64,000 nt of DNA from Thermococcus litoralis DSM 5473 (GTDB lineage Archaea; Methanobacteriota_B; Thermococci; Thermococcales; Thermococcaceae). Location: assembly GCF_000246985.2 (NCBI RefSeq), contig NC_022084.1:1530156-1594155 (forward strand), read 5' to 3'. The notes below the pieces were generated by a model. The model was not told the DNA's origin and did not search any database. It worked only from the letters and a program-made list of their open reading frames with translations. Every line of letters begins with the position of its first letter. Within the stretch, counting starts at the first letter, position 1. Below, piece after piece: positions 1-64,000 of the stretch. A program made the position numbers and the translations under genes.

Positions 1-149
1 TCCATACCCTTTGGACCAAGGGTAGTTCTTACGGTTTCCGCTATGACTCTAGCGGCCAAAATGTTCAATCTCTGGGCGTCTCTTCCAACGTATCTCTGGG
101 TTCCTTCGGGAAGAATAACAACAGGCTGTCCACCTTGTCCTACCATCAT
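1..149 (-). CDS. Thermosome (group II chaperonin) subunit, N-terminal part
   Basis: Only the first 49 or so codons lie in the window; the rest runs off the left edge. The product begins with a short tail followed by [20 protein letters not shown] and then the segment ending [11 protein letters not shown]. This is the conserved N-terminus of archaeal thermosome subunits, an ATP-driven protein-folding ring in the cytosol. Two ATG codons are adjacent. The first (147-149) sits 7 nt after GGAGGT (157-162), so I chose it. Which subunit (alpha or beta) cannot be told from this fragment. Confidence 0.93.
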
Positions 150-333
150 TTCAATTACCTCCATTTGTTAAACAAGGGCCTTTCGTTAGTGCTCTATAAA
201 AAAGTTTCTACTTAAAAGGCTGAATTTAATGAAAATTCTTGAACAATAGGCAACAAATAAGCTAAAGTTTTGTTCAAACTACAAAGAACAGAAGCGCAAA
301 AGATTCTTAAAGTAACGTTTCCCATTTCCTTCC
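150..333. promoter_or_regulatory. Divergent promoter region between thermosome and IMPACT-family gene
   Basis: The gap holds two outward-facing promoters. On the minus strand AT-rich TATA-like elements lie at about 195-205 and 208-219, upstream of the thermosome start. On the plus strand a TATA-like TTCTTAAAG at 304-312 lies about 26 nt before the ATG at 334, so that gene may be transcribed without a leader. No clear heat-shock operator was recognised by eye. Confidence 0.5.
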
Positions 334-975
334 ATGGAGGGCTACAAGACAGTTAGGGGATTTGGAAAGGTTGAAAAAGTCTACGTGGATTCTCTCTTTA
401 TCGGCTATGCTATGCCCGTAAAATCAGAGAAAGAGGCTAAAGAGTTCATTAGGAAGGTTAAGGAAGCCCACTCGGATGCGACGCACAATGTTTCTGCTTA
501 TAGGGTTAGAGAGGACAATACACTTCTTGTTCACTATGATGACGATGGAGAGCCTAGGGGAAGCGCCGGAAAGCCGGTTTTTAAGGTTCTTGAGTACAAG
601 GGATTGGAAAACGTTGTGGTCGTTGTAACGAGGTATTTTGGTGGAACAAAGCTTGGATACGGAGGGTTGATAAAGGCATATAGCGAAACGGCAAGTGAAG
701 CTCTTGAAGAAGCGGGAATAATTGAAATTATCAAAAAAGAACCCATTGAAATAGTTTTCCCATACAACCTTTACAACGCAGTTGAAAAGGCACTTGAAAA
801 ATTCGAGGCAGATATCCTTGAGAGGGAATTCAATGTCGAAGTCAAATTTGTGGCTGGAGTTTTGCCGGAGAAAAAAGAGGAGCTTATGAAATACCTCATC
901 GAGATCACCAAAGGCAAAGCAAAAATAAGAGAGTTCTTAGATTTTGGGAGAGGAATCAGAAAGAAGAGAGATTAA
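334..975 (+). CDS. IMPACT/YigZ family protein (UPF0029)
   Basis: This 213-residue protein has the YigZ/IMPACT N-terminal domain. Diagnostic segments are the stretch around HSDATHNVSAYRV (residues about 46-58), DDDGEPRGSAGKPV (about 69-82) and VTRYFGGTKLGYGGL (about 98-112). A smaller C-terminal alpha/beta domain follows. In eukaryotes and bacteria the family is linked to translational control or ribosome-associated functions; its exact role in archaea is not established. The gene has no visible ribosome binding site, and the ATG lies about 26 nt from a TATA-like element, consistent with a leaderless transcript. It converges on the next gene with no spacer. Confidence 0.85.
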   Translation: MEGYKTVRGFGKVEKVYVDSLFIGYAMPVKSEKEAKEFIRKVKEAHSDATHNVSAYRVREDNTLLVHYDDDGEPRGSAGKPVFKVLEYKGLENVVVVVTRYFGGTKLGYGGLIKAYSETASEALEEAGIIEIIKKEPIEIVFPYNLYNAVEKALEKFEADILEREFNVEVKFVAGVLPEKKEELMKYLIEITKGKAKIREFLDFGRGIRKKRD

Positions 976-1368
976 TCATCTCTCCAAGGCATTTATCAGC
1001 TCCCTCTTGTCTGGTTTTTTAATAATACCGAACTCCAAAGCGTGTTGAAGAATAAACTCTGGAATTTCATTATCAAAAAATGCCCTTATCCCCTTCTCTG
1101 GCATATAGAATGCGTAAACTCTTGTTGTTTTACCTCCACATCTCCCTCTTGCAACCATAAAACCCTTTTCAGCGTTTACTCTCACGATTTCCCACGAAAA
1201 GGTCTCAGCTAAGGAAAAGAATGCCTCAAATAGCTTGGCTTTAGCCTCTTTCAAAGCTTTGTTCACGGCCTGCCTCGAAATTCCAAGATTTTCTGCTATC
1301 TCTATTTCCCTCATTTCTTTGGCTCTCATAGTCCAGATTCTCTCCATGCTTTCCGGGAGCTTAATCAT
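976..1368 (-). CDS. Small helix-turn-helix protein, putative transcriptional regulator
   Basis: The 130-residue product opens with a helix-turn-helix of the region-4/Tfx-like kind: the run EMREIEIAENLGISRQAVN (about residues 18-36) has the shape of helix, turn (NLGIS) and recognition helix. The rest is a compact alpha/beta region with no motif I recognise. It overlaps the upstream membrane-protein gene by 8 nt, so the two are probably co-transcribed, which suggests that it regulates them or their partners. The target is unknown. Confidence 0.6.
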   Translation of the reverse strand: MIKLPESMERIWTMRAKEMREIEIAENLGISRQAVNKALKEAKAKLFEAFFSLAETFSWEIVRVNAEKGFMVARGRCGGKTTRVYAFYMPEKGIRAFFDNEIPEFILQHALEFGIIKKPDKRELINALER

Positions 1369-2068
1369 CGATTAAAACCTCCATAATTCCTTTAATTGCT
1401 TTTTCCACTTTATCTCTTGGGGCATTAGAAGTTAGGAGGTATTTTCCTTTCTTTGTTTTCAGGACAATATAATCTTCAGTGTCGATATCGTACACAGTCC
1501 AAAGAGCTATCATAGCTAAGATTACTATCATTGGAATTAATTCAACTTCATGGCTCTTAATCCATAAAAGAGATGCACCAGCGATAGAAATAGCTGCTGT
1601 TATGAGAAGTTTATGAGAGGTTTTTCCAAGGGGCACTGCCATTGAAATCAGTATAGAGCTCGAGAATACAATGAGTGCAACAACCCCCACATAATAGCCC
1701 GGCAGAAGGTTTTCCGGAAGTGCAAAATAACGATATAATGCATATACAAGTACACCCATATAGGCGATTCCAATTCCGGGAAAATGCCTCAGAAGAACAC
1801 CCTTTTCCAGTCTGTTCAAAACTAAGACTTCCTCGATGTCTTCTCCTTTGAGCTTTATGGGTAGCAATCCAAAGGCATATTTGAGAATTAAGGTCTTATT
1901 TTCAATTTTAGCCGATAATCCCCATGAAGCAAAAATAAAAATCCATCCAACTGTCCACATCCACCAATAGGAGAGCTCCATGGCTCCCAATATTAGAACA
2001 AGGGAAAGAATAGCTATCATCAATGGAATTCCACTAAAGTTTGAGGGTCTGACCCCTTCAAGCTTCAT
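1361..2068 (-). CDS. Membrane protein, paralogue of the upstream gene
   Basis: A 235-residue protein with several hydrophobic segments in two clusters, separated by a charged loop carrying the stretch ILKYAFGLLPIKLKGEDIEE. I place the start at ATG 2066-2068 rather than at the longer frame's first codon, because this makes its N-terminus (MKLEGVRPSNFSG) line up with that of the upstream paralogue (MKVEGAWPITPLG) and gives an 11-nt overlap with the upstream stop. The paralogues also share the pattern of a KYxF segment and a conserved E-E-x-x-VxxxNxL stretch. No function is recognised. Confidence 0.65.
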   Translation of the reverse strand: MKLEGVRPSNFSGIPLMIAILSLVLILGAMELSYWWMWTVGWIFIFASWGLSAKIENKTLILKYAFGLLPIKLKGEDIEEVLVLNRLEKGVLLRHFPGIGIAYMGVLVYALYRYFALPENLLPGYYVGVVALIVFSSSILISMAVPLGKTSHKLLITAAISIAGASLLWIKSHEVELIPMIVILAMIALWTVYDIDTEDYIVLKTKKGKYLLTSNAPRDKVEKAIKGIMEVLIDD

Positions 2069-2732
2069 TTTTAACACCCATAAACATTTTGATAGCTTTT
2101 TTTCCATCGGGGCATCCTATTACAATAATATCTTTTCCCACAGTATTGACAATTATGTAGTCGAATCTTGTCCAAAAAACGATAAACACGAGAAATACAA
2201 TCCCAAGAAATACTCCAAGAACTGGGTTTTCACCAACTAAGGCGGAGAATATGGGAAGCAGCACTGCAATACCCAAAAAGATTTTTCCGAAGTCTTCCCA
2301 AATTTTATAGATTGGAACAAAGAGATACAAGAAATAAGCAACATAAATGACAAAAATCCAGAGAAAAAGGAGAGGAAATTCTCTCCATGGGGCTTTAATG
2401 AGGGTTATAATAAAGAGCAACACTACAAGTCCTGCATCTTTCCAGTTGTATCTAAATAATTTGGCCTCTCTGAGCTCATTCGCAAGCATTACCTCTTTGA
2501 TTTCCTCAAAGGGTATTTTAACCCTCCAGAAAAGATATTTTAAAACAAGCCCATCTTCTTTAACCTCTATACCCCTTCCCCCAGAGAGTGCAAGAAGAGT
2601 AACTCCGACCCAAACAAGTTTTCCAATGTGGACTTGAAGAATTAAACCTGCAATCATTAGAGAATACCCCAATATTACAAAAATCCTTGAAACTCCTAGA
2701 GGGGTTATAGGCCATGCACCCTCAACTTTCAT
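2058..2732 (-). CDS. Membrane protein, paralogue of the downstream gene
   Basis: A 224-residue protein with about six hydrophobic segments and a soluble loop after the first pair (residues about 50-85, containing KYLFWRVKIPFEEIKEVMLA). It resembles the gene directly downstream over its whole length and probably arose by tandem duplication. The minus-strand promoter has a TATA-like GTTTAAATAC at about 2777-2786. It diverges from the PadR-type regulator. The function is unknown; the loop between membrane pairs resembles PH-like loops of small archaeal membrane proteins, but I cannot confirm that. Confidence 0.6.
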   Translation of the reverse strand: MKVEGAWPITPLGVSRIFVILGYSLMIAGLILQVHIGKLVWVGVTLLALSGGRGIEVKEDGLVLKYLFWRVKIPFEEIKEVMLANELREAKLFRYNWKDAGLVVLLFIITLIKAPWREFPLLFLWIFVIYVAYFLYLFVPIYKIWEDFGKIFLGIAVLLPIFSALVGENPVLGVFLGIVFLVFIVFWTRFDYIIVNTVGKDIIVIGCPDGKKAIKMFMGVKNEA

Positions 2733-2865
2733 TCACTTCACCATTGAATTCTTGTCAACCAATGTAAGTTGACATAGTATTTAAACCTTTTGCAGAGGAA
2801 AAAGCTTATAAGAGAGTATATCCAACTATACCTCGGAGTCAGATATATCTGAGTGCCATATATAG
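2733..2865. promoter_or_regulatory. Divergent promoter region with plus-strand TATA box
   Basis: For the plus strand, GAAAAAGCTTATAAG at about 2800-2814 looks like a BRE plus TATA box, placing the start near 2840. Between this and the PadR gene lie AGATATATCT (a 10-bp palindrome, 2841-2850) and CATATATAGG, plausible operator sequence for the regulator itself. Confidence 0.45.
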
Positions 2866-3231
2866 GTGAGGACATTGTTCAGAGACAAAAAAGAAAAAGC
2901 ATTAAAGAAACTCATGAAGGATATACGCTCCGGATTTTATGCGTATCTAGTGTTGCTTATCCTCGAACAGAAAGAAGAACTGCACGGCTATGCAATACGA
3001 AAGGAGCTTGAAGCAATGACCAATGGTCATCTAGTGCCGAGTGAAGGAACACTCTACGATATTCTGAAGAGTTTGAAAAAGTATAACCTCGTAGAAGATT
3101 TTTGGGTTCATTCCGGAGGAAGACCAAGAAAGTCTTATCGGCTTACCTCCTTAGGAAAAGAGGTTTTGAAGGAATTAAAACCAGAGGTTTTGGAGATCGC
3201 AAGAATTATTGGGGGGGATTTATGTGAATGA
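2866..3231 (+). CDS. PadR family transcriptional regulator
   Basis: The 121-residue product is a winged-helix protein of the PadR type. It shows LVLLILEQKEELHGYAIRKE in the first helices, SEGTLYDILKSLKK as recognition helix, and GGRPRKSYRLTSLGKE as the wing. GTG at 2866 is the first start, but TTG at 2875 or ATG at 2914 are possible because GGTGAGG lies right at the GTG. It overlaps the SdpI-like gene by 8 nt. A PadR regulator translationally coupled to an SdpI-like membrane protein suggests a self-regulated envelope-stress or immunity unit, by analogy with bacterial SdpR/SdpI. The effector is unknown. Confidence 0.85.
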   Translation: MRTLFRDKKEKALKKLMKDIRSGFYAYLVLLILEQKEELHGYAIRKELEAMTNGHLVPSEGTLYDILKSLKKYNLVEDFWVHSGGRPRKSYRLTSLGKEVLKELKPEVLEIARIIGGDLCE

Positions 3232-4021
3232 TGGGTTTTATATCTCTGGATTGTTAGTTGCAATAGGAGTACTGACCTACCTTTTTAGGAACACACCAAA
3301 TCCCTATATTGGCGTAAGGCTTGGTTATACATACCTCTCAAAAGAAGCATGGAGGGAAGCTAATACCTTTGCAGGCGTATACTCCATTGTTATTGGAGTA
3401 GTAATTGGAGCGATAACCTATCTCCTAAATCCACCAAGGGAAGTCCTTTTGTTACTCTTTCTCATAGCCATTGGAATTTTAGCCGTTACAACGTACTTAA
3501 AAGCGAAGGAAGCTTATGAAAGAGCTGAATTTAGAGTTCCCTTGGAAGAAAGTCCTAAACCCCTTACCACTGCAAACGTAAAACCCTATCTTATGGTTCA
3601 GCTTATTGCGGTAGGAATTTACTTCTTGATTGTAGCTCTCCTATGGAATAAACTGCCCGAGGAAATAGCGGTACATTATTCTTCTAATGGAATTCCGGAT
3701 AACTTTGCTCCAAAAGTCATGGGAGCGTTTGTGTATCCGCTTGCCGGCTTTATTATAATGCCTTCGTTCACGATACTCATATCAAAAGTTCCCATGCTCA
3801 TAAGATTCCCCGTATTTGGAAGAGGACAGGTGTTGACTTTAGCCTTTTTGACAATAATGCACCTCTCTATTGTAGTCATAGTTTCAATGTCCCTTCTCTA
3901 CAATGTTGGCATGGTAGGTGAAGGATGGATAAGGTGGGCAGCAATGGGTATTGTGGCTGTTACAATTGTATGGGCATACTGGATGTGGAAACATTATAAG
4001 TCCACTCCACTTGAGGAGTAG
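3224..4021 (+). CDS. SdpI/DUF1648 family membrane protein
   Basis: A roughly 265-residue integral membrane protein. An SdpI-type element occurs at residues about 22-48 (NPYIGVRLGYTYLSKEAWRE). A DUF1648 signature follows in the second half: LPEEIAVHYSSNGIPD and a GAFVYPLAGF segment. I prefer the GTG start at 3224, because GGGGGGG (3211-3217) lies 6 nt upstream and the start overlaps the PadR stop (3229-3231). In bacteria SdpI gives immunity to the SDP toxin and signals to its repressor. In archaea the family has no proven role. Confidence 0.82.
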   Translation: MNDGFYISGLLVAIGVLTYLFRNTPNPYIGVRLGYTYLSKEAWREANTFAGVYSIVIGVVIGAITYLLNPPREVLLLLFLIAIGILAVTTYLKAKEAYERAEFRVPLEESPKPLTTANVKPYLMVQLIAVGIYFLIVALLWNKLPEEIAVHYSSNGIPDNFAPKVMGAFVYPLAGFIIMPSFTILISKVPMLIRFPVFGRGQVLTLAFLTIMHLSIVVIVSMSLLYNVGMVGEGWIRWAAMGIVAVTIVWAYWMWKHYKSTPLEE

Positions 4022-4067
4022 CAAAGTATTTGAAGTTAACCATAACAGTTGCAGTGGAGGAAGTAAG

Positions 4068-4730
4068 ATGAAGCTGATAAAGCAGGGCGCAGAGGCAAAG
4101 ATTTATCTGGCAGATTTCAAAGAGCTTTACTTCCCATTTGATGAAGAGAAGGTTATCATAAAACACCGCATTCCAAAGCGCTACCGCATAAAGGAGATTG
4201 ATGAAAAGCTCAGAAAAGAGAGAACCGTGAGGGAAGCAAGGATTCTGCACAGGGCGAAGCAGTTTGGGGTTAATGTTCCCTACGTTTACGAGGTTGACCT
4301 AAAAGATATGAAAATAGTCATGGAGTACATAGCGGGAGAGAGGCTAAAGGAATACCTCGAAGCAGTTCCCATAGAAGAGCGTTTGAAGCTCTGCAGGGAA
4401 ATCGGCAGACAGATAGGTAAGCTCCACGAAGCTGGAGTGGTTCATGGGGATCTAACAACCTCAAACATGATTCTGAGGGAAGGGAAAATTTACTTCATCG
4501 ACTTCGGTCTTGCGGAGTTTGACTCATCTCTTGAGGCTCGGGGTGTTGATTTGCATCTCCTAAGGAGGGCTATGGAGAGCACTCATTACAAGTGGTTTGA
4601 GAGGGGCTTTGAAGAAGTTCTGAACGGTTACGAGGAGATCAGGGGTTCAGAGAAGAGGAAGGAAGTTGAGGCAAAGCTGGACGAAATCGAAAGCCGAGGA
4701 CGATACAGGGAGAGGGGATGGATTAAATGA
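4068..4730 (+). CDS. bud32: Kae1-associated kinase/ATPase Bud32 (KEOPS subunit)
   Basis: This 220-residue protein is the small atypical kinase of the KEOPS complex, which with Kae1 makes threonylcarbamoyl-adenosine (t6A37) on ANN-decoding tRNAs in the cytosol. It shows the N-terminal GAEAKIY loop, a probable ATP-binding Lys32 (VIIKHR), the catalytic HGDLTTSN (about 126-133) and the metal-binding DFG (about 145-147). The C-terminus is rich in Arg and Lys (RGRYRERGW), typical for the family. ATG 4068 follows GGAGG (4056-4060). It stands alone and is not fused to Kae1 as in some methanogens. Confidence 0.95.
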   Translation: MKLIKQGAEAKIYLADFKELYFPFDEEKVIIKHRIPKRYRIKEIDEKLRKERTVREARILHRAKQFGVNVPYVYEVDLKDMKIVMEYIAGERLKEYLEAVPIEERLKLCREIGRQIGKLHEAGVVHGDLTTSNMILREGKIYFIDFGLAEFDSSLEARGVDLHLLRRAMESTHYKWFERGFEEVLNGYEEIRGSEKRKEVEAKLDEIESRGRYRERGWIK

Positions 4731-4800
4731 GTTTAAGAATCTGACTTGTATGATTTACCTTGTTCAGTATATTTTTAGCCTCTGGGAGGGTAAGTACACT

Positions 4801-5682
4801 ATGAAATGGATTAGGAAAAGCCTTGGGAAGTGGATAATTGGCAAGATTGAAGAATGGGCATTAGAACCTCATAAAACTGGAGAAATACTAAATACAACAG
4901 TGATTTCTGTTGTTGTACTATTCATTTCAGCAACAGCAAGTCTCGATATTTTAGCTGGCTTACTTATTGTCAACATTCTGCTTGGCTACATGGTTCTTTC
5001 TATTGCTGGTTATTTACTAGCCTTACTTTTTGGCAGTATGTTACCTAGAAGATACTCCAAAATTGTTGTCAGATCTACTAAAAATGTTGCTCAGTTTATG
5101 GTTTTTCTTAACATAACTGCAATGCTAGTGTGGAGTATTCTAGGCATTCCTAATACACTTAAGCCGTTCTTAGAAATATATAAAAATGTGAGTCTCGAAA
5201 GCAAGAATGTCAGTATCGTTATGGGAGGTTCAAATCTTTCTTTGGAAATTTTTAACGTAAGTGCCAGCACCTTTGCTCTCACAGCAAACAATAGCTTGGA
5301 AATCATTAAGCCGATACTCTTCAAGTTTGCAATTATGGTCATACCTTCGCTTTTTATTTTGTGGGTTTTAATAAAGCGAATTAGTTCGGATAGTCCCCTT
5401 CCTATTCAAGAATTGAGAAAGAACTTGAGAAAATGGGGATTAGTTATTATTGTTATTGGTATTGATATCTTTTGGGCAATGTATCAAATTTTCAGTGGGA
5501 TTTTAAATATTTCTTCGAGTTTAGTAGGGGACAAGACAGGGTGGATTAGATTTGTACACTTTCTCCTAATTTTGGCTCTCTTTGGACTAATTTACATGTC
5601 TCTTTTAGGACATTATATATACATAAACGCCCAGAAACAACAAAAACGTAGGAAAGAGTTAACAAATCTGTATTACAATTAG
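4801..5682 (+). CDS. Hypothetical membrane protein
   Basis: A 293-residue protein from ATG 4801, preceded by GGGAGGG (4784-4790). It has about six hydrophobic segments in three pairs, a long extracellular-looking loop rich in Asn-x-Ser/Thr (residues about 125-165) and a basic C-terminus (KQQKRRKELTN). The reading frame is open upstream to 4666, overlapping bud32, but no better start is seen there. I do not recognise a family. Its lower GC content and Asn-rich loop differ from bud32, so it may be a lineage-specific gene. Confidence 0.6.
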   Translation: MKWIRKSLGKWIIGKIEEWALEPHKTGEILNTTVISVVVLFISATASLDILAGLLIVNILLGYMVLSIAGYLLALLFGSMLPRRYSKIVVRSTKNVAQFMVFLNITAMLVWSILGIPNTLKPFLEIYKNVSLESKNVSIVMGGSNLSLEIFNVSASTFALTANNSLEIIKPILFKFAIMVIPSLFILWVLIKRISSDSPLPIQELRKNLRKWGLVIIVIGIDIFWAMYQIFSGILNISSSLVGDKTGWIRFVHFLLILALFGLIYMSLLGHYIYINAQKQQKRRKELTNLYYN

Positions 5683-7385
5683 TCTTGGCTTTCTTTGAAA
5701 GCCCTCCATACTCTCTCAAAAATCTCCTTCTCTTTTCCGCGCTTTTTCTTTGCCAGCCTCTCCACTATAAGCTCTGGAGTGCTCTTTCCAAGCTTTCCAA
5801 ACTTGGGCTGTCTATCTACTATCAAGTTGAGGTTCTCATCCAAGCCTTCTGCCTCTATTCCGTCAACCCTCGCAAAGGACAGCTCTCTCTTTAAGTCTTC
5901 TCCTAAGTGAGAGACGATAACGACGTAAAACCCCTTTTCGTGGGCTACCTTTAGGAGCTCTCCAATAATCTTCACTGCAGCGCCGGGTTCCGTTATCGCC
6001 TCAAACTCGTCTATGAGGATCAGCTTTTTGCCTTCTTTTGTGAGAGCGCGGGCAAAAGCCTTTAAGGCGGTTTCAAAAGCGCCGGCTCCGTAGGAAGAGC
6101 GCTTCCTCCTGAAGAAGAAAAGCTCATCTAGTGGCTCAACCCATGCTTTTTCCGCAGGAACTGGAAGCCCCATGTGGGTGAGGAGAACTATCTGGGTGAT
6201 GAGTTCGAGCAGAGAGGTCTTTCCACCGCTGTTAGCTCCAGTTAAAATCACAATTCTCTCTCCACTTGTGCCGTCAAAGCTCGCAACGTTCCCAACGACG
6301 TAGCTGACCGGCTGTGGGTTTTCTATAAAGAGGTGCCTTCCATTTATGAAAGCCATCCCTCCGCTGGCAATTTCTGGAAAGACAAAGCCTTCGGTAAATT
6401 CTTTCACAGCCCTCAAGAATTCCAGTTCATAAGCTCTCTGGAGTTCTTCTTTCAGTTTCGGGAGCAGGGGCTTTATTTTCCTCAGGATTTCCCTGCTCAC
6501 TAAATACATCTCAACCTTTGTTTCTTTTTCGAGCTCTGTCCTCAGGAGTTCAACAGTCTCTGCAGAAACTTCCACTGGGTATAAATTATCTCTCGAAAAC
6601 ACCTCCACGTCAAGATTAAGCAGTTTACTAAGTCTTTCTTCGCTTTTTCTTATCTCCCTCAGGATTTCGTTTTCAACCTGGGAGAAGTGGGAGAATATTG
6701 CCTGATAATTTCCGCTCTTTAGTTCTTTTAGGAACTCCAAAAGTTCCTTTCCGCTCAGGGTTAGGCTAAATTTCTTTAGCATCTCTTCAATCTTTGTGTT
6801 TAACCTCTGCTCTTCTCTCCGAACTATTTCGTCTAGGTTCTCCAAAATCTCTCCCCTCTTCGCAACTTTTTCGAGTCTTCTTAGCTCTGCCAAAATTTCC
6901 TCTGCAACGGAAGGGGAGTTTATAATTCTCCCTATGCTGGCAAGGGCTTTAAGCGTTTCCCGATTTTCCCACAGGGGCATTATATAGAGCTCGGGAGCTA
7001 TTTCGCTAATGGAAAGTTCAACATCAATGCCATAATCAACTGTGCTCAGTAATAGGTCATAGCCCTCCTCTGGCTCTAGAGAGACGTCACATATATTGAG
7101 GGCTTTTGCCTTCTCGAATTCCTCTTCACTGACTACAAGAAGCCTGTCGTGGAGATATTCCCTTCTAAACCTTATGGGTCTTATCTTTGAAAGGAGGGGC
7201 TTTAGCTCTTCGCTGATTTTCGGAAGATTTTCCTTCAGATACCTCTGTCTTCTCAATATTTCCTCTCTGTTGTTTGTTAGCGAAAATTTCTCAAGGTACG
7301 CTAGACTTTCTCTGAGCTGGATTCTCCTTTTTATCTCATTTTTTATAGCCTTGTATATTTCCTTTGCTTCACTGTTGAGCTTCAT
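5679..7385 (-). CDS. MutS-family ATPase (archaeal MutS2/MutS5-like)
   Basis: The 568-residue product ends in a MutS-type ABC ATPase: Walker A TGANSGGKTS (about 381-390), a conserved SSYGAGAFE segment (about 431-439), Walker B LILIDEFEA (about 455-463) and a SHLG switch (about 492-495). The middle is helical and coiled-coil rich, like the lever and clamp of MutS. There is no N-terminal mismatch-recognition domain and no C-terminal Smr nuclease. In Thermococcales mismatch repair relies on EndoMS/NucS, so this protein more likely acts on branched or recombination DNA. It overlaps the convergent membrane-protein gene by 4 nt. Confidence 0.88.
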   Translation of the reverse strand: MKLNSEAKEIYKAIKNEIKRRIQLRESLAYLEKFSLTNNREEILRRQRYLKENLPKISEELKPLLSKIRPIRFRREYLHDRLLVVSEEEFEKAKALNICDVSLEPEEGYDLLLSTVDYGIDVELSISEIAPELYIMPLWENRETLKALASIGRIINSPSVAEEILAELRRLEKVAKRGEILENLDEIVRREEQRLNTKIEEMLKKFSLTLSGKELLEFLKELKSGNYQAIFSHFSQVENEILREIRKSEERLSKLLNLDVEVFSRDNLYPVEVSAETVELLRTELEKETKVEMYLVSREILRKIKPLLPKLKEELQRAYELEFLRAVKEFTEGFVFPEIASGGMAFINGRHLFIENPQPVSYVVGNVASFDGTSGERIVILTGANSGGKTSLLELITQIVLLTHMGLPVPAEKAWVEPLDELFFFRRKRSSYGAGAFETALKAFARALTKEGKKLILIDEFEAITEPGAAVKIIGELLKVAHEKGFYVVIVSHLGEDLKRELSFARVDGIEAEGLDENLNLIVDRQPKFGKLGKSTPELIVERLAKKKRGKEKEIFERVWRAFKESQD

Positions 7386-7418
7386 CTCTCACTAAACCTC
7401 TGACAGATTTTATAAACC

Positions 7419-7880
7419 CTACTCCTTCACTTTCTCCACTACTCTAATCCCTTCAATCTTTGTAAAGGGATACTGGCCGTTAGCATCTTTTTCTACAGCT
7501 TTTACCATGTCCCATATCGTGAGAAGGGCAACGCTGACACCAGTTAGCGCTTCCATTTCGACGCCTGTTTTGTAGTAGGCTCTAACCTCACAAGTTGCCT
7601 CGATGTAGTCTTCTCCGAACTCAAAGGATATATCCACTCCGGTTAGTGGAATTGGGTGACAAAGGGGAATTAGCTCTGGAGTTTTCTTTACGGCCAAAAT
7701 TCCTGCAAGCTGTGCAGCTGCTATCACGTTTCCCTTTTTTGTTTTTCCCTCTTGGATGAGCTTGATGGTCTCAGGCTTTAGTTTTATTCTTCCCTTTGCA
7801 ACGGCTTTCCTGAAGACTACATCCTTATGCCCAACTTCAACCATTTTTACGCCCTTTTCATCGACATGTGTGAGCTCCAT
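7419..7880 (-). CDS. moaC: Cyclic pyranopterin monophosphate synthase MoaC
   Basis: This 153-residue enzyme catalyses the second part of the first step of molybdenum/tungsten cofactor synthesis, closing the cyclic pyranopterin phosphate ring. Family marks are [13 protein letters not shown] (about 48-60), the metal- and substrate-site LCHPIPLTG (about 72-80), the [19 protein letters not shown] stretch and [10 protein letters not shown] near the end. The start follows GAGGTGAGAAA. In this group the cofactor carries tungsten for ferredoxin oxidoreductases. No other moa genes lie alongside. Confidence 0.96.
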
Positions 7881-7967
7881 TTTCTCACCTCTCCTATTAC
7901 TCCAGAAAAGTATTTAAGCTTTAGAATATAAAATTACCTCGAAGTTCGAAGTATTTGGGTGGTGAAT

Positions 7968-8297
7968 ATGGAGGAATTCATTCTTTCTACAACGGAGAAT
8001 GTTCCGGGGTATAAGGTAGTCAAGGTTCTCGGAATTGCAAGAGGGGCAACCGTTAGGGCAAAGCACCTTGGAAAAGACATACTTGCCGGTTTAAGGAATA
8101 TCGCTGGTGGGGAAGTTAAAGAGTACACTGAAATGCTTGCAGAGGCGAGAGAGATAGCCCTTCAGAGAATGATTCAGCACGCAAAGGAAATGGGAGCAAA
8201 CGGGGTTATTGGAGTTAGGTTTATGACTTCAGCAGTTGCCTCAGGAGCAGCAGAGATTTTTGCCTATGGAACGGCTGTTGTACTGGAAAAGGAGTGA
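7968..8297 (+). CDS. YbjQ family protein (UPF0145, heavy-metal-binding fold)
   Basis: A 109-residue protein with the typical YbjQ pattern: TTENVPGYKVVKVLGIARG at residues about 5-23, a helical AREIALQRMIQHAKEMGANGVIGVRF core (about 60-84), and a strand ending AYGTAVVLE. The ATG at 7968 is preceded by GGGTGGTGAA; an in-frame GTG at 7959 is part of that ribosome binding site. The family forms pentameric rings of unknown function and is often listed as heavy-metal binding on weak evidence. Confidence 0.85.
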   Translation: MEEFILSTTENVPGYKVVKVLGIARGATVRAKHLGKDILAGLRNIAGGEVKEYTEMLAEAREIALQRMIQHAKEMGANGVIGVRFMTSAVASGAAEIFAYGTAVVLEKE

Positions 8298-8303
8298 AAC
8301 CTG

Positions 8304-8320
8304 CTTTTTCTTTTTCATTT
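8304..8320 (+). terminator. T-rich terminator after the YbjQ gene
   Basis: Two runs of five to six T, broken by single C residues, follow the YbjQ stop within 25 nt. Archaeal termination commonly uses such U-rich runs without a hairpin. The assignment rests only on this composition. Confidence 0.4.
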
Positions 8321-8443
8321 GATAATCCCCTCTATTGTTGATTTGTTTATCTTGTTTTTACTTATGTTTTTTTGAATGATTAATAAAACTAAAGGTATCA
8401 ATAGCTTTAAGTATATGAGTTGCTATCAGGCTTGGTGGTCACC

Positions 8444-8599
8444 ATGAAAGTAATGAACATTGCAGTGAAGGATTTTGAAGTCGGCATCAAAACGAGGAAA
8501 TTCCAAATAATGACAGCGCTATTTGTAATACTCTCCCCGAGAATGAGATACAGCTCAACATATTCGGGCGGGAAGCCCCCTTCCGAAAGAGTGGAGTAG
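8444..8599 (+). pseudogene. Remnant of an ABC-2 permease gene (N-terminal piece)
   Basis: An ORF of 51 codons starts at ATG 8444 after GGTGGTCACC and stops at TAG 8597-8599. Its first 30 residues (MKVMNIAVKDFEVGIKTRKF, then QIMTALFVIL) match the N-terminal amphipathic helix and first membrane segment of the ABC-2 permeases downstream, which start MSSILNVSMKEIYEGIKTKR and MKALNIAMKELYVSIKSKR. The remaining residues end in SGGKPPSERVE and lack any further membrane segments. It is best read as a permease copy that lost its middle, with promoter and ribosome binding site retained. Confidence 0.6.
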
Positions 8600-8640
8600 C
8601 TCACTAACGTCTAATCACCAAAAAGTTTAAATTCCAAAAT

Positions 8641-8660
8641 AGGATATTTAAATTCAACTA
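8641..8660 (+). promoter_or_regulatory. TATA element for the ABC export operon
   Basis: GGATATTTAAATTC at about 8643-8656 is a good archaeal TATA box with a purine-rich BRE-like lead. It lies about 33-45 nt before ATG 8689, which has its own GAGGTGAG ribosome binding site. Confidence 0.5.
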
Positions 8661-8688
8661 AGTAATTGCAAAACAATGAGGTGAGAAA

Positions 8689-9612
8689 ATGTCATCAATT
8701 TTGAACGTTTCCATGAAAGAAATCTATGAGGGAATAAAGACAAAGAGAGTGCTTATAGTGCTTGTCGTGTTTTTGATGGCTGGCGCAGGGTATGCATACT
8801 GGATAAAGAGTACTTTAATGAGAATAGAGGTTTTAGACACCGATATGGCTTTAAACGCCGCTCAAAATGCCCAAATTTCCTCAATGATGTTTTTCCTTGC
8901 AGTAATTGGAGCAATTTTTGGGGCTGATGCTATAAACAGGGAAGTTGAGAGAGGAACTATTAAAGTCACTTTGAGTCATCCAATTTATAGGGATCAATAC
9001 TTGATAGGAAAGTTCCTTGGCAGAATGGCAGTGGTTATAATGGCATTTTTAATATTTGCGGTAGGGAGTATTGCATTCTTGTTAATACTTGGTGTTCCTT
9101 TAGGCTCAGAATTTGTAGCAACTTTCGTAAAAATGTTGCCGTTTTTTGTGCTGTTTTCGCTTGTCTATCTCTCCTTAGGCTTTCTGCTTTCCACATTCAT
9201 AAAAAAACCTTCAACAGCAATAATAGTGGCGGTAATTCTGCCGATATTCCTTGAAATTGTCTACCCAAGTGTTGCTTCGACCCTTGTTGTGTTAATGAGC
9301 TTGAGAGAGGGAGTTGCCCCCACTAATCCGATAGTCTTACAAGAAGCACTAAAGAAAATTTATCTTTTACTCTCACCAATTCCGGGCTATCATATGGACA
9401 ACATACTAAATGCGATTAAGTATGGGGTTTCTACATCTGAATTCTCTGAATTATTAGCTTCTGGAGGATTTTCACTCACACTGGAACCTTCAAATATTTC
9501 GTACTTGGAGGCAATTGGGATTGCATGGAAAAACATTGTAGCCTTGGTAATTATGTTTCTCTTACCTTTTGCGATAGCCTATGCAAAGTTTATGAAAATG
9601 GAGCTGAGGTGA
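8689..9612 (+). CDS. ABC-2 type transporter permease
   Basis: A 307-residue membrane protein with an N-terminal cytoplasmic helix (MKEIYEGIKTKRV), a first membrane segment, an ectodomain loop of about 30 residues and five further membrane segments. The conserved GADAINREVERGTIKVTLSHPIYR-type coupling segment (about residues 83-107) is typical of the NosY/ABC-2 family. It is followed 4 nt later by its ATPase and then by a surface protein and a second permease, so the four genes most likely form one exporter. The cargo is unknown. Confidence 0.88.
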   Translation: MSSILNVSMKEIYEGIKTKRVLIVLVVFLMAGAGYAYWIKSTLMRIEVLDTDMALNAAQNAQISSMMFFLAVIGAIFGADAINREVERGTIKVTLSHPIYRDQYLIGKFLGRMAVVIMAFLIFAVGSIAFLLILGVPLGSEFVATFVKMLPFFVLFSLVYLSLGFLLSTFIKKPSTAIIVAVILPIFLEIVYPSVASTLVVLMSLREGVAPTNPIVLQEALKKIYLLLSPIPGYHMDNILNAIKYGVSTSEFSELLASGGFSLTLEPSNISYLEAIGIAWKNIVALVIMFLLPFAIAYAKFMKMELR

Positions 9613-9616
9613 TATT

Positions 9617-10531
9617 ATGAAGGCAATAGAAGTCAAAAACCTAACCAAGAGCTACGGCAATTTCAAAGCAGTTGATGAACTGAGCTTTGAAGTTTACAAA
9701 GGGGAAATTTTTGGATTTTTGGGTCCGAATGGAGCGGGTAAAACGACAACTATTTTGAGCATGCTTGGGCTTATAATCCCCGATAAAGGAACCATAAAAA
9801 TACTTGGAAATGACGTTTTCAGAGAGCCCATAAAAGTCAAAGAGAAAATCGGCTTTCTCCCAGAAAATGCAACTCTCTATGAAGAATTGACAGCATGGAG
9901 GAACTTGGAGTTCTTTGCAAACTTTTACAGCTTTTCAAAACAAGAGAAGGAAAAGCGCATTAAAGAACTTTTAAAGCTTGTAGGACTGTGGGAAGCAAGG
10001 TATAGAAAAGTCAAAGCCTTTTCAAAAGGCATGAAGCAGAGGCTTTTGCTGGCTCAAGCACTTATAAACGATCCCGAAGTGCTAATACTGGACGAGCCCA
10101 CAAGCGGTCTCGATCCGGAAGGGGCTTACCTAGTAAAAAGCATCGTTAGAGAAGAACGCAAAAAAGGGAAGACGGTGTTTTTCTCGTCTCATATACTCAG
10201 TGAAGTGGAGGAGTTAAGTGATAGAGTTGGTATAATAGTCAAGGGGAAGCTTAGGGCACTGGGGACGCTTGAGGAAATAAAGAAAGAATTTATGGAGCTT
10301 GAAGGGTATGAGATAAAGGTTGAGACAAAGCAGGCGCTTCCAGAAATTGAACTTTCTGGGATCATAAGGATGCAAAAAGTAAGCGAAAATAAAGCAATCA
10401 TATTTGCGAAGGAAGACATTAGAGAGCAGCTTTCAGAGCTTCTTGCAAAGAAGGGGATAACAATTGTGAACCTTGAGGTTGAAGAGCCAAGTTTAGAGGA
10501 TGTTTTCCTAAAAACTATTTACAAGAGGTGA
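9617..10531 (+). CDS. ABC transporter ATP-binding protein
   Basis: The 304-residue ATPase has Walker A GPNGAGKTTT (about 36-45), Q-loop region GFLPENATLYEELTAWRN, signature FSKGMKQRL (about 136-144), Walker B VLILDEPTSGLDPEG (about 156-170) and an H-loop SSHILSEVEEL. A C-terminal regulatory domain of about 90 residues, common in ABC-2 exporters, follows. It drives the flanking permeases on the inner face of the membrane. Confidence 0.95.
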   Translation: MKAIEVKNLTKSYGNFKAVDELSFEVYKGEIFGFLGPNGAGKTTTILSMLGLIIPDKGTIKILGNDVFREPIKVKEKIGFLPENATLYEELTAWRNLEFFANFYSFSKQEKEKRIKELLKLVGLWEARYRKVKAFSKGMKQRLLLAQALINDPEVLILDEPTSGLDPEGAYLVKSIVREERKKGKTVFFSSHILSEVEELSDRVGIIVKGKLRALGTLEEIKKEFMELEGYEIKVETKQALPEIELSGIIRMQKVSENKAIIFAKEDIREQLSELLAKKGITIVNLEVEEPSLEDVFLKTIYKR

Positions 10532-10536
10532 GCTAA

Positions 10537-12729
10537 ATGAAAAAGAAGGCTTTTATCATAGTTTTTCTTTTTCTGCTCTCGAATTATCCTCTGATAAATG
10601 CCCAACCATGGGTAACGGTGTTTGAAGATAGAGTAAAAATAGGGGAAACCATAATTGTAGGGGATTATAAAATAGATGTAACCTTGGAAAAGAATGAAAT
10701 GAAGCCATATGCCATAATCTACGAGGACGAGGAAATAAAGAAGGTTGTTGGACAGGGAAACCTAACTGAGATTGGCAACATGAGAATCGTCCTTGGAAGC
10801 TACAATGCTGAAAACGAGGATGTCTTTGTTGCATTACAATATAAGCCTTCTCTAACCAAAGAGATATCCCCTAAAAACGGAGCTTCGTTTGAAGTAGGGG
10901 ATTATGCTCTAAAGGTGATAGAGTCAGGTAATGAAAGCGTACTACTGAGCATAAACGGAGATGAAGTAGAAGTAAAGGCAAAATCTGTCAGAGTTTACGA
11001 CAAACTCGCCCTCGAATACACGGAAGAGGTTTTGAAGGTTTATCTTGCCAATATTCAAGTAAAAAGAGAAGAGAGAAAAGACTATGAGCTGTACTATCCT
11101 TTCAAAGGACTTAAAGTAAAGACTAGGGATGAAGTCCAGATTCCAATAACAGTTCACAACAATGGCAACGAGGAATTAAAGCTTCAGCTGAGGGTTCTCT
11201 CAAAACCCTTTGGATGGGAGGTAAAATTCCTTGATGAGAGTGGGAGATATGAAGTCGATGAAATTGCTTTAAATCCTAAGAGCTCTTCTACCCTAACCCT
11301 TTTTATAAAGATTCCCGAAAATGCAAAGGGGACAAAAGAAATTCGATTTGCAGTTGGTGAGGAAATTGGTGAGATTACCATTGACGTGGTTAGAGACGAA
11401 GTTGTTGATATTGCGATCCCCCTGCTTAACGTGGAAAGTGAGGCGGGTCAGAACATTACATTTCCAATAACTCTGAGAGACAGAGGAGAGGAGAAAGTTG
11501 TAAAGCTGGAAGTAACAGAAAAGCCTGCAAGTTGGGATGCCTACTTCCTCATGGGTAATCAGAGGGTTAGGTCTTTTCTTTTGGAAGGAGAACAAGAGAT
11601 AACTCTTTTTGTAAAGATTCCGAGAAATGCTGAGCTTGGTGAGCATAGGATAAAGTTCTCAGTAAACGGAATAGAAAAGAATGTAAGTATTTTTGTCTAC
11701 AAAACGTATAAGGGAGAACCAGCGAAAGTATCCGTGACTGTTAAGGATGAAGAGGGCAACTTTGTGAAAAAAGCAAAAATTATCATCGGAAACAAAACAG
11801 CCTTCACAGACAGCTATGGAAAAGCCAATATGGAGCTTAAACCGGGGGAATATAAGGTTCTTATAGAGAAAGAGGGATATGAAACTGTTGAAGAAGATGT
11901 CACACTTGAGGATGGGGAGGAAAAAACTTTGGAGATAACTTTAACAAAGCTCCCCTACTACTTCGAGCTTGAGGGAAGCGGGGACACAGTTGCAGTTACG
12001 GCTGGATCCATAGGGAGCTATACAATGAGCATAAAGAACTTAGGAAAAGAAGAAGATTCGTATTTGCTTTCGACTTTTGACGTTCCGGAAGGATGGTCAG
12101 CGGAATTTTATTATGCGGAAAGTCCTATGAGAAAGATAAAAATTAACCCGGGAGAATCCAAAGAAGTTACTTTAAGAATAGTTCCTCCCTTTAATGCCCA
12201 GCCTGGAGAATACAACCTGACGATTGCCGTTGATAGCTCCTCTGGATTGGAGAAAAGGATAAACTTAGTAGTGAAGCTTATCGGGGAATACAAATTTGAG
12301 ATGTATCCGGAGACACCAATGGTGAACATTAAAGCCGGTAAGGAGGGGATCGCCTATCTTTCCCTCGAAAACACTGGAACTGCTCCAATAACGAACATAA
12401 AATTTGAGGTAAGTGCTCCCCAAGGATGGGATGTTAAGGTTACTCCCCAAGTAATTCCCGAGCTTAGGTCGCTGTATTTCGAGGAGGGCGGTGTTAGAGG
12501 AATAAGTGGATCGGAGAATCGTTTAACTGTTACGATAAAAGTCCCAGAGACAACTCCAGCTGGGACATACCAAATAACAATCACCGGAAAAGGAGATCAA
12601 GCTCAAGCCAGCACCCAGATCACGGTTAGGGTAACTCAGAGCTCTAATACCGCATACATTGGAATACTAGTACTTGTACTAACATTTGGGGCTGTAATAT
12701 GGATGATGAGGAGGGTGGGCAGGAGATGA
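10537..12729 (+). CDS. Secreted membrane-anchored protein with NEW3-like and PEGA-like domains
   Basis: This 730-residue protein has a signal peptide (MKKKAFIIVFLFLLSNYPLI, cleavage near Ala-Gln 22-23) and a single C-terminal anchor (YIGILVLVLTFGAVIWMMRR). Between them lie an N-terminal beta domain, two NPCBM-associated NEW3-like repeats (about 195-390, each with an F/W-GWEVKFL or SWDAYFL core), a PEGA/carboxypeptidase-regulatory-like domain (about 395-475, KPGEYKVLIEKEGYETVEEDV) and two more NEW3-like repeats (about 475-695, with GWSAEFYY and GWDVKVTP). It sits inside the ABC operon and probably works at the outer face as partner or substrate receptor. The exact role is unknown. Confidence 0.8.
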   Translation: MKKKAFIIVFLFLLSNYPLINAQPWVTVFEDRVKIGETIIVGDYKIDVTLEKNEMKPYAIIYEDEEIKKVVGQGNLTEIGNMRIVLGSYNAENEDVFVALQYKPSLTKEISPKNGASFEVGDYALKVIESGNESVLLSINGDEVEVKAKSVRVYDKLALEYTEEVLKVYLANIQVKREERKDYELYYPFKGLKVKTRDEVQIPITVHNNGNEELKLQLRVLSKPFGWEVKFLDESGRYEVDEIALNPKSSSTLTLFIKIPENAKGTKEIRFAVGEEIGEITIDVVRDEVVDIAIPLLNVESEAGQNITFPITLRDRGEEKVVKLEVTEKPASWDAYFLMGNQRVRSFLLEGEQEITLFVKIPRNAELGEHRIKFSVNGIEKNVSIFVYKTYKGEPAKVSVTVKDEEGNFVKKAKIIIGNKTAFTDSYGKANMELKPGEYKVLIEKEGYETVEEDVTLEDGEEKTLEITLTKLPYYFELEGSGDTVAVTAGSIGSYTMSIKNLGKEEDSYLLSTFDVPEGWSAEFYYAESPMRKIKINPGESKEVTLRIVPPFNAQPGEYNLTIAVDSSSGLEKRINLVVKLIGEYKFEMYPETPMVNIKAGKEGIAYLSLENTGTAPITNIKFEVSAPQGWDVKVTPQVIPELRSLYFEEGGVRGISGSENRLTVTIKVPETTPAGTYQITITGKGDQAQASTQITVRVTQSSNTAYIGILVLVLTFGAVIWMMRRVGRR

Positions 12730-13649
12730 AGGCATTAAACATCGCAATGAAGGAGCTCTATGTCTCAATAAAAAGCAAAAGGTTTATAATACTCCTTAGT
12801 ATTTATGTTCTTCTCCTTCTTCTGCTCTCTTACTCTCTGAGGGACAACTTAAGTGAGCTAACTTCTCCCTCTGTTGAAAAGTTATCAATGGATTTGTTTG
12901 GAGTTAGTGGAGATGTTTTTGCTACACCTCTTTCTACTATGCTTACCCTCAACTTTACGTTCTTCACGGTAATTGGAGCTATTTTAGGAGCTTCTCTCGG
13001 GGCAGATGCGATAAACAAAGAGATTGAAAGTGGAACTATAAAAACACTACTTGGACACCCTATTTATAGAGATGAGGTTATAAACGGGAAATTCCTCGGC
13101 AATGCGTTTGTTTTGGCTATTACAATCACCATTGGATATGTGGTTACGATTGCCTTTCTCCTTATCAATGGCACTCCTCTCGATGGAGATTCTGTCTTCA
13201 GGGGATTTATTGCATTCCTTTTGACATTTCTCTATTCCTTAGTCTTTCTAAGCTTCTCCATCCTTTTTTCGACACTTCTAAAAAAACCTGAGACCTCTAT
13301 GCTTATATCAATTGGCCTAGCAATTTTTTTAACAATGATATATGGGTTAATCGTCTCTCTGATAGCCCAACACCTAGCTGGAGAAGTGCCACCTTATGGA
13401 ACGCCTGCTTTTGAAATATGGGAAGAAACTTTTAAGCTCTGGGAGCAGAGGCTGCACTTTATAAATCCGGCTCATCACTATGTTGCTTTAATTATTGCTG
13501 TTTTTGCTGGTGATAGAATAGCCAACTACTATGCTCCCCTTGGAGATTCCCTAATCTTGATGTTCAACAATCTATCAATGCTTTTAACCTTTCTGCTCCT
13601 CCCGTTTGCCTTTGCTTATGTTAGATTTATGACCAGCGACCTCAGATAA
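12726..13649 (+). CDS. ABC-2 type transporter permease (second of the operon)
   Basis: A 307-residue permease homologous to the one at 8689. It starts with MKALNIAMKELYVSIKSKRF and has the same GADAINKEIESGTIKTLLGH-type coupling segment and about six membrane segments. ATG 12726 overlaps the upstream stop by 4 nt (ATGA) and follows GGGTGGGCAGGAG. The two permeases likely form a heterodimer with the single ATPase. Confidence 0.88.
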   Translation: MKALNIAMKELYVSIKSKRFIILLSIYVLLLLLLSYSLRDNLSELTSPSVEKLSMDLFGVSGDVFATPLSTMLTLNFTFFTVIGAILGASLGADAINKEIESGTIKTLLGHPIYRDEVINGKFLGNAFVLAITITIGYVVTIAFLLINGTPLDGDSVFRGFIAFLLTFLYSLVFLSFSILFSTLLKKPETSMLISIGLAIFLTMIYGLIVSLIAQHLAGEVPPYGTPAFEIWEETFKLWEQRLHFINPAHHYVALIIAVFAGDRIANYYAPLGDSLILMFNNLSMLLTFLLLPFAFAYVRFMTSDLR

Positions 13650-13666
13650 AAATAGAAAAGAGCAAA

Positions 13667-15109
13667 TTAGCCCTTTGCAACTCCAATAGGTCTCATCCTT
13701 GCCACCAGATTAGCTATTCCCGCCTCATGAACAACGTTAACAACGTTATCGACGTTCTTGTAGGCTCCGGGGGCTTCCTCTGCAACAACCCTCATGCTCG
13801 CTGCCCTAATGTATATTCCTCTCTGCATGAGCTCGTTTCTAAGCTTATCTCCTCTAAATTGTCTTGTAGCAGCATGTCTGCTCAAAACCCTTCCCGCACC
13901 GTGGCATGTGCTACCAAAGGTTTCTTTCATTGATCCCTCGGCTCCAGCAAGCACATAGCTTGCCGTACCCATTGAACCGGGAATTAAGACAGGCTGTCCC
14001 ACATTGCGGTAAGCTCTTGGCACAGCCTCATGCCCAGCGGGGAATGCTCTTGTGGCACCTTTTCTGTGAACTACAACTTTGACTTTCCTTCCATCAACCT
14101 CGTGCTCTTCAACTTTTGCTATGTTGTGGGCAACATCGTAAACTATGCTCATTCCTAAGTCCTCAGCCTTTTGCTTGAACACTTCCTCAAAGCTCTCCCT
14201 TACCCAGTGGGTAATCATCTGCCTGTTAGCCCATGCAAAGTTTGCCGCAGCTTTCATTGCACTGAAATATCTTTGCCCTTCCCCTGTCTGGAATGGGACG
14301 CTCACGAGTTCTCTGTCTGGCCATGGCACATTGTACTTCCTATTTGCCTTCTCCATGATCCTTAGGTAATCGCTTGCTACCTGATGACCAAGCCCTCTTG
14401 ACCCAGTGTGCACCATAACAACAACTTGTCCTTCAAACAAGCCATATACCTTAGCGATTTCCTCATTGAAGATTTTGTCAACTACCTGCACTTCCAAGAA
14501 GTGGTTTCCACTTCCTAGAGAGCCTAATTGTGGGGCCCCTCTTTGCTTTGCTTTTTGGCTTACTGCATTTGGATCCGCTCCTTCCATTCTCCCGTTCTCT
14601 TCTAGATGCTCTAGATCTTCCTTCCAGCCATAGCCGTTCTCCACAGCCCACTTTGCACCATCTGCAAGAACATCATCTAATTGCGTCCAGTGAAGCCTAA
14701 TCCTTCCTTTGCTTCCAAGTCCGCTTGGCACGTTTTTGAAGAGGGTATCGACGAGCTGTTTGATCTTTGGTCTAACTTCTTTCTCCGTTAAGTTCGTCCT
14801 AATAAGCCTGACGCCGCAGTTGACGTCATAACCCACGCCTCCGGGGCTTATAACGCCTTCTTTCACGTCAAAAGCCGCTACACCGCCGATTGGGAAACCA
14901 TAACCCTGATGACCATCGGGCATTACTATAGAATACTTATAAATCCCAGGAAGCATGGCCACATTTGCGGCCTGTTCGAGGGTTCTATCTTGTCTCATTT
15001 TTTGGATTAGTGTATCATCTGCATAAACTCTTCCCGGCACTCTCATTCTTTTATCGAACTTCGGTATCTCCCACCTGATCTTATCTATTCTTTTTAATGG
15101 GATCTCCAT
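13667..15109 (-). CDS. rtcB: tRNA-splicing ligase RtcB
   Basis: The 480-residue enzyme joins RNA 2',3'-cyclic phosphate and 5'-OH ends with GTP and Mn2+, completing tRNA splicing and RNA repair. The metal-site segment [15 protein letters not shown] gives Asp95 and Cys98; [10 protein letters not shown] and the [12 protein letters not shown] and HGAGR motifs follow, with the guanylylated His in the latter. I chose ATG 15109, which follows GGAGGTGAG; an earlier in-frame TTG at 15124 lies upstream of that site. Length fits the family without an intein. Archease, its known activator, lies 1.4 kb upstream on the same strand. Confidence 0.97.
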
Positions 15110-15157
15110 CCTTCTCACCTCCAAATTAAATAGCTCTCAAAATTTTAAAAGATTGCG

Positions 15158-15562
15158 TTATTTGGGGTTTATTCTCCTTTCTTTCGGCACGTAGTTTTTA
15201 ATTATACCGTCTTTTGCTTTTCCGCAGCCAAGATAGTACAAGCCCCATTTTAGTATTACCCATCCTCTCGTTTCGGTTGAGGTTTTCAGGTCTTCTCCAC
15301 TTAGCCAGAGCTTCATCTCTTCCTCATCAACTTCAACGACGTTTTTTGTAGCTTTTGGGCCGACTAAAAAGCTTCCCTCTATAGTGAGCCTTATCCCATC
15401 ACTTTCAATTTTTCCAAAATAAATTCCCCTATCTGTGCGTGTATTTGGATTGAACTCGCAGGGCTTATAGGCGTAAACCTTTTTACTCCTTTTTACTTCA
15501 AAAATCAAATCTGGAGCATACCCATACTGCTCTATTAGCATTTCCTTAACTTTTTTGCTCAT
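15158..15562 (-). CDS. PUA-like / RsmF C-terminal-type RNA-binding protein, partner of the m5C methylase
   Basis: A 134-residue protein. Its C-terminal part (TRGWVILKWGLYYLGCGKAK followed by DGIIKNYVPKERR) resembles the C-terminal RNA-binding domain of NOL1/NOP2/Sun methylases such as RsmF. ATG 15562 overlaps the methylase stop (ATGA), so the two are translationally coupled. I infer that it supplies in trans the RNA-binding domain that the upstream methylase lacks. The frame extends upstream to 15628, but those codons lie inside the methylase. Confidence 0.65.
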   Translation of the reverse strand: MSKKVKEMLIEQYGYAPDLIFEVKRSKKVYAYKPCEFNPNTRTDRGIYFGKIESDGIRLTIEGSFLVGPKATKNVVEVDEEEMKLWLSGEDLKTSTETRGWVILKWGLYYLGCGKAKDGIIKNYVPKERRINPK

Positions 15563-16473
15563 GGTTTCCTTATTTTCGCTATAAAGAACGCTTCCGTGTT
15601 GTTGTCCTGTGGATGAATGCGAAGACATTTTTTCACCTCCTCGGAATACTTCTTCCCCTCAAACTCCAAAACAGGAGGTGTTGACTTTAGAGGTAGGTTG
15701 ATTTTCTCAAGCTTGGCGTCAGTTTTGGAGAGGAGGTAGTCAACAACTTCTTCGTTTTCAAGGGGGTCTATGGTACATGTTGAGTACACCAAAACTCCTC
15801 CGGGCTTTAGAGCTTTGTAAGCTGCTACTATTAGCTTTTTTTGAATGTTGGAGTATCTTATAACCTTCTTCATGCTCCAATCTGTCAAGAATTTGAAGCT
15901 TTTTCTTATCATCCCCACACTTGAGCAAGGCGCATCAAGGAGTACTCTATCGAAGGTATTTTCAAATCGTGAAAAGTAAATGCCGTCTTTGACGGTAACC
16001 CTTGCGTTAAGCACTCCAAACCGGTTTAGGTTTGCTATCAAAACATTAGCACGCCATTTTTTTAAGTCATTGGCTATTATGCACCCTTCGTTTTTCATGT
16101 ATTGTGCTATTTGTGTCGTTTTAGCTCCTGGGGCAGCCGCCATGTCAAGGACGAGTTCTCTGGGCTTGGGGTCTAGGACAACGGGTGGTATCATTGAGGA
16201 CGCCTCTTGAGGAAAGACAAGCCCAAGGGCGTACTCTATCATATCCCCGAACTCTCTGGTGTTGATAAAGAACCCTTCTTTTACCCAAGGGATCGGTTCA
16301 AGCTCGTACCTTTCTTCCAGCCTTGCCTTTACGTACTCTAGGGGAGCTTTGAGGGTGTTGATTCTTATGCTCTGCCTCAAGGGCGCCATCATGAGCCTCC
16401 AGAATTCTTCCCCATCATCGAGCTTTTGATACCTCTCGTAGAATGCTCTGTTCATTTTGGCGACTTCTTCCAT
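15559..16473 (-). CDS. tRNA/rRNA cytosine-C5 methyltransferase (NOL1/NOP2/Sun family)
   Basis: The 304-residue enzyme methylates C5 of cytosine in RNA using S-adenosylmethionine. It has the SAM loop LDMAAAPGAKTTQIA (about 109-123) and the two catalytic cysteines: Cys183 in DAPCSSVG, the release cysteine, and Cys233 in YSTCTIDPLENEE, the nucleophile. Its closest known relative by context is the Pyrococcus abyssi tRNA m5C methylase, which works with archease; the archease gene lies 9 nt upstream here. ATG 16473 follows GAGGTGGTTAC. Confidence 0.93.
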   Translation of the reverse strand: MEEVAKMNRAFYERYQKLDDGEEFWRLMMAPLRQSIRINTLKAPLEYVKARLEERYELEPIPWVKEGFFINTREFGDMIEYALGLVFPQEASSMIPPVVLDPKPRELVLDMAAAPGAKTTQIAQYMKNEGCIIANDLKKWRANVLIANLNRFGVLNARVTVKDGIYFSRFENTFDRVLLDAPCSSVGMIRKSFKFLTDWSMKKVIRYSNIQKKLIVAAYKALKPGGVLVYSTCTIDPLENEEVVDYLLSKTDAKLEKINLPLKSTPPVLEFEGKKYSEEVKKCLRIHPQDNNTEAFFIAKIRKP

Positions 16474-16482
16474 GTAACCACC

Positions 16483-16908
16483 TCAGATATCTGGGACAAG
16501 CTGTGCCATCCATTCCCCGTTGGGGAGCTGTTTTATCTCCATGTCGTGGTAGGTTATGGCTTTGACTTCTTCCTTTGGCTCGTGCTTTTCGCTCAGCTTT
16601 TCTCCATAGGCTTTTGCCTTGAGCTTGTATCCCTTTTCAGTTTTTTCTATTTTAACTTCAAAGTCCCTAAAAACCAGTCCTTCCGTGTCATGGAGGATAA
16701 GGAGCTCTTCAAGGAAGTTGTAAAGCAAGGAATATAAATCCTCTCCCTCAACTTCGATTTCTCTTACTTCTCTCTTCTCAACTTTCTCAACGTTAACCAT
16801 TACATCAAAAAGAGCAATTGCAACGGCTTCAAAAGCCTCTTCAAGGGTTTCTCCATACCCTCTTATTCCAATATCGGCAGTGTGCTCATAGTGCTCCCAC
16901 CTTTTCAT
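16483..16908 (-). CDS. Archease
   Basis: The 141-residue protein has the archease start [20 protein letters not shown], with conserved Asp, and the C-terminal metal-site segment [14 protein letters not shown]. Archease speeds guanylylation and turnover of RtcB and, in Pyrococcus, prevents aggregation and sharpens tRNA specificity of the m5C methylase. Both client genes lie just downstream on the same strand, so archease, methylase, PUA-like protein and RtcB form one tRNA maturation cluster. The ATG follows GGGTGAGAGA. Confidence 0.97.
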
Positions 16909-16963
16909 TCTCTCACCCGATAGGTTAATATTTCCCCAAGTTTATTAGGCTTTGGGGATTGCC

Positions 16964-17836
16964 ATGAGGGAGATAACACCGAAGAAGATTATGGAAATGA
17001 AGGGGAAGGAGAAAATTACGATGGTGACTGCATACGATTATCCATCAGCTCTTCTAGCGGATAAAGCCAAGATTGACATTATTTTTGTTGGGGATTCGCT
17101 GGGAATGGTGGTCTATGGAGAGCAGAACACCCTAAATGTGACCATGGAGCAGATGGTTTATCACACGAGGGCAGTTGCAAAAGCCGTTAAAAGAGGATTG
17201 GTTCTCGCTGATATGCCATTTATGAGTTATGAGGTTAGTGTAGAGGAAGGAATGAGAAATGCCGCCCGATTAATTCAGGCAGGGGCGGATGCGGTGAAGA
17301 TTGAAGGGGGCTACGATCACAGAAAACTTGTAAAGAAGCTCGTTAGGGCGGGTATACCTGTTATGGGGCATACTGGCCTAACTCCCCAAAGATACCTTCG
17401 TTTGGGAGGCTACCATATAACGGGAGAGACCGAAGAAGAAATCGAGGAAATACTTAGGGATGCGAAGGCATTAGAAAAGGCTGGAGCTTTTGCAGTTGTT
17501 TTGGAGTTTGTTCTGGCGGATGTAGCTAAGTTGGTAACTGAAGAAGTCAAGATACCAACGATAGGAATCGGGTCTGGTCCTTATGTGGACGGGCAAGTTT
17601 TGGTATGGCACGATCTCCTTGGCGTCTATGAGCATGTGCCCCCATTTGTAAAGAAATATGCGGATTTGAGGGGTATAATTCAGCTGGCACTTGAGAATTA
17701 TAGGGAGGAAGTAAAAGAGGGCAAGTTCCCAAGCGGTGAATACTACTGGGAGTTCCTCGATAAGGACGACTTTGAGAAAAAGAGGAGAAAAGTCATAGAG
17801 CGCCTATTAGGAGAGAGGTTTGATGAGGAAGTTTAA
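16964..17836 (+). CDS. panB: 3-methyl-2-oxobutanoate hydroxymethyltransferase PanB
   Basis: The 290-residue enzyme makes ketopantoate from 2-oxoisovalerate and methylene-tetrahydropterin for coenzyme A synthesis. Marks are VTAYDYPSA (about 22-30), [11 protein letters not shown] (metal ligand Asp), DMPFMSYE, the KIEGG motif, GHTGLTPQ and the [14 protein letters not shown] loop. ATG 16964 follows GGGGAT; an upstream in-frame TTG at 16952 is less likely. It overlaps the aminotransferase by 14 nt. Confidence 0.96.
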
Positions 17837-18881
17837 AGTCCGCAAAGAGCTCTTCACCCTTGAGGTGCCCGGAGGATACGCGGATAAAGTTGGACATGGA
17901 GAAGGATTCCTAGACTGTTCCCTTGGCACAAATCCGTTTGGAACTTCCGAAAGGGTAAAAGAGAAGTTGAAAAACTTAGAGGTAGACCTTTCTGCGTATC
18001 CGGATGTGAGGTATACTTATCTCAGAAACGCCCTTGCGGAATACTGGGATGTAGATGAAGAAAGCATTTTCTTTGGTTATGGGACCATCGGATGCTTTGA
18101 AAAGGTGAACAAATTTGTAATAAGCCCGGGCTCCAAGGTGTTTGGTATTTCCCCACAGTATACAAGATACATAAGCGACGTACTTGCCATGGGGGGCTCC
18201 TATGAATCGGTTTCCCTGAAAAAGGAAAACAGGTTTAAAATCGATGTTGGAGAAGTTATAAATGCTCTCACTTCAGATTATTCTCTTCTCTACCTCGACA
18301 ACCCTCACAATCCCACTGGACAGGTGTTAAGGCTCAAAGAAGTTGAAGAAATCGTTCAGGATGCCGAGAGAAAGGGCGTTTTGGTTCTTGTAGATGAAGC
18401 TTATGGAGATTTTGTCGAAAAAGAAGAATCGGCAATAAACCTTGAATATGATAACCTCATCGTCCTCCGCTCTTTCTCAAAAGGCTTTGGGCTGGCATCT
18501 ATGCGAGTAGGCTATGCTGTTATAAAAAACCGAAAGCTTGGGGAGCTTTATAGAAAGGTAGATTTGCCATTTCCGATAAGTACAATTGGAGAGATTTTGG
18601 CAGTTGAAGCACTTAAGGATCAAAAATTCCTCAAGGAAAGCAGAAAAAAGATAGCCGCTGTAAAAAGAGAAGTCATAGATACCCTCAAGAAAAAATTCCA
18701 AATAGCTGAAACCCACATGCAGACTCCAATAATGCTTTTGTGGGGAGAAGGAGACACTTATCGCTATTTTCTTGAAAGGAAGATATTAACTGTGAGGGGC
18801 TCAGCTTTTAGGTCGTTGGACGATTCCTATGCCCGACTTAGGGTTCCAAAAAATGCCGATGAATTACTAAGCCGTCTTTAG
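17823..18881 (+). CDS. PLP-dependent aminotransferase, histidinol-phosphate aminotransferase family
   Basis: A 352-residue class I/II aminotransferase. It has the DNPHNPTGQ motif (about 159-167), VDEAYGDF (about 189-196), the PLP lysine in [16 protein letters not shown] (about 215-230) and a C-terminal Arg in YARLRVP. It overlaps panB and starts at ATG 17823 after GGAGAGAGG. The substrate cannot be read from sequence: no histidine pathway genes are nearby, so HisC activity should not be assumed. An aromatic or branched-chain amino-acid transaminase is equally possible, the latter fitting panB next door. Confidence 0.85.
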
Positions 18882-19713
18882 TTCACTTTTGATTCTGCTG
18901 ACCATAAAGGTTCCAATGGTTATGAGCACAAACCCTACTAGGTGATATACTGTGAATTCTTCCCCAAGGAGGATTGCAACCCCTATTGCTACTGCGGGAG
19001 CGGGTGTTATTATTGCCGTCGCCTTTGAGAGGTTTATCCGCTTTATTGCGAGGTACCATATCACTTGTCCAAATGAGAGTATTATGCCCTCTGCTACAGC
19101 AAGCTTTGAAAACTCAAGTCCAGAAGAGAGAGCAAGCAAAAAGAGCAAGATTCCTCCAAAGGTGTTTCTAAATGCCGCTATAAGGAATGGATTGTAAGGG
19201 AGTTTCTTTGCTATCACATGCCCGCTCTGCCAGAAAAGGGGGACTAACAGGAGGAGCAAATCTCCCCCTTCTTGGTATTAATGCCTTTCCCTGTGTTATC
19301 ACCAAAAACAAGCCAATAATGATTGAAAATGACCAGAAGACCTGGTGTTTAGTTATTTTTTCCCTTAGGAAAACATATGCAAGAACAAACGAGAAAAGGA
19401 CTTCTGCCCTAGTTATAAGAGAGGCATTTATCGCTGTGCTTAATCGAGCCCCATAAGAATAAGCGATATAGGCTAAGGCAGTTCCAAACATCCCTACCAA
19501 AAATGCTCTTGGAATATACTGTGGATTTTCTTTTGCTTCTCTCCAGCTGGACGTAAGTAAAACGATTGGCCAAAGGAGTAAAGAAGCTATGAGGGCAGAA
19601 AATGCTGCAAAGCTTAGCGGATTGGTGGGGTTTGCCTTGATTACCACGGGTTCTATTCCATAGAGAAACATGCCAAGAAGGGCCAAAAGAGTCCCTTCAC
19701 TCTCTTTGTTCAT
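18867..19713 (-). pseudogene. EamA/DMT family transporter with a single-base frameshift
   Basis: Two overlapping frames together encode a normal ten-helix drug/metabolite transporter of about 281 residues. The first half starts at ATG 19713 (MNKESEGTLLALLGMFLYG) after GGGTGGGTGGG. The second half reads DLLLLLVPLFWQSGHVIAKK onward to 18867. The frames switch at a run of five G (plus-strand C at 19264-19268); with four G the protein is continuous. As given, the first frame ends in an unrelated tail. This is a sequencing error or a recent pseudogene. It overlaps the PqqD-like gene and may belong with it. Confidence 0.75.
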
Positions 19714-20035
19714 CCCACCCACCCAAGAGAATGAGATTTCTCTTGTATAGCTCAAGGATAAAGGTCACAAGTCTTTCATATAGCGGTTCAGCATTTTCTC
19801 CAAATTTCTCCCTCACTTTTTTCCCTATTTGTTCTACTGTCCTTGTGCCATCGCAAAGCTCCCATACAAAAACCCCTATTTCATCGAGTTCTATTCGCCT
19901 GTAGTCACCATGGAGCTTCCTTGCGAGAAAATCCAGTGTGGATGTCATAGGGATTAGAAGATAATACTTCCCATCGATCTTTCTTAATTCGATTTCTTCA
20001 TTTCTCTTGGGGATAAGCTTGAGATAGTTCTCCAT
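19697..20035 (-). CDS. PqqD family protein
   Basis: A 112-residue protein with the PqqD winged-helix fold. It has the strand-rich start KLIPKRNEEIELRKIDGKYYLL, the LDEIGVFVWELCDGTRTVEQIGKKV core (about 64-88; usual form N-x-x-G-x-x-i-w-x-l-DG-x-r-Tv-x-ei), and a final helix of LYERLVTFILELYKRNLI type. Such proteins bind leader peptides of RiPP precursors or act as RRE-like adaptors. No radical SAM gene adjoins this copy; its neighbour is the EamA transporter. ATG 20035 follows GGTGAA. Confidence 0.8.
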   Translation of the reverse strand: MENYLKLIPKRNEEIELRKIDGKYYLLIPMTSTLDFLARKLHGDYRRIELDEIGVFVWELCDGTRTVEQIGKKVREKFGENAEPLYERLVTFILELYKRNLILLGGWDEQRE

Positions 20036-20082
20036 AGCTTTATTCACCAACGGAGATGAGAAGAGGATGTTTATAAGGGTGT

Positions 20083-20170
20083 TGGCGCCGGGGCAGGGAT
20101 TTGAACCCTGGCGGGCTTAACGCCCACGGACTCTCCAGGCCCGCGCCTTCCCAGGCTAGGCTACCCCGGC
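20083..20170 (-). tRNA. tRNA-Ser (anticodon GGA)
   Basis: Read on the minus strand, the acceptor GCCGGGG pairs with CCCCGGC. There is a D arm with GCCTAGCC, an anticodon stem CGGGC/GTCCG around loop CTGGAGA (anticodon GGA), a long variable arm GGGC-GTTAA-GCCC, and a T arm CAGGG-TTCAAAT-CCCTG. The discriminator is G, and CCA is encoded. The long variable arm marks a class II tRNA and the anticodon gives serine. It lies just downstream of rpsJ. Confidence 0.96.
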
Positions 20171-20187
20171 GCTAAAAATAATGAGAA

Positions 20188-20496
20188 TCATGAGATGAGC
20201 TCAATCTCGATTGTCACGTCTTCAGGAACACGAATCCTCATGATCTGCCTCATAGCTCTCTCATCAGCTTCAATGTCTATGAGTCTCTTGTGAACTCTAA
20301 GTTCAAATCTATCAAAAGTTGCGCTTCCTTCCCCATCAGGGCTCTTTCTTGTGGTTATCCTTATCCTTTTGGTTGGGAGTGGGATAGGCCCGCTCATTCT
20401 AACTCCTGTCCTCTCTGCAATCTGCTTGATTTGATCTGTAACCTCATTAAGAGCACTTATGTTTGTGCTCGCAAGCTTAATTCTTGCTTTTTGCAT
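20188..20496 (-). CDS. rpsJ: 30S ribosomal protein S10 (uS10)
   Basis: A 102-residue ribosomal protein starting [18 protein letters not shown], with the signature [15 protein letters not shown] (about 31-45) and [10 protein letters not shown] chose ATG 20496 with GAGGTGG upstream; the longer GTG form (20505) places the start in the ribosome binding site. It follows EF-1A on the same strand, the conserved archaeal str arrangement. Confidence 0.97.
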
Positions 20497-20563
20497 TTTT
20501 GCCACCTCTCTAAGTTCTAATGGGAAAAGTAATAATTTTAAAGGAAAAGGCTAGAGAAGGGCT

Positions 20564-21850
20564 TCACTCGCCCTTCTGGATGGATATAACCATACCGGCA
20601 GCGACTGTTTGACCCATGTCTCTGATAGCGAATCTACCGAGCTGTGGTATCTCCTTAACTGGCTCGATGACCATTGGCTTGGTTGGTCTGAGGATCACGA
20701 TAGCTGAGTCACCGGTTTTGATGAATTGTGGGTTCTCCTCAACGATGTTACCGGTTCTTGGGTCGAGCTTAGCTAAGAGTTGCTCGAATCTAACTGCGAC
20801 CTGGGTTGTGTGAGCGTGGAGAACTGGTGTGTAACCGATTGTAATGGCTGTTGGGTGGTTGAGGACGATAATTTGGGCCTTGAATGTGTCCTTTGGTCTG
20901 ACAACTGTTGGTGGGTTGGTTGTGTGTCCAGCGACGTCACCTCTCTTTATGTCGTTCTTACCGACACCTCTGACGTTGAAACCAATGTTGTCACCTGGAA
21001 GAGCCTCTTCAAGTGGCTCGTGGTGCATTTCAATGCTCTTGACTTCACCTTGTATGGGCTTGTGGAAGATTGTTGATGCTGGCTCGAAGATGACTACATC
21101 TCCAACCCTAAGTCTTCCGGTTTCAACTCTACCGACTGGGACTGTACCGACACCCTTAATTGAGTAGACGTCTTGGATTGGGATTCTAAGTGGCTTGTCA
21201 ACTGGCTTCTCTGGCTCTGGGATTTGGTCAAGGGCCTCGATGAGTGTTGGGCCGTTGTACCAGGGCATCTTGTCGCTCTTCTTCACTACGTTGTCTCCTT
21301 CCCAAGCGCTGATTGGGATGACTGGGAAGTTCTTGTAACCGAGCATTTGCAAGAGCTTTGTAACCTGTGTTGCAACCTCTTTGAACCTCTTCTCGTCGTA
21401 GTTGACCATGTCCATCTTGTTAATCGCAACGATTATGTGGTTGATACCGAGTGTTCTTGCAAGGAATGCGTGCTCCTTTGTCTGTGGCATTACACCGTCT
21501 GTGGCTGCAACGACGAGAACTGCAGCGTCAGCCTGTGAAGCACCGGTAATCATGTTCTTAACGAAGTCTCTGTGACCTGGGGCGTCGATAATGGTGATGT
21601 ACCTATGTGGGGTCTCGAACTTGGTGTGAGCAACGTCGATTGTAATACCTCTTTCTCTCTCTTCCTTGAGTCTGTCCATAACCCAAGCGAACTTGAATGA
21701 CTTACCCTTTTCACCCATTTCCTCGAACTTCTTGATGATCTGCTCTGGAATGTTGGCTGTGTCGAAGAGCAATCTACCGATTGTTGTACTCTTTCCGTGG
21801 TCTACGTGTCCGATAAACACTATATTAACGTGTGGCTTCTCCTTTGCCAT
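20564..21850 (-). CDS. tuf: Translation elongation factor EF-1A
   Basis: The 428-residue GTPase delivers aminoacyl-tRNA to the ribosome. G1 is GHVDHGKST (about 14-22), followed by the GITIDVAH switch I (about 68-75), DAPGH (G3, about 91-95), NKMD (G4, about 147-150) and a G5 in ISAWEGDN. Two beta-barrel domains follow and end [20 protein letters not shown]. Strong codon bias makes several long false frames on the opposite strand. It leads the EF-1A, S10, tRNA-Ser unit. Confidence 0.98.
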
Positions 21851-21894
21851 CTTAACACACCTCCAAAGTTATGCCTAAGTCTATTCATCAAAGT

Positions 21895-21915
21895 GGGTTT
21901 TTAAAGCTTTCTCTA
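21895..21915 (-). promoter_or_regulatory. TATA box of the EF-1A operon
   Basis: On the minus strand GAGAAAGCTTTAAAAACC at about 21898-21915 has the form BRE plus TATA. It lies about 50-60 nt upstream of the EF-1A ATG, whose ribosome binding site GGAGGTG is at about 21858. Confidence 0.55.
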
Positions 21916-21922
21916 AACCTCA

Positions 21923-21961
21923 GCTCTCTCACGCGGGAAACCCGCATTCTTTTGAGAGAGC
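21923..21961. repeat. Large nested hairpin upstream of the EF-1A promoter
   Basis: GCTCTCTCA (21923-21931) pairs with TGAGAGAGC (21953-21961). Inside it GCGGG (21933-21937) pairs with CCCGC (21941-21945) around AAA. The structure lies upstream of the EF-1A TATA box and outside its transcript. It may be a protein-binding site, a terminator facing the other way, or a small structured RNA. Confidence 0.5.
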
Positions 21962-22024
21962 CTCATGAGTTCATGGTGGGATAAAAATTAGGGTTTAAAA
22001 AATTAACTAAAATTATACGGCTCG

Positions 22025-22039
22025 CTGTTAGAATAAGCT
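22025..22039 (+). repeat. Left member of an imperfect 15-bp repeat flanking the RiPP cluster
   Basis: CTGTTAGAATAAGCT here differs at only two positions from CTGTTAAGATAAGCT at 25386-25400, upstream of the cluster. The pair brackets the RiPP genes in the same orientation. Confidence 0.35.
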
Positions 22040-22121
22040 AACGAATAATATCAGAAACTTTATCCTAACAGTATTTGATGGGAACTAGGGTTCATTTACA
22101 TAAGCTCTCAATACCCAAAAG

Positions 22122-22700
22122 TTACTTTAATATTTCCACCAAAAACGCAATCTTATCATTGAAAAACGTATGAATGTTATGAGTCAAAAGTAACTTTAAT
22201 AAGCTTATGGAGCATGTTTTAAGATTGGATGGATCTAATATTATGACTTCGTTCTCTAAGCATATCTCCTTTTTTTCTAAAAATACTCCACATACAGCAT
22301 GTGAAGCCTCAAAAACACTTTCTCCTTTGTGAAGAAGCAAAAATACATATACTTCCCGTTCTGAGAATCCCAGTCCCCTCAATATAGAAGCCTCAAGAAT
22401 AGAAATTTGAAGACAATTCCCGCATCTTTGGCCTATGGTATTTAGAGGATGCAACTCATTATTATCTTTAATTGTTATAGTTGGGATGTAGCATATTTCT
22501 TTCAGTAGGTCTCTATGTAGCTTTTGAAGTCCTTTTTTATCATTCAACTTAATATTAGCAACCAGACGATTTGCAATATCGGGTATAATATACTTTGAAA
22601 TCGCCAATGGAGGAACTTTGTAAAGTATTATTCTTTGACCATTATTGCAAAGAATAACCCTACAAACGTCATCATGGAAACCGCTAATATAGTCAACCAT
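22122..22700 (-). CDS. Transglutaminase-like cysteine peptidase, putative RiPP leader peptidase
   Basis: A 192-residue protein with the layout of transglutaminase/papain-like peptidases: QRCGNCLQISILEASILRGLG (residues about 91-111, catalytic Cys96 likely), a His in EASHAVCGVF (His134) and an Asp in VIILDPSN (Asp156). This Cys-His-Asp spacing matches the Transglut_core fold also used by lasso-peptide B2 leader peptidases. I chose ATG 22700 because GGAGGGTGG lies just upstream. This start is inside the MFS gene, giving an unusual 73-nt overlap. Its position as last gene of the operon suggests that it cleaves the leader of the modified peptide; this is inference. Confidence 0.65.
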   Translation of the reverse strand: MVDYISGFHDDVCRVILCNNGQRIILYKVPPLAISKYIIPDIANRLVANIKLNDKKGLQKLHRDLLKEICYIPTITIKDNNELHPLNTIGQRCGNCLQISILEASILRGLGFSEREVYVFLLLHKGESVFEASHAVCGVFLEKKEICLENEVIILDPSNLKTCSISLLKLLLTHNIHTFFNDKIAFLVEILK

Positions 22701-23803
22701 GGATCCACCCTCCACAGCGCTCCCCATATTACGGGAGCAAAAATCCCAATTAAGCCGGGCAGAGTATTTAATGTGCCATAGGCAGTTGCTAAATACTCTT
22801 TTTGATGTTTGGAAGTATAAACGCTATATGCAATGTTTGAGAGAGCCTCTCCAAAGAGCCCACTTAAAGCCAAGAATATGAGAGAATACGTGGGTGCATA
22901 TTTGCTTAGGAGAGCAAACAGAGTCATCGTTATGCTATCCCCGAGGATATCTACAATAAAGGTCTTTTTGGGGCTGAGATAGTCCACCATAAAGCCCGCT
23001 ACGAAGTACGCTACCAATACGAAAAATCTCGAAGCAGAGAAAACATTTACAATTACATCTGAATCGAGTTTCATCCAAGAGTCCAAGTAGGGATAAAGGA
23101 AAGTGTTGAAACACGAGCTGATAAATGCAGACAGACAGAAAAGGAGTGCTAACGGTGCGAGAGGGGTGTTTAACAGTTTTCTGAAGTCAGAATTTTTGAT
23201 GCTACTTATAATGTTCTTCTTTATCTCTGATGTAACTCCATTTAATGGACGCTTTTTAGGAAGAGTTTCCACGAGCATCAATCGAAAGAGAGATAAAATA
23301 AATAACATCACTAACACGACGTACAAAACATATACAAAACCCAGCTTTTTAATTATCCAGTTCGTTAACATTGGACCAATAATCCATGCAACTGTGCTGG
23401 AGACATGAACCAATGAGAATACCCTACCCCGAATTTTTTCTTCTGTAGATTCAGCTATAAGTGCTGTAGTACCCGGACTAAAAAAGATTCCTATTGAGTG
23501 GAAGAGTATTAATGAAAGCATGATGGCGAGGGGATTTTTCATTAAAAGCAGTCCAAGAGTTGGTATCATGCTAAAAACAGACAACACTGCCATGGGTTTT
23601 CTCCCGAGACTATCGGCTATTAGTCCTCCAGAAAAGGAAAAGATTAAAGATAGGGCACCTGCTATAGACATTGAGAGTGCTAATTCAGAACTTCCCGCTT
23701 GATTGTTAACTAGTATAGGTAGGTATATGAAGAAATATGCTCTCACCATATTGATAGGAAAACCTGTTATTAGAATTATTAAGGGATTGTATTTGGGTTT
23801 CAT
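22628..23803 (-). CDS. Major facilitator superfamily transporter, probable peptide exporter
   Basis: A 391-residue protein with about twelve membrane segments. The MFS loop between helices 2 and 3 reads GGLIADSLGRKPM (about residues 59-71), and a related loop AGFMVDYLSPKKT occurs at the start of the second half (about 272-284). It lies 4 nt after the radical SAM gene, in the same operon as the precursor peptide. It most likely exports the mature product and may give immunity. Sugar or drug transport cannot be excluded from sequence alone. Confidence 0.82.
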   Translation of the reverse strand: MKPKYNPLIILITGFPINMVRAYFFIYLPILVNNQAGSSELALSMSIAGALSLIFSFSGGLIADSLGRKPMAVLSVFSMIPTLGLLLMKNPLAIMLSLILFHSIGIFFSPGTTALIAESTEEKIRGRVFSLVHVSSTVAWIIGPMLTNWIIKKLGFVYVLYVVLVMLFILSLFRLMLVETLPKKRPLNGVTSEIKKNIISSIKNSDFRKLLNTPLAPLALLFCLSAFISSCFNTFLYPYLDSWMKLDSDVIVNVFSASRFFVLVAYFVAGFMVDYLSPKKTFIVDILGDSITMTLFALLSKYAPTYSLIFLALSGLFGEALSNIAYSVYTSKHQKEYLATAYGTLNTLPGLIGIFAPVIWGALWRVDPWLTILAVSMMTFVGLFFAIMVKE

Positions 23804-23807
23804 TTCA

Positions 23808-24875
23808 TCACCGTAACACTGAAGGATCTATAAATTCATGAGGAAACACTCCTTCCTCGAACAACTTTTGACATACTGGAAAGGACGCAGTAAATGATTT
23901 GTACTCTTCATATGCAAATGCCGGACAAATATTTGCACAGTAGCTCCTTAGAATACATCCGCTGCAAATTCCTTGAAATTCATCAGGTTTTACTCTACGA
24001 AGCTCTCCTAAAAAACCTCTGCCACTATACCATATGTCTCTTAGGCTCTCTTCTTTTATATTTCCTATCACAGTCTCTGGGTATTCAATTCCTATGCCAC
24101 ATAACGACACTCCTCCATCGGGTAAAATCCCAAGCATTTTTGTATAGTTGCATGCCATCCTTGAAATGTTTAGGTATCTCCTTCCGTATTTTGCGAGCAG
24201 ATAATGAGGTACCATAGACCATATTTTGCCAGGATATTTATCATATAGCTGGATTAAATACTCTATGAGTGTTTGGTATTGGGAGACAGACAGGGAAATA
24301 TTATTATGCCTAGCTCGGCCTATTGGGAGTATTGGATTAAATTTCACTGCCTTTGCTCCTAAACTCATAATTAAATCCGTTATCTCAAAAATGGAGTGTA
24401 AGTTGCGATTGAATACAGAAACTACAACAACTGGGGGTATACCTAGATCTCTAAGTTTTGGTATTACATCTAAAACCCTTCTGTATACTCTCTTCCCATG
24501 CCTGAACGCATTAAATTCAACTTCTGAGGGAAAATCTAAACTTAAACTTATGTCGATCTCATATTTTGCGAGCTCTTTTAATAGGGGTGGAGTAATTAGG
24601 GTTCCATTGGTTTCCAGCACTGTTTTAACCTTGCTGTTGTTTGCGACTTTTATAAGGGTTATTGCTAGATCACTTCGCAAAAGAGGTTCTCCTCCAGATA
24701 TAAAAAGTGTATCAAGACCTAAGTCCAAGGCCTCATTAAAAGCATTAAGAAAATATTTGTCTTCCAGTTCGACCATAGGATATGTTCTACTAGCATTTAT
24801 CCAACAGTGCTCACATTGTAGGTTGCATGAACGTGTTAAATATACATGCAATATCTCTAGGGGTGGAGCATTCAT
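23808..24875 (-). CDS. Radical SAM/SPASM peptide-modifying enzyme
   Basis: The 355-residue enzyme has the radical SAM cluster motif Cys17-x3-Cys21-x2-Cys24 (SCNLQCEHC), a GGEPLL motif and a TIM-barrel core. A C-terminal SPASM domain has seven cysteines (242, 259, 304, 307, 313, 317, 335) that would bind auxiliary Fe-S clusters. Relatives install thioether or C-C crosslinks in ribosomal peptides (sactipeptides, ranthipeptides, PQQ, mycofactocin). ATG 24875 overlaps the PqqD stop (ATGA). With the Cys-rich precursor upstream, the likely reaction is thioether crosslinking of its cysteines; the exact chemistry is not readable from sequence. Confidence 0.88.
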   Translation of the reverse strand: MNAPPLEILHVYLTRSCNLQCEHCWINASRTYPMVELEDKYFLNAFNEALDLGLDTLFISGGEPLLRSDLAITLIKVANNSKVKTVLETNGTLITPPLLKELAKYEIDISLSLDFPSEVEFNAFRHGKRVYRRVLDVIPKLRDLGIPPVVVVSVFNRNLHSIFEITDLIMSLGAKAVKFNPILPIGRARHNNISLSVSQYQTLIEYLIQLYDKYPGKIWSMVPHYLLAKYGRRYLNISRMACNYTKMLGILPDGGVSLCGIGIEYPETVIGNIKEESLRDIWYSGRGFLGELRRVKPDEFQGICSGCILRSYCANICPAFAYEEYKSFTASFPVCQKLFEEGVFPHEFIDPSVLR

Positions 24876-25180
24876 TCACATGCCTCCTTATCGTTTTGGA
24901 GAAGGCCTAACTTTGACAAATGTTTAATAAACTCTAAAATGTCTTTGGTTATTATTTCAATGTCAATTTCTTCGTCTATGTCTTTCTTTACGTAATTTGC
25001 AATCTCTTTTATAGTTAAAGAGCCATTACTGTACTTTAGGACTAACTCCCCCATTTTATTAACCGTAAATATCCTTCCTGTAGAGTAATCATAGCATAAT
25101 GCATAATCTGAATAAGAAATTATATGGAGTGGTTTTATTTTGGGCTTATAAAAAGGAGAAAATAGAAGAGACTCTTCCAC
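24872..25180 (-). CDS. PqqD-like RiPP recognition element protein
   Basis: A 102-residue protein with the PqqD fold: an N-terminal strand region, the core YDYSTGRIFTVNKMGELVLK and YSNGSLTIKEIANYV (about 30-64; compare N-x-x-g-x-x-v-l-k-y-x-dG-x-x-Ti-x-ei), then a helix ILEFIKHLSKLGLL. It begins with GTG at 25180, seven nt after GGAGGT (25187-25192). It sits between the precursor peptide and the radical SAM enzyme and probably binds the precursor's leader and presents it to the enzyme. Confidence 0.78.
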   Translation of the reverse strand: MEESLLFSPFYKPKIKPLHIISYSDYALCYDYSTGRIFTVNKMGELVLKYSNGSLTIKEIANYVKKDIDEEIDIEIITKDILEFIKHLSKLGLLQNDKEACE

Positions 25181-25207
25181 AGTTCATACCTCCGCTACTG
25201 CTTTACT

Positions 25208-25300
25208 TCACGTAACGCTAGGTCCGTTACAACAACCCCCTCCGGAACATGCCCTAACAATTTTGGTAAGTTCTTCTATTTTCGGCTTTTCATACTTCAT
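25208..25300 (-). CDS. RiPP precursor peptide, 30 residues
   Basis: A short ORF missed by size cut-offs. It has a leader-like MKYEKPKIEELTKIVRA followed by a core-like CSGGGCCNGPSVT with three cysteines and five glycines. The ATG at 25300 is preceded by an excellent GGAGGTGG, better than most genes in the window. The KPKIEEL element is of the kind bound by PqqD-like domains. It is the first gene of an operon with PqqD, radical SAM/SPASM, MFS and transglutaminase-like peptidase genes. Product structure, activity and cleavage site are unknown; cleavage just before the first Cys or after Arg-Ala is plausible. Confidence 0.8.
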   Translation of the reverse strand: MKYEKPKIEELTKIVRACSGGGCCNGPSVT

Positions 25301-25334
25301 CTAACCACCTCCGTTAGTTTTATAATTATTCTAT

Positions 25335-25381
25335 ATTATTATATTTATTTTTTTTGTTAACTTTTAGTTGTTAACTTTTAG
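25335..25381 (-). promoter_or_regulatory. RiPP operon promoter with tandem 14-bp repeat
   Basis: The 14-mer TTGTTAACTTTTAG occurs twice in perfect tandem (25354-25367 and 25368-25381). On the minus strand it lies directly upstream of an AT-rich stretch (AAATAAATATAATAAT, about 25338-25353) that can serve as TATA box, with the predicted start some 10-15 nt before the precursor's ribosome binding site. The repeat is well placed for an activator or repressor. Confidence 0.55.
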
Positions 25382-25385
25382 AATA

Positions 25386-25400
25386 CTGTTAAGATAAGCT
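25386..25400 (+). repeat. Right member of an imperfect 15-bp repeat flanking the RiPP cluster
   Basis: CTGTTAAGATAAGCT is a 13/15 match to 22025-22039 in the same orientation. It could mark duplicated target sequence or a shared regulatory element. Confidence 0.35.
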
Positions 25401-25528
25401 GATGGGCAATACTAGAAGTCTTGCTTAATATTCTAAACAGTGAATTCTTAGGCATCAAAGGTAAATTTCCGAACGAATAGTGTCTATTGGGATTACTACA
25501 CAAAATTCACGAAGCCTAGAATTCAAAG

Positions 25529-25643
25529 TTATTTTCTAACCTCAAACCAGCCCTCTCCTCTTAGCGTTTTTTCTTTCCAGCAGGGAAGTGTTATCTTTGA
25601 GTATTCCAAATTTGGATCGTATACAACTACAACTTTATATACT
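25529..25643 (-). pseudogene. Short coding remnant without a start
   Basis: A minus-strand frame reads VYKVVVVYDPNLEYSK, then ITLPCWKEKTLRGEGWFEVRK, and stops at 25529-25531. It has no start codon and no ribosome binding site. Its end (W-K-E-K-x-L-RGEGWFE) vaguely recalls WERYLGRGLWFES in the neighbouring decayed gene, so it may be a fragment of a related gene. Confidence 0.3.
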
Positions 25644-25664
25644 TAAAATTTTTTAGACTCCAAA

Positions 25665-26499
25665 TTAGAGCAGTGAATAGACTTTGTACGCCCTAATCTG
25701 TCCTGTATAGAAATCTTTCACGTATACCGTTTTGTTTACCACTACTACCTCTCCTGGGGTGTAATTTAACCTCTTGCATGCAAGCTTTATTAAATTCTTA
25801 GCATAAACGCACAGTCCTCTTTTTTCATCCCCCTGGGGGATTCACGAAGGAATACACCACCGCAACATACTTTTCTCCAACTCCAACTCTAACAAGCATT
25901 CTTAAATTTTCCCCTTTCCAAGGTTTTGCAGTTCTAATGCCTTTTTCGAGTTTGTGCTCCTTTAATAGATAGACATACCCCTCGGTAGTAGCAACATAGC
26001 TTAAATCTCCTTTATCCTTAACGTCTGTTATTGATCCGGTTTTTGGGCAGAAATATTTGAAATTTCCATTTCTACTTCAATCCAATAGACACACCCATCT
26101 CCAAGTATAATTTTCCCTTCATGATAAGACTCAAACCAGAGTCCTCTCCCAAGGTATCTCTCCCACTTTTTGTTCAATGCATTATCAAGAAAGACCATGT
26201 CGGTGCTGGAGCGTGAGGGTCCCGGGATATCCAGCTATTAGGAGGACCCCCTCAGGAAAGCAGAAGTATTCACCAAAGAACCCCTTAAGCGTGTATGTCT
26301 TCCCATCCACAGTAAAATTTACATAATTTTCCAGCCCGTTTCTCACTTCTTTAACCTCAATTTTCGCTGGACATTTCTCTAAATTTTCCTCTCCAAATTT
26401 GGGCATATTCTCGACTCTTGTTTCAATAGCCCTTGAGAAAAATACTGCATAGATTAGAAGAACAAGAACTGCTCCAAGGAGATACTTTTGAAACCGCAT
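25665..26499 (-). pseudogene. Decayed gene for a membrane-anchored protein (several frameshifts)
   Basis: The start is intact: ATG 26499 after GGGGGCCTGAG encodes MRFQKYLLGAVLVLLIYAVF, a membrane anchor, and a soluble region with FTVDGKTYTLKGFFGEYFC. Coding then continues only by changing frame near 26215-26230, again near 26060-26075, and again at a G-run near 25828-25842, and ends at TAA 25665-25667. Recognisable pieces are DMVFLDNALNKKWERYLGRG, FKYFCPKTGSITDVKDKGDL, and GLCVYAKNLIKLACKRLNYT. About 278 codons in all. The family is not recognised. Three frame changes favour true decay over sequencing error. Confidence 0.6.
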
Positions 26500-26574
26500 C
26501 TCAGGCCCCCACAAAGGCGTTCCAACCATATGGTTAATAACATCAAAACCCAAATATCTTTTGGTGACAAAGAA

Positions 26575-27168
26575 ATGGGCCTCTATATCTTTACACCGGA
26601 GGATCTTTTGAGATATGAGACAATAACCAAACACCAGCTGGAAGTGATTAAAGAGTCTATATTAAAGAAAGAAGACATTCTTGTAGTTGGGACAAGCAGG
26701 GCAGGTAAAACAAAGCTTATCGAAGCGATGATCCATCTCCTTCCAGAAGAATGGAAAATAGCTGTTGTCACTGCCTATGGGGAGTTTAAGCCTTTCAAGA
26801 AAAAAATCCACGTGATAGACACCGAGTTCAATGAAAAGAGCACCAAGCAGAGGACTAAGGAGGTTATAGAGGAGATTAAGAAACTCAATCCCGATTACGT
26901 TGTTATAGACACTCTCCATACAATTGACATTCCATATCTGCTGGACAAAATAATCGATGATTATCCGTTTATAATTTCCTCACTTGTTATTTCAAGGGAT
27001 TTGATTGAGGAAATAAAACACTGGCTTAGAATAGACGACAAAACCCTTGCAAGGTTTGAGCTGGTTATCGAGTTATATAGGGACATAAAGAGCGGCCTTA
27101 GAAGGGTGAACGCAATCTATCGGGTTGTTCAAAAAGAAGGAAAAATAAAGCTAGAGAAAGTTGCTTAA
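26575..27168 (+). CDS. P-loop NTPase related to VirB11/GspE-type secretion ATPases
   Basis: A 197-residue protein with Walker A VVGTSRAGKTKLIEAM (about residues 38-53) and a Walker B-like DYVVIDTLHT (about 108-117), plus the ITKHQLEVIKESILKKEDIL lead-in that resembles the start of secretion ATPase domains. It is much shorter than full type II/IV secretion ATPases and lacks their N-terminal domain, so it may be a stand-alone relative. ATG 26575 has a GGTGA element 10 nt upstream. It overlaps the convergent aminotransferase by 4 nt. Confidence 0.6.
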   Translation: MGLYIFTPEDLLRYETITKHQLEVIKESILKKEDILVVGTSRAGKTKLIEAMIHLLPEEWKIAVVTAYGEFKPFKKKIHVIDTEFNEKSTKQRTKEVIEEIKKLNPDYVVIDTLHTIDIPYLLDKIIDDYPFIISSLVISRDLIEEIKHWLRIDDKTLARFELVIELYRDIKSGLRRVNAIYRVVQKEGKIKLEKVA

Positions 27169-28310
27169 ACTTTTGCCTTTAACTCTTCTATCACTTCTTT
27201 TAGGTTCTGGAGCATCTCTTCGATGTCTTCAAATGTCATGTATCCCATGTTTCCAATTCTGAAGGTTTTCTCCTTTATGCCCTCACCGTAGCCCTTAGCA
27301 AGCTCGAATCCTCTCTCACGCATTGCGTTATAAACTTGATCTCCCTTGATGCCCTCCGGTGTAAGTACTGCCGTTATTGTGGGGCTCTCGTAACCTGGCT
27401 CTGCGAGGATTTCTAGGCCAATCTCTCTTACTCCATTCCTTATCATCTCGCTCCTCTTTCTGTACATGTCGAGCCACTTCTCTTTCCCGCCCATCTTTTC
27501 AATTATTCTAAGCACAACGTTTAGGCCAAACTCTTGGGGCATTGCCGGGGTTGAAGGCGGCCCCTGCTTCTCGTTTTGGACCTTAATGTACCTTGGAATG
27601 TCAAAATACCAGCCTCTCTCTTCCATTTTGTGAGCTATTTCAATGAATTCTTCACTGAAAGCTCCAATAGCTAAGCCTGGAGGAACTCCAAAGGCCTTTT
27701 GGGAACTTCCAAAGACAACATCGATTCCCCATTTGGTGAACTTTATGTCAGCCCCACCCATTGCACTCACAGCATCCACGAACACAAGCTTATTGTGCTC
27801 CTTTGCCACCTTGGCTAACTCCGGCAGTGGATTAAGGACACCTGTAGAAGTTTCGTTATATGTTATTGTTACGGCTTCAACATCTGGGTTTTTCTTTAAT
27901 GCCTCGTCAAGATCCTCTGGTTTGACAGCCTTTCCAGGTTCATATTCCAAAGTTACTGCTTTTCTCCCATTGCTCTCTACAACTTGCTTGTACCTTTTTC
28001 CAAAAGCCCCGATTATTGTCACGAGAACTTTTCCGCCTTTGGAAACACCGTTTCTTATGCTTGCTTCCATCACTCCAGTACCGGAGCTTGGGAAGAGAAG
28101 AACTTCTCCTTTCTCAACTTCAAGGAACTTCTTGAGTCTCTCAACGGTATCGACGTGCATCTGCTTATACTCCTTTGCTCTGTGACTAAACATCTGGACT
28201 TTCATTATCTCAAGAACTTCTGGAAAACAGGCAACTGGACCGGCGGTGAAAAGTTTGTATTTTGGCTTTACTATCTCGTAGACTTCCCCATAAGCATCCT
28301 CAAACTGCAT
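27165..28310 (-). CDS. Class V aminotransferase (serine-pyruvate / alanine-glyoxylate type)
   Basis: The 381-residue PLP enzyme has the class V pattern: LFTAGPVACFPEV near the start, FPSSGTGVMEA for phosphate binding (about 73-83), VFVDAVSAMGG with the PLP Asp (about 177-187) and the PLP lysine in VFGSSQKAFGVPPGL (about 200-214). RIGNMGYM near the end holds the carboxylate-binding Arg. The likely role is alanine-glyoxylate or serine-pyruvate transamination. The start follows GGTGATACT. Confidence 0.9.
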   Translation of the reverse strand: MQFEDAYGEVYEIVKPKYKLFTAGPVACFPEVLEIMKVQMFSHRAKEYKQMHVDTVERLKKFLEVEKGEVLLFPSSGTGVMEASIRNGVSKGGKVLVTIIGAFGKRYKQVVESNGRKAVTLEYEPGKAVKPEDLDEALKKNPDVEAVTITYNETSTGVLNPLPELAKVAKEHNKLVFVDAVSAMGGADIKFTKWGIDVVFGSSQKAFGVPPGLAIGAFSEEFIEIAHKMEERGWYFDIPRYIKVQNEKQGPPSTPAMPQEFGLNVVLRIIEKMGGKEKWLDMYRKRSEMIRNGVREIGLEILAEPGYESPTITAVLTPEGIKGDQVYNAMRERGFELAKGYGEGIKEKTFRIGNMGYMTFEDIEEMLQNLKEVIEELKAKV

Positions 28311-28558
28311 AGTATCACCCAGTTGAATGACATTTCATAATTATAAAAACTTTATCTTAACACTTTAGCTTAACCATCGGTAGTACAAAAAATGAAAATT
28401 GCATCATCTTCCTGGTTATTTAGAGGAAATGACATGGAGATCTTTTTGCTGGTGTCTAGAAAGCAGGATAAAGTTAACATAATGGCATCTTTGATAACTT
28501 ATACTCCCTAAACATTGAGTTTTTAACCCATAGAGCATCTCTAACATGGACTAACCAA

Positions 28559-28576
28559 TTGGAAATTTATTTCCAA
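28559..28576. promoter_or_regulatory. Upstream NrpR-type operator (GGAA-N6-TTCC)
   Basis: TTGGAAATTTATTTCCAA is a perfect palindrome with 7-bp arms (TTGGAAA/TTTCCAA) around TTTA. The core GGAA-ATTTAT-TTCC has the published methanogen NrpR operator form GGAA-N6-TTCC. It lies about 185 bp upstream of the predicted operon start and could give cooperative binding or looping with the second site. Confidence 0.65.
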
Positions 28577-28714
28577 AATTATAAGCCAAATAATGAAAAA
28601 TCCAAATTTTCAATGCATTTTTGATTATTAAGTGGATAATAGAAGCTAAAATGCAATTTATTGCCATTTTTAAAACGAATTTTAAACTTCAAAACAATAA
28701 TATCAACCAAAAAC

Positions 28715-28751
28715 TTTTTATAATCTAAAATGTAATGGAAATGTATTTCCA
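28715..28751 (+). promoter_or_regulatory. Operon promoter with NrpR-type operator at the start site
   Basis: TATA element TTTATAAT lies at 28717-28724. TGGAAATGTATTTCCA (28736-28751), a perfect 6-bp-arm palindrome with core GGAA-N6-TTCC, covers the position where transcription should begin (about 28745). A repressor bound here would block initiation. The regulator gene is the last gene of the same gene row (33827-34822). Confidence 0.7.
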
Positions 28752-28771
28752 CAATTTCGGGAGGTTGTATC

Positions 28772-29500
28772 ATGAAACCTACGATTGGAATAACAGGGGC
28801 TTGGAGTGTGGAAACTTGGGGACATTCGGAAGAACATGGGGGCTATTTCTACGTTGGAAGTTATTACTCAACGGCAGTATCAAAAAGCGGAGGCTTGCCT
28901 TTTATAATTCCACTTCCCCATAAAAACGCAGATTTAGGGGAATTTGCGGAGGAAGTTGTCTCTAAAGTAGATGCTATTGTATTTAGTGGTGGAGGTGATG
29001 CTAAGAGATTCAAAAAAGAAGAATTGCCAAGCTTATATGATCAACAGCCATTTAGGTATTCATTTGAGAAAGAACTTATTTTGAAGGCATGGAAAAGAGA
29101 TTTGCCGATATTAGGTATATGTCGGGGTTACCAAATGCTTGTAGAGGTTTTTGGCGGAAAGCTAATGGACGGGACGATTGATGGCCACAAACAGAATCTT
29201 CCAGGATATGAACCTTGGCATTCTCTACGTATAAAGGAAGGCAGTAAATTCGAAACTCTTGTTGGAACAAGGGAAATTGAAGTTAATAGTTTCCACATAC
29301 AAGCAGTTGAAAAGGTGCCCAAGGGATTTGAGGCCGTAGGATGGAGTGATGATGGAATCATAGAAGTAATAGAAGCTATTGACAAAGACTTCGTTTTTGG
29401 TATGCAATTTCACCCGGAGGAAAGGTACGACGTTGATCCTCATGCCAAGGTGATATTTGACCGTTTTGTTGAAAAAGCCATAGAGTATGGTAGGAGGTAA
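28772..29500 (+). CDS. Class I glutamine amidotransferase-like gamma-glutamyl hydrolase (peptidase C26, PuuD-like)
   Basis: A 242-residue stand-alone class I amidotransferase. It has an oxyanion-loop segment VFSGGGDAKRF (about 70-80), nucleophile Cys117 in LGICRGYQML, and His214/Glu216 in MQFHPEERY. This form matches PuuD-type gamma-glutamyl hydrolases, which release glutamate from gamma-glutamyl amines or peptides. ATG 28772 follows GGGAGGTTGTATC. It leads the operon with the AtuA-like, transporter and racemase genes, so it probably opens a gamma-glutamylated or peptide-like substrate. Confidence 0.85.
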   Translation: MKPTIGITGAWSVETWGHSEEHGGYFYVGSYYSTAVSKSGGLPFIIPLPHKNADLGEFAEEVVSKVDAIVFSGGGDAKRFKKEELPSLYDQQPFRYSFEKELILKAWKRDLPILGICRGYQMLVEVFGGKLMDGTIDGHKQNLPGYEPWHSLRIKEGSKFETLVGTREIEVNSFHIQAVEKVPKGFEAVGWSDDGIIEVIEAIDKDFVFGMQFHPEERYDVDPHAKVIFDRFVEKAIEYGRR

Positions 29501-29505
29501 TCAAC

Positions 29506-30870
29506 TTGAAAGAGGTTAAAATTTTATCCCCTACTGGTCATCTGGGTTTCACTCCCATCGAGGAAGAGAGCTTTTGGAAAGGCGTGGACAGAAAACCGGA
29601 TTTCATATGTGCAGACTCCGGCAGCTGCGATATTGGCCCTTACCCATTAGGGGCCGATGTTGCTGCAAGTCCAGAGGAATGGCAAAAGCATGATCTGGAA
29701 CTTATGCTTCTGGCTTCACGAGAACTTGATGTCCCCATGATCATTGGTTCTGCATCAGATACCGGAACAAACAGGGGAGTTAATCAGTTCGCAAGAATCA
29801 TAAAAGACTTGGCAAAAAAACATGGACTTAAACCCTTCAAAATGGCCAAAATTTATTCTGATGTTCAGAAAGATGTTCTTTTAAAGCGTCTTGAAAAAGG
29901 AGAAGTTATAGAGGGTCTTCATGGGAGACCCCCATTGAATAAGGAAATTCTGATGAAAACAGACCATATCGTAGCAGTTATGGGAGTAGAGCCGTATATA
30001 AAGGCCCTTGAGGAAGGAGCAGATGTCATAATCGCAGGTAGATCTTCAGACGTTGCAGTTTTTGCTGCTCCTGCACTTTGGAGTGGGATTCCAGAAGATA
30101 TAGCGTTCTACGCAGGAAAAGTTTTGGAATGTGCTTCTTTCGTTGCAGAGCCCTTTGCAGGTAAAGAATCTGTCCTAGGAATATTGAGGGAAGATGAAGT
30201 AATAATCGAGCCTATGAGCGATTATCAACGAGCTACCCCAGAATCAGTGGCAAGTCATGCAATGTACGAAAGAATTGATCCGTTTATAGAATGGCTTCCA
30301 GGCGGATATATCGACATGAGAGGTTGTGTTTATGAAGCTATAGACGAGAAAAGAACCAGGGTCAGAGGTTCGAAATTCTACAGGACTCCTGAATACAAAA
30401 TAAAACTTGAAGGGTCTGGAAAAGTCGGCGAACGTTGTTTTATGATAGTAGGGATAAGAGATCCATACTTAATAGCAAATCTGGATAGGGTAATAGAATG
30501 GTCGCGGAAAAAAGTGAAGGAAAGGTTTGGTGAAAGTGGATACGAACTCTACTACCATGTTTATGGCAAGAATGGTGTCATGGGAGAGTTAGAGCCTATA
30601 AAAAACCCAACTCCTCATGAGGTTGGGATTATTGTAGAGGGTATAGCTCCAGACCTAGAGATGGCCAAAGAGCTTACATATTTAGCGGGGAGGAACTTTT
30701 TATATGCCCGACTAGTTGGGGTAAAAGGAACGGCCGGTGCTGCAGCTTTTATTTCTGATGAGGTTCTTGTGGCTCATCCGGCATATGAATGGACAATAAA
30801 TCACCTGATAAAGGTAAACGATCCGCTTGAGCTATTTGAGATTAAGTTTGAAACCGTTGGAGGGGAATGA
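29506..30870 (+). CDS. AtuA-like protein (DUF1446, acyclic terpene utilisation family)
   Basis: The 454-residue protein matches the AtuA/DUF1446 family: LSPTGHLGFTPIEEESFWKG at the start, ADSGSCDIGPYPLG (about 36-49), GSASDTGTN, the AGRSSDVAVFAAPAL segment and a conserved VHGRP-like GLHGRPPL. In Pseudomonas AtuA is needed for citronellol breakdown, but the biochemical activity of this family is unknown, and here the context is amino-acid related. It starts with TTG 29506 after AGGAGG. It is followed directly by a DUF4387 gene, its usual partner. Confidence 0.82.
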   Translation: MKEVKILSPTGHLGFTPIEEESFWKGVDRKPDFICADSGSCDIGPYPLGADVAASPEEWQKHDLELMLLASRELDVPMIIGSASDTGTNRGVNQFARIIKDLAKKHGLKPFKMAKIYSDVQKDVLLKRLEKGEVIEGLHGRPPLNKEILMKTDHIVAVMGVEPYIKALEEGADVIIAGRSSDVAVFAAPALWSGIPEDIAFYAGKVLECASFVAEPFAGKESVLGILREDEVIIEPMSDYQRATPESVASHAMYERIDPFIEWLPGGYIDMRGCVYEAIDEKRTRVRGSKFYRTPEYKIKLEGSGKVGERCFMIVGIRDPYLIANLDRVIEWSRKKVKERFGESGYELYYHVYGKNGVMGELEPIKNPTPHEVGIIVEGIAPDLEMAKELTYLAGRNFLYARLVGVKGTAGAAAFISDEVLVAHPAYEWTINHLIKVNDPLELFEIKFETVGGE

Positions 30871-30871
30871 T

Positions 30872-31234
30872 ATGAAAAAAGTTCCTCTTGTAGATTTAGC
30901 AAAGACAATAAGAAGCAAAAATGCCGGTGTTGACCATATAACATTCGATATTATCTTCAGAGATAGGGAAGTTTACGAGTACATCAAACAGAATCAACTC
31001 ATAACTAAAGAGATGGTAGCCCAAATTTACAACATATCTCCTGAAAAAATAGTTCTTTTTGTTTATTTTGACCCGGCAAAAGCAATTAAATTTACAATAC
31101 GCCGTTCTAAGCCAAGCGGAAGTCCTGGTGAGACTGATGTTATGGGGGCTCAACAATATCCTCCATTATTTGAAATTTCTCTTACGTTACCTGAGAGTTT
31201 ATTAAAAGAAGAAGGAGGTGGTAGCAAAGGTTGA
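30872..31234 (+). CDS. DUF4387 family protein, partner of the AtuA-like protein
   Basis: A 120-residue protein that pairs with AtuA/DUF1446 proteins in many genomes, and as a C-terminal domain in some. Typical is VPLVDLAKTIRSKNAGVDHI (about residues 4-23) with ITFDIIFRDREVYEYI, and near the end RPKPSGSPGETDVMGAQQY-like sequence (here RRSKPSGSPGETDVMGAQQ). ATG 30872 follows TTGGAGGGG, one nt after the previous stop. The function is unknown; it may be a subunit of the AtuA-like enzyme. Confidence 0.78.
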   Translation: MKKVPLVDLAKTIRSKNAGVDHITFDIIFRDREVYEYIKQNQLITKEMVAQIYNISPEKIVLFVYFDPAKAIKFTIRRSKPSGSPGETDVMGAQQYPPLFEISLTLPESLLKEEGGGSKG

Positions 31235-31306
31235 GAACACGCTTCTACAGGATGCTAAAATCATGTCATGAGACAAAATGGTATTAAAAGAGGAGGGATA
31301 TGAAAA

Positions 31307-32698
31307 ATGGCGGTTCCTGACTGGTTGAAAAACCCGCATGGGTATTTTATTATATTCGTCCTAATATTAATTGCCACATTGGCAACATGGACACTTCCGG
31401 CGGGTGAGTTTGATAGATTCAAAGACCCCAATAGTGGAAAAACAATTGTAGACCCTGAATCATTTCACTATGTAGATCCCAATCCAGTAGATCCATTTGA
31501 AATGCTTCAAGCCATTCCAACAGGCTTTAAACAAGCTGCTGGTATTATAGCCTTTGTTTTCATAATTGCAGGTGCTATTCAAATAATCCGTTCTACTGGC
31601 GCACTGGACGCGGGAATTATTGCAATGGTAAACAAAATGCAAGGAAAAGATACGCCGTTGCTGCTGGCAATAATGTTTGTATTTGCTCTATTGGGTTCAG
31701 TATTCGGATTTGCTGAGGAAACAATACCTTTAATCCCATTGGGAGTGGCTATGGCACTGGCACTTGGTTATGACAGGGTTGTAGGTTTTCACATCGTTAG
31801 AACAGCAGCATGGATAGGGTTTGCAGGAGCAATGCTTAATCCATTTACAATTGGTGTTGCACAAAGCATAGCAGAACTTCCCCTCTATTCCGGGCTGTGG
31901 TACAGAATAATCTGCTTTTTGGTGTTCTTTACAATAGGTGCAGTTTTTATTCTGAAATACGCCAGAGATGTGAGAAAAGACCCAAAGAAGAGCATACTAT
32001 ATGGATACAAGGGAGAAGAGAGGGCAGAATTTAATCTGAACTATGAGCAACAAGAGCTAACTCCCACGAGGAAATTGGTACTTTTAGTTCTGTTTGGAGG
32101 TATACTGCTCCAGATATATGGAGTTATAGAATATGGATGGTATACCACTGAAATTTCCGCTCTATTTTTAGGACTTGGCATAATAGCAGGGCTAATCGCA
32201 AAAATGAATCCCAGTGAACTCTTTGGAGAATTCGTAAAAGGAGCAAAAGGTGTTACATACGGAGCGCTGATTATTGGGTTTGCTAGAGCAATTGTGGTTA
32301 TATTGAGTGAAGGAAGGGTGCTAGATACGATAATTCATGGACTTGCTACGCCATTAGGAAGTGTTGGTTCAGTCAGTGCTGCAGTGTTGATGTTCCTAAT
32401 ACAGTCAGCCATAAACTTTTTTATAGGTTCAGGAAGTGGACAAGCTGCGGCGACAATGCCTATTATGACTCCATTATCTGATCTCATTGGAGTTACAAGA
32501 CAAACGGCAGTGCTGGCATTCCAGTTTGGTGATGGTATTACAAACATGTTCTACCCAGCAATGATTTACTACTTGGTATTTGCAGACATACCCTACGACA
32601 GATGGGTACGCCATATCTGGAAGCTGGTGGTTTATCTAACAATTGCAGGAGCTATTTTGGTCGCAATTGCCGCTGCTATAAACTATGGGCCATATTAG
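31307..32698 (+). CDS. YfcC/DcuC family transporter
   Basis: A 463-residue membrane protein with about twelve hydrophobic segments. It has the YfcC start (H-G-Y-F-I-I-F and TWTLPAGEFDRF), GFAEETIPLIPLGVAMALALGYD (about 130-152), FINFFIGSGSGQAA-like NFFIGSGSGQAAATMPIM and a FGDGITNMFYPA segment near the end. The family includes anaerobic C4-dicarboxylate carriers and arginine/ornithine or peptide transporters. In this operon it probably imports the substrate of the amidotransferase or the racemase. ATG 31307 follows GAGGAGGGAT. Confidence 0.83.
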   Translation: MAVPDWLKNPHGYFIIFVLILIATLATWTLPAGEFDRFKDPNSGKTIVDPESFHYVDPNPVDPFEMLQAIPTGFKQAAGIIAFVFIIAGAIQIIRSTGALDAGIIAMVNKMQGKDTPLLLAIMFVFALLGSVFGFAEETIPLIPLGVAMALALGYDRVVGFHIVRTAAWIGFAGAMLNPFTIGVAQSIAELPLYSGLWYRIICFLVFFTIGAVFILKYARDVRKDPKKSILYGYKGEERAEFNLNYEQQELTPTRKLVLLVLFGGILLQIYGVIEYGWYTTEISALFLGLGIIAGLIAKMNPSELFGEFVKGAKGVTYGALIIGFARAIVVILSEGRVLDTIIHGLATPLGSVGSVSAAVLMFLIQSAINFFIGSGSGQAAATMPIMTPLSDLIGVTRQTAVLAFQFGDGITNMFYPAMIYYLVFADIPYDRWVRHIWKLVVYLTIAGAILVAIAAAINYGPY

Positions 32699-32731
32699 GC
32701 CCATTAAATTTTCTTATTTGGAGGGAGTTGT

Positions 32732-33805
32732 ATGTTCCCTGCACTTGAAATAAACTTGTCTGCTATTGAAGAGAATGCCAGGGAAGTTGTAAGATTTTGT
32801 GACTCTTATGGAATGCAGGTTGTTGGAGTGACCAAGGGTGTGTGTGGTGATCCAAAAATAGCAAAAGCAATGTTAAATAGTGGAATTCATATATTTGGAG
32901 ATTCTAGAATTCAAAACATTGAAAAAATGAGAGAAAATAATATCAATGCAAGATTCATGCTAATTCGATCCCCTATGGTTAGTGAGATAGAGAAAGTTGT
33001 GGAATTAGCGGATTACAGCATTAATAGTGAGCTGTCTGTTTTGAAGAAGCTGTCGGAAGCTTCGCTAGAACATAGAAAGTCCCACAAAGTGATAATAATG
33101 GTTGATGTGGGAGATAGGAGAGAGGGGATAATGCCCAGTGATTTTGTTCCATTTCTTAGAGAGGCCAGAAAGTTAAGAGGCATTGAAATAGTTGGAATTG
33201 GGACAAATGTTGGTTGCTTTGGAGGAGTACTCCCAAGTCCAAAAAATCATGATATACTTAGAAAACTGAAGGAAAAGGCAAAATCCATTCTGGGTACTAA
33301 CAATTTAATAATTTCCTCGGGGGGAACCGTAGTTTTGAATCTTTTAGAGGAAAGACAGTCGTCATATGGGATTAGTCAACTCAGGATTGGGGAAGGAATA
33401 CTTCTAGGAACTGATTCCACAGGCAATAGGGTTATCCCTTGGCTTAGACAGGACACGTTTACACTAGAGGCTGAAATAATTGAGGTTAAGTGGAAACCTT
33501 CTTTGCCAGAAGGATCAATGGGCAAAGATGCCTTCGGTAACACTCCTATTTTTGAGGATAAAGGAACTAGAAAGAGGGCAATATTAGCCATAGGAAAGCA
33601 AGATATAGAGGTGAGGGGATTATTTCCGCTTTATAACGGCATTGAAGTTCTTGGGGGTAGCAGTGATCATACAATAATTGACATAACGGAATCTGAAGTG
33701 CCCTTAACAGTAGGAGATACAGTGAAATTCAAATTAAGCTATTCAGCAATGCTCAGAGGGATGACTTCTCCATATGTGCACAAGGTATATATTTACAAGA
33801 ATTAA
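32732..33805 (+). CDS. Alanine/ornithine racemase family PLP enzyme
   Basis: The 357-residue enzyme has an alanine-racemase-type barrel with PLP Lys35 in VVGVTKGVCGDPKIAKAM, followed by HIFGDSRIQNIEKMR and the barrel strand RFMLIRSPM. This pattern fits the ornithine/alanine racemase (Orr) group better than catabolic alanine racemase. The end domain has the segment YNGIEVLGGSSDHTIID. ATG 32732 follows GGAGGGAG. It probably interconverts D and L forms of an amino acid brought in or released by the operon products. The substrate is unproven. Confidence 0.83.
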   Translation: MFPALEINLSAIEENAREVVRFCDSYGMQVVGVTKGVCGDPKIAKAMLNSGIHIFGDSRIQNIEKMRENNINARFMLIRSPMVSEIEKVVELADYSINSELSVLKKLSEASLEHRKSHKVIIMVDVGDRREGIMPSDFVPFLREARKLRGIEIVGIGTNVGCFGGVLPSPKNHDILRKLKEKAKSILGTNNLIISSGGTVVLNLLEERQSSYGISQLRIGEGILLGTDSTGNRVIPWLRQDTFTLEAEIIEVKWKPSLPEGSMGKDAFGNTPIFEDKGTRKRAILAIGKQDIEVRGLFPLYNGIEVLGGSSDHTIIDITESEVPLTVGDTVKFKLSYSAMLRGMTSPYVHKVYIYKN

Positions 33806-33826
33806 CAAAATATTAGGGTGAGCGGG

Positions 33827-34822
33827 ATGAGTGACGATGAGTTTCCAATGACGGTTGTGGAGATTCTAAGGATTCTTTATTTTTCTGAAAGTCCAAAAAC
33901 TTCAGTAGAATTAGCAAAATTCTTAAAAAACCGAGGTATAAATGTGGATTCAAGAACAGTAAGGTACCATATCTCCCGCCTAGAAGAGAAAGGGTTTATT
34001 AAAAGATTAGGCAGAAAAGGCGTAAAACTCACGGAACGTGGGGTAAATGAAGTTCGGAGATTGTTAGTCTATGAAAGGATAGGGATACCCTCCATTGAAA
34101 TTGAGAAACTGATCACAAATAGTGATTATGACATAGACAAAAACAAAGGAAAAGTTATGGTAAATGCCATAATGGTACCAAAAGACAAATATGATTTGGT
34201 AGTCCCCTTGTTATTGGATATCTCAAAAACAAATGTTATAACATCTCCCTTGCTGGCAATTCTCGATGAAAAAGAGAGTATCTGGCATTTTGAAGTTAAG
34301 GAAGGACATGTTGGGATATTGGGGATTTCCTCTAGAACGTATGACATTATCTTTCAAAAGAACGGGATTTGCCTCCAATCCACGGCTACGGGACTATACC
34401 AATTAGAGAACAACACCCCTAAAGGGTTCATGGAAATAATATCCCACCTAGGAACTACAATAAGCCCGGGAGAGCTTTTAATTAGGGGAGGCTACACTTC
34501 AGTTCATAAAGTCGCAAGTACGGGAAGTGGATACGTGACAGCGGCAATAAAGACTTTCTCTTCGTTTCTCTACGAAGATACCATTAAGATTTTGGAAAAA
34601 CTGAAAAAGAATAATATAAGTGGAATAGCTGAACACAGTTGTGTAATACCAGAAAACAAAAGGGTGAACATTATGGATAAAAACAAAGGCTATCTTGTTG
34701 TTTATGGTGGGGCCAATTATTTTGCTCCCATAGTGGAAACTGGGGTTTCAAAAAAGCTTGAAATTGCTAGAGATCTTTATGATATTCAAAAAATGAAAAA
34801 ACCAGAAAAAGTTCTCAAATAA
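33827..34822 (+). CDS. NrpR-like transcriptional repressor (winged helix + DUF128)
   Basis: A 331-residue protein. An N-terminal winged helix (about 1-75; VDSRTVRYHISRLEEKGFI) is followed by one or two DUF128/NrpR regulatory domains. The diagnostic part is GTTISPGELLIRGGYTSV and ASTGSGYVTAAIKTF (about 205-240) with a final GYLVVYGGANYFAPIVETGV. In methanogens NrpR represses nitrogen genes by binding GGAA-N6-TTCC and is released by 2-oxoglutarate. Two sites of this form precede the gene row this protein ends. ATG 33827 follows GGTGAGCGGG. Confidence 0.85.
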   Translation: MSDDEFPMTVVEILRILYFSESPKTSVELAKFLKNRGINVDSRTVRYHISRLEEKGFIKRLGRKGVKLTERGVNEVRRLLVYERIGIPSIEIEKLITNSDYDIDKNKGKVMVNAIMVPKDKYDLVVPLLLDISKTNVITSPLLAILDEKESIWHFEVKEGHVGILGISSRTYDIIFQKNGICLQSTATGLYQLENNTPKGFMEIISHLGTTISPGELLIRGGYTSVHKVASTGSGYVTAAIKTFSSFLYEDTIKILEKLKKNNISGIAEHSCVIPENKRVNIMDKNKGYLVVYGGANYFAPIVETGVSKKLEIARDLYDIQKMKKPEKVLK

Positions 34823-35182
34823 GTCCCTTTCATGAATCTCATGGAAATATTCTCATTTTTGAGTTCAATTTCAATCCTCAAAAACTGTCCTTTCAAAGTC
34901 CAACATCTAGCGAGAACTCAATTCACTCTGTGGTAAAGGATAACGGAGGTAGGACCACCTCTTGGGCTAAACCGAAAGGCGTAACACTGAATAAGTTATG
35001 AATCGCCTGTAAACTTCCTGCAAAGCTTTAACAAGGGGTTAAAACTGGATCCTCATCAAAGCTAGGAAAAAGTCAGAAATATATAGTCGCCCAAAAAAGC
35101 TTTTCAAGTCAAAAATCCAAAACTTTTATAAGCTAAGCAAAGTGTTTACCTTTAGATTACGCTTATTTGGGAGGTGAGGAAT
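34823..35182. other. Intergenic region with no recognised gene, and L10e promoter
   Basis: No convincing gene lies in this 360-bp stretch. A plus-strand frame without a start contains VVKDNGGRTTSWAKPKG followed by VTLNKL and a stop near 35000, which looks like a coding remnant of unknown origin. The last part holds a good TATA box (CTTTTATAAGC, about 35124-35134) and the GGGAGGTGAGG ribosome binding site for the next gene. Confidence 0.45.
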
Positions 35183-35725
35183 ATGGCTCTGAGACCAGCC
35201 AAGATTGACAGATACGTTGATAAGCCCGCTTACACGAGAAGGGAATACATTAGGGGTGCCCCCGGTCCGAGAATTACCATCTTCGACATGGGGAATCCCG
35301 CTGGAGACTTTGAGTTTGAGGTTAGCCTTCACACAGCCGAACCTGTCCAGATCAGGCAGAATGCACTTGAGGCTGCAAGAACCCAGCTCAACAGATTCCT
35401 CACAAAGAACGTCGGTAGGAGCAACTTCCACTACAAGATTAGAGTTTATCCCTTCCAAGTACTTAGAGAAAACCCGATGGCTACTGGAAGAAAGGCTGAC
35501 CGTTACGGAAACGGTATGAGAAGGCCCTTTGGAAAGCCAATAGGATTAGCAGCAAGACTTAAGAAAGATCAAAAGATCCTCACCGTTAGAGTTAACAGGC
35601 AGCACTTGAAGTTTGCAATCGCCGCAATGAAGAGAGCAAGCATGAAGTTCCCATGTAAGTGCTACTACAGAATCTACGACAAGGAAGGAAACGACGTAAC
35701 AACCAAAGTACTGTCAACACTTTGA
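35183..35725 (+). CDS. rpl10e: 50S ribosomal protein L10e / L16 (uL16)
   Basis: A 180-residue ribosomal protein starting [20 protein letters not shown], with [13 protein letters not shown], the [20 protein letters not shown] region and [14 protein letters not shown] 35183 follows GGGAGGTGAGGAAT. It belongs to the large subunit near the peptidyl transferase centre and stands apart from other ribosomal genes here. Confidence 0.97.
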
Positions 35726-35763
35726 GGTAAAAGCTTATTAACCTTAATTTTCCCTTTTCTTTC

Positions 35764-36351
35764 ATGAGGGCATTTGTACACCCTTTTAAGTCTCAAATGA
35801 TCTCTCTCAGTAATGCGCCCCATAATGGTGGAGTTTTCAGAGCTAACGGGTTCTTTTTCATGCAGGTTCACAAAAATTATGACGGTGATTACAAGAAGGA
35901 CTGTCTTGAATTTGAGAGGGCAAATGGGCTGGAGAATTTTGTAGGTTTCATGACTGCTGCGGATATAGAAAAAGTTCTCTCTATTGCAGAGTCTGGAAAC
36001 GTCAAGGCTTATATCACAGCTGGAATAACTAATCCTGCAATAGCTGGAGATGAGCCTCCCCGATTTTTAAGCAAAACAATCAACATAGCTTTGGTTATTG
36101 AAGAAGGGCTCACCCTAGGAGCTATGGCAAATGCAATAATGACGGCCACAGAGGCAAAAACATACACGCTATTGAATCTCGGTTATAATGCCACTGGAAC
36201 AACAAGCGATGGAATAGGGGTGTTTGCCTTCGAGGGAGAACAGGAGTGGGCAGGAACCGCCACAAGGCTTGGAATAGACATAGGCAGGGCAGTTAGGAAA
36301 GCTCTAAAAGAAAGTTTGAAGAAGTGGGAAAAAACTAAAGATTCTTTGTGA
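35764..36351 (+). CDS. cbiZ: Adenosylcobinamide amidohydrolase CbiZ
   Basis: The 195-residue enzyme removes the aminopropanol arm of adenosylcobinamide to give adenosylcobyric acid, allowing salvage of cobinamides. Family marks are [21 protein letters not shown] (about 15-35), MTAADIEKV (about 63-71), [12 protein letters not shown] and the [17 protein letters not shown] segment. There is no ribosome binding site; a TATA-like AAGCTTATTAACC lies about 30 nt before the ATG, so the mRNA is probably leaderless. It converges on cobT with a 17-nt overlap. Confidence 0.93.
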
Positions 36352-37327
36352 GTTTTTCGTAGAGCTCTTCTACTTTCCTCTCGATATCTCTCTCAGTAAA
36401 TCCCCTCTTTAGTGCTAGCCATGCGGCTCCCCCGGCTCCAACCCCTTCTTTCACGTAGCCCCTTTCGTAATCTCTAAGACCCTTAAATTTGCTTTTTGAA
36501 AAGTCCAAGTTCGCATATTGGTACTCTACCCCCAGTCCCTCGGCTGTTTCTTTGAAAGTTGAACTTTTGTCTTTTATTACCCACTTTGTTGTTACAATCG
36601 TGAACCTTTCGAGTTCTCCCCCCATAGCTCTTAACAATGCTGCAACAGCCAGCATTTGTGTTCCACCAGCAAGTATTACTCTTCCTTTGAATCCTCGGGC
36701 AATCCCTACAACCGTGGCCATCATCGGGTCGCCAAACTCTTCCAAGGCTGTTAATGGTTTGTCCTTAAGCTCTCCCTCTTTTATACCCGCCCTTTTGAAC
36801 CCCTCTGCTATTACCTTCTCTTTTAAGGGTTGGGGATTGTCGAGAGAAGCCGAGGAAGTCTTTGCATCGTATCCAAGAGCCCACAAAACCGCTTGAGCTG
36901 TTGTTGTTCCTCCCGGTGTTGATTCCCCAATAACTACTTCTCCCAGATTTAGCTTGTTTAGTTCTTCCCCAAAAAGGGATGCTCTGTCTATTATTTCCCT
37001 AGTTTCTGGTAAAGCTTTCTCTTTTCTAAAATCTCTTCCTACATAGCTGCTTATGTGCACATGGGGGACTAGAGGGGCTAAATAAGTACCGCCCCTTACA
37101 ACAATAATCGGAAAGTTTGCAAGCTCTTTTGCGGCTTTCGTGATTATGGCAGGGGTTGGATGTCCCTCGGGAGTTACGGGTATTGTGTCTATTATTTTCG
37201 GCCTTTCGTAAAAAAGATATTCCGCATCTGCCGGTGGGGTTAGTTTTGTCAGCTCTGCTGTTGCCCCTGCTATACTTATTCCCGGTATTAAAGACACCTC
37301 GGTGTTTCCTAATACAACAAACATCAT
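36335..37327 (-). CDS. cobT: CobT-family nicotinate-nucleotide phosphoribosyltransferase
   Basis: A 330-residue protein of the archaeal CobT group. Segments include [21 protein letters not shown] (near residues 14-34), [20 protein letters not shown]-like [15 protein letters not shown] (about 133-147), [13 protein letters not shown] and [13 protein letters not shown]. It should activate the lower-ligand base for cobamide assembly. ATG 37327 follows AAGGTGATAGCT; the longer upstream frame crosses the promoter. The promoter carries TGGACAAATTATCCA over its predicted start. Confidence 0.88.
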
Positions 37328-37338
37328 AGCTATCACCT

Positions 37339-37400
37339 TGGACAAATTATCCAATAGGTTTATATATCCTTCCCTTTTATTATTGCTGGACAAATTATCC
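37339..37400. promoter_or_regulatory. Divergent cobT/btuF promoter with twin operators
   Basis: TGGACAAATTATCC occurs twice in the same orientation, at 37339-37352 (continuing to A37353) and at 37387-37400. Between them GGTTTATATATCC (37357-37369) can act as a TATA box in both directions. Counting about 25 nt from it each way places both transcription starts inside the two elements. This is consistent with one repressor controlling both genes. Confidence 0.65.
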
Positions 37401-37411
37401 GGGTGAGGTGC

Positions 37412-38431
37412 ATGAGGAAGGTAGCCATTGTGCTGGTACTGCTTATATTTGGGGTTGTTATAGCGGGTTGCATCGGGCAAACTCAAACCACCCCTACCAC
37501 AACAGAAACTGCTGAAGAAAAAGTGACATCCACGACAACCACAACAAATACAGTAAGCGAAACCCAAACTCCTGCTCCTAAATATCCATTAACTATAGTT
37601 GATTTTGCCGGAAGGGAAGTCACCATAGAGAAAGAGCCTCAAAAAATAGTATCTCTAGCGCCTAGTATCACGGAAACCCTTTACTTCATAGGTGCTCTCG
37701 ACAAAGTTGTTGGAGTGACAAAATTCGACAACTACCCGGAGAATGTTCAGGAAGGAAGAACCGTTGTTGGAGGATTTTCTGATCCTAGTATAGAGGTGAT
37801 AGCATCTTTGAATCCGGATCTTATAGTTGGTACTTCAATGCATCTCAAATACTTAGAGCAACTTGAGAAGATAGCCCCAGTTATAATCATTGACCCAAAG
37901 AGTATAGATGAAATCTACAAAGCAGTTGAACTTTTGGGAGAAGTTACGAACAAAGAGGAGAAAGCAAATGAAGTCGTGAATAACATGCGAAGTAAGATTG
38001 AAGAAATAAAATCAAAAGTAATGGATGCTCCGAAAGTAAAGGTGTTCTACATAGTTTGGAGTGACCCATTGATGAGTGCCGGTAATGGAACCTTTATCCA
38101 CGATCTCATAACATTGGCAGGGGGAGAAAACATCTTTGGAGATACTCAGGGCTGGCCGCAAGTAAGCATTGAAGAAGTCTTGGCAAGAAATCCAGAAGTA
38201 ATAATCCTTCCTCCACATGCGGGAATGAATGCGGAGGATCTCTGCAATACTCAGCTTGTGAACACTGATGCCGTAAAAACTGGGAGGGTTTACACTCTAA
38301 GCAGTGATGACATCGTTTCAAGACCAAGCCCAAGAATAGTTAAAGGACTAGAGGAGATTGCGAAGTTCTTACATCCAGATGTGTTTAACTTCACATATCA
38401 GCCTCTCGTATGTGAAGCTACGGCAGGCTGA
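37412..38431 (+). CDS. btuF: Cobalamin-type ABC transporter substrate-binding lipoprotein (BtuF-like)
   Basis: A 339-residue lipoprotein. Its signal peptide ends in a lipobox (VVIAGC, Cys about 20), followed by a Thr-rich linker of about 35 residues for the cell-surface position and a BtuF/FhuD-type binding domain ([20 protein letters not shown] near residue 80, and SLNPDLIVG). It sits divergent from cobT, sharing an operator, so cobamide or cobinamide capture is the likely role. The matching permease and ATPase are not adjacent. ATG 37412 follows GGTGAGGTG. Confidence 0.87.
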
Positions 38432-38448
38432 TTCTTTTTTCTCTTTTT
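38432..38448 (+). terminator. T-rich terminator after btuF
   Basis: TTCTTTTTTCTCTTTTT follows the btuF stop directly, a typical archaeal U-rich terminator. The end of the run lies just before the cobQ ribosome binding site, so some read-through is likely. Confidence 0.35.
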
Positions 38449-38458
38449 GGTGATGGTT

Positions 38459-39910
38459 ATGGGTAGAGCTTTGATGATCCAAGGCACTTCTTCAGGAGCT
38501 GGAAAATCTTTATTGGCCCTTGCACTGTGCAGGATTCTTACAAATCTCGGCTACGATGTGGTTCCCTTCAAAAGCCAGAACATGAGTTTAAATTCTGCTC
38601 CAAGCATTGAAGGGGGAGAAATAAGCAGGGCTCAATATTTGCAAGCTTTGGCATGTAAGAAGAAACCTTCTGTGAGGTTCAACCCCATTCTTCTAAAACC
38701 TGAGGGGAACATGAGAAGTCAAGTAGTTTTTATGGGAAAGCCCATCGGAAGTGTCTCAGCCAGAGAATACATGCTTTCCACCAAGGAGGAGCTCTTTAAA
38801 AGAGCCATGAGGGTTCTAGATGAGCTTATGCATAGTCATGATGTTGTAGTAATTGAGGGAGCGGGTTCCCCTGTGGAGATAAACTTGAAGGATTATGATA
38901 TTGCAAACATGCGGGTTGCAAGGCATGCAAATGCCAAAGTTATTCTCGTGGCTGACATAGATAGGGGAGGTAGTTTTGCTTCAATAGTAGGCACGATGGA
39001 GCTTTTAAGCGAGGAGGAAAGGGAGCTAGTTATGGGATTTGTTTTTAACAAGTTTAGGGGCGATAAATCTCTCCTTGAACCCGGCTTTGGATATTTGGAG
39101 CAGAGATATAGGAAGAGGGTCTTGGGAGTTATCCCCTATGTGGATCACAAACTGCCAGAGGAAGATTCCTTAGCAGAGTTTCCTAAAGTTAAAGGTGACT
39201 TGCACATACAGATCATCAAGCTTCCACATATAAGCAACTTCACCGATTTCGAGCCCCTTCATTGGGCCAACGGTGTTGATTATGTGACAAAAGCCGACGA
39301 GATTGAAGGAGATTTAATAATTATTCCAGGGAGCAAAAACACGGTGGAAGATTTGCTCTGGATGAGGGAGAACGGAATTGAAGATGCCATAATTCAGGCT
39401 CACTGCGAGGGTTCATTCGTTGTCGGTATTTGTGGCGGCTTTCAGATGCTTGGGAAGGAGATAATAGACAATGTCGAGTCAAAGAGAGGCAAGGTTAGGG
39501 GCGTCGGTCTTCTGCCAGCTAAAACGATCTTCACGATGGAAAAGAGAACCAACCACCTGAAATCAGAAATACTGTGGGAGCAAGCCAAGAAAATGGAAGT
39601 TGAGGGCTACGAGATAAGGATGGGACGTTCCACAAGTGAGAGGCCGTTCTCAATAATAAAGGAGATAAACGGTGCCAAAGTCTTCGAGCCCGAGGGAGCT
39701 ATAGGTGAGAGAAGCTTTGGAACGTATCTCCACGGAATCTTTCACAACTTCGCATTCACAGAGCGGCTTTTAAACATGCTTCGCTTGGAGAAGGGTCTTG
39801 AGTCCTTAAGCCTCAAGGAGTGGAGCCTAGAGGAGGAAATTGAAAGATTTTCCAGAGTCGTGGAAGAAAACTTAGACCTCAATTACATCCTAAGTGAACT
39901 TGGGGTGTAG
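38459..39910 (+). CDS. cobQ: Cobyric acid synthase CobQ (CbiP)
   Basis: The 483-residue enzyme amidates four side chains of adenosylcobyrinic diamide with glutamine and ATP. The N-terminal part has the P-loop [14 protein letters not shown] (about 7-20) and [11 protein letters not shown]. The C-terminal part is a class I amidotransferase with Cys in [12 protein letters not shown] (about 324-335) and a final HGIFHN. ATG 38459 follows GGTGATG; GTG and ATG codons just upstream are less well placed. Its end overlaps cobY by 21 nt tail to tail. Confidence 0.96.
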
Positions 39911-40441
39911 GAGCTTGGCAATTCTGTTTGCAAGTTCAATCTCTCTTGGTGTGTTCACGTTTAAAGCCAAAAGGGGGTTTCTTAGCTCAACGAATTCTTC
40001 TCCCTCATAGGAAACTCCATTAATTCCTACAATTGCGTATCCTCTGTAAGTTGCAACTCCAAGGTCTTTTGGCACGATGTTTAAAGGCAAAACTCCAGTG
40101 ATGCTGGTTTTTTTCTTTTCAAGCTCGCTCCTTATAAGGGCAATATCACACGCCTTTACGAAAGGCAGATCGGCTGAGACGCTTACAAATGGCCCAAACT
40201 CCTTCAAGAGCCACTGAACGTCTTCAACATATCCCCTTCCTGGCGTGTTGACGAAGGGAATCCTCTCCCGGAGGCATAGTTCCCTGGTTTTTGGTGTGTT
40301 CTTCGAGAGGGCAACAAGGGTTTCATCTATCTTTGAGCTCTCATTGTAAACCCAGAGGAGCATTTCTTTATCTGCTATTTTCAATACTGGTTTTTCTTTT
40401 CCCATTCTGGTAGATTTTCCACCCGCTAAGATGATTATCAT
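39890..40441 (-). CDS. cobY: GTP:adenosylcobinamide-phosphate guanylyltransferase CobY
   Basis: A 183-residue nucleotidyltransferase with [21 protein letters not shown] (GTP binding) and [13 protein letters not shown] (metal site Asp). CobY is the archaeal replacement for CobU and makes adenosylcobinamide-GDP for CobS. ATG 40441 follows GTGATAGCA. It lies 5 nt after the PIN-domain gene on the same strand, so both may share a transcript with cobS. Confidence 0.9.
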
Positions 40442-40446
40442 TGCTA

Positions 40447-40827
40447 TCACAAAAAGAGGATTTTTACATAATTCAAAGCTTTTGTGAAATCCGTGTCCAT
40501 AGTAACTACTGTAAGATCAAAAACGTTTGCAACAGCACACTGGTAGGCATCGTCGAAATTAAGATTAAAGGTCTTATGTATCCTAATGAGTTCTGGATAG
40601 CTCTCTACTGGTAAAGAGAGAATCTCCACATTTGGAAGAACATCTTCTATGAATTCTTCAAAAACCTCTGGTTTTCTTAATTTGAAAAGTATCACTCCAA
40701 TTGAGTGCAGAGAAAAATCTGTCATATAAAGTCTATCAATATTCTCAGAAAGAAATTTCTTTGCCTCCTCTTTCTTCTTTTGACCAAGAAGGATCTCCAA
40801 GAAAACATTTGTATCCACAAGAAACAT
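40447..40827 (-). CDS. vapC: VapC-like PIN-domain toxin
   Basis: A 126-residue PIN-domain ribonuclease. Acidic metal ligands are seen in FLVDTNVFLEILLG (Asp near residue 4), in the NLNFDDAYQCAVA segment (about 91-103) and in VVTMDTDFTK. ATG 40827 overlaps the antitoxin stop (TGATG). Toxins of this family cut RNA and are held by the VapB partner. Confidence 0.88.
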   Translation of the reverse strand: MFLVDTNVFLEILLGQKKKEEAKKFLSENIDRLYMTDFSLHSIGVILFKLRKPEVFEEFIEDVLPNVEILSLPVESYPELIRIHKTFNLNFDDAYQCAVANVFDLTVVTMDTDFTKALNYVKILFL

Positions 40828-41021
40828 CAAGCCCTCCACTCCAAAGCCTTGTGTTGAAGTTCAACTGAGGAAAGCCCCGACTTAACTTTGCCTTCCCATG
40901 AAAACGTGAATCCCTTTCTTTTTTTCTCCCGATATTTTTTAAGAAGGAACTCTGCATAATCAAAAACCTCCTTTTTAAGCTCGGGAGGAAGTTTGGAGAG
41001 AACTTTCTCGATCTCTTGCAT
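40827..41021 (-). CDS. vapB: DUF2281/VapB-like antitoxin
   Basis: A 64-residue protein with a DUF2281-type start (IEKVLSKLPPELKKEVFDYA, about residues 4-23), then a basic coil YREKKRKG and a C-terminal SWEGKVKSGLSSVELQHKAL for toxin binding. ATG 41021 follows CGGTGAGAAT. Coupled to vapC by an overlapping stop and start. Confidence 0.82.
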   Translation of the reverse strand: MQEIEKVLSKLPPELKKEVFDYAEFLLKKYREKKRKGFTFSWEGKVKSGLSSVELQHKALEWRA

Positions 41022-41074
41022 ATTCTCACCGAATAGAATTTGGTTCAGAAAACTTTTAAACTTATGCGTCAGCT

Positions 41075-41773
41075 TCATTCCAATAGCATAAATACAAAAG
41101 CCATAAGTAAAAGTGTTCCGGCTCTTGTTATCTCCGCTATTGCTCCAATGCAGTCCCCGTTTAAACCTCCGAAATTGTCTATACTAACCTTCATGACGTA
41201 TGCACCAACCAGAAGTCCAACAACTGAAAAAATGGCCTTTGGGTTATAAAATCCTATAGGGAAGATGAGGATTGAATATAACAAGGTGCCAACAGCCAAT
41301 TGCCTTTTGTTCATCTTTTCCATAAAATACCATCCTAATCCTGATCCAAGTGGTTTTTTGGTGGCTAAAGCAAGGAGCATTGCATACTTTGAGTTCAGCT
41401 CAGCTAGAAATATTGCATAAAATGGGAGATGGTTTAGAGAGTATATCTGAATAAAAAGTACCATTACAACAGCAAAAATTCCAGCTATGCCAGTGTTCAG
41501 ATCTTTCATGGCTTCAATTTTCCTTTCTCTGTCTCCTTTAACCATAATTCCATCGGCCCAATCGGCTAGCCCGTCCAAGTGGAGCAGGCCTATTATGGAG
41601 TAAAGCGAGAGAATTGCTAAGATGTTTTTCATAGGAAGGTCAAGGTATAAAATCAAAGTAGGTAGAGAGGAGGTAATGATAGCAAGCAAGGGAAAGGCCC
41701 ATACTTCATTCCTAGCTTTTTCGAAGTCTCCCCTTATTGGGACTCTTGTCATAAAGGGAATGATGTTTCTCAT
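41075..41773 (-). CDS. cobS: Adenosylcobinamide-GDP ribazoletransferase CobS
   Basis: A 232-residue integral membrane enzyme that joins adenosylcobinamide-GDP with alpha-ribazole (phosphate) to form the cobamide. Marks are [12 protein letters not shown] near the start, the metal site [15 protein letters not shown] (about 63-77) with [19 protein letters not shown], and a [16 protein letters not shown] segment near the end. ATG 41773 follows AGGTGGTTAC. Confidence 0.95.
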
Positions 41774-41837
41774 GTAACCACCTGGCTAATTAATCCAATT
41801 GCAAGAAAGCTTAAAAAGTCTGCCCCCAATGCCATCC

Positions 41838-42001
41838 ATGAAAAAGAACACTATCGAAAATTGCTTGTCTTGGTTTTGATTTTGACCTTCTTATATACCC
41901 TCGGGCTGCTGGGTATATTCCATTTTGCCGTGAGTTACTACATCACGATCTTCTTTATATTCCTCTTTCTCTTCCTTCGTTGGGAGTCCCGGATGAAGTG
42001 A
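41838..42001 (+). pseudogene. Small membrane protein, start frameshifted (paralogue of 46089-46262)
   Basis: A frame encoding EHYRKLLVLVLILTFLYTLG, then LLGIFHFAVSYYITIFFIFL and FLFLRWESRMK, ends at TGA 41999-42001. It matches the intact 57-residue paralogue at 46089 almost throughout. The expected start ATG 41838 is out of frame by one base at a run of five A (41841-41845); six A would give MKKEHYRKLL. Either this is a sequencing error, or translation starts at a TTG. A TATA-like AAGCTTAAAAAG lies about 30 nt before the ATG. The end overlaps cobZ on the other strand by 47 nt. Confidence 0.6.
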
Positions 42002-42389
42002 GCTCGAAAACTTTTGTCATGCATCCGGCAATGAATCCCCCAATTGCATCGTCCAGGAAAGGAGGGAGCTCCTTTAAAATCCCGGGCTTTTTTGTGTCGT
42101 AGTAGAAGAAGTTGAAGAGCGCCATCTTGCCCCCAATATACTCAGCTATGTTGATCCCGATGAGTTCATCGGCAACTAGGTTTACCGGATCACCTTCAAC
42201 TTTGAAGTCCTCTTCCAAGAGCAGAGCAGCTGTCAAAAGTGCTTGGATATTTATATCGTTTAGATAGTGGAGCATGATTTCCTTGAGTTTTTCTTTGACC
42301 TTTTCTCTCTCTTCCCCGATGTAGAGCTCCAGAGCGGTATCAAGCATTTTTTCAAGGGTTATTCCCTTGGAATTAAGCTTTTCAATCAT
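41955..42389 (-). CDS. cobZ: CobZ-type alpha-ribazole phosphatase (PgpA-like)
   Basis: The 144-residue product resembles archaeal CobZ, which removes phosphate from alpha-ribazole 5'-phosphate or adenosylcobalamin phosphate. It has the PgpA-like signature PVNLVADELIGINIAEYIGG (about residues 68-87) with FFYYDTKKPGILKELPPF and a DDAIGGFIAGCMT end. It overlaps the upstream PP-loop gene by 8 nt and starts after AAGGTGATGAGGG. Its place in the cobamide cluster supports the call. Confidence 0.85.
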   Translation of the reverse strand: MIEKLNSKGITLEKMLDTALELYIGEEREKVKEKLKEIMLHYLNDINIQALLTAALLLEEDFKVEGDPVNLVADELIGINIAEYIGGKMALFNFFYYDTKKPGILKELPPFLDDAIGGFIAGCMTKVFELTSSGTPNEGRERGI

Positions 42390-43026
42390 CCCTCATCACC
42401 TTAAACCTTAACCACCAATACTTTTCGCTTTTCTCAATGGAAAGCTTTTCAAGCTTAAAACGCTCCCTAAAGAGTGGGCCGGAGAGTGTTACCGTGTGGA
42501 ACTCTCCCCTTTCACCGAGCGGATCTACGGCGGGGTTCTTGTCTAAGAATGCATCTAAATCTTCCAGGGAGGAAAACTTATATCCTAACCAGTCTTTTTC
42601 AAGTTTTTCCTTATTTACTGCAATTATTGCATATTCAAAGCCAGCATTAAGAATCTCTTCGGCTAGCTCAAGCGTATTTCGTCCCCACAGGGGTTCTAAG
42701 CTTCTAACACCGGCTTTTTCAGCAAGCCACTCCACCCACTTTAGGTGTTCTTCTAGGAATATGTCCCCTGCTATGAGATAATCAACTTCAAGGGATGCTA
42801 TGAATCTGGCTAAAGAATCTCCTCCTTCTGCCATGTCAAAGGTAAGGAGAGTTTTCCCCATGGCATTTGCAATGATCTTAAGGGCATCAAAATTTTCCCA
42901 GTGGGGAGATAGTCCAATTGAAGTCTTGAGGGCAAGTAAATAGGGAACTTTGATACCTCTCTTTTCGACAAGGTAGAGAGCATATAATCCATCCTTTCCA
43001 CCTGAGAAAAAAGCTACACCCCTCAA
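42382..43026 (-). CDS. Dph6-like PP-loop ATP pyrophosphatase
   Basis: A 214-residue protein with the PP-loop FFSGGKDGLYAL (about residues 6-17) and the Dph6/MJ0570-type segments LAGDIFLEEHLKWVEWLAEK-like and EPLWGRNTLELAEEILNAG, ending GERGEFHTVTLSGPLF. True Dph6 amidates diphthine on EF-2. This copy is translationally coupled to cobZ and a zinc-ribbon gene in a cobamide region, so an amide- or adenylate-forming step related to cobamides is possible. Diphthamide synthesis cannot be excluded. Confidence 0.75.
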   Translation of the reverse strand: MRGVAFFSGGKDGLYALYLVEKRGIKVPYLLALKTSIGLSPHWENFDALKIIANAMGKTLLTFDMAEGGDSLARFIASLEVDYLIAGDIFLEEHLKWVEWLAEKAGVRSLEPLWGRNTLELAEEILNAGFEYAIIAVNKEKLEKDWLGYKFSSLEDLDAFLDKNPAVDPLGERGEFHTVTLSGPLFRERFKLEKLSIEKSEKYWWLRFKVMRDD

Positions 43027-43271
43027 AGCCTTCCCTCCAGCTTTGCCTCTTCGTATTCCTCCTTGACTTTTTGAAGCTCTGCCTCCTCCACGTAAGGGAT
43101 TATCGCACCACAGTTAAGGCATAGCCATGGATAAGCTTTTACAGTTCCGCTAATTGCTCCCTTAAAACCCTTTTTCCATGGAGCCTTCCAGAAGTATAGT
43201 GCATAACCCTCCTGTGGGCTTTTTCCTTTTACCATCGTTCCCCCACAAAACGGGCACGTCTTTGTCTCCAT
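43023..43271 (-). CDS. Small zinc-ribbon protein
   Basis: An 82-residue protein with CPFCGG (residues 6-11) and CLNCGA (about 51-56), a two-CxxC zinc ribbon, with aromatic residues between (YALYFWKAPWKKGFKG) and an acidic helical end. It overlaps the PP-loop gene by 4 nt (ATGA). No enzymatic motif. It may be an accessory of the PP-loop enzyme. Confidence 0.7.
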   Translation of the reverse strand: METKTCPFCGGTMVKGKSPQEGYALYFWKAPWKKGFKGAISGTVKAYPWLCLNCGAIIPYVEEAELQKVKEEYEEAKLEGRL

Positions 43272-43313
43272 GCTACCACCAAAATTATAACCTCACTGGA
43301 TGTTTTATTATTT

Positions 43314-44069
43314 ATGCTGCTGAGGTTTGAGAGCCTTAAAAGGATTGGCGAGGTTTATATTAATCCAAAAAACTTCAAAACCATGCCTTTATTCTTAAAG
43401 ACGTGGAGAGATCTCCTTTCCCTTGATGAAAAAACCTATGGGGTTTATGCTAAAACCCTATACAACCCGAAGGAAAGGTTTCTGGTCAAAGAGGAGAAGG
43501 ATGAGAAAAAAGCTTATGAGCTTGTGAAACTCTATCATGAATTTCTTAGATCTCCCTTGAGGTTCTGCAGTAGAGAAAACTATGAATACCAGATGAAAAT
43601 AAAAGCCTTTGAAGGCTTGCCCTTTGCAAACGGATGGGTTGGTTCAAAAATTGCTTTGATAGGTGAAGCGCCGGGTAGAAAAGGGTGCGGATTAACGGGA
43701 ATATGCTTCTACAGAGATGCCTCGGGAATGCTTCTTAGGAAGACCCTCTTTTCTCTCGGCATAAACCCGGATTTTGTGTACATCACCAATGTTGTTAAGT
43801 GCAATCCTCCGGAAAACAAGCTGAAAGGATTTGGGGAAAAGGAGCTAGGACTTTTGGAGAGGGAGCTCGATATCCTCAAGCCTAAAGCCATTTTTGCCGT
43901 CGGCAGAACCGCTCAGAAAGCCCTGAAAAAGCTTGGTCTTGATGCAATTTATCTTAAACATCCAGCCTGGTACGTTAGGAGAGGAATAAAAGAACCAAAC
44001 GAGGAGATTCTTGAGGAGTATGAAGAAATAAGAAAGGCATTTGTCTCAATTCGTGGTGGAGTATTTTGA
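43314..44069 (+). CDS. Uracil-DNA glycosylase superfamily protein
   Basis: A 251-residue protein. The N-terminal ~100 residues are unrecognised. A UDG-superfamily domain follows with motif A-like IALIGEAPGRKGCGLTGICF (about 113-132), YITNVVKCNPPENK (about 161-174), KAIFAVGRTAQKAL and a motif B-like KHPAWYVRRG near the end. Families 4 and 5 remove uracil from DNA in hyperthermophiles. Here motif A lacks the usual GEAPG-x-x-E/D form, and only a few cysteines are present, so activity and cluster binding are uncertain. It may be leaderless, as no ribosome binding site is seen. Confidence 0.75.
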   Translation: MLLRFESLKRIGEVYINPKNFKTMPLFLKTWRDLLSLDEKTYGVYAKTLYNPKERFLVKEEKDEKKAYELVKLYHEFLRSPLRFCSRENYEYQMKIKAFEGLPFANGWVGSKIALIGEAPGRKGCGLTGICFYRDASGMLLRKTLFSLGINPDFVYITNVVKCNPPENKLKGFGEKELGLLERELDILKPKAIFAVGRTAQKALKKLGLDAIYLKHPAWYVRRGIKEPNEEILEEYEEIRKAFVSIRGGVF

Positions 44070-44177
44070 AACGTGGCAAAATATTGCCATTAAAGTTTTT
44101 TGATAATTCTAGTTCTCCCTAAATTGAGCTCCGGAAAGAGTTAAAAGGATAAAATATCCAACACTGTTGATGCCGAA

Positions 44178-45047
44178 ATGAAGCCGATAATCTTTCTCCT
44201 TGCTTTGGTGTGGGACTTGATGATAGGAGAACCGCCTGCCTTAATTCACCCTGTAGTGTGGTTTGGCAAGCTCATTGAATTTTTTGATAAACATTACAGA
44301 AGGAGAAGTCCAGCTCTAGACCTTGTTATAGGATCTTTAGGGGCGATGGCTGTGATTGGCTTTGCTTTTTTCCTTTCAAAACTTCCTTATTTTTTGCCTA
44401 GATGGCTTAGCATTGCCTTGGGTGCTTACCTTTTAAAGACCTCCTTTGCTATAAAAAGCCTTGCCTGGCATGTAAAGAACACCATAAGAGAAGACATCGA
44501 AGAACAGCGAAAGTACGTTGGTTTGATTGTGAGCAGAGATGTGAAAAGCCTAGATAGGTACCATCTTAACTCAACAGCAATCGAGAGCCTCGCTGAGAAC
44601 ATCGTGGATAGTGTGGTTGCTCCAATTTTCTATTTTCTCCTCTTTGGGTTAAGCGGGGCATTGGTGTATAGAGCCATAAACACTCTCGATGCCATGATTG
44701 GATATAGGAATGAGAGATACGAGTTTTTTGGAAAGTTTGCGGCTAGAATAGATGATCTCGTAAACTTTATTCCTGCACGTTTTACCGTTCTTTTGTTTCT
44801 TCCTTTCGGCCCTAGAAAGGTGTTGTCTCATTATAAAAAGGCCAAATTCAAAATAAATGGGGATAAACCGATTGCGGCAATGAGCGCCGTTTTAGGAGTC
44901 TGGCTTGAGAAATACGGAGTATATCGTTTTGATGGCAAAGCACCAGAACTTGAGGATATAAAACGAGCTCTTAGAATCTACTGGATTGTTGTGGGTGAAT
45001 GGATACTTATATCTGCTTTGGCTATATGGAGGTGGTGGAATGCTTAA
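44178..45047 (+). CDS. cbiB: Adenosylcobinamide-phosphate synthase CbiB
   Basis: A 289-residue membrane enzyme that attaches (R)-1-aminopropan-2-ol phosphate to adenosylcobyric acid. It has the family start [24 protein letters not shown], the segment [25 protein letters not shown]-like [13 protein letters not shown] and [17 protein letters not shown], and several membrane helices. CobD overlaps its end by 8 nt and makes its aminopropanol substrate. Confidence 0.96.
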
Positions 45048-46005
45048 GCCTGTTAAATTTAAAGCTCAGCATGGAGGCGCTAGAAGGGAGGGATTGTTGG
45101 ACTTTTCAGCCTCATTGAACCCCTATCTTCCAGAATGGATAGATGAGATGGTTGAGCGTGCTAAAACCCTAAGCAATCGCTACCTCTACTGGGAAGGGCT
45201 TGAAGAAGAACTTTCGAGCATTGTGGGGGAACCATTAACGGTCACGGCTGGAATAACCGAAGCTTTATACCTAGTTGGCATCCTCGCAATGAAAGGAAAA
45301 AGAAAAGTGATCATTCCAGAGCACACCTACGGAGAATACGAGAGAACTGCAAAAATTTTTGGGGCTGAAATCATAAAGACTCCAAATGATCCAAGAACAA
45401 TGGCTAAGAAAGTTGATAAAGGTAGTATTATCTTCTTCTGCAATCCCAACAACCCTGATGGGAAATTCTATGGGGTGAAAGAGCTTAAGCCCTTAATCCA
45501 AGCAGTGGAGAATGAAAATTCACTTCTCGTTTTAGATGAGGCTTTTATAGATTTCGTGAAAGATGCAGAAAGTCCCGAAAGTGAAAACATAGTAAAGCTG
45601 AGAACATTTACAAAGAGCTATGGCTTGCCAGGAATTAGAGTTGGCTATGTTGTTGGGTTTGAGGAGGCCTTCAAAAGTGTAAGGATGCCTTGGAGCATTG
45701 GGTCCCTTGGCTATGCGTTTTTAGAGTTTGTCATAGCGGATGAATTTGAACACTTAAAACGAACAATGCCACTAATCTGGAAAGAAAAGGAGCGAGTAGA
45801 ACGTGAATTAAACGTAAAAAGCGATGCAAACTTCTTCATCAAATACGTTGGAGATGCAAAAACCACGGTTGAGAAGCTTGTGGAGAAGAGAATACTCGTT
45901 AGAGACTGCTCAAGTTTTGGATTACCTGGCCACATAAGATTCAGCATTCGGAAAAAAGAGGAAAATGACAAACTAATAGAGGCTTTAAAGCACCTCGACA
46001 AGTGA
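45040..46005 (+). CDS. cobD: L-threonine-O-3-phosphate decarboxylase CobD-like (aminotransferase fold)
   Basis: A 321-residue PLP enzyme of the HisC/CobD group. [21 protein letters not shown] near the start is typical of CobD. It has [12 protein letters not shown] (about 134-145), LDEAFIDFV (about 166-174) and the PLP lysine in [16 protein letters not shown] (about 190-205). The coupling to cbiB supports decarboxylation of threonine phosphate to aminopropanol phosphate rather than a histidine step. ATG 45040 follows GGAGGTGGTGG. Confidence 0.88.
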
Positions 46006-46088
46006 AGGAAGTCCAATGTTAGCTGATTTTATACTCTTTTTCCAAAACGTTTAAAAATCAAGGAGAATACCAACACGGAGTGAAAGGA

Positions 46089-46262
46089 ATGGAGAGAAAA
46101 CGCCTCTATAGGTTGTTGCTTCCAGTTGTTATAATTCTGGCTATCCTCTACACGTTGGGTATTATGGGTGTTCTGCCTTTTGCTATCAGCTACTATGTCA
46201 CGATTTTTATGATATTTCTGTTTATTTTCCTTCGCTGGGAGGCAAGGATGAGGAGAGATTAA
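46089..46262 (+). CDS. Small single- or double-pass membrane protein
   Basis: A 57-residue protein MERKRLYRLLLPVVIILAIL with two hydrophobic segments (about 8-24 and 31-48) and the end RWEARMRRD. ATG 46089 lies after GGAGTGAAAGGA; TATA-like GTTTAAAAATC lies about 40 nt upstream. Its frameshifted near-copy lies 4.2 kb away (41838-42001), so the pair brackets the cobZ to cobD part of the cobamide region. The function is unknown. Confidence 0.65.
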   Translation: MERKRLYRLLLPVVIILAILYTLGIMGVLPFAISYYVTIFMIFLFIFLRWEARMRRD

Positions 46263-46421
46263 AAAAATAACCCCTTAAAGACTACTGGAAACTATGGAAT
46301 ACAGAGATCTCTAGAAATCTTGAGAGAGAAAAGCGGAGACTTCATGGGAAGAGGACTTACCGCTCCAGCGTTGCCTAGGGACAAGAGGAGGGCTTTCAAA
46401 AATAGTAATAGTAAAAAGAAG

Positions 46422-47654
46422 CTAAGCTCCGAACTTTTCGGTTCTTCCCATTAAGTCCATCATCATGGGCACTATGTATTTTCCTCTGACTCTTCCTATT
46501 CCTCCGCGCATGCACTCCCTTTCGCCAAAGCTCTCTGTGTAATCTGCTCTAACTCCTCCACCGGCTATGAGCAATGGAACTGGATCACCGCTGTGGTTTT
46601 TGACTTCACATGGCGTGGAGTGGTCTCCAGTGATTGCTATCACTGTGTTCTCAAGGTCTATGTTGTCAATTATGTACCCTATCATTTCATCGGCTTTTTC
46701 GATCATTTCCACCTTTTTCATGGGGTTATTATCGTGCCCAGCTGCATCGGTTGGTTTAAAGTGGAGGAACACAAAGTCGTAGTCATTTAAAAGCTCAACG
46801 ACTTTCTTTGCCTTAGCCATTGGGTCGGTGTTGTATTCACCCGTGGCTCCTTCGGGAGTGTAAACTTCGAAGCCTATAGCCCTTGCAACACCTTTAACTA
46901 AGGCAGTTGCAACAACGGCAGCAGCCTTTACCTTCCACTCCTCGGTGAACTTCATTGGGATGTTTGGATAGGTTCCAGCACCGCGAATAAGGAGATAATT
47001 TGCCACCGGCTTACCTTCCTTTCTGCGCTTCTTGTTTATCGGGTGCTTCTCAAGAACTTCATGCGCTTTCTGCACAAATTCTTCTAAAATTTCCGCAACT
47101 TTTTTGCTATCCTCATCGGCATATTCAAACCTGTGTGGTGGCTTTCCAGCTTCATGAGGGTCGTTTTCTCCAACCTTATATCCCTTGGCCATGCCTTTGA
47201 GCACGAGAACCGCTCTGTGGCCTGTTGCTCCGACAAATATGAACTCTACTGGTATTTTGACGTTCTCCTGAATGGCCTTTGCAAGCTCGTGAGCCTCTTC
47301 CGTGCTTATTCTTCCAGCTCTCCTGTCGGTTATTATTCCGTTCTCGATTGTGGCAAAGTTAACTCTAAATGCCAAGTCGTCCTCATCTAGGTCTAATCCC
47401 ACCCCTAGGGCCTCAAAGAAGCCTCTTCCTCTGTAGGTTTGATATGGATCATAACCGAAGATTGCCAGATGTGCTGTGTCGCTTCCCGCAGGTTTACCCG
47501 GGGCTATGGGGTCTTGTTGCCCGAGAATTCCGATCTTTGCGAGCTTATCCATGTTTGGAGTTTTTGCGTACTCAAGGGGAGTTTTCCCATCAAGTTCTTT
47601 TACGGGTCTGTCTCCAAGCCCATCGAGAATTATGAGAATGCCTTTCCTTTTCAT
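46422..47654 (-). CDS. apgM: 2,3-bisphosphoglycerate-independent phosphoglycerate mutase (ApgM)
   Basis: The 410-residue enzyme interconverts 3- and 2-phosphoglycerate in glycolysis and gluconeogenesis. It belongs to the archaeal ApgM branch of the alkaline phosphatase superfamily: LIILDGLGDRPVKELDGKTP at the start, PAGSDTAHLAIFGYDP with the catalytic Ser, FLHFKPTDAAGHDNNPMKK and ITGDHSTPCEVKNHSGDPVP with metal-binding residues. The ATG follows TAGGTGGTAGGGT. Confidence 0.96.
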   Translation of the reverse strand: MKRKGILIILDGLGDRPVKELDGKTPLEYAKTPNMDKLAKIGILGQQDPIAPGKPAGSDTAHLAIFGYDPYQTYRGRGFFEALGVGLDLDEDDLAFRVNFATIENGIITDRRAGRISTEEAHELAKAIQENVKIPVEFIFVGATGHRAVLVLKGMAKGYKVGENDPHEAGKPPHRFEYADEDSKKVAEILEEFVQKAHEVLEKHPINKKRRKEGKPVANYLLIRGAGTYPNIPMKFTEEWKVKAAAVVATALVKGVARAIGFEVYTPEGATGEYNTDPMAKAKKVVELLNDYDFVFLHFKPTDAAGHDNNPMKKVEMIEKADEMIGYIIDNIDLENTVIAITGDHSTPCEVKNHSGDPVPLLIAGGGVRADYTESFGERECMRGGIGRVRGKYIVPMMMDLMGRTEKFGA

Positions 47655-47747
47655 ACCCTACCACCTAGGGTGAATACAGAGAGAGGATTAAAAACTTTAT
47701 GAGAAACCTTTTTAATATCAATGTTTTCTCCCAATTGAGGTGAGAGC

Positions 47748-48233
47748 GTGAAGATACTCTGGGCACCGTGGCGCATCGAGTACATTCGTTCCCCAAAGCA
47801 CAACGGCTGCATATTTTGTGATTTCCCCAAAGAAAACCGCGATGAAGAGAGATTAATTCTTTACAGAGGTAAGCATGCATTCGTTATCATGAACAACTAT
47901 CCCTACAATCCCGGTCACGTTATGATAGCTCCTTACAGACATGTTGGAAAGTGGGAAGATCTCACCGATGAGGAACTTTTGGATATTATGAAGCTTTCTC
48001 AACTAATGATAAAGGCTTTAAAGAAAGCTATGAATCCAGACGGGTTTAATATGGGAGTGAATCTTGGAAGAGTAGCGGGAGCTGGCATAGACGACCACGT
48101 TCACCTCCACATCGTGCCGAGGTGGAATGGGGATACTAACTTTATGCCTGTAATAGCGGACACGAAAGTTATTCCAGAGTCCCTCGAAGAGGCATACAAG
48201 GAATTGAAAAAGGCATTAGAAGAGCTCACTTAG
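47748..48233 (+). CDS. HIT family hydrolase
   Basis: A 161-residue protein with the Ap4A hydrolase-like start WAPWRIEYI and CIFCDFPKE (a zinc-like Cys pair), the segment NNYPYNPGHVMIAPYRHVG and the catalytic HIT triad HVHLHIVPRW (about 109-118). It likely cleaves dinucleoside polyphosphates or adenylates. It starts with GTG 47748 after GAGGTGAGAGC. Confidence 0.93.
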   Translation: MKILWAPWRIEYIRSPKHNGCIFCDFPKENRDEERLILYRGKHAFVIMNNYPYNPGHVMIAPYRHVGKWEDLTDEELLDIMKLSQLMIKALKKAMNPDGFNMGVNLGRVAGAGIDDHVHLHIVPRWNGDTNFMPVIADTKVIPESLEEAYKELKKALEELT

Positions 48234-48886
48234 CCTTCAAGCCTGTCAATGTCGTAGTTAAAGGTCTTTCCATCTATCTCTGGTGTTATAGACTTGCGAA
48301 CCTCCAGGGTGTACACCCTTCCCTTTTTCTCCACTTCAATGAGAGTCGTGGCCATAAACTCGATAATTGGGAGTGCCACAGGATTAATGTTCTTTAGAAC
48401 ATCTCTGTTTATGAAGTAGATGGCTATTCTTCTCTTATCTCCAAGACGTAGGTATATTTCGGCGAGAGTTGCCATGAGGTCGAACTTATCCTCTGAAAGC
48501 AGGAGCACTTTTTCAAGCCCGAGCACCGGGTTTATTGTGGTTTCCTCTTCGGAAACAACCCCTGTGTATATTCTTTCGTACTCCTTCCTGATTATGGTTC
48601 CTCCACGTGGGCTTATTATCCCCACTATTTTGCCTACCTCAGCAATTCCTCCGATCTTTATGACCAGAATATCATCGAAGATTGAAACATCAATCCCAGC
48701 CAGCTCCAGCTGGGTCTTGTATATGTGAAGAGTATCCATAAAGTCGTCTATGAGCACTCTCTTCCCCTCATTGAGTGCATCTCTTACGAGGATGTAGAGA
48801 ACATAGGAAGGAACAGCTGTAGAGTCATGCTCCACAACAACGGTCTCGCCAGGTTTTATGTGTGATAAGAGATCAATTATCTGCAT
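48230..48886 (-). CDS. DUF257 family protein
   Basis: A 218-residue protein of DUF257, a family largely known from Thermococcales. It has a RecA-like alpha/beta core (IKPGETVVVEHDSTAVPSYV at about 10-29, where a P-loop would be but without the GKT signature) and the segment IVGIISPRGGTIIRKEYERI. Its function is unknown. The start follows GGTGACGTATAA. It overlaps the HIT gene by 4 nt tail to tail. Confidence 0.78.
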   Translation of the reverse strand: MQIIDLLSHIKPGETVVVEHDSTAVPSYVLYILVRDALNEGKRVLIDDFMDTLHIYKTQLELAGIDVSIFDDILVIKIGGIAEVGKIVGIISPRGGTIIRKEYERIYTGVVSEEETTINPVLGLEKVLLLSEDKFDLMATLAEIYLRLGDKRRIAIYFINRDVLKNINPVALPIIEFMATTLIEVEKKGRVYTLEVRKSITPEIDGKTFNYDIDRLEG

Positions 48887-49049
48887 TTATACGTCACCAT
48901 GATTATAGTACGCGGAAAACTATTTAAAAATTTTGAATATCCAGTTTTTTGATTAGGTTTAAGCCCCTAACACTACCTCAGAAAAAGAAGGGGCTAAATT
49001 CTGACAGCATGATACACCATAAGAGAAAAAGAGAAAAATAGAAAGGAAT

Positions 49050-50731
49050 TCATTCCTCTCCAAGAACAGCTCCTGTTGGAATTGTTCCACCAGTTCTTTT
49101 GATATCTTCCTCGACAATATATATTGGCACTTTCCCGTGTGGTATACCGACTTTCGCCCCATACCACTCGCTTAGGACGTAGTGGGCAACTATTAGAAGA
49201 GGCACTGCTATTGCTAGCAGTATCCACCCGTTCGTCAAGCCAAGGGCAAACAACACAAGCATTAAAACGCCAACAGTTGCAGCAGTAAGTGCATAGGGAA
49301 TTTGAGTGCTTACGTGGTCTATGTGGTCACAGCCAGAGAACATTGAACTCATGATCGTTGTATCGCTTATTGGAGAGCAGTGGTCACCGAAAACCCTCCG
49401 GCAAAGACAGAGGCAATGCTTGCATAGACTACTGGGCCGAAGCTTCCGCTCAGCTGGTAGGCGAGTGGAACTGCTATTGGCATCATTATGGCAAATGTTC
49501 CCCAGGAGGTTCCTGTTGTGAATGAAATGAACGCTGCCACCAGGAAGACCACTAGTGGAACCAACCCTGGAGAAAGAACTTTTGATGCAACGCTTACTAC
49601 ATAGTCTGCTGTTCCAACGGCATCACATGCGCTCTTAATGCTCCAAGCGAGAATGAGAATCATCATTGCGAAGTGCATCTGCTTCATACCTGCGACAACG
49701 GTCTCCTCGACTTCCTTGAGATTCATTATCTTCATTCCGATGACGAGTGCCATTGCAACGACGACCATTCCGAACGAACCCCACACTAGAGCCCATGTAG
49801 AGTCTGCGTTTGATAGAACTGCTTGGAAGCCTCCCTCAGCGTAGGTGGCACTTCCCCCACCGGTGACCCATAAGCCAAGGAACGTCAGTGCTACAAGCGT
49901 TAACACTGGAAGTACAAACACCCATACACTTTCCTTGCCTTCGATTGGCATTCCAACGTCAATTTCAGTTGTCATCATCGGCTGTGCGCCGTCTCTCAAT
50001 ACTTTTCCTTCCGTTCTTGCTCTGTATTCTGCTTTAAGCATTGGTCCGTAGTGTTTATGTGTAACAGCTACAAGGTAAACCAGGATTATTGCGAGTATTG
50101 GGTAAAATCTGTAAGGCCAACTTGCAAACCAGGCAGAGTACGCACTTATGTTTTCTCCAACGCTTGCTATTGCATCTTTTAGAAGTCCAAGCTCATAGCC
50201 TATCCATGTTGAAACAACGGCTAAAACAGCTACCGGTGCAGCAGTGGAATCATCAGCATAAGCCAAAAACTCTCTTGAAACCCTTGCCCTATCGGTTATT
50301 GGCCTCATGGTGTTGCCAACGATGATGGTGTTGGTGTAGTCGTCAAAGAAGATTATGGTTCCAAAAATTGCTGCCATTAGAGAGGCAGCCCTGCTGGTTC
50401 TAATCTTCCTTGTAACGGCTTTCGCGATGGCGTTCATTCCGCCAGCTTTATAAATCAATGCTACACCGGCACCAATAAGAGCATCAAAGAGCAGTATCCT
50501 TGTGTTCCATAGGTCTGTAACTATTTGTCCATTCTCTTCCCATGCTGAGGCTATGTTAAAGACAATCCATTTCAAAGTTTGTGTAGTTGCTCCTACTGGG
50601 TCTCCTCCTGCAACCAGTAGTCCACCGACCCATACTCCAAAGAACAATGCAAAAAGAACTCTTTTCGTCAATATTGCCAGCCCAATATCCACAAGAGGTG
50701 GCAGGAGAGACAATATGCCGAAATCGCTCAT
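49050..50731 (-). pseudogene. NhaC-type Na+/H+ antiporter with a single-base frameshift
   Basis: The first frame (50731-49367) encodes about 454 residues of an NhaC/ArsB-type antiporter, with FFDDYTNTIIVGNTMRPITD (about 130-149) and [19 protein letters not shown] near its end. It breaks at GGAGGG-TTTTCGG (plus-strand CCC 49394-49396). One more G restores [20 protein letters not shown], the conserved NhaC ending, and joins the second frame, which runs to 49050. The full protein would have about 560 residues. Sequencing error or recent inactivation is possible. The promoter GCTTTTATAC lies near 50790. Confidence 0.82.
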
Positions 50732-50966
50732 ATTTCAAACCCCCTTATTGTACTTTGTGGATGCATTAGTCATCGGACTTTTATCCATCTTGTATAAAAG
50801 CCTTTTTAGAACGTTTTTGGGCTTTTTTGACCATATTATATGCTAAATTGCTAGAAAAGGAACTAAAAAGGTTTCAGAACAGCATTAGTGCAGTTTTGAG
50901 GCTTGTGTTATACAAATATTTTTCCCAGTTTCATAGCTCTTCTTCCAAAAATTTATGAGATTGTGT

Positions 50967-51701
50967 TCACTTTTCTATTACCTTTTTCCACTTTTCTTTT
51001 GTCATTTTTAGGCACCCAGGTGGCATTAGTTCTCTCTCCGGACAGTAGCCTAAGGCTATGCACCTCGGCCCGAGCCTTGCCCATTTTATTATCGGTTTCA
51101 GCTCTTCTCTCTTGGCTATCTCCTCGAGCATTTTCCACGCAACTTCTCTTATCTCCCACTGTGCCCTTTCACACGCTCTAAAACCCAGAAAATGCTTGAG
51201 CTCCCTTAAGTTCATTGTGACCACGATTTTGGTTCTCACTGCCTGAGGCAGAATGAAGCGCGCATCTTCCTGATGTATCCCCTTAGCATAGGTCTCTTCA
51301 TAAAGCTCTATCGCCTCTCTCATCAACTTTTTCCACTTTTCATACAGCTCTGGATTCTCTTTAATGTCCTCTGGGATAACAAAAGTTTCTTCGACATCCT
51401 GGGGGTTAAGCTTGATATAGCGTTGGCTCTGCTGTGTGTAGCTGGCTATCCTGTGACGGATTAGTTGGTGTGAGGCGACTCTGCTTATCCCTTCAATTGC
51501 AAAGGTAAAAACAGCATGCTCCAAAATCGACTCATGCCCATAGCCCAGAACCCTCGGCAAATGCTTCTCAACATCCTCCATAGTTGTTCTTTCGAAGGCT
51601 TCACTTTCCCACTCATCCCAATAGCTTATCAACGCAGCCCAAGTCACTGTTTCAAGGGGTTTTGGGGAGTAGTTTACTAGTTTGACCTTTAAGCCTTCCA
51701 T
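50967..51701 (-). CDS. thyX: Flavin-dependent thymidylate synthase ThyX
   Basis: The 244-residue enzyme makes dTMP from dUMP with methylene-tetrahydropterin, FAD and NAD(P)H. The ThyX motif RHRIASYTQQSQR is at about residues 82-94, preceded by HESILEHAVFTF, and the nucleotide-binding NLRELKHFLGFR follows. ATG 51701 comes after GGTGTGTGTG. The longer upstream frame is unsupported. Confidence 0.96.
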   Translation of the reverse strand: MEGLKVKLVNYSPKPLETVTWAALISYWDEWESEAFERTTMEDVEKHLPRVLGYGHESILEHAVFTFAIEGISRVASHQLIRHRIASYTQQSQRYIKLNPQDVEETFVIPEDIKENPELYEKWKKLMREAIELYEETYAKGIHQEDARFILPQAVRTKIVVTMNLRELKHFLGFRACERAQWEIREVAWKMLEEIAKREELKPIIKWARLGPRCIALGYCPERELMPPGCLKMTKEKWKKVIEK

Positions 51702-51891
51702 CACACACACCGGCAATAAAAGGAGAACTTTCCTTATTAGCCTTGTTGAAAACTTCAGCAAGATATAAGCTTGTGTGTGTTTACATTTATCCATTAGTTT
51801 TCAGAAATTTTTTGAAAATTTTCGCCGCCGGGTATTTTTTAACGACGAAATAGTTATTAAAGAAAATGTCAAGCTTTAGGTGGTGATGCAC

Positions 51892-52839
51892 ATGGTAGTG
51901 AGTTTGGCTGGAAGGGATATACTCTGCCTTCAGGATTTTACAAGAGAAGAAATCGAGACAATTCTCAAAACAGCTGAAATGATGAAGATCTGGAACAAAA
52001 TTGGGAAGCCACACCGCGTTCTTGAGGGCAAGACTTTAGCCATGATTTTCCAAAAGCCCTCCACGAGAACAAGAATAAGCTTTGAGGTTGGAATCTATCA
52101 GCTTGGTGGATACGGGTTATATCTAAACGCCCAAGATTTGCAGTTGAGAAGGGGAGAAACGATAGCGGACACAGCAAGGGTTCTGAGCAGGTATGTTGAT
52201 GGTATAATGGCTAGAGTTTTTGACCACAAGGACGTTGAGGATTTGGCAAAATATGCAAGCGTTCCCGTCATAAATGGTTTAAGCGACTTTGTCCACCCAT
52301 GCCAGGCTTTAGCAGACTACATGACCATAAAGGAAAAGAAGGGAAGAATTGAAGGGCTTAAGGTTGTCTACGTCGGTGATGGAAACAACGTCGCACACTC
52401 CCTCATGATAGCCGGAACCAAGCTTGGGGCTAATGTTGTGGTTGCCACCCCAGAGGGCTACGAGCCAGATCCAAAAGTTATCAAGTGGGCTGAGGAAAAT
52501 TCCGCCGAAAGCGGTGGGAGCTTTGAGCTCCTCCACGACCCGATTAAAGCTGTTAAAGATGCCGATGTAATCTACACCGATGTCTGGGCCTCAATGGGAC
52601 AGGAAGCAGAGGCGGAGCAAAGGAGAAAGATATTCATGCCATTCCAAGTTAACAAAGAGCTCGTAAAGCATGCAAAGAAGGACTACATCTTTATGCACTG
52701 CCTCCCGGCACACAGGGGAGAGGAAGTTACCGACGACGTCATAGACTCACCAAACAGCGTTGTATGGGATCAAGCGGAGAACAGGTTACATGCCCAAAAG
52801 GCAGCCATGGCTCTTATAATGGGCGGTATAAAGGTTTGA
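51892..52839 (+). CDS. argF: Ornithine carbamoyltransferase
   Basis: The 315-residue enzyme forms citrulline from ornithine and carbamoyl phosphate. The carbamoyl-phosphate site is FQKPSTRTR (about 51-59), then HPCQALADY (about 134-142), and the ornithine site is HCLPAHRGEE (about 267-276). It matches Pyrococcus OTC closely in length and N-terminus (MVVSLAGRD). ATG 51892 follows GGTGGTGATGCAC. Confidence 0.97.
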   Translation: MVVSLAGRDILCLQDFTREEIETILKTAEMMKIWNKIGKPHRVLEGKTLAMIFQKPSTRTRISFEVGIYQLGGYGLYLNAQDLQLRRGETIADTARVLSRYVDGIMARVFDHKDVEDLAKYASVPVINGLSDFVHPCQALADYMTIKEKKGRIEGLKVVYVGDGNNVAHSLMIAGTKLGANVVVATPEGYEPDPKVIKWAEENSAESGGSFELLHDPIKAVKDADVIYTDVWASMGQEAEAEQRRKIFMPFQVNKELVKHAKKDYIFMHCLPAHRGEEVTDDVIDSPNSVVWDQAENRLHAQKAAMALIMGGIKV

Positions 52840-52841
52840 GC

Positions 52842-52864
52842 TCTTTTTTCTACTTTTCTGTTTT
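52842..52864 (+). terminator. T-rich terminator after argF
   Basis: CTTTTTTCTACTTTTCTGTTTT directly follows the argF stop, before the convergent HAD gene ends. It is a U-rich archaeal terminator by composition. Confidence 0.45.
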
Positions 52865-52885
52865 GATAGATTAAAAATTGGAAAA

Positions 52886-53575
52886 TCAAATCTGAGGAAG
52901 CACTTCCAAAAGGTCTTTTACGCTTTTAACAACAAAGCCTCTCTCGTGGATTCTCTCGACTCTTTCTGCTTCTGGATTTATCCAGCATGCATACATTCCG
53001 ACTTTTAAGGCTCCCTCAAAGTCTTCAGCCTTCGTGTCACCAATGTGGAGTGCCTCTTCTGGAGAGACGTTAAAATACTTCAGCGGCGCTAAAAATGCTT
53101 CCCTCATGGGCTTGTAGGCTTTGATTTCATCAGAATAGAACTGCTTGGTTATGTAATCAGCCAGCCCAAACTTTTCTAGGATGAGCCTCGTATATGCCGA
53201 TGGCCAGAACATCACGTTGCCCGTTGTTGTGATTATATACTTTCCATGAAGCTCTTTGAGGGTCTCTTTAACTCCTGGGAGGAGTATGCTTTCATCAACG
53301 GTTAAAGTAGCCTTTGCAACTGCCCTCTTTACTATTTCGACATCAACCTCTAAGGCTCTTGCGAGGAGTTCTTGGCTTTCCTCCAGAGCTTTTTCAGGAC
53401 TGCCGCTTTGAGATTTTCTAATCTTTTTTATTTCCTCCCTTGTTTCTAAGATTTTCTGCATAAGGTCATTCTCAGGAACTCCTAAAAGTTCTGATAGGGC
53501 TTTTACAAGGTTTTCAACCATGACGTTTATGTCGAGAAGGGTGTTCCAGACGTCAAAAGAGATCAGCCTTATCAT
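52886..53575 (-). CDS. HAD family hydrolase
   Basis: A 229-residue HAD phosphatase: motif I SFDVWNTLLD (about 5-14; the second Asp of DxD is replaced by Trp-Asn-Thr as in haloacid-dehalogenase-type members), motif II TTTGNVMFW, motif III Lys in AYKPMREAF and motif IV HIGDTKAEDFEGA. A helical cap lies between motifs I and II. ATG 53575 follows GGGTGGTAGCG. The substrate is unknown. Confidence 0.88.
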   Translation of the reverse strand: MIRLISFDVWNTLLDINVMVENLVKALSELLGVPENDLMQKILETREEIKKIRKSQSGSPEKALEESQELLARALEVDVEIVKRAVAKATLTVDESILLPGVKETLKELHGKYIITTTGNVMFWPSAYTRLILEKFGLADYITKQFYSDEIKAYKPMREAFLAPLKYFNVSPEEALHIGDTKAEDFEGALKVGMYACWINPEAERVERIHERGFVVKSVKDLLEVLPQI

Positions 53576-53677
53576 CGCTACCACCCTGAAAGTATTGGAG
53601 AAAGGGATTAATAAATTTGCTATAGAATGAAACGTAAGCAATAGAGAAATTAGCGTAGTAGGGCAAAGAGAGAAGAA

Positions 53678-55567
53678 TTAACTAAAACTTGCGAAGCCTA
53701 TCTCGTAGAGCTGGCGAAGCATGCGGAGGACTTTTTTAGCCGTGTGCTTGAAGCGGAAGTTTTTGTTATAGCTTTCCCAGTTTCTGAGAATTTCAACAAT
53801 TGCGAAACTGTTTAATTTTTCCAGTTGAGAAGGCAACTTTATTGTTTTCTCTGTATTGTTTTCCTTGAATTTGACTTCAAAGTTAGACTCAATGCATTCT
53901 CTTAGAACTTCTTTCAACGGTTTTTCAAGCTTCTTTCTGTTGCCGTGGAACTTGGGAAGAACCTTCATGAGCAACGCCAGATCAAATATTTCGTCCTCAC
54001 TTTCAAACATCACAATGCCCTTTTCTTTGCTCTCCTTTGCATTTTTGAAGAACAATGCAATCTCATCAATTACTCTATAGCCAAAGTGCAAGTCGTAGGG
54101 TTCGAGAGCTCTGTTTATATGCTGAATGATTTTCCAATATTCAGTGGTTTTAAGCTCTTTAACAGTCTCGTTTATCTCTTCCTTCGAGTGGGCTAGGAAC
54201 TTTCCGTTGGAGCCTCTAAGATCATTCAGCAACACCTCTCTCAGGGCTTCAAAGTTATCTGAGGAATTTTCTCCAGCCGATGGATAGTTCTCAAGGTCAA
54301 CGTCGTGGAATTCCACCACGAAGGCCCTGTCGAGGACTTTCGGGCTGAAGGCGTAAGTAGTTTCATCCATGTTAACGGTGCCGATTATGTAGAGGTTCGG
54401 CGGGAATTTAAGCTCCCTTGGAATCCCCTTCTTCTCTGCAATGTCATCAATATCGTGAAGCTTTATGCTCTCCCTTGTGAAGCCATTTTCTTCTCTTCCA
54501 CTCTCAAGGACGCTGAGGAAGTCCGCAAAGTAGTACTCAACGTGAGCTAGGTTCATCTCGTCGAGAAGGAGGAAATAGGGCTTCGAATTAGCGCCGTTTC
54601 TCTGGTAGTCATCCACAGCCCTTAAGATGAAATCGAGGAGCTCGGTTCTTTGGTACTCTCCGGTTAGCGGGTTATAATACCCCAAGAGTGCCTTGGAATC
54701 GCGCCAGTCCGGGCGGACGGAGAGAAAGAGGAAGTTTTCTTTTGAGGAATCAAGGAGTTCTGCCAGCTCTTGGGCTATCTTCGTCTTGCCCGTTCCTGTT
54801 AGACCGGAAAGGATTGCGAAGCCCTTAGTTTTCAAAGCAACGTAGAACTGGGAGACAAGGTGTGTGGGGAAGTAATAACCCTTTGAGGTGAGATATTTTG
54901 ACAACCAGGTTGAGGTGTCATTGGAGCTTTTCTCCTCAGTATACTCGTGGTAGGATCTCTCGGAGTACTTACTCAGATAATAAGCACTTTCTATCATGTT
55001 GTCAATTCCTAATCCTTGTGATACTTCTTTTACTAATTTAATAAATTCTACAGCGCTCTTGGGATTGTTGAGTAAATTTCCAATTTTCACATTTGCTTCT
55101 TCTTGGAGTTTAGAAGTTATGACAGCCCCTTCTCCAGTCGTGCCCCATATCGGCAGAAAGAATTGGGGTTTAAAAATTGCAAACCAAGTGCTTATCACTG
55201 ACACTCTCGCCCCTTTAATACGTTCATCATTGACTGCTGTTAAAAATAGTTTCAAGGATTCTTCAAAATCATTTGTACTTTCAAGTTGTTCTAAAACAGC
55301 CCTTAATATCGAAAAAGATTCTGTAGATAGTAATTCCTTGCCGAGTTTGTCATTCACGATTAGGTATCTAAACATTCCATAAATTTGTGAAGGTAATTTT
55401 TCCCTCCACTCTCTGACGTCATTAAGAGTTATATTATTAGAAACACTCTCCTTAAATTTTTTAAAGGTTATGAGAACCTTGTCTTGGATACCCTCCCATT
55501 CCCTTCTGTGCTTTTCTTTTTGAGTCTTCAATATTTCGAAAAGGATTTGCTTATCGATATCCCCCAT
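53678..55567 (-). CDS. mcrB: McrB-like AAA+ restriction GTPase/ATPase
   Basis: A 629-residue protein. Residues about 1-230 form an unrecognised N-terminal region, presumably for DNA recognition. The AAA+ domain has Walker A LSGLTGTGKTKIAQ (about 254-267), Walker B FLLLDEMNLAHVEYYFADFL (about 333-352) and the McrB-type sensor GTVNMDETTYAFSPKVLDRAF (written here only in part as NMDETTYAFSPKVLDRAF). Its partner nuclease gene ends 6 nt upstream. Together they resemble a type IV (modification-dependent) restriction system. McrB proteins usually hydrolyse GTP. Confidence 0.85.
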   Translation of the reverse strand: MGDIDKQILFEILKTQKEKHRREWEGIQDKVLITFKKFKESVSNNITLNDVREWREKLPSQIYGMFRYLIVNDKLGKELLSTESFSILRAVLEQLESTNDFEESLKLFLTAVNDERIKGARVSVISTWFAIFKPQFFLPIWGTTGEGAVITSKLQEEANVKIGNLLNNPKSAVEFIKLVKEVSQGLGIDNMIESAYYLSKYSERSYHEYTEEKSSNDTSTWLSKYLTSKGYYFPTHLVSQFYVALKTKGFAILSGLTGTGKTKIAQELAELLDSSKENFLFLSVRPDWRDSKALLGYYNPLTGEYQRTELLDFILRAVDDYQRNGANSKPYFLLLDEMNLAHVEYYFADFLSVLESGREENGFTRESIKLHDIDDIAEKKGIPRELKFPPNLYIIGTVNMDETTYAFSPKVLDRAFVVEFHDVDLENYPSAGENSSDNFEALREVLLNDLRGSNGKFLAHSKEEINETVKELKTTEYWKIIQHINRALEPYDLHFGYRVIDEIALFFKNAKESKEKGIVMFESEDEIFDLALLMKVLPKFHGNRKKLEKPLKEVLRECIESNFEVKFKENNTEKTIKLPSQLEKLNSFAIVEILRNWESYNKNFRFKHTAKKVLRMLRQLYEIGFASFS

Positions 55568-55573
55568 CTTTAT

Positions 55574-57265
55574 TCACCCCGGAATAAATCCCAAATACCC
55601 AACACCTTCAACCAGCCCCAAAACAACAAGTTTAAGGAGGCGTTGAACATCAGTAAGATTTACAAAGGCTTGATTCCGTGTTTTTTCTTTATCAATCTTA
55701 GCAAGGTACATCTTCGAGCGAGAACCAGGATACAACACCAGGGCAAACCTAGCCCCTAAAGCGTCTCTGTAAGTATGCATCTTGTAAATGTCCTCCAGCT
55801 TTGCCCACGTTTCATACTCCCCTGTTTTTTCAGCGACCTCAACTTCTTCGTCAAACTCTTCTATTTCCCATTCTTCGTCAACCACGTCAAGCTTGAACTT
55901 TGCGTCGAATACTCCAATTAGCCCAGCATTCTTTGCATTTTCCATGAAGAGTGAGAAATCAGGCCTCAGCGTCACAGAATAGCTCCACTTTCTAGGAATG
56001 AGGCGTTTGTTGTAGTACAAACGCCAGCCGTTGTCGAACTCGGCGTAGACATCACCCCTCTCAGAGAGTTCTCCCGTTGGCGTTACGTGAATTTTAAGCC
56101 TCTTATTCTCAAGTATATCCCCAAGCTCTTCCACCAGCTTAAAAAAGCACCAGTACTCGTAGAGCTTAGCGATGTCTTTGTTGGCTATTGCTCTCTTCAT
56201 TTCACCGAAAAAGGGCGAGTAAGCTTTAAACTCCCACCAGAGCTGAAGTAAATCCCTGTACCCCTCACGTTTAAGGAGCACCTGAGATGTGGATGGAAAG
56301 ATGATCATTTCACTAACGTCATCGAAGATGTCACTTACAGCGTAGTATTCCAGATCGCCAAGAACCATTTTCAGCTTGGAGATTGCTTCTTGTTTTTGAT
56401 CCTTTGTTAAGTATGAAGATGTCATAATGGCATTGAGAGTCCTCTCACCCCACGCTATCAGCTCGTTTAGGAAGTGCTTAACAAACCTGTTTTCATGGGT
56501 ATCAAAGCTTTCGTACTTAATTTCTTGAGCGACTTTGGTAGGGACATAACCGCTTAGGGATTCTGCAACTGCAAAAGAAGAGTCCTCTGCTTTCGTTAGG
56601 TATTCAGGATGACTAATGATTGAAATAGCAGTATCTTCATTGGCTTCACTTACTTCCCAGAAGTTTAGCCACTCTTGCTTCTCAACGAGCTTTCTGTGAG
56701 GACTTTTTATGATTTCCTCGTAAGCTGAGATTATTCTCTCCCTGTTGTTTACGAGAAAGTGATACACAAAGAGCTCACTTATAGGTTCTTCAGATTCTTC
56801 AACTCCAAAGCCTGTGGGAGCGGTAATCGAGAATGGGAGCAAAATTGATTTTTCGCTTATGTATTTGACGAGCGCATTGTAGAGTTCTTCATGCTTTCGT
56901 ACAAGCTCTTCTGTATTCTCCGGGCTGACGTTGTAAATTTTCCCCACTTTCTCTGAAAGTACTTCAAAATTCTTAAACCGTAGAGAAACTTCCTTCCCAT
57001 TTTCTAAAATTTCGATATTGGTCTTTCCGATGTAGTTTTTGAACTGAAAAGTCGCTAGGTAGGTATTTTCGTTGATTTCCTCAGCCTTAGTCTTTTCATT
57101 CCCAATCCTTATGCTGAATTCTCGCTTCCCAATAACCCTATATTCCTGCCACTCAAAAAGGTATACTGTGTCGTTTATTACACCTATTTTGCCCTTTAGC
57201 TGATATTTTCCATCTTTATCAAGTGGTATTTTTAAAAGAACATTTTTTGCTTCACTATTTTCCAT
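55574..57265 (-). CDS. mcrC: McrC-like nuclease (DUF2357/DUF524 with PD-(D/E)xK domain)
   Basis: A 563-residue protein, first gene of the McrBC-like pair. The N-terminal half is beta-rich (DUF2357). The middle has YESFDTHENRFVKHFLNEL and KLYEYWCFFKLVEEL, typical of DUF524. The nuclease core shows TLRPDFSLFM and, after 14 residues, GVFDAKFKLD, the PD-DxK motif, followed by a MHTYRDAL helix. I chose ATG 57265; an in-frame ATG at 57295 with no clear ribosome binding site is possible. Confidence 0.8.
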   Translation of the reverse strand: MENSEAKNVLLKIPLDKDGKYQLKGKIGVINDTVYLFEWQEYRVIGKREFSIRIGNEKTKAEEINENTYLATFQFKNYIGKTNIEILENGKEVSLRFKNFEVLSEKVGKIYNVSPENTEELVRKHEELYNALVKYISEKSILLPFSITAPTGFGVEESEEPISELFVYHFLVNNRERIISAYEEIIKSPHRKLVEKQEWLNFWEVSEANEDTAISIISHPEYLTKAEDSSFAVAESLSGYVPTKVAQEIKYESFDTHENRFVKHFLNELIAWGERTLNAIMTSSYLTKDQKQEAISKLKMVLGDLEYYAVSDIFDDVSEMIIFPSTSQVLLKREGYRDLLQLWWEFKAYSPFFGEMKRAIANKDIAKLYEYWCFFKLVEELGDILENKRLKIHVTPTGELSERGDVYAEFDNGWRLYYNKRLIPRKWSYSVTLRPDFSLFMENAKNAGLIGVFDAKFKLDVVDEEWEIEEFDEEVEVAEKTGEYETWAKLEDIYKMHTYRDALGARFALVLYPGSRSKMYLAKIDKEKTRNQAFVNLTDVQRLLKLVVLGLVEGVGYLGFIPG

Positions 57266-57534
57266 CCTACGTATTCCCCCACAAGTTACCCTCATTTAAA
57301 AATAGCACAAACTTTAATTTATCCTTTTCTATTTTCGAGGACTTTTCACTCCTAATCAGCATTGAGTAGTACTTCGGAGAGAGTTAACTCTTCCTGTTGA
57401 AATTGAGAAAATATGCAGTTGCTACATTAAATTTGAGAAAACACAGAAAGTATTCGCAAGTGATAAGGTGCATTCATAGGAAAACTTCTTGCGATAATTG
57501 TTTTAAAAAAAGATTTGGTCTGGAGCCCTGGATT

Positions 57535-57610
57535 TGGTAGCCCCGCGGGGATTCGAACCCCGGTCGCGGGATCCAAAGTCCCGCATGCTTGGCCGCTACA
57601 CCACGGGGCT
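57535..57610 (-). tRNA. tRNA-Gln (anticodon UUG)
   Basis: On the minus strand the acceptor AGCCCCG pairs with CGGGGCT. The anticodon stem CGGGA/TCCCG holds loop CTTTGGA (anticodon TTG), and the T arm is CGGGG-TTCGAAT-CCCCG. Discriminator A and CCA are encoded, 76 nt in all. The loop gives glutamine. In this lineage it would be charged through Glu-tRNA(Gln) amidation. Confidence 0.96.
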
Positions 57611-57664
57611 GCGCCCAATCACTACTTTATGGATGCATTTATAAATTTTACTGCAGGAGAACAG

Positions 57665-58351
57665 CTAGAAGATAATCTCTTCCTCCCCAATGCCCAATGA
57701 GAACTTTGATATGACATTCTCAAACTCGCTTTCAGCCGTATATAGGAATCCGCAGGTGTGGCATTTCAAATAACCATCCTCCACACTCAGCTCAGAAAAG
57801 CAAATTGGACAGCGGTACTCATTTCTCTCGAGCTCTTCGAATATCTCATCTCTCATAACCAGCATCTTTAAGTCGTTTTCCCAGTCCTCGTGCACCATTC
57901 CCCAATAGGGGGTTGATACCGGGTAGTAGTCCTCAAGGATAAAGGGGTTAATGCCCAGACTTCGTATTCCAGGCGGAAGCTTTTGTGCGGGCTCGATTGA
58001 AACAACGAACTGGTCGTAGAACTCTATGTACTGGGCCCTTACGCTCACACCAGAGGAAAGCCTCTTTTTGAGGGGATATATCTGAAGAAACAGCAGGTCG
58101 TTTGAGGGTTCAAAAAATGCAGAAATTCCTATATCTTTTCTCTTAAAGAAATAGGAATATTCATCATCACCAATGTCTTCACCCACGAGAGAAAAGCCAA
58201 GCTTTTTCAAAGCCCTGTCAACAAAAGAAGGCTTCGGAAGGGCCTTACGAATAACCAGATGCTCCCCTATCCATCCGGCTAATGCCATCGAATAACCCAC
58301 ATAAAACTGCCGCTGGATTCTAAGGTAAGCCACACTAGGCACTAATTTCAT
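57665..58351 (-). CDS. Hypothetical protein with C-terminal zinc ribbon
   Basis: A 228-residue protein. The first ~170 residues are a mixed alpha/beta region with no known motif. The end has CPICFSELSVEDGYLKCHTC (two CxxC knuckles, about 176-195), a zinc ribbon. The start ATG 58351 has a weak GAGAAAG upstream; a TTG at 58360 is possible. It lies downstream of DP2 on the same strand but 60 nt away. Its role is unknown, perhaps nucleic-acid related. Confidence 0.65.
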   Translation of the reverse strand: MKLVPSVAYLRIQRQFYVGYSMALAGWIGEHLVIRKALPKPSFVDRALKKLGFSLVGEDIGDDEYSYFFKRKDIGISAFFEPSNDLLFLQIYPLKKRLSSGVSVRAQYIEFYDQFVVSIEPAQKLPPGIRSLGINPFILEDYYPVSTPYWGMVHEDWENDLKMLVMRDEIFEELERNEYRCPICFSELSVEDGYLKCHTCGFLYTAESEFENVISKFSLGIGEEEIIF

Positions 58352-58421
58352 CTTTCTCAAAAGATATTGTCACTTGAAGTATTTATCCTTTTTGTCTAGA
58401 CATTGAAAAAATAATGGATAA

Positions 58422-61400
58422 TTAGCTGCCGAAAAACTCCTCAAGGCTAATGACCTTCTTGGTCTTTTTCTTGAGCTTGGGCTTTTCTTTTTCCTCTTTT
58501 CTTTCTTGTTTTGCAGCTTTTTCCTTTTTGTTCTCTTCCTTTTTGGAGTTGTTTAATTTACCGTTTTCTTTTAGCTCATCGAGATATCCATTCTTCTTTA
58601 TTACCTTTCCCGTTCTTTCCGCTATCATTCTCTCACAAATGTCAGCTCCAAGGGCAAGGAGGGTTCGTTGGGTCTCTGGGAATACATTTTGGAAAAGCGC
58701 CTTTATGTCCTTCTCCGTTAGGCAGATCCTCTGTCTTGTGTAATCTATAACGTTATAATGAGTAACCAGCATCTTCGCAGTTGGGAGGTATTTCTCAATT
58801 GCTCCCTTTGACACTGTGAGCACTATCTTGCCCCCACATTTTGGACATTTTCCACTCAGAGGTGGTCTCCGGTATTTGGTGTTGCATTTCACACACCTAA
58901 ACTCTTGCCTTGTAAAGCTCCTCAGGTTTCCTCTTAAATCCGGCACTATATGGGAGTTTATTATAGTTTCAGCGACGTGATGTTCGTTTACCGCTCTAAT
59001 ACGTTCCGCTAGAGCCAACTGCCTGCTAACTTTGTCTTCCATATCGCCCAACTGCTTGTAGAGGCTCATTTTTGGACCTAAGGCGATGTCGTCGGTGTCG
59101 TGGGTGAACTTCAGCCCTTCGTACATTTCTGGCTTGCCCAGGCGATCTTCTACCCTCTCAATGACCCCAACGAGCTCTTTTGGAGATTTGAGCTCGTAAG
59201 TTGCCCTGTAGAACTCTAATGGATAATATCTAGCAACATCCATGTTGTGAACTTCGCTATCAACTTCCCTTGGGTCTAAGCGAGTTGTAACTACCAGCGG
59301 AGCGTCCATCTTTCCACCGCGCTTCTCTGGCAAGTAATAGCGCGAGAAGTTGAGCAGAGCATCGAGGAGGAGCATAACTGCGTCCTCGTCGCCGTCGCAG
59401 TTCCTCCTCTTTGCAGCGTGATAATACGGGTGAGCATAGCCTACAAGAGCGTCAACAAACCCAATAATCCGTCCAATAATTCCGGCTGAAGTGTGAGGGG
59501 CTAAACCAATCACGAGATGTCCTATTAGATCTTCCATCTTCTCAACGTTGTAGAACCTCGGCAGTCCGTAGAACTTTTCGAGCAAATCATCAACAAACTT
59601 AGCAACCTTGACAAGGTAGTTTCCAGCCTCTTTTGAGAGGATTATATCCTGAACCTTGAGCTCAACTATTTGTTCATCGCTTACAAGGGGCTTGCCCTCA
59701 AAATCGTGTGTATAACCGAGCTCCCTTAGCTTCTCAACGCTTACCCCTATTTCCTTGGGTTTGAAGTGGGTTATTGGCGCATCCGTGGCGTCAAACCTTA
59801 TTGTGCCGTCTTTAAAGACGTAGACGTCGTTTCTTGCCCTTAGTATTCCTTTTTCGAGAGGTTCTGCTATCTTATGGGCGGAGCTCATACCCATTACGCC
59901 TTTGAGCCTGTCAAGGGTGTAAACTCCAACATTTTGCATAGCGTTGTTTAATAGTTCTGAGGGATTTATTCTTCTCTTGCGGTAGGCTTTCATTTCTATA
60001 CCACATTTTGGGCATTCTGTGTCGATTGTTGATTCAAAGCCGCATTTGGGACAGTGGTAGAGTAGCTTAGCCTCGCTTCCGCATTTGGGACATGTGGGGT
60101 AGATATCTACATGGCCACAGCTGGTGCATTTGAAGTGCGCTATCTCAACTTCCGCCGTTTTTCCTTCTTGGGCAGCTTTGTAAATATCTCTCGAACTTCC
60201 TCCCGCTAATCCTATCGGGAAAAGAACGTGGACAGGGGGCTTCATTTTTCTTTCTTTCGCCTTTTCTGGTCTTCCCATTCTTGCCCCTATCCAGCTGATT
60301 CCCCTATCCCTAAGCTTAACGTCACTTATCTCGTTTATCAGGTCTATGGGAGTGTGGAATTCTTTGAATTCAATTTTCTTCTCTAAATTTGCCAAAGGAG
60401 TTAGTAGCGCGGCGGACCATGGGTAATCAATTATAACAAAGCCTTCAGAGACTTTATGCTCGACCCCAAGAAGCTCCAGATATCTCTTAGCTTTTCCTAG
60501 AGACTGGAGGGGAATTTCAACTCTCTTTGCGTATTTGAACCCTCTATACTCTCCCCACTCTATGTTGGCATTTACAAGGGCGTTTTGGAGAGAGATAAGC
60601 TCCTCAACCTCCAAGGTATTCCAGTAGAGGGTGTAGTATGGGTGGAGGGGTATCTTGAGAATGCGCGAGAGGTGTATAGCATCTTCAATTGAAGGCTTTA
60701 CCTTGACCGGATCGTGAAGAAGCTTTGCAAGGAATTCTGGGTCTAAGTCGAGGTAATCTGCAGCTTCCTCTACAATTTCCCGCTCGTTTTCTTGGAAGGG
60801 CTTGAGGTCAAGCTCATAAACTTTGTTTACTGCCTCCACAAGTTCTTGAATCCACCACTCCTCAACATAGTTGGCAGGTAAAAGTGTTTGATTGTTCTCC
60901 ACAAAGTCTCCAAATGCTATGAGGGCATCTCCGAGATATAGAATCTCCTCGACTTGGTCTTTCAGCTCAAGCGCTTTGTAGTAGTCATCAACCCTCACAA
61001 CACTTCCGTCTTTTAACTTTACAATAGGGCCTTCAATGGTGCTTGCTGGGGTTACAATTGCACCTTTTCCTGGCCTTTCGGTCTTCATTTGGGTTCCTAC
61101 AGCCAAGAATTCATCTACCATTATCATAACCGCTGGATTTATGCTCCACGTTGCAAATCCACTCACTCTGCTCCTTCCATAGCGAAGCCTGAAGCCACCA
61201 TTTCTTGATGGTTCAGCAAAGAGAGGCCTTCCACCTATTATCTCTTTTGTATACTTTGGATTTGGGGCTATATTTGCTCTGAACTTCTCATAAAGCTCGT
61301 AGTAGAAGCCTTTCTCAACTTTTACTGTGGTCTTTTCTTCTGTTTTCTCTTCTTTTTCTTCTTTCCCTTTCTCTTCCTCTTTGCCGCCTTTTTCCTTTGC

Positions 61401-62237
61401 CTCAACGAACTCCTTTAGCCATTCCCATCCCTCAATGCCCATTTTGTCTATATACTTTACAAGCTTCTTTGCCTTTTGAAGAACTCCCTCTGCCAAAACT
61501 AGGATCGCTCCTCCTCTTAGGTGATTTGTTTCAACTCCTGGAACGTTTCTGTGGCTTACCTCTACGTCATCGGTTGCTTCTCCAGTTATTTCTATTGGAA
61601 TGTTTCTAACAGCTAAACGAACCTCATCTGGTGAGGGATGATATTGGAGTCTTGTAACAGCTCTATGGTAGAGGTCTACCTCTTCAACATATCTCTCCAC
61701 GTGCTCTTCAGTTGGCTTAAACCTATCAAGGCCAAGCTTCCTTCTCACGTAATCTCCAACAAGAACACTCAAAGCCTGTGCCGTTCCTCCGCTACTTCTA
61801 ATTGGTCCAGCATAATAAATTGCTAGGTAATTAGTTCCATCTGAATTTTTCTTTATTTTAACATCGGCTATTCCTTCGAGCGGAGCGGAGACAATACCTT
61901 CAGTTAGAATTGCCAAGGCAGTTCTCACAGATTGATCGGCAAGCTTCTCTTTGCTCTCAAACTTTCCGAATTTTCCCTCTATTATTTCATCAACAACTTT
62001 GAGGGCGGCCAGTTCTTTTCCATATTCCTTTACGAGCTCTCTTATTCTCTCAGCAACTCCCCTTGGACCCACAAGACTCTCAACTCTTCCCGCCATATCG
62101 GTTGCTTGGGGAACTTCGATGTCTCTTACGGGATCTTTTCCTTGAGCTCTAGCTTGTTTGGCTATTTCATAAGCCTTGTCAATCTCCCTTTGGAGGGATT
62201 CGAAGTATTTTTTCATATCCTCACTGTAAAGCTCCAT
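58422..62237 (-). CDS. polC: DNA polymerase D large subunit DP2
   Basis: The 1271-residue catalytic subunit of the archaeal replicative polymerase D. It begins MELYSEDMKKYFESLQREID, with the conserved YYAGPIRSSGGTAQALSVL, zinc modules (CTSCGHVDIYPTCPKCGSEA, and CPKCGFESTIDTECPKCG near 690-750), the catalytic site RRNCDGDEDAVMLLLDALLN (about 940-960) and a C-terminal zinc ribbon CVKCNTKYRRPPLSGKCPKC. The last ~70 residues are Lys/Glu rich and end with KVISLEEFFG, a PCNA-binding (PIP) type motif. No intein is present. A low-complexity KEE/KGK insert sits near residues 285-305. Confidence 0.97.
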   Translation of the reverse strand: MELYSEDMKKYFESLQREIDKAYEIAKQARAQGKDPVRDIEVPQATDMAGRVESLVGPRGVAERIRELVKEYGKELAALKVVDEIIEGKFGKFESKEKLADQSVRTALAILTEGIVSAPLEGIADVKIKKNSDGTNYLAIYYAGPIRSSGGTAQALSVLVGDYVRRKLGLDRFKPTEEHVERYVEEVDLYHRAVTRLQYHPSPDEVRLAVRNIPIEITGEATDDVEVSHRNVPGVETNHLRGGAILVLAEGVLQKAKKLVKYIDKMGIEGWEWLKEFVEAKEKGGKEEEKGKEEKEEKTEEKTTVKVEKGFYYELYEKFRANIAPNPKYTKEIIGGRPLFAEPSRNGGFRLRYGRSRVSGFATWSINPAVMIMVDEFLAVGTQMKTERPGKGAIVTPASTIEGPIVKLKDGSVVRVDDYYKALELKDQVEEILYLGDALIAFGDFVENNQTLLPANYVEEWWIQELVEAVNKVYELDLKPFQENEREIVEEAADYLDLDPEFLAKLLHDPVKVKPSIEDAIHLSRILKIPLHPYYTLYWNTLEVEELISLQNALVNANIEWGEYRGFKYAKRVEIPLQSLGKAKRYLELLGVEHKVSEGFVIIDYPWSAALLTPLANLEKKIEFKEFHTPIDLINEISDVKLRDRGISWIGARMGRPEKAKERKMKPPVHVLFPIGLAGGSSRDIYKAAQEGKTAEVEIAHFKCTSCGHVDIYPTCPKCGSEAKLLYHCPKCGFESTIDTECPKCGIEMKAYRKRRINPSELLNNAMQNVGVYTLDRLKGVMGMSSAHKIAEPLEKGILRARNDVYVFKDGTIRFDATDAPITHFKPKEIGVSVEKLRELGYTHDFEGKPLVSDEQIVELKVQDIILSKEAGNYLVKVAKFVDDLLEKFYGLPRFYNVEKMEDLIGHLVIGLAPHTSAGIIGRIIGFVDALVGYAHPYYHAAKRRNCDGDEDAVMLLLDALLNFSRYYLPEKRGGKMDAPLVVTTRLDPREVDSEVHNMDVARYYPLEFYRATYELKSPKELVGVIERVEDRLGKPEMYEGLKFTHDTDDIALGPKMSLYKQLGDMEDKVSRQLALAERIRAVNEHHVAETIINSHIVPDLRGNLRSFTRQEFRCVKCNTKYRRPPLSGKCPKCGGKIVLTVSKGAIEKYLPTAKMLVTHYNVIDYTRQRICLTEKDIKALFQNVFPETQRTLLALGADICERMIAERTGKVIKKNGYLDELKENGKLNNSKKEENKKEKAAKQERKEEKEKPKLKKKTKKVISLEEFFGS

Positions 62238-62248
62238 ATTATTTCACC

Positions 62249-64000
62249 TCAGACGTCACACCACTTACTAAAGTCAACTATCATTCTTAGCTTAGCGGTC
62301 TCCACATCTATGATTGGGACTCTAGCGGGAGTTGGGACGATATTGACCATCTTCTGAAACTCCGTTTGGGCTTGCCAAGTTGCCGAGTTTATCAAGAAAA
62401 CTCCCCTGTATATCTGATAATCCAAAACGTGAACATGACCCATCTGAACTAAATCTGGGACACTCTCTATGACAAGCAAATCCTCTGGGTCTGGGGCGAT
62501 GGGCACTTTTCCTCCAAAAGTTGGGGCCAAGTGCCTTAATTTCAAGAGTTGCACCATGGGCTTCACAGGCTGATGGTGGCTCATATTTGGAACATAACTA
62601 ACAACGTCCTCTATTCCTCTTCCGTGAACAATGAGAAACTCTCTTCCGTGTAAATCTATAACGGCAGGGTTGCTTATTATGACAGCATTCTTAAGGTCAT
62701 AGAGGGGTTTTGCATATTCTCTATAAAATTCTGGTTGTGGCAAAGCAGTTCTTGCAGCATCGTGGTTTCCTGGGCCTATGAACATAGTTATATGCTCGGG
62801 GACGTTGGAGAGTAAATTGGCGAGAGCCTCGTATTGATCAAAAATATCCGGTATGCTTAGTTCGTTGTATTGGCCTGGATATATGCCAATTCCATCAACT
62901 ACATCACCGGCTATTATCATGTATTTTATCCTGCTAACTATCTCCTCTTCAGTCTTTGTGTTTACATTGCCGTTTAACCACTCCAAAAACTTCATGAATG
63001 CCTTCTCACAGAACTTGTTGCTTCCTACGTGTATGTCACTTATCAGAACAGCATACACCTTTTCTTCGAGAGGTGGTTTCTCCTTTTTGTACAGCGGGAC
63101 ATCTGGGAGGTAAATGTTTTCCGCAAAAAATATCCCTCTTTTTGAGTACCTCCCCTTGAAAGCCACTACACTGTCGGGCATTATTTCAAAGGCTTTTTTG
63201 TAGTCCTCTTTATCTCTTCCTATGAAGACTTTTATTATCCCGGTTAAGTCCTCAACCTCAAACATGTATCCGTTTCTTGTCTCTCTTTTTGAGTTTACGA
63301 GCCCTATGATCGTTACATCCCCTTCGGGGTTTATGTAGCTGAGTTTCCCTATATCAATAACACCAGAAACTTCGGGATTTTCACGAAGTATTTTTCTCAT
63401 CTTTTTCAGCCTGCTTTTGAAGTAGTTCTCGTAAACCTTAACAATGACCTCTCCTTCCTTAGTTGTTCCGTTTTTAGCCTTTGGTGGCTTGAGCTTAACG
63501 TTTCTCACATCAAATTTAACCTTAAAGTCTGCTTCTATATCTTTGGCAATGAATTCAAATCCCTCTCTCGGAGAAACCTTAAAATCGGCATAAACAGAAT
63601 AAGTTTTCTTTTCTTCTTCAGGTAACTCTTCCTCAGCTACAAGTGGAACACCATACTCATCGAAAATAACCTTTCTTTTAACCTCTCCATTTTCTCCATT
63701 CTCTTCTCCATTGGTCTCAAAAGATTCTTCTGTCTCTTCTTCCCCCGCAAATTCTTCTACAGCTTCTTTATCCTCTTCGAGTGTCTCCACCTCTTCCACA
63801 AGTTCGCTTACGGCTTCTTCACTCGTCTCCTCTATTTCCCCCATTGAGGGCTCTTCGGCAACTTCAGAGGTTAAATGCTGCTCTTGGCTTTCTGGAATTT
63901 CGAGCTTCTCAGCTTCTTTAACCACTTCACTTATAGCTTCACTTACAAAAGTTGGAGCTTCTTCAGCTTCCGAGATTTCTAGCGTTTGCCCTTCTTCAGA
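62249..64000 (-). CDS. polB: DNA polymerase D small subunit DP1 (partial at the right edge)
   Basis: The frame is open to the window edge, so the N-terminus is missing. The visible part begins with a strongly acidic disordered stretch of about 130 residues. An OB fold follows (GDVTIIGLVNSKRETRNGY and VAFKGRYSKRGIFFAENIYL), then a calcineurin-like phosphodiesterase domain with SDIHVGSNKF, AGDVVDGIG, GPGNHDAARTALPQPE, VHGRGIED and GHVH. This domain has 3'-5' proofreading exonuclease activity (Mre11-like) in the family. The end ...MIVDFSKWCDV and the gap of 11 nt to DP2 show an operon. Confidence 0.96.
   Translation of the reverse strand, partial: SEEGQTLEISEAEEAPTFVSEAISEVVKEAEKLEIPESQEQHLTSEVAEEPSMGEIEETSEEAVSELVEEVETLEEDKEAVEEFAGEEETEESFETNGEENGENGEVKRKVIFDEYGVPLVAEEELPEEEKKTYSVYADFKVSPREGFEFIAKDIEADFKVKFDVRNVKLKPPKAKNGTTKEGEVIVKVYENYFKSRLKKMRKILRENPEVSGVIDIGKLSYINPEGDVTIIGLVNSKRETRNGYMFEVEDLTGIIKVFIGRDKEDYKKAFEIMPDSVVAFKGRYSKRGIFFAENIYLPDVPLYKKEKPPLEEKVYAVLISDIHVGSNKFCEKAFMKFLEWLNGNVNTKTEEEIVSRIKYMIIAGDVVDGIGIYPGQYNELSIPDIFDQYEALANLLSNVPEHITMFIGPGNHDAARTALPQPEFYREYAKPLYDLKNAVIISNPAVIDLHGREFLIVHGRGIEDVVSYVPNMSHHQPVKPMVQLLKLRHLAPTFGGKVPIAPDPEDLLVIESVPDLVQMGHVHVLDYQIYRGVFLINSATWQAQTEFQKMVNIVPTPARVPIIDVETAKLRMIVDFSKWCDV

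Follow-up and report, generated by a model that had tools for sequence, protein, structure and literature searches.

Two palindromes with the core GGAA-N6-TTCC stand at the promoter of a six-gene operon of Thermococcus litoralis DSM 5473, and the explanation that we consider, as a whole, highly probable is that they are operators of an NrpR-like repressor encoded by the operon itself, which would be released by a ligand and would act locally, including on its own gene. The window, i.e., the whole 64,000-nucleotide stretch of DNA analyzed here, belongs to a 99.9% complete genome that was searched as a single contig of 2,215,172 bases (2.2 Mb). Both palindromes were found where a preliminary description of this DNA had placed them: the putative upstream operator O1 is the 18-bp TTGGAAATTTATTTCCAA at 28559-28576 and the putative promoter operator O2 the 16-bp TGGAAATGTATTTCCA at 28736-28751, neither being assigned a strand. 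Their core is the form reported for the methanogen NrpR operator (PMC2723118), as that description had also stated.

A TATA-like box, TTTTATAAT, lies at 28716-28724 on the plus strand within a promoter block that is conserved in relatives, with O2 beginning approximately 12 bp downstream of it. Judged from its distance only, transcription would begin near 28746, inside O2, in line with the predicted overlap of the second palindrome with the start; O1 lies approximately 140 bp upstream of the box and approximately 170 bp upstream of the expected start. We also considered whether O1 serves the divergent aminotransferase gene and rejected this, since that gene is provided with a TATA-like box of its own (28342-28349); the distance from O1 to the start of that gene, 249 bp in the window and approximately 125 bp in the relative G078, was likewise counted against it.

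The operon and its NrpR-like regulator

The operon (28772-34822) consists of six genes in one direction, all on the plus strand, separated by gaps of 5, -2, 72, 33, and 12-21 bases. Gene 1 (28772-29500) encodes a hydrolase of the class I amidotransferase fold, Peptidase_C26 (PuuD-like; Pfam PF07722, E = 1e-44; PDB PuuD 6vtv, E = 1e-16). Because it scores 71 bits against the NCBIfam equivalog cut-off of 266 bits for PuuD (gamma-glutamyl-GABA hydrolase), gene 1 is kept here at the level of the fold, without an exact function. Genes 2 (29506-30870) and 3 (30869-31234) encode an AtuA-family protein (PF07287) and a DUF4387 protein (PF14330), homologues of citramalate lyase subunits A (CmlA) and B (CmlB), respectively, each with a PDB match. 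Gene 4 (31307-32698) encodes a DcuC/YfcC-type membrane carrier (PF03606, E = 8.5e-85) that reaches 342 bits with the YfcC model, under its cut-off of 500, and gene 5 (32732-33805) a PLP-dependent racemase-like protein (PF01168) related to the ornithine racemase Orr, failing the curated NCBIfam Orr cut-off (411 versus 480 bits).

The last gene (33818-34822, with GTG 33818 or ATG 33827 as start codon) encodes, as had been recognized earlier, a winged-helix protein of 331 residues with an NrpR regulatory domain (NRD): the winged helix HTH_12 (PF08461) was detected with an E value of 5e-16 and the NRD (PF01995) with one of 8e-58. The protein, presumably active as a dimer, has one NRD stretch, and its gene is the sole NRD gene of the genome. 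A profile including haloarchaeal relatives matched the NRD structure of MJ0159 (3nek, E = 5e-13). Matches in the PDB came from profiles only, as phmmer with the single regulator sequence gave none there; used against genome contigs, the single sequence returned two close relatives and no others. An AlphaFold model built from three sequences had a pLDDT of 44 and was left out of the evidence.

Some features of the neighboring DNA were recorded on the way. At 22122-25180, on the minus strand, lies a peptide-modification-like cassette made up of a radical SAM/SPASM protein, a PqqD-like protein, an MFS carrier, and a 201-residue protein, all identical or nearly so to their counterparts in G078 (L028:494-3552); over 21630-28358 taken together, identity to G078 is 95%. 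The near-identity of the cassette, set against 84% DNA identity in the adjoining operon, suggests a recent exchange between the two species. A 149-residue reading frame at 26185-26634 on the minus strand corresponds to one of 298 residues in G078 (L028:4037-4933), so that in the window genome it looks like a truncated or broken gene.

Related regulators and palindromes in haloarchaea

A plasmid search found haloarchaeal NRD proteins at 25-27% identity; the single-NRD proteins of the loci, which come from eight distinct plasmid regions of related organisms, are 20-25% identical to the window regulator. The NRD gene adjoins an agmatinase-family gene in 8 of 8 distinct loci (L036, L037, L038, L043, L044, L045, L046/L050, and L047), and a sodium:solute symporter, aminotransferase, nitrilase, or ABC transporter is found nearby. 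Promoters in these loci carry TGGCAATNTATTGCCA-like palindromes, i.e., the window 16-mer with one base changed per half, and TGGCA-N6-TGCCA was observed 13 times versus 0.01 in shuffles. When a general frame (TGG[CA]A-N6-T[GT]CCA or CGGAA-N6-TTCCG) was counted, 16 of 18 sites proved intergenic, with intergenic DNA making up 18.6% of the sequence. The sites lie at -1 from the symporter start in five loci, 62 bp from agmatinase in three, -6 from the ABC operon in two, and 9-10 bp from an aminotransferase-NrpR operon in two. In the last two loci, a second, distinct NRD gene stands at the end of the aminotransferase operon, and the palindrome before its start codon is an exact GGAA-N6-TTCC (CCGGAAACTACTTTCCGG and CCGGAAGTCAACTTCCGG, one per locus); having been seen in one locus, it was looked for in the other as a test and was present there too.

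The agmatinase-locus proteins (e.g., WP_276248999.1, WP_254546781.1, and WP_138247248.1) have the same two-domain build as the window regulator and palindromes of the 16-bp frame at the promoters of neighboring genes for catabolism and transport. They differ from the window in that the third operator base is C/G, not A/T, that the sites adjoin or overlap start codons, and that amine-type genes replace the CmlAB-like set. The second haloarchaeal group (WP_138247253.1 and WP_255171354.1) shares with the window the exact GGAA-N6-TTCC and a regulator gene that is last in its operon, but has the flank CCGGAA...TTCCGG, an aminotransferase target, and a single operator. A winged-helix, single-NRD regulator is thus paired with a palindrome of one frame in two distant lineages, which makes the NrpR-like protein very likely the owner of O1 and O2, and, since the pairing falls in the regulator's own neighborhood in both, supports local autoregulation, with the limitation that the haloarchaeal part of this support is drawn from plasmid regions of related organisms. 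That the haloarchaeal pairs stand beside other nitrogen-compound genes further suggests a range of uses for this regulator family that goes well beyond nitrogen fixation. We propose the grouping "single-NRD local regulators" for proteins with a winged helix and one NRD whose genes adjoin a catabolic operon and whose target promoters carry a 16-bp palindrome (TGG[A/C]A-N6-T[T/G]CCA or CGGAA-N6-TTCCG); all of these features are found in the window, the relatives G078 and G083, and the eight haloarchaeal loci.

Two further observations concern the haloarchaeal loci themselves. The NRD paralogues within one locus (L036:7971-8984 and 14049-15095; L050:6756-7763 and 12819-13850) appear to read GGAA-N6-TTCC versus GGCA-N6-TGCC, which would make them a natural specificity pair, with GGKG in the wing of one paralogue and PGKG or PGQG in that of its partner. 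The agmatinase genes with their single-NRD regulator and TGGCA-N6-TGCCA (L036-L038, L043-L047, and L050) may form an amine-use regulon that is apparently undescribed.

Relation to the methanogen nitrogen repressor

The consensus GGAA-N6-TTCC and the targets of methanogen NrpR have been described (PMC2723118), its release by 2-oxoglutarate has been summarized (PMC11957540), and two operators at one promoter are known for nif of M. maripaludis, to go by the title of Lie et al. 2005 (cited in PMC2723118). Haloarchaea have been described as being without a conserved NrpR-type master regulator (PMC6801745), and among the titles and abstracts searched there was no paper dealing with NrpR-like regulators in Thermococcales. 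The window regulator resembles the methanogen proteins (Methanococcus maripaludis MMP0607, M. jannaschii MJ0159, and Methanosarcina NrpRI/II) in its winged helix PF08461 and NRD PF01995 and in the operator core, of which there are two at the window promoter, conserved in relatives. Unlike in the methanogens, the window genome has no two-NRD protein and no NrpRI/NrpRII-type pair, its single NRD having no partner gene; its regulator is local, apparently autoregulated, and devoted to a single operon, and its operator is extended to TGGAAAT..ATTTCCA.

The shared domain families and operator core (PMC2723118), together with the known release by 2-oxoglutarate (PMC11957540), would fit a direct functional NrpR for which 2-oxoglutarate is the nitrogen/carbon signal and which lifts repression of the operon when nitrogen is limiting, a reading that agrees with ours on the operators and departs from it in the ligand. 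We regard it as rather unlikely. The genome has no second NRD gene; the genome scan found no GGAA-N6-TTCC core nearer than approximately 14 kb to glnA (1271525), and no ammonium transporter (Amt) gene was found in the window genome, both of which support a use outside nitrogen assimilation; the earlier proposal had been one outside nitrogen fixation. Moreover, the haloarchaeal relatives sit in agmatinase loci, not in nitrogen-assimilation loci, and, as a difference that may or may not bear on the ligand, the 13 single-NRD proteins have SS-x-T-x-D in the segment aligned with ICAVTLDG of MJ0159. The lack of a site near glnA, of an ammonium transporter, and of a second NRD, together with the amine-catabolism loci of the relatives, argues against the system being simply the methanogen nitrogen switch in a new host, and a compound of the operon's pathway is at least as likely as 2-oxoglutarate to be the ligand of the repressor.

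Conservation and spacing of the putative operators

The order of the six genes is retained in G078, and in G083 the same genes are seen together across two contigs; in G082, the fourth NRD-bearing genome, a contig end falls inside the regulator gene. The 16-bp core of O1 is identical in G078 (L028:6816-6831) and G083 (L031), and the counterparts of O2 are TGGAAATAAACTTCCA and TGGAAATAAATTTCCA, respectively. O1 and O2 are exactly 176 bp apart, start to start, in the window, G078, and G083, and the distance from O2 to the ATG is likewise constant. The 160-base spacer between them is 48% identical to that of G078 ungapped and 67% with 22 gap positions, and 44% identical to that of G083 ungapped and 71% gapped (22-26 gap positions over both comparisons), the indels compensating one another in length; the TATA block is 8 bp further from O2 in G078 and G083, with the O1-O2 spacing unchanged. 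Constancy of the 176 bp in a diverged spacer with a shifted TATA block hints at a constraint on the distance between the operators, such as would be needed for looping or cooperative binding. Because the G078 and G083 spacers are 88% identical, this is effectively one independent comparison, and the fixed spacing could be due to chance.

The position of O1 far upstream of the promoter would also suit an activator or auxiliary site, i.e., a regulator that activates from O1 and represses from O2. This dual role we consider improbable: approximately 140 bp upstream of the TATA-like box is far for activation by direct contact in archaea, and, although the TATA block has shifted, the expected start lies under O2 in each of the three genomes, which is the usual archaeal layout for repression.

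Distribution and rarity of the palindrome

Of the 94 Thermococcaceae genomes, 4 have an NRD gene, all four being of the window's genus, and it was found nowhere else among 115 genomes of the phylum. The preliminary description had spoken of Thermococcales in general; an NrpR-type protein and operators are indeed present, but that scope was too broad. It had also called for a genome-wide scan for GGAA-N6-TTCC. The bare core is unremarkable and too common to mean anything alone, with 5 occurrences in the window versus 1.9 expected (7 of 100 shuffles reach 5) and 73 across the genome versus 100 for the reversed control. The exact 16-mer TGGAAATNTATTTCCA, on the other hand, occurs twice in the 2.2-Mb genome, both times at the operon promoter.

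The pattern TGGAAATNNATTTCCA, whose reversed control had 0 matches across the 94 Thermococcaceae genomes, was found in four of them, three with the NRD gene, always at the operon promoter, and one with a stray site (copies per genome: G000, 2; G078, 1; G083, 2; G093, the stray, 1; all others, 0); O2 of G078 differs from the pattern by one further change. The pattern is thus present in 3 of 4 NRD-bearing versus 1 of 90 NRD-lacking genomes. The same palindromes being common in unrelated intergenic DNA had been named as what would speak against the proposal; since TGGAAATNTATTTCCA is exact only here and TGGAAATNNATTTCCA is nearly confined to this promoter, the extended palindrome is not common in this way.

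Short palindromes are also used by winged-helix regulators of other families, so that the sites might belong to another Thermococcaceae regulator, with the NrpR-like gene in the operon by accident; the absence of the palindrome from the 90 NRD-lacking genomes, save the stray site, and the recurrence of the same frame beside related regulators in haloarchaea make this very improbable. That the palindromes are due to chance, or are a structural element of DNA or RNA such as a hairpin rather than protein sites, would accord with the AT-rich intergenic DNA and with a core motif no commoner than expected in the genome, but is scarcely credible for an exact extended 16-mer found twice at one promoter and nowhere else in the genome, strongly conserved inside diverged DNA, and constantly spaced.

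The CmlAB-like pair and the substrate of the operon

Gene 2 matched chain A of PDB 9erq/9evf (citramalate lyase subunit A) with an E value of 1.7e-86 over residues 4-449, and gene 3 matched chain B (subunit B) with one of 1.7e-23. As with citramalate lyase CmlAB, the operon has adjacent CmlA and CmlB homologues, both chains being matched nearly full length, and this homology makes a C-C-cleaving step on a hydroxy-acid-like intermediate likely. Unlike for CmlAB, the genome is without glutamate mutase: its E subunit (PF06368) is absent, and a glutamate-mutase pathway in the window genome was rejected. Whereas CmlAB cleaves citramalate to pyruvate and acetate, the substrate of the pair could be another hydroxy acid. 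The preliminary description had proposed a glutamyl or amino-acid compound for the operon, which is only partly right, as the homology of genes 2 and 3 to CmlAB (9erq/9evf) points to a hydroxy-acid-like intermediate.

In a Prevotella nigrescens record (L040:2859-12235), AtuA and DUF4387 genes are flanked by methylaspartate ammonia-lyase on one side and a two-subunit fumarate-hydratase-type enzyme on the other; the cluster also has glutamate mutase, and its neighbors differ from the window operon. This gene setting, as expected of the methylaspartate pathway, fits the citramalate lyase reading of the AtuA and DUF4387 pair. Downstream of mal, a DUF1446 gene without a known function has been noted (PMC4682846), and no mention of DUF4387 was found in the literature searched. 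The proteobacterial neighbors of the closest AtuA relatives (HMGL-like/DmpG, alpha/beta hydrolase, short-chain dehydrogenase, sigma-54 activator, TctC receptor, and ABC transporters) did not identify the substrate.

Proposed mechanism and implications

The sites, their specificity to one promoter, their conservation and spacing, their co-occurrence with the regulator, and the haloarchaeal pairing of regulator and operator are observed; binding, repression, looping, ligand, and substrate are what we infer in proposing the following. The NrpR-like protein would bind both O1 and O2; occupancy of O2, on the transcription start, would block initiation, and O1, 176 bp upstream, would strengthen repression, probably through cooperative contact or a loop in the DNA. 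The repressor would be released when its NRD takes up a small molecule, which may be 2-oxoglutarate, as in methanogens, but is more likely to be connected with the substrate of the operon. Release would switch on import by the YfcC-type carrier, hydrolysis by the C26 protein, stereochemical adjustment by the Orr-like racemase, and C-C cleavage by the CmlAB-like lyase, the nutrient handled being amino-acid-like or hydroxy-acid-like, and would also switch on the regulator's own gene.

More tentatively, we suggest as a plausible but far from settled generalization that an archaeal single-NRD family has kept the NrpR operator frame (a 16-bp palindrome with A or C as third core base) and changed ligand and target. 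Each member would adjoin the catabolic operon it controls and sense a pathway compound, 2-oxoglutarate sensing in methanogens would be one specialization of a broader amino-compound-sensing fold, and the Thermococcus switch would work via a fixed 176-bp DNA loop.

In methanogens, NrpR has the known role of a master repressor for nitrogen. The methanogen-type theme of operator and regulator is known, and the operon-local single-NRD variant appears to be new, with good comparative support for its operators. Those of the window and of the haloarchaea define a testable regulator-operator code for proteins that have only been named automatically, as "NrpR regulatory domain-containing protein." They show where the putative regulated promoter of a hyperthermophile's CmlAB-like lyase operon lies, assign a candidate regulon to each single-NRD protein, and make it possible to ask directly which compounds the NRD evolved to detect.
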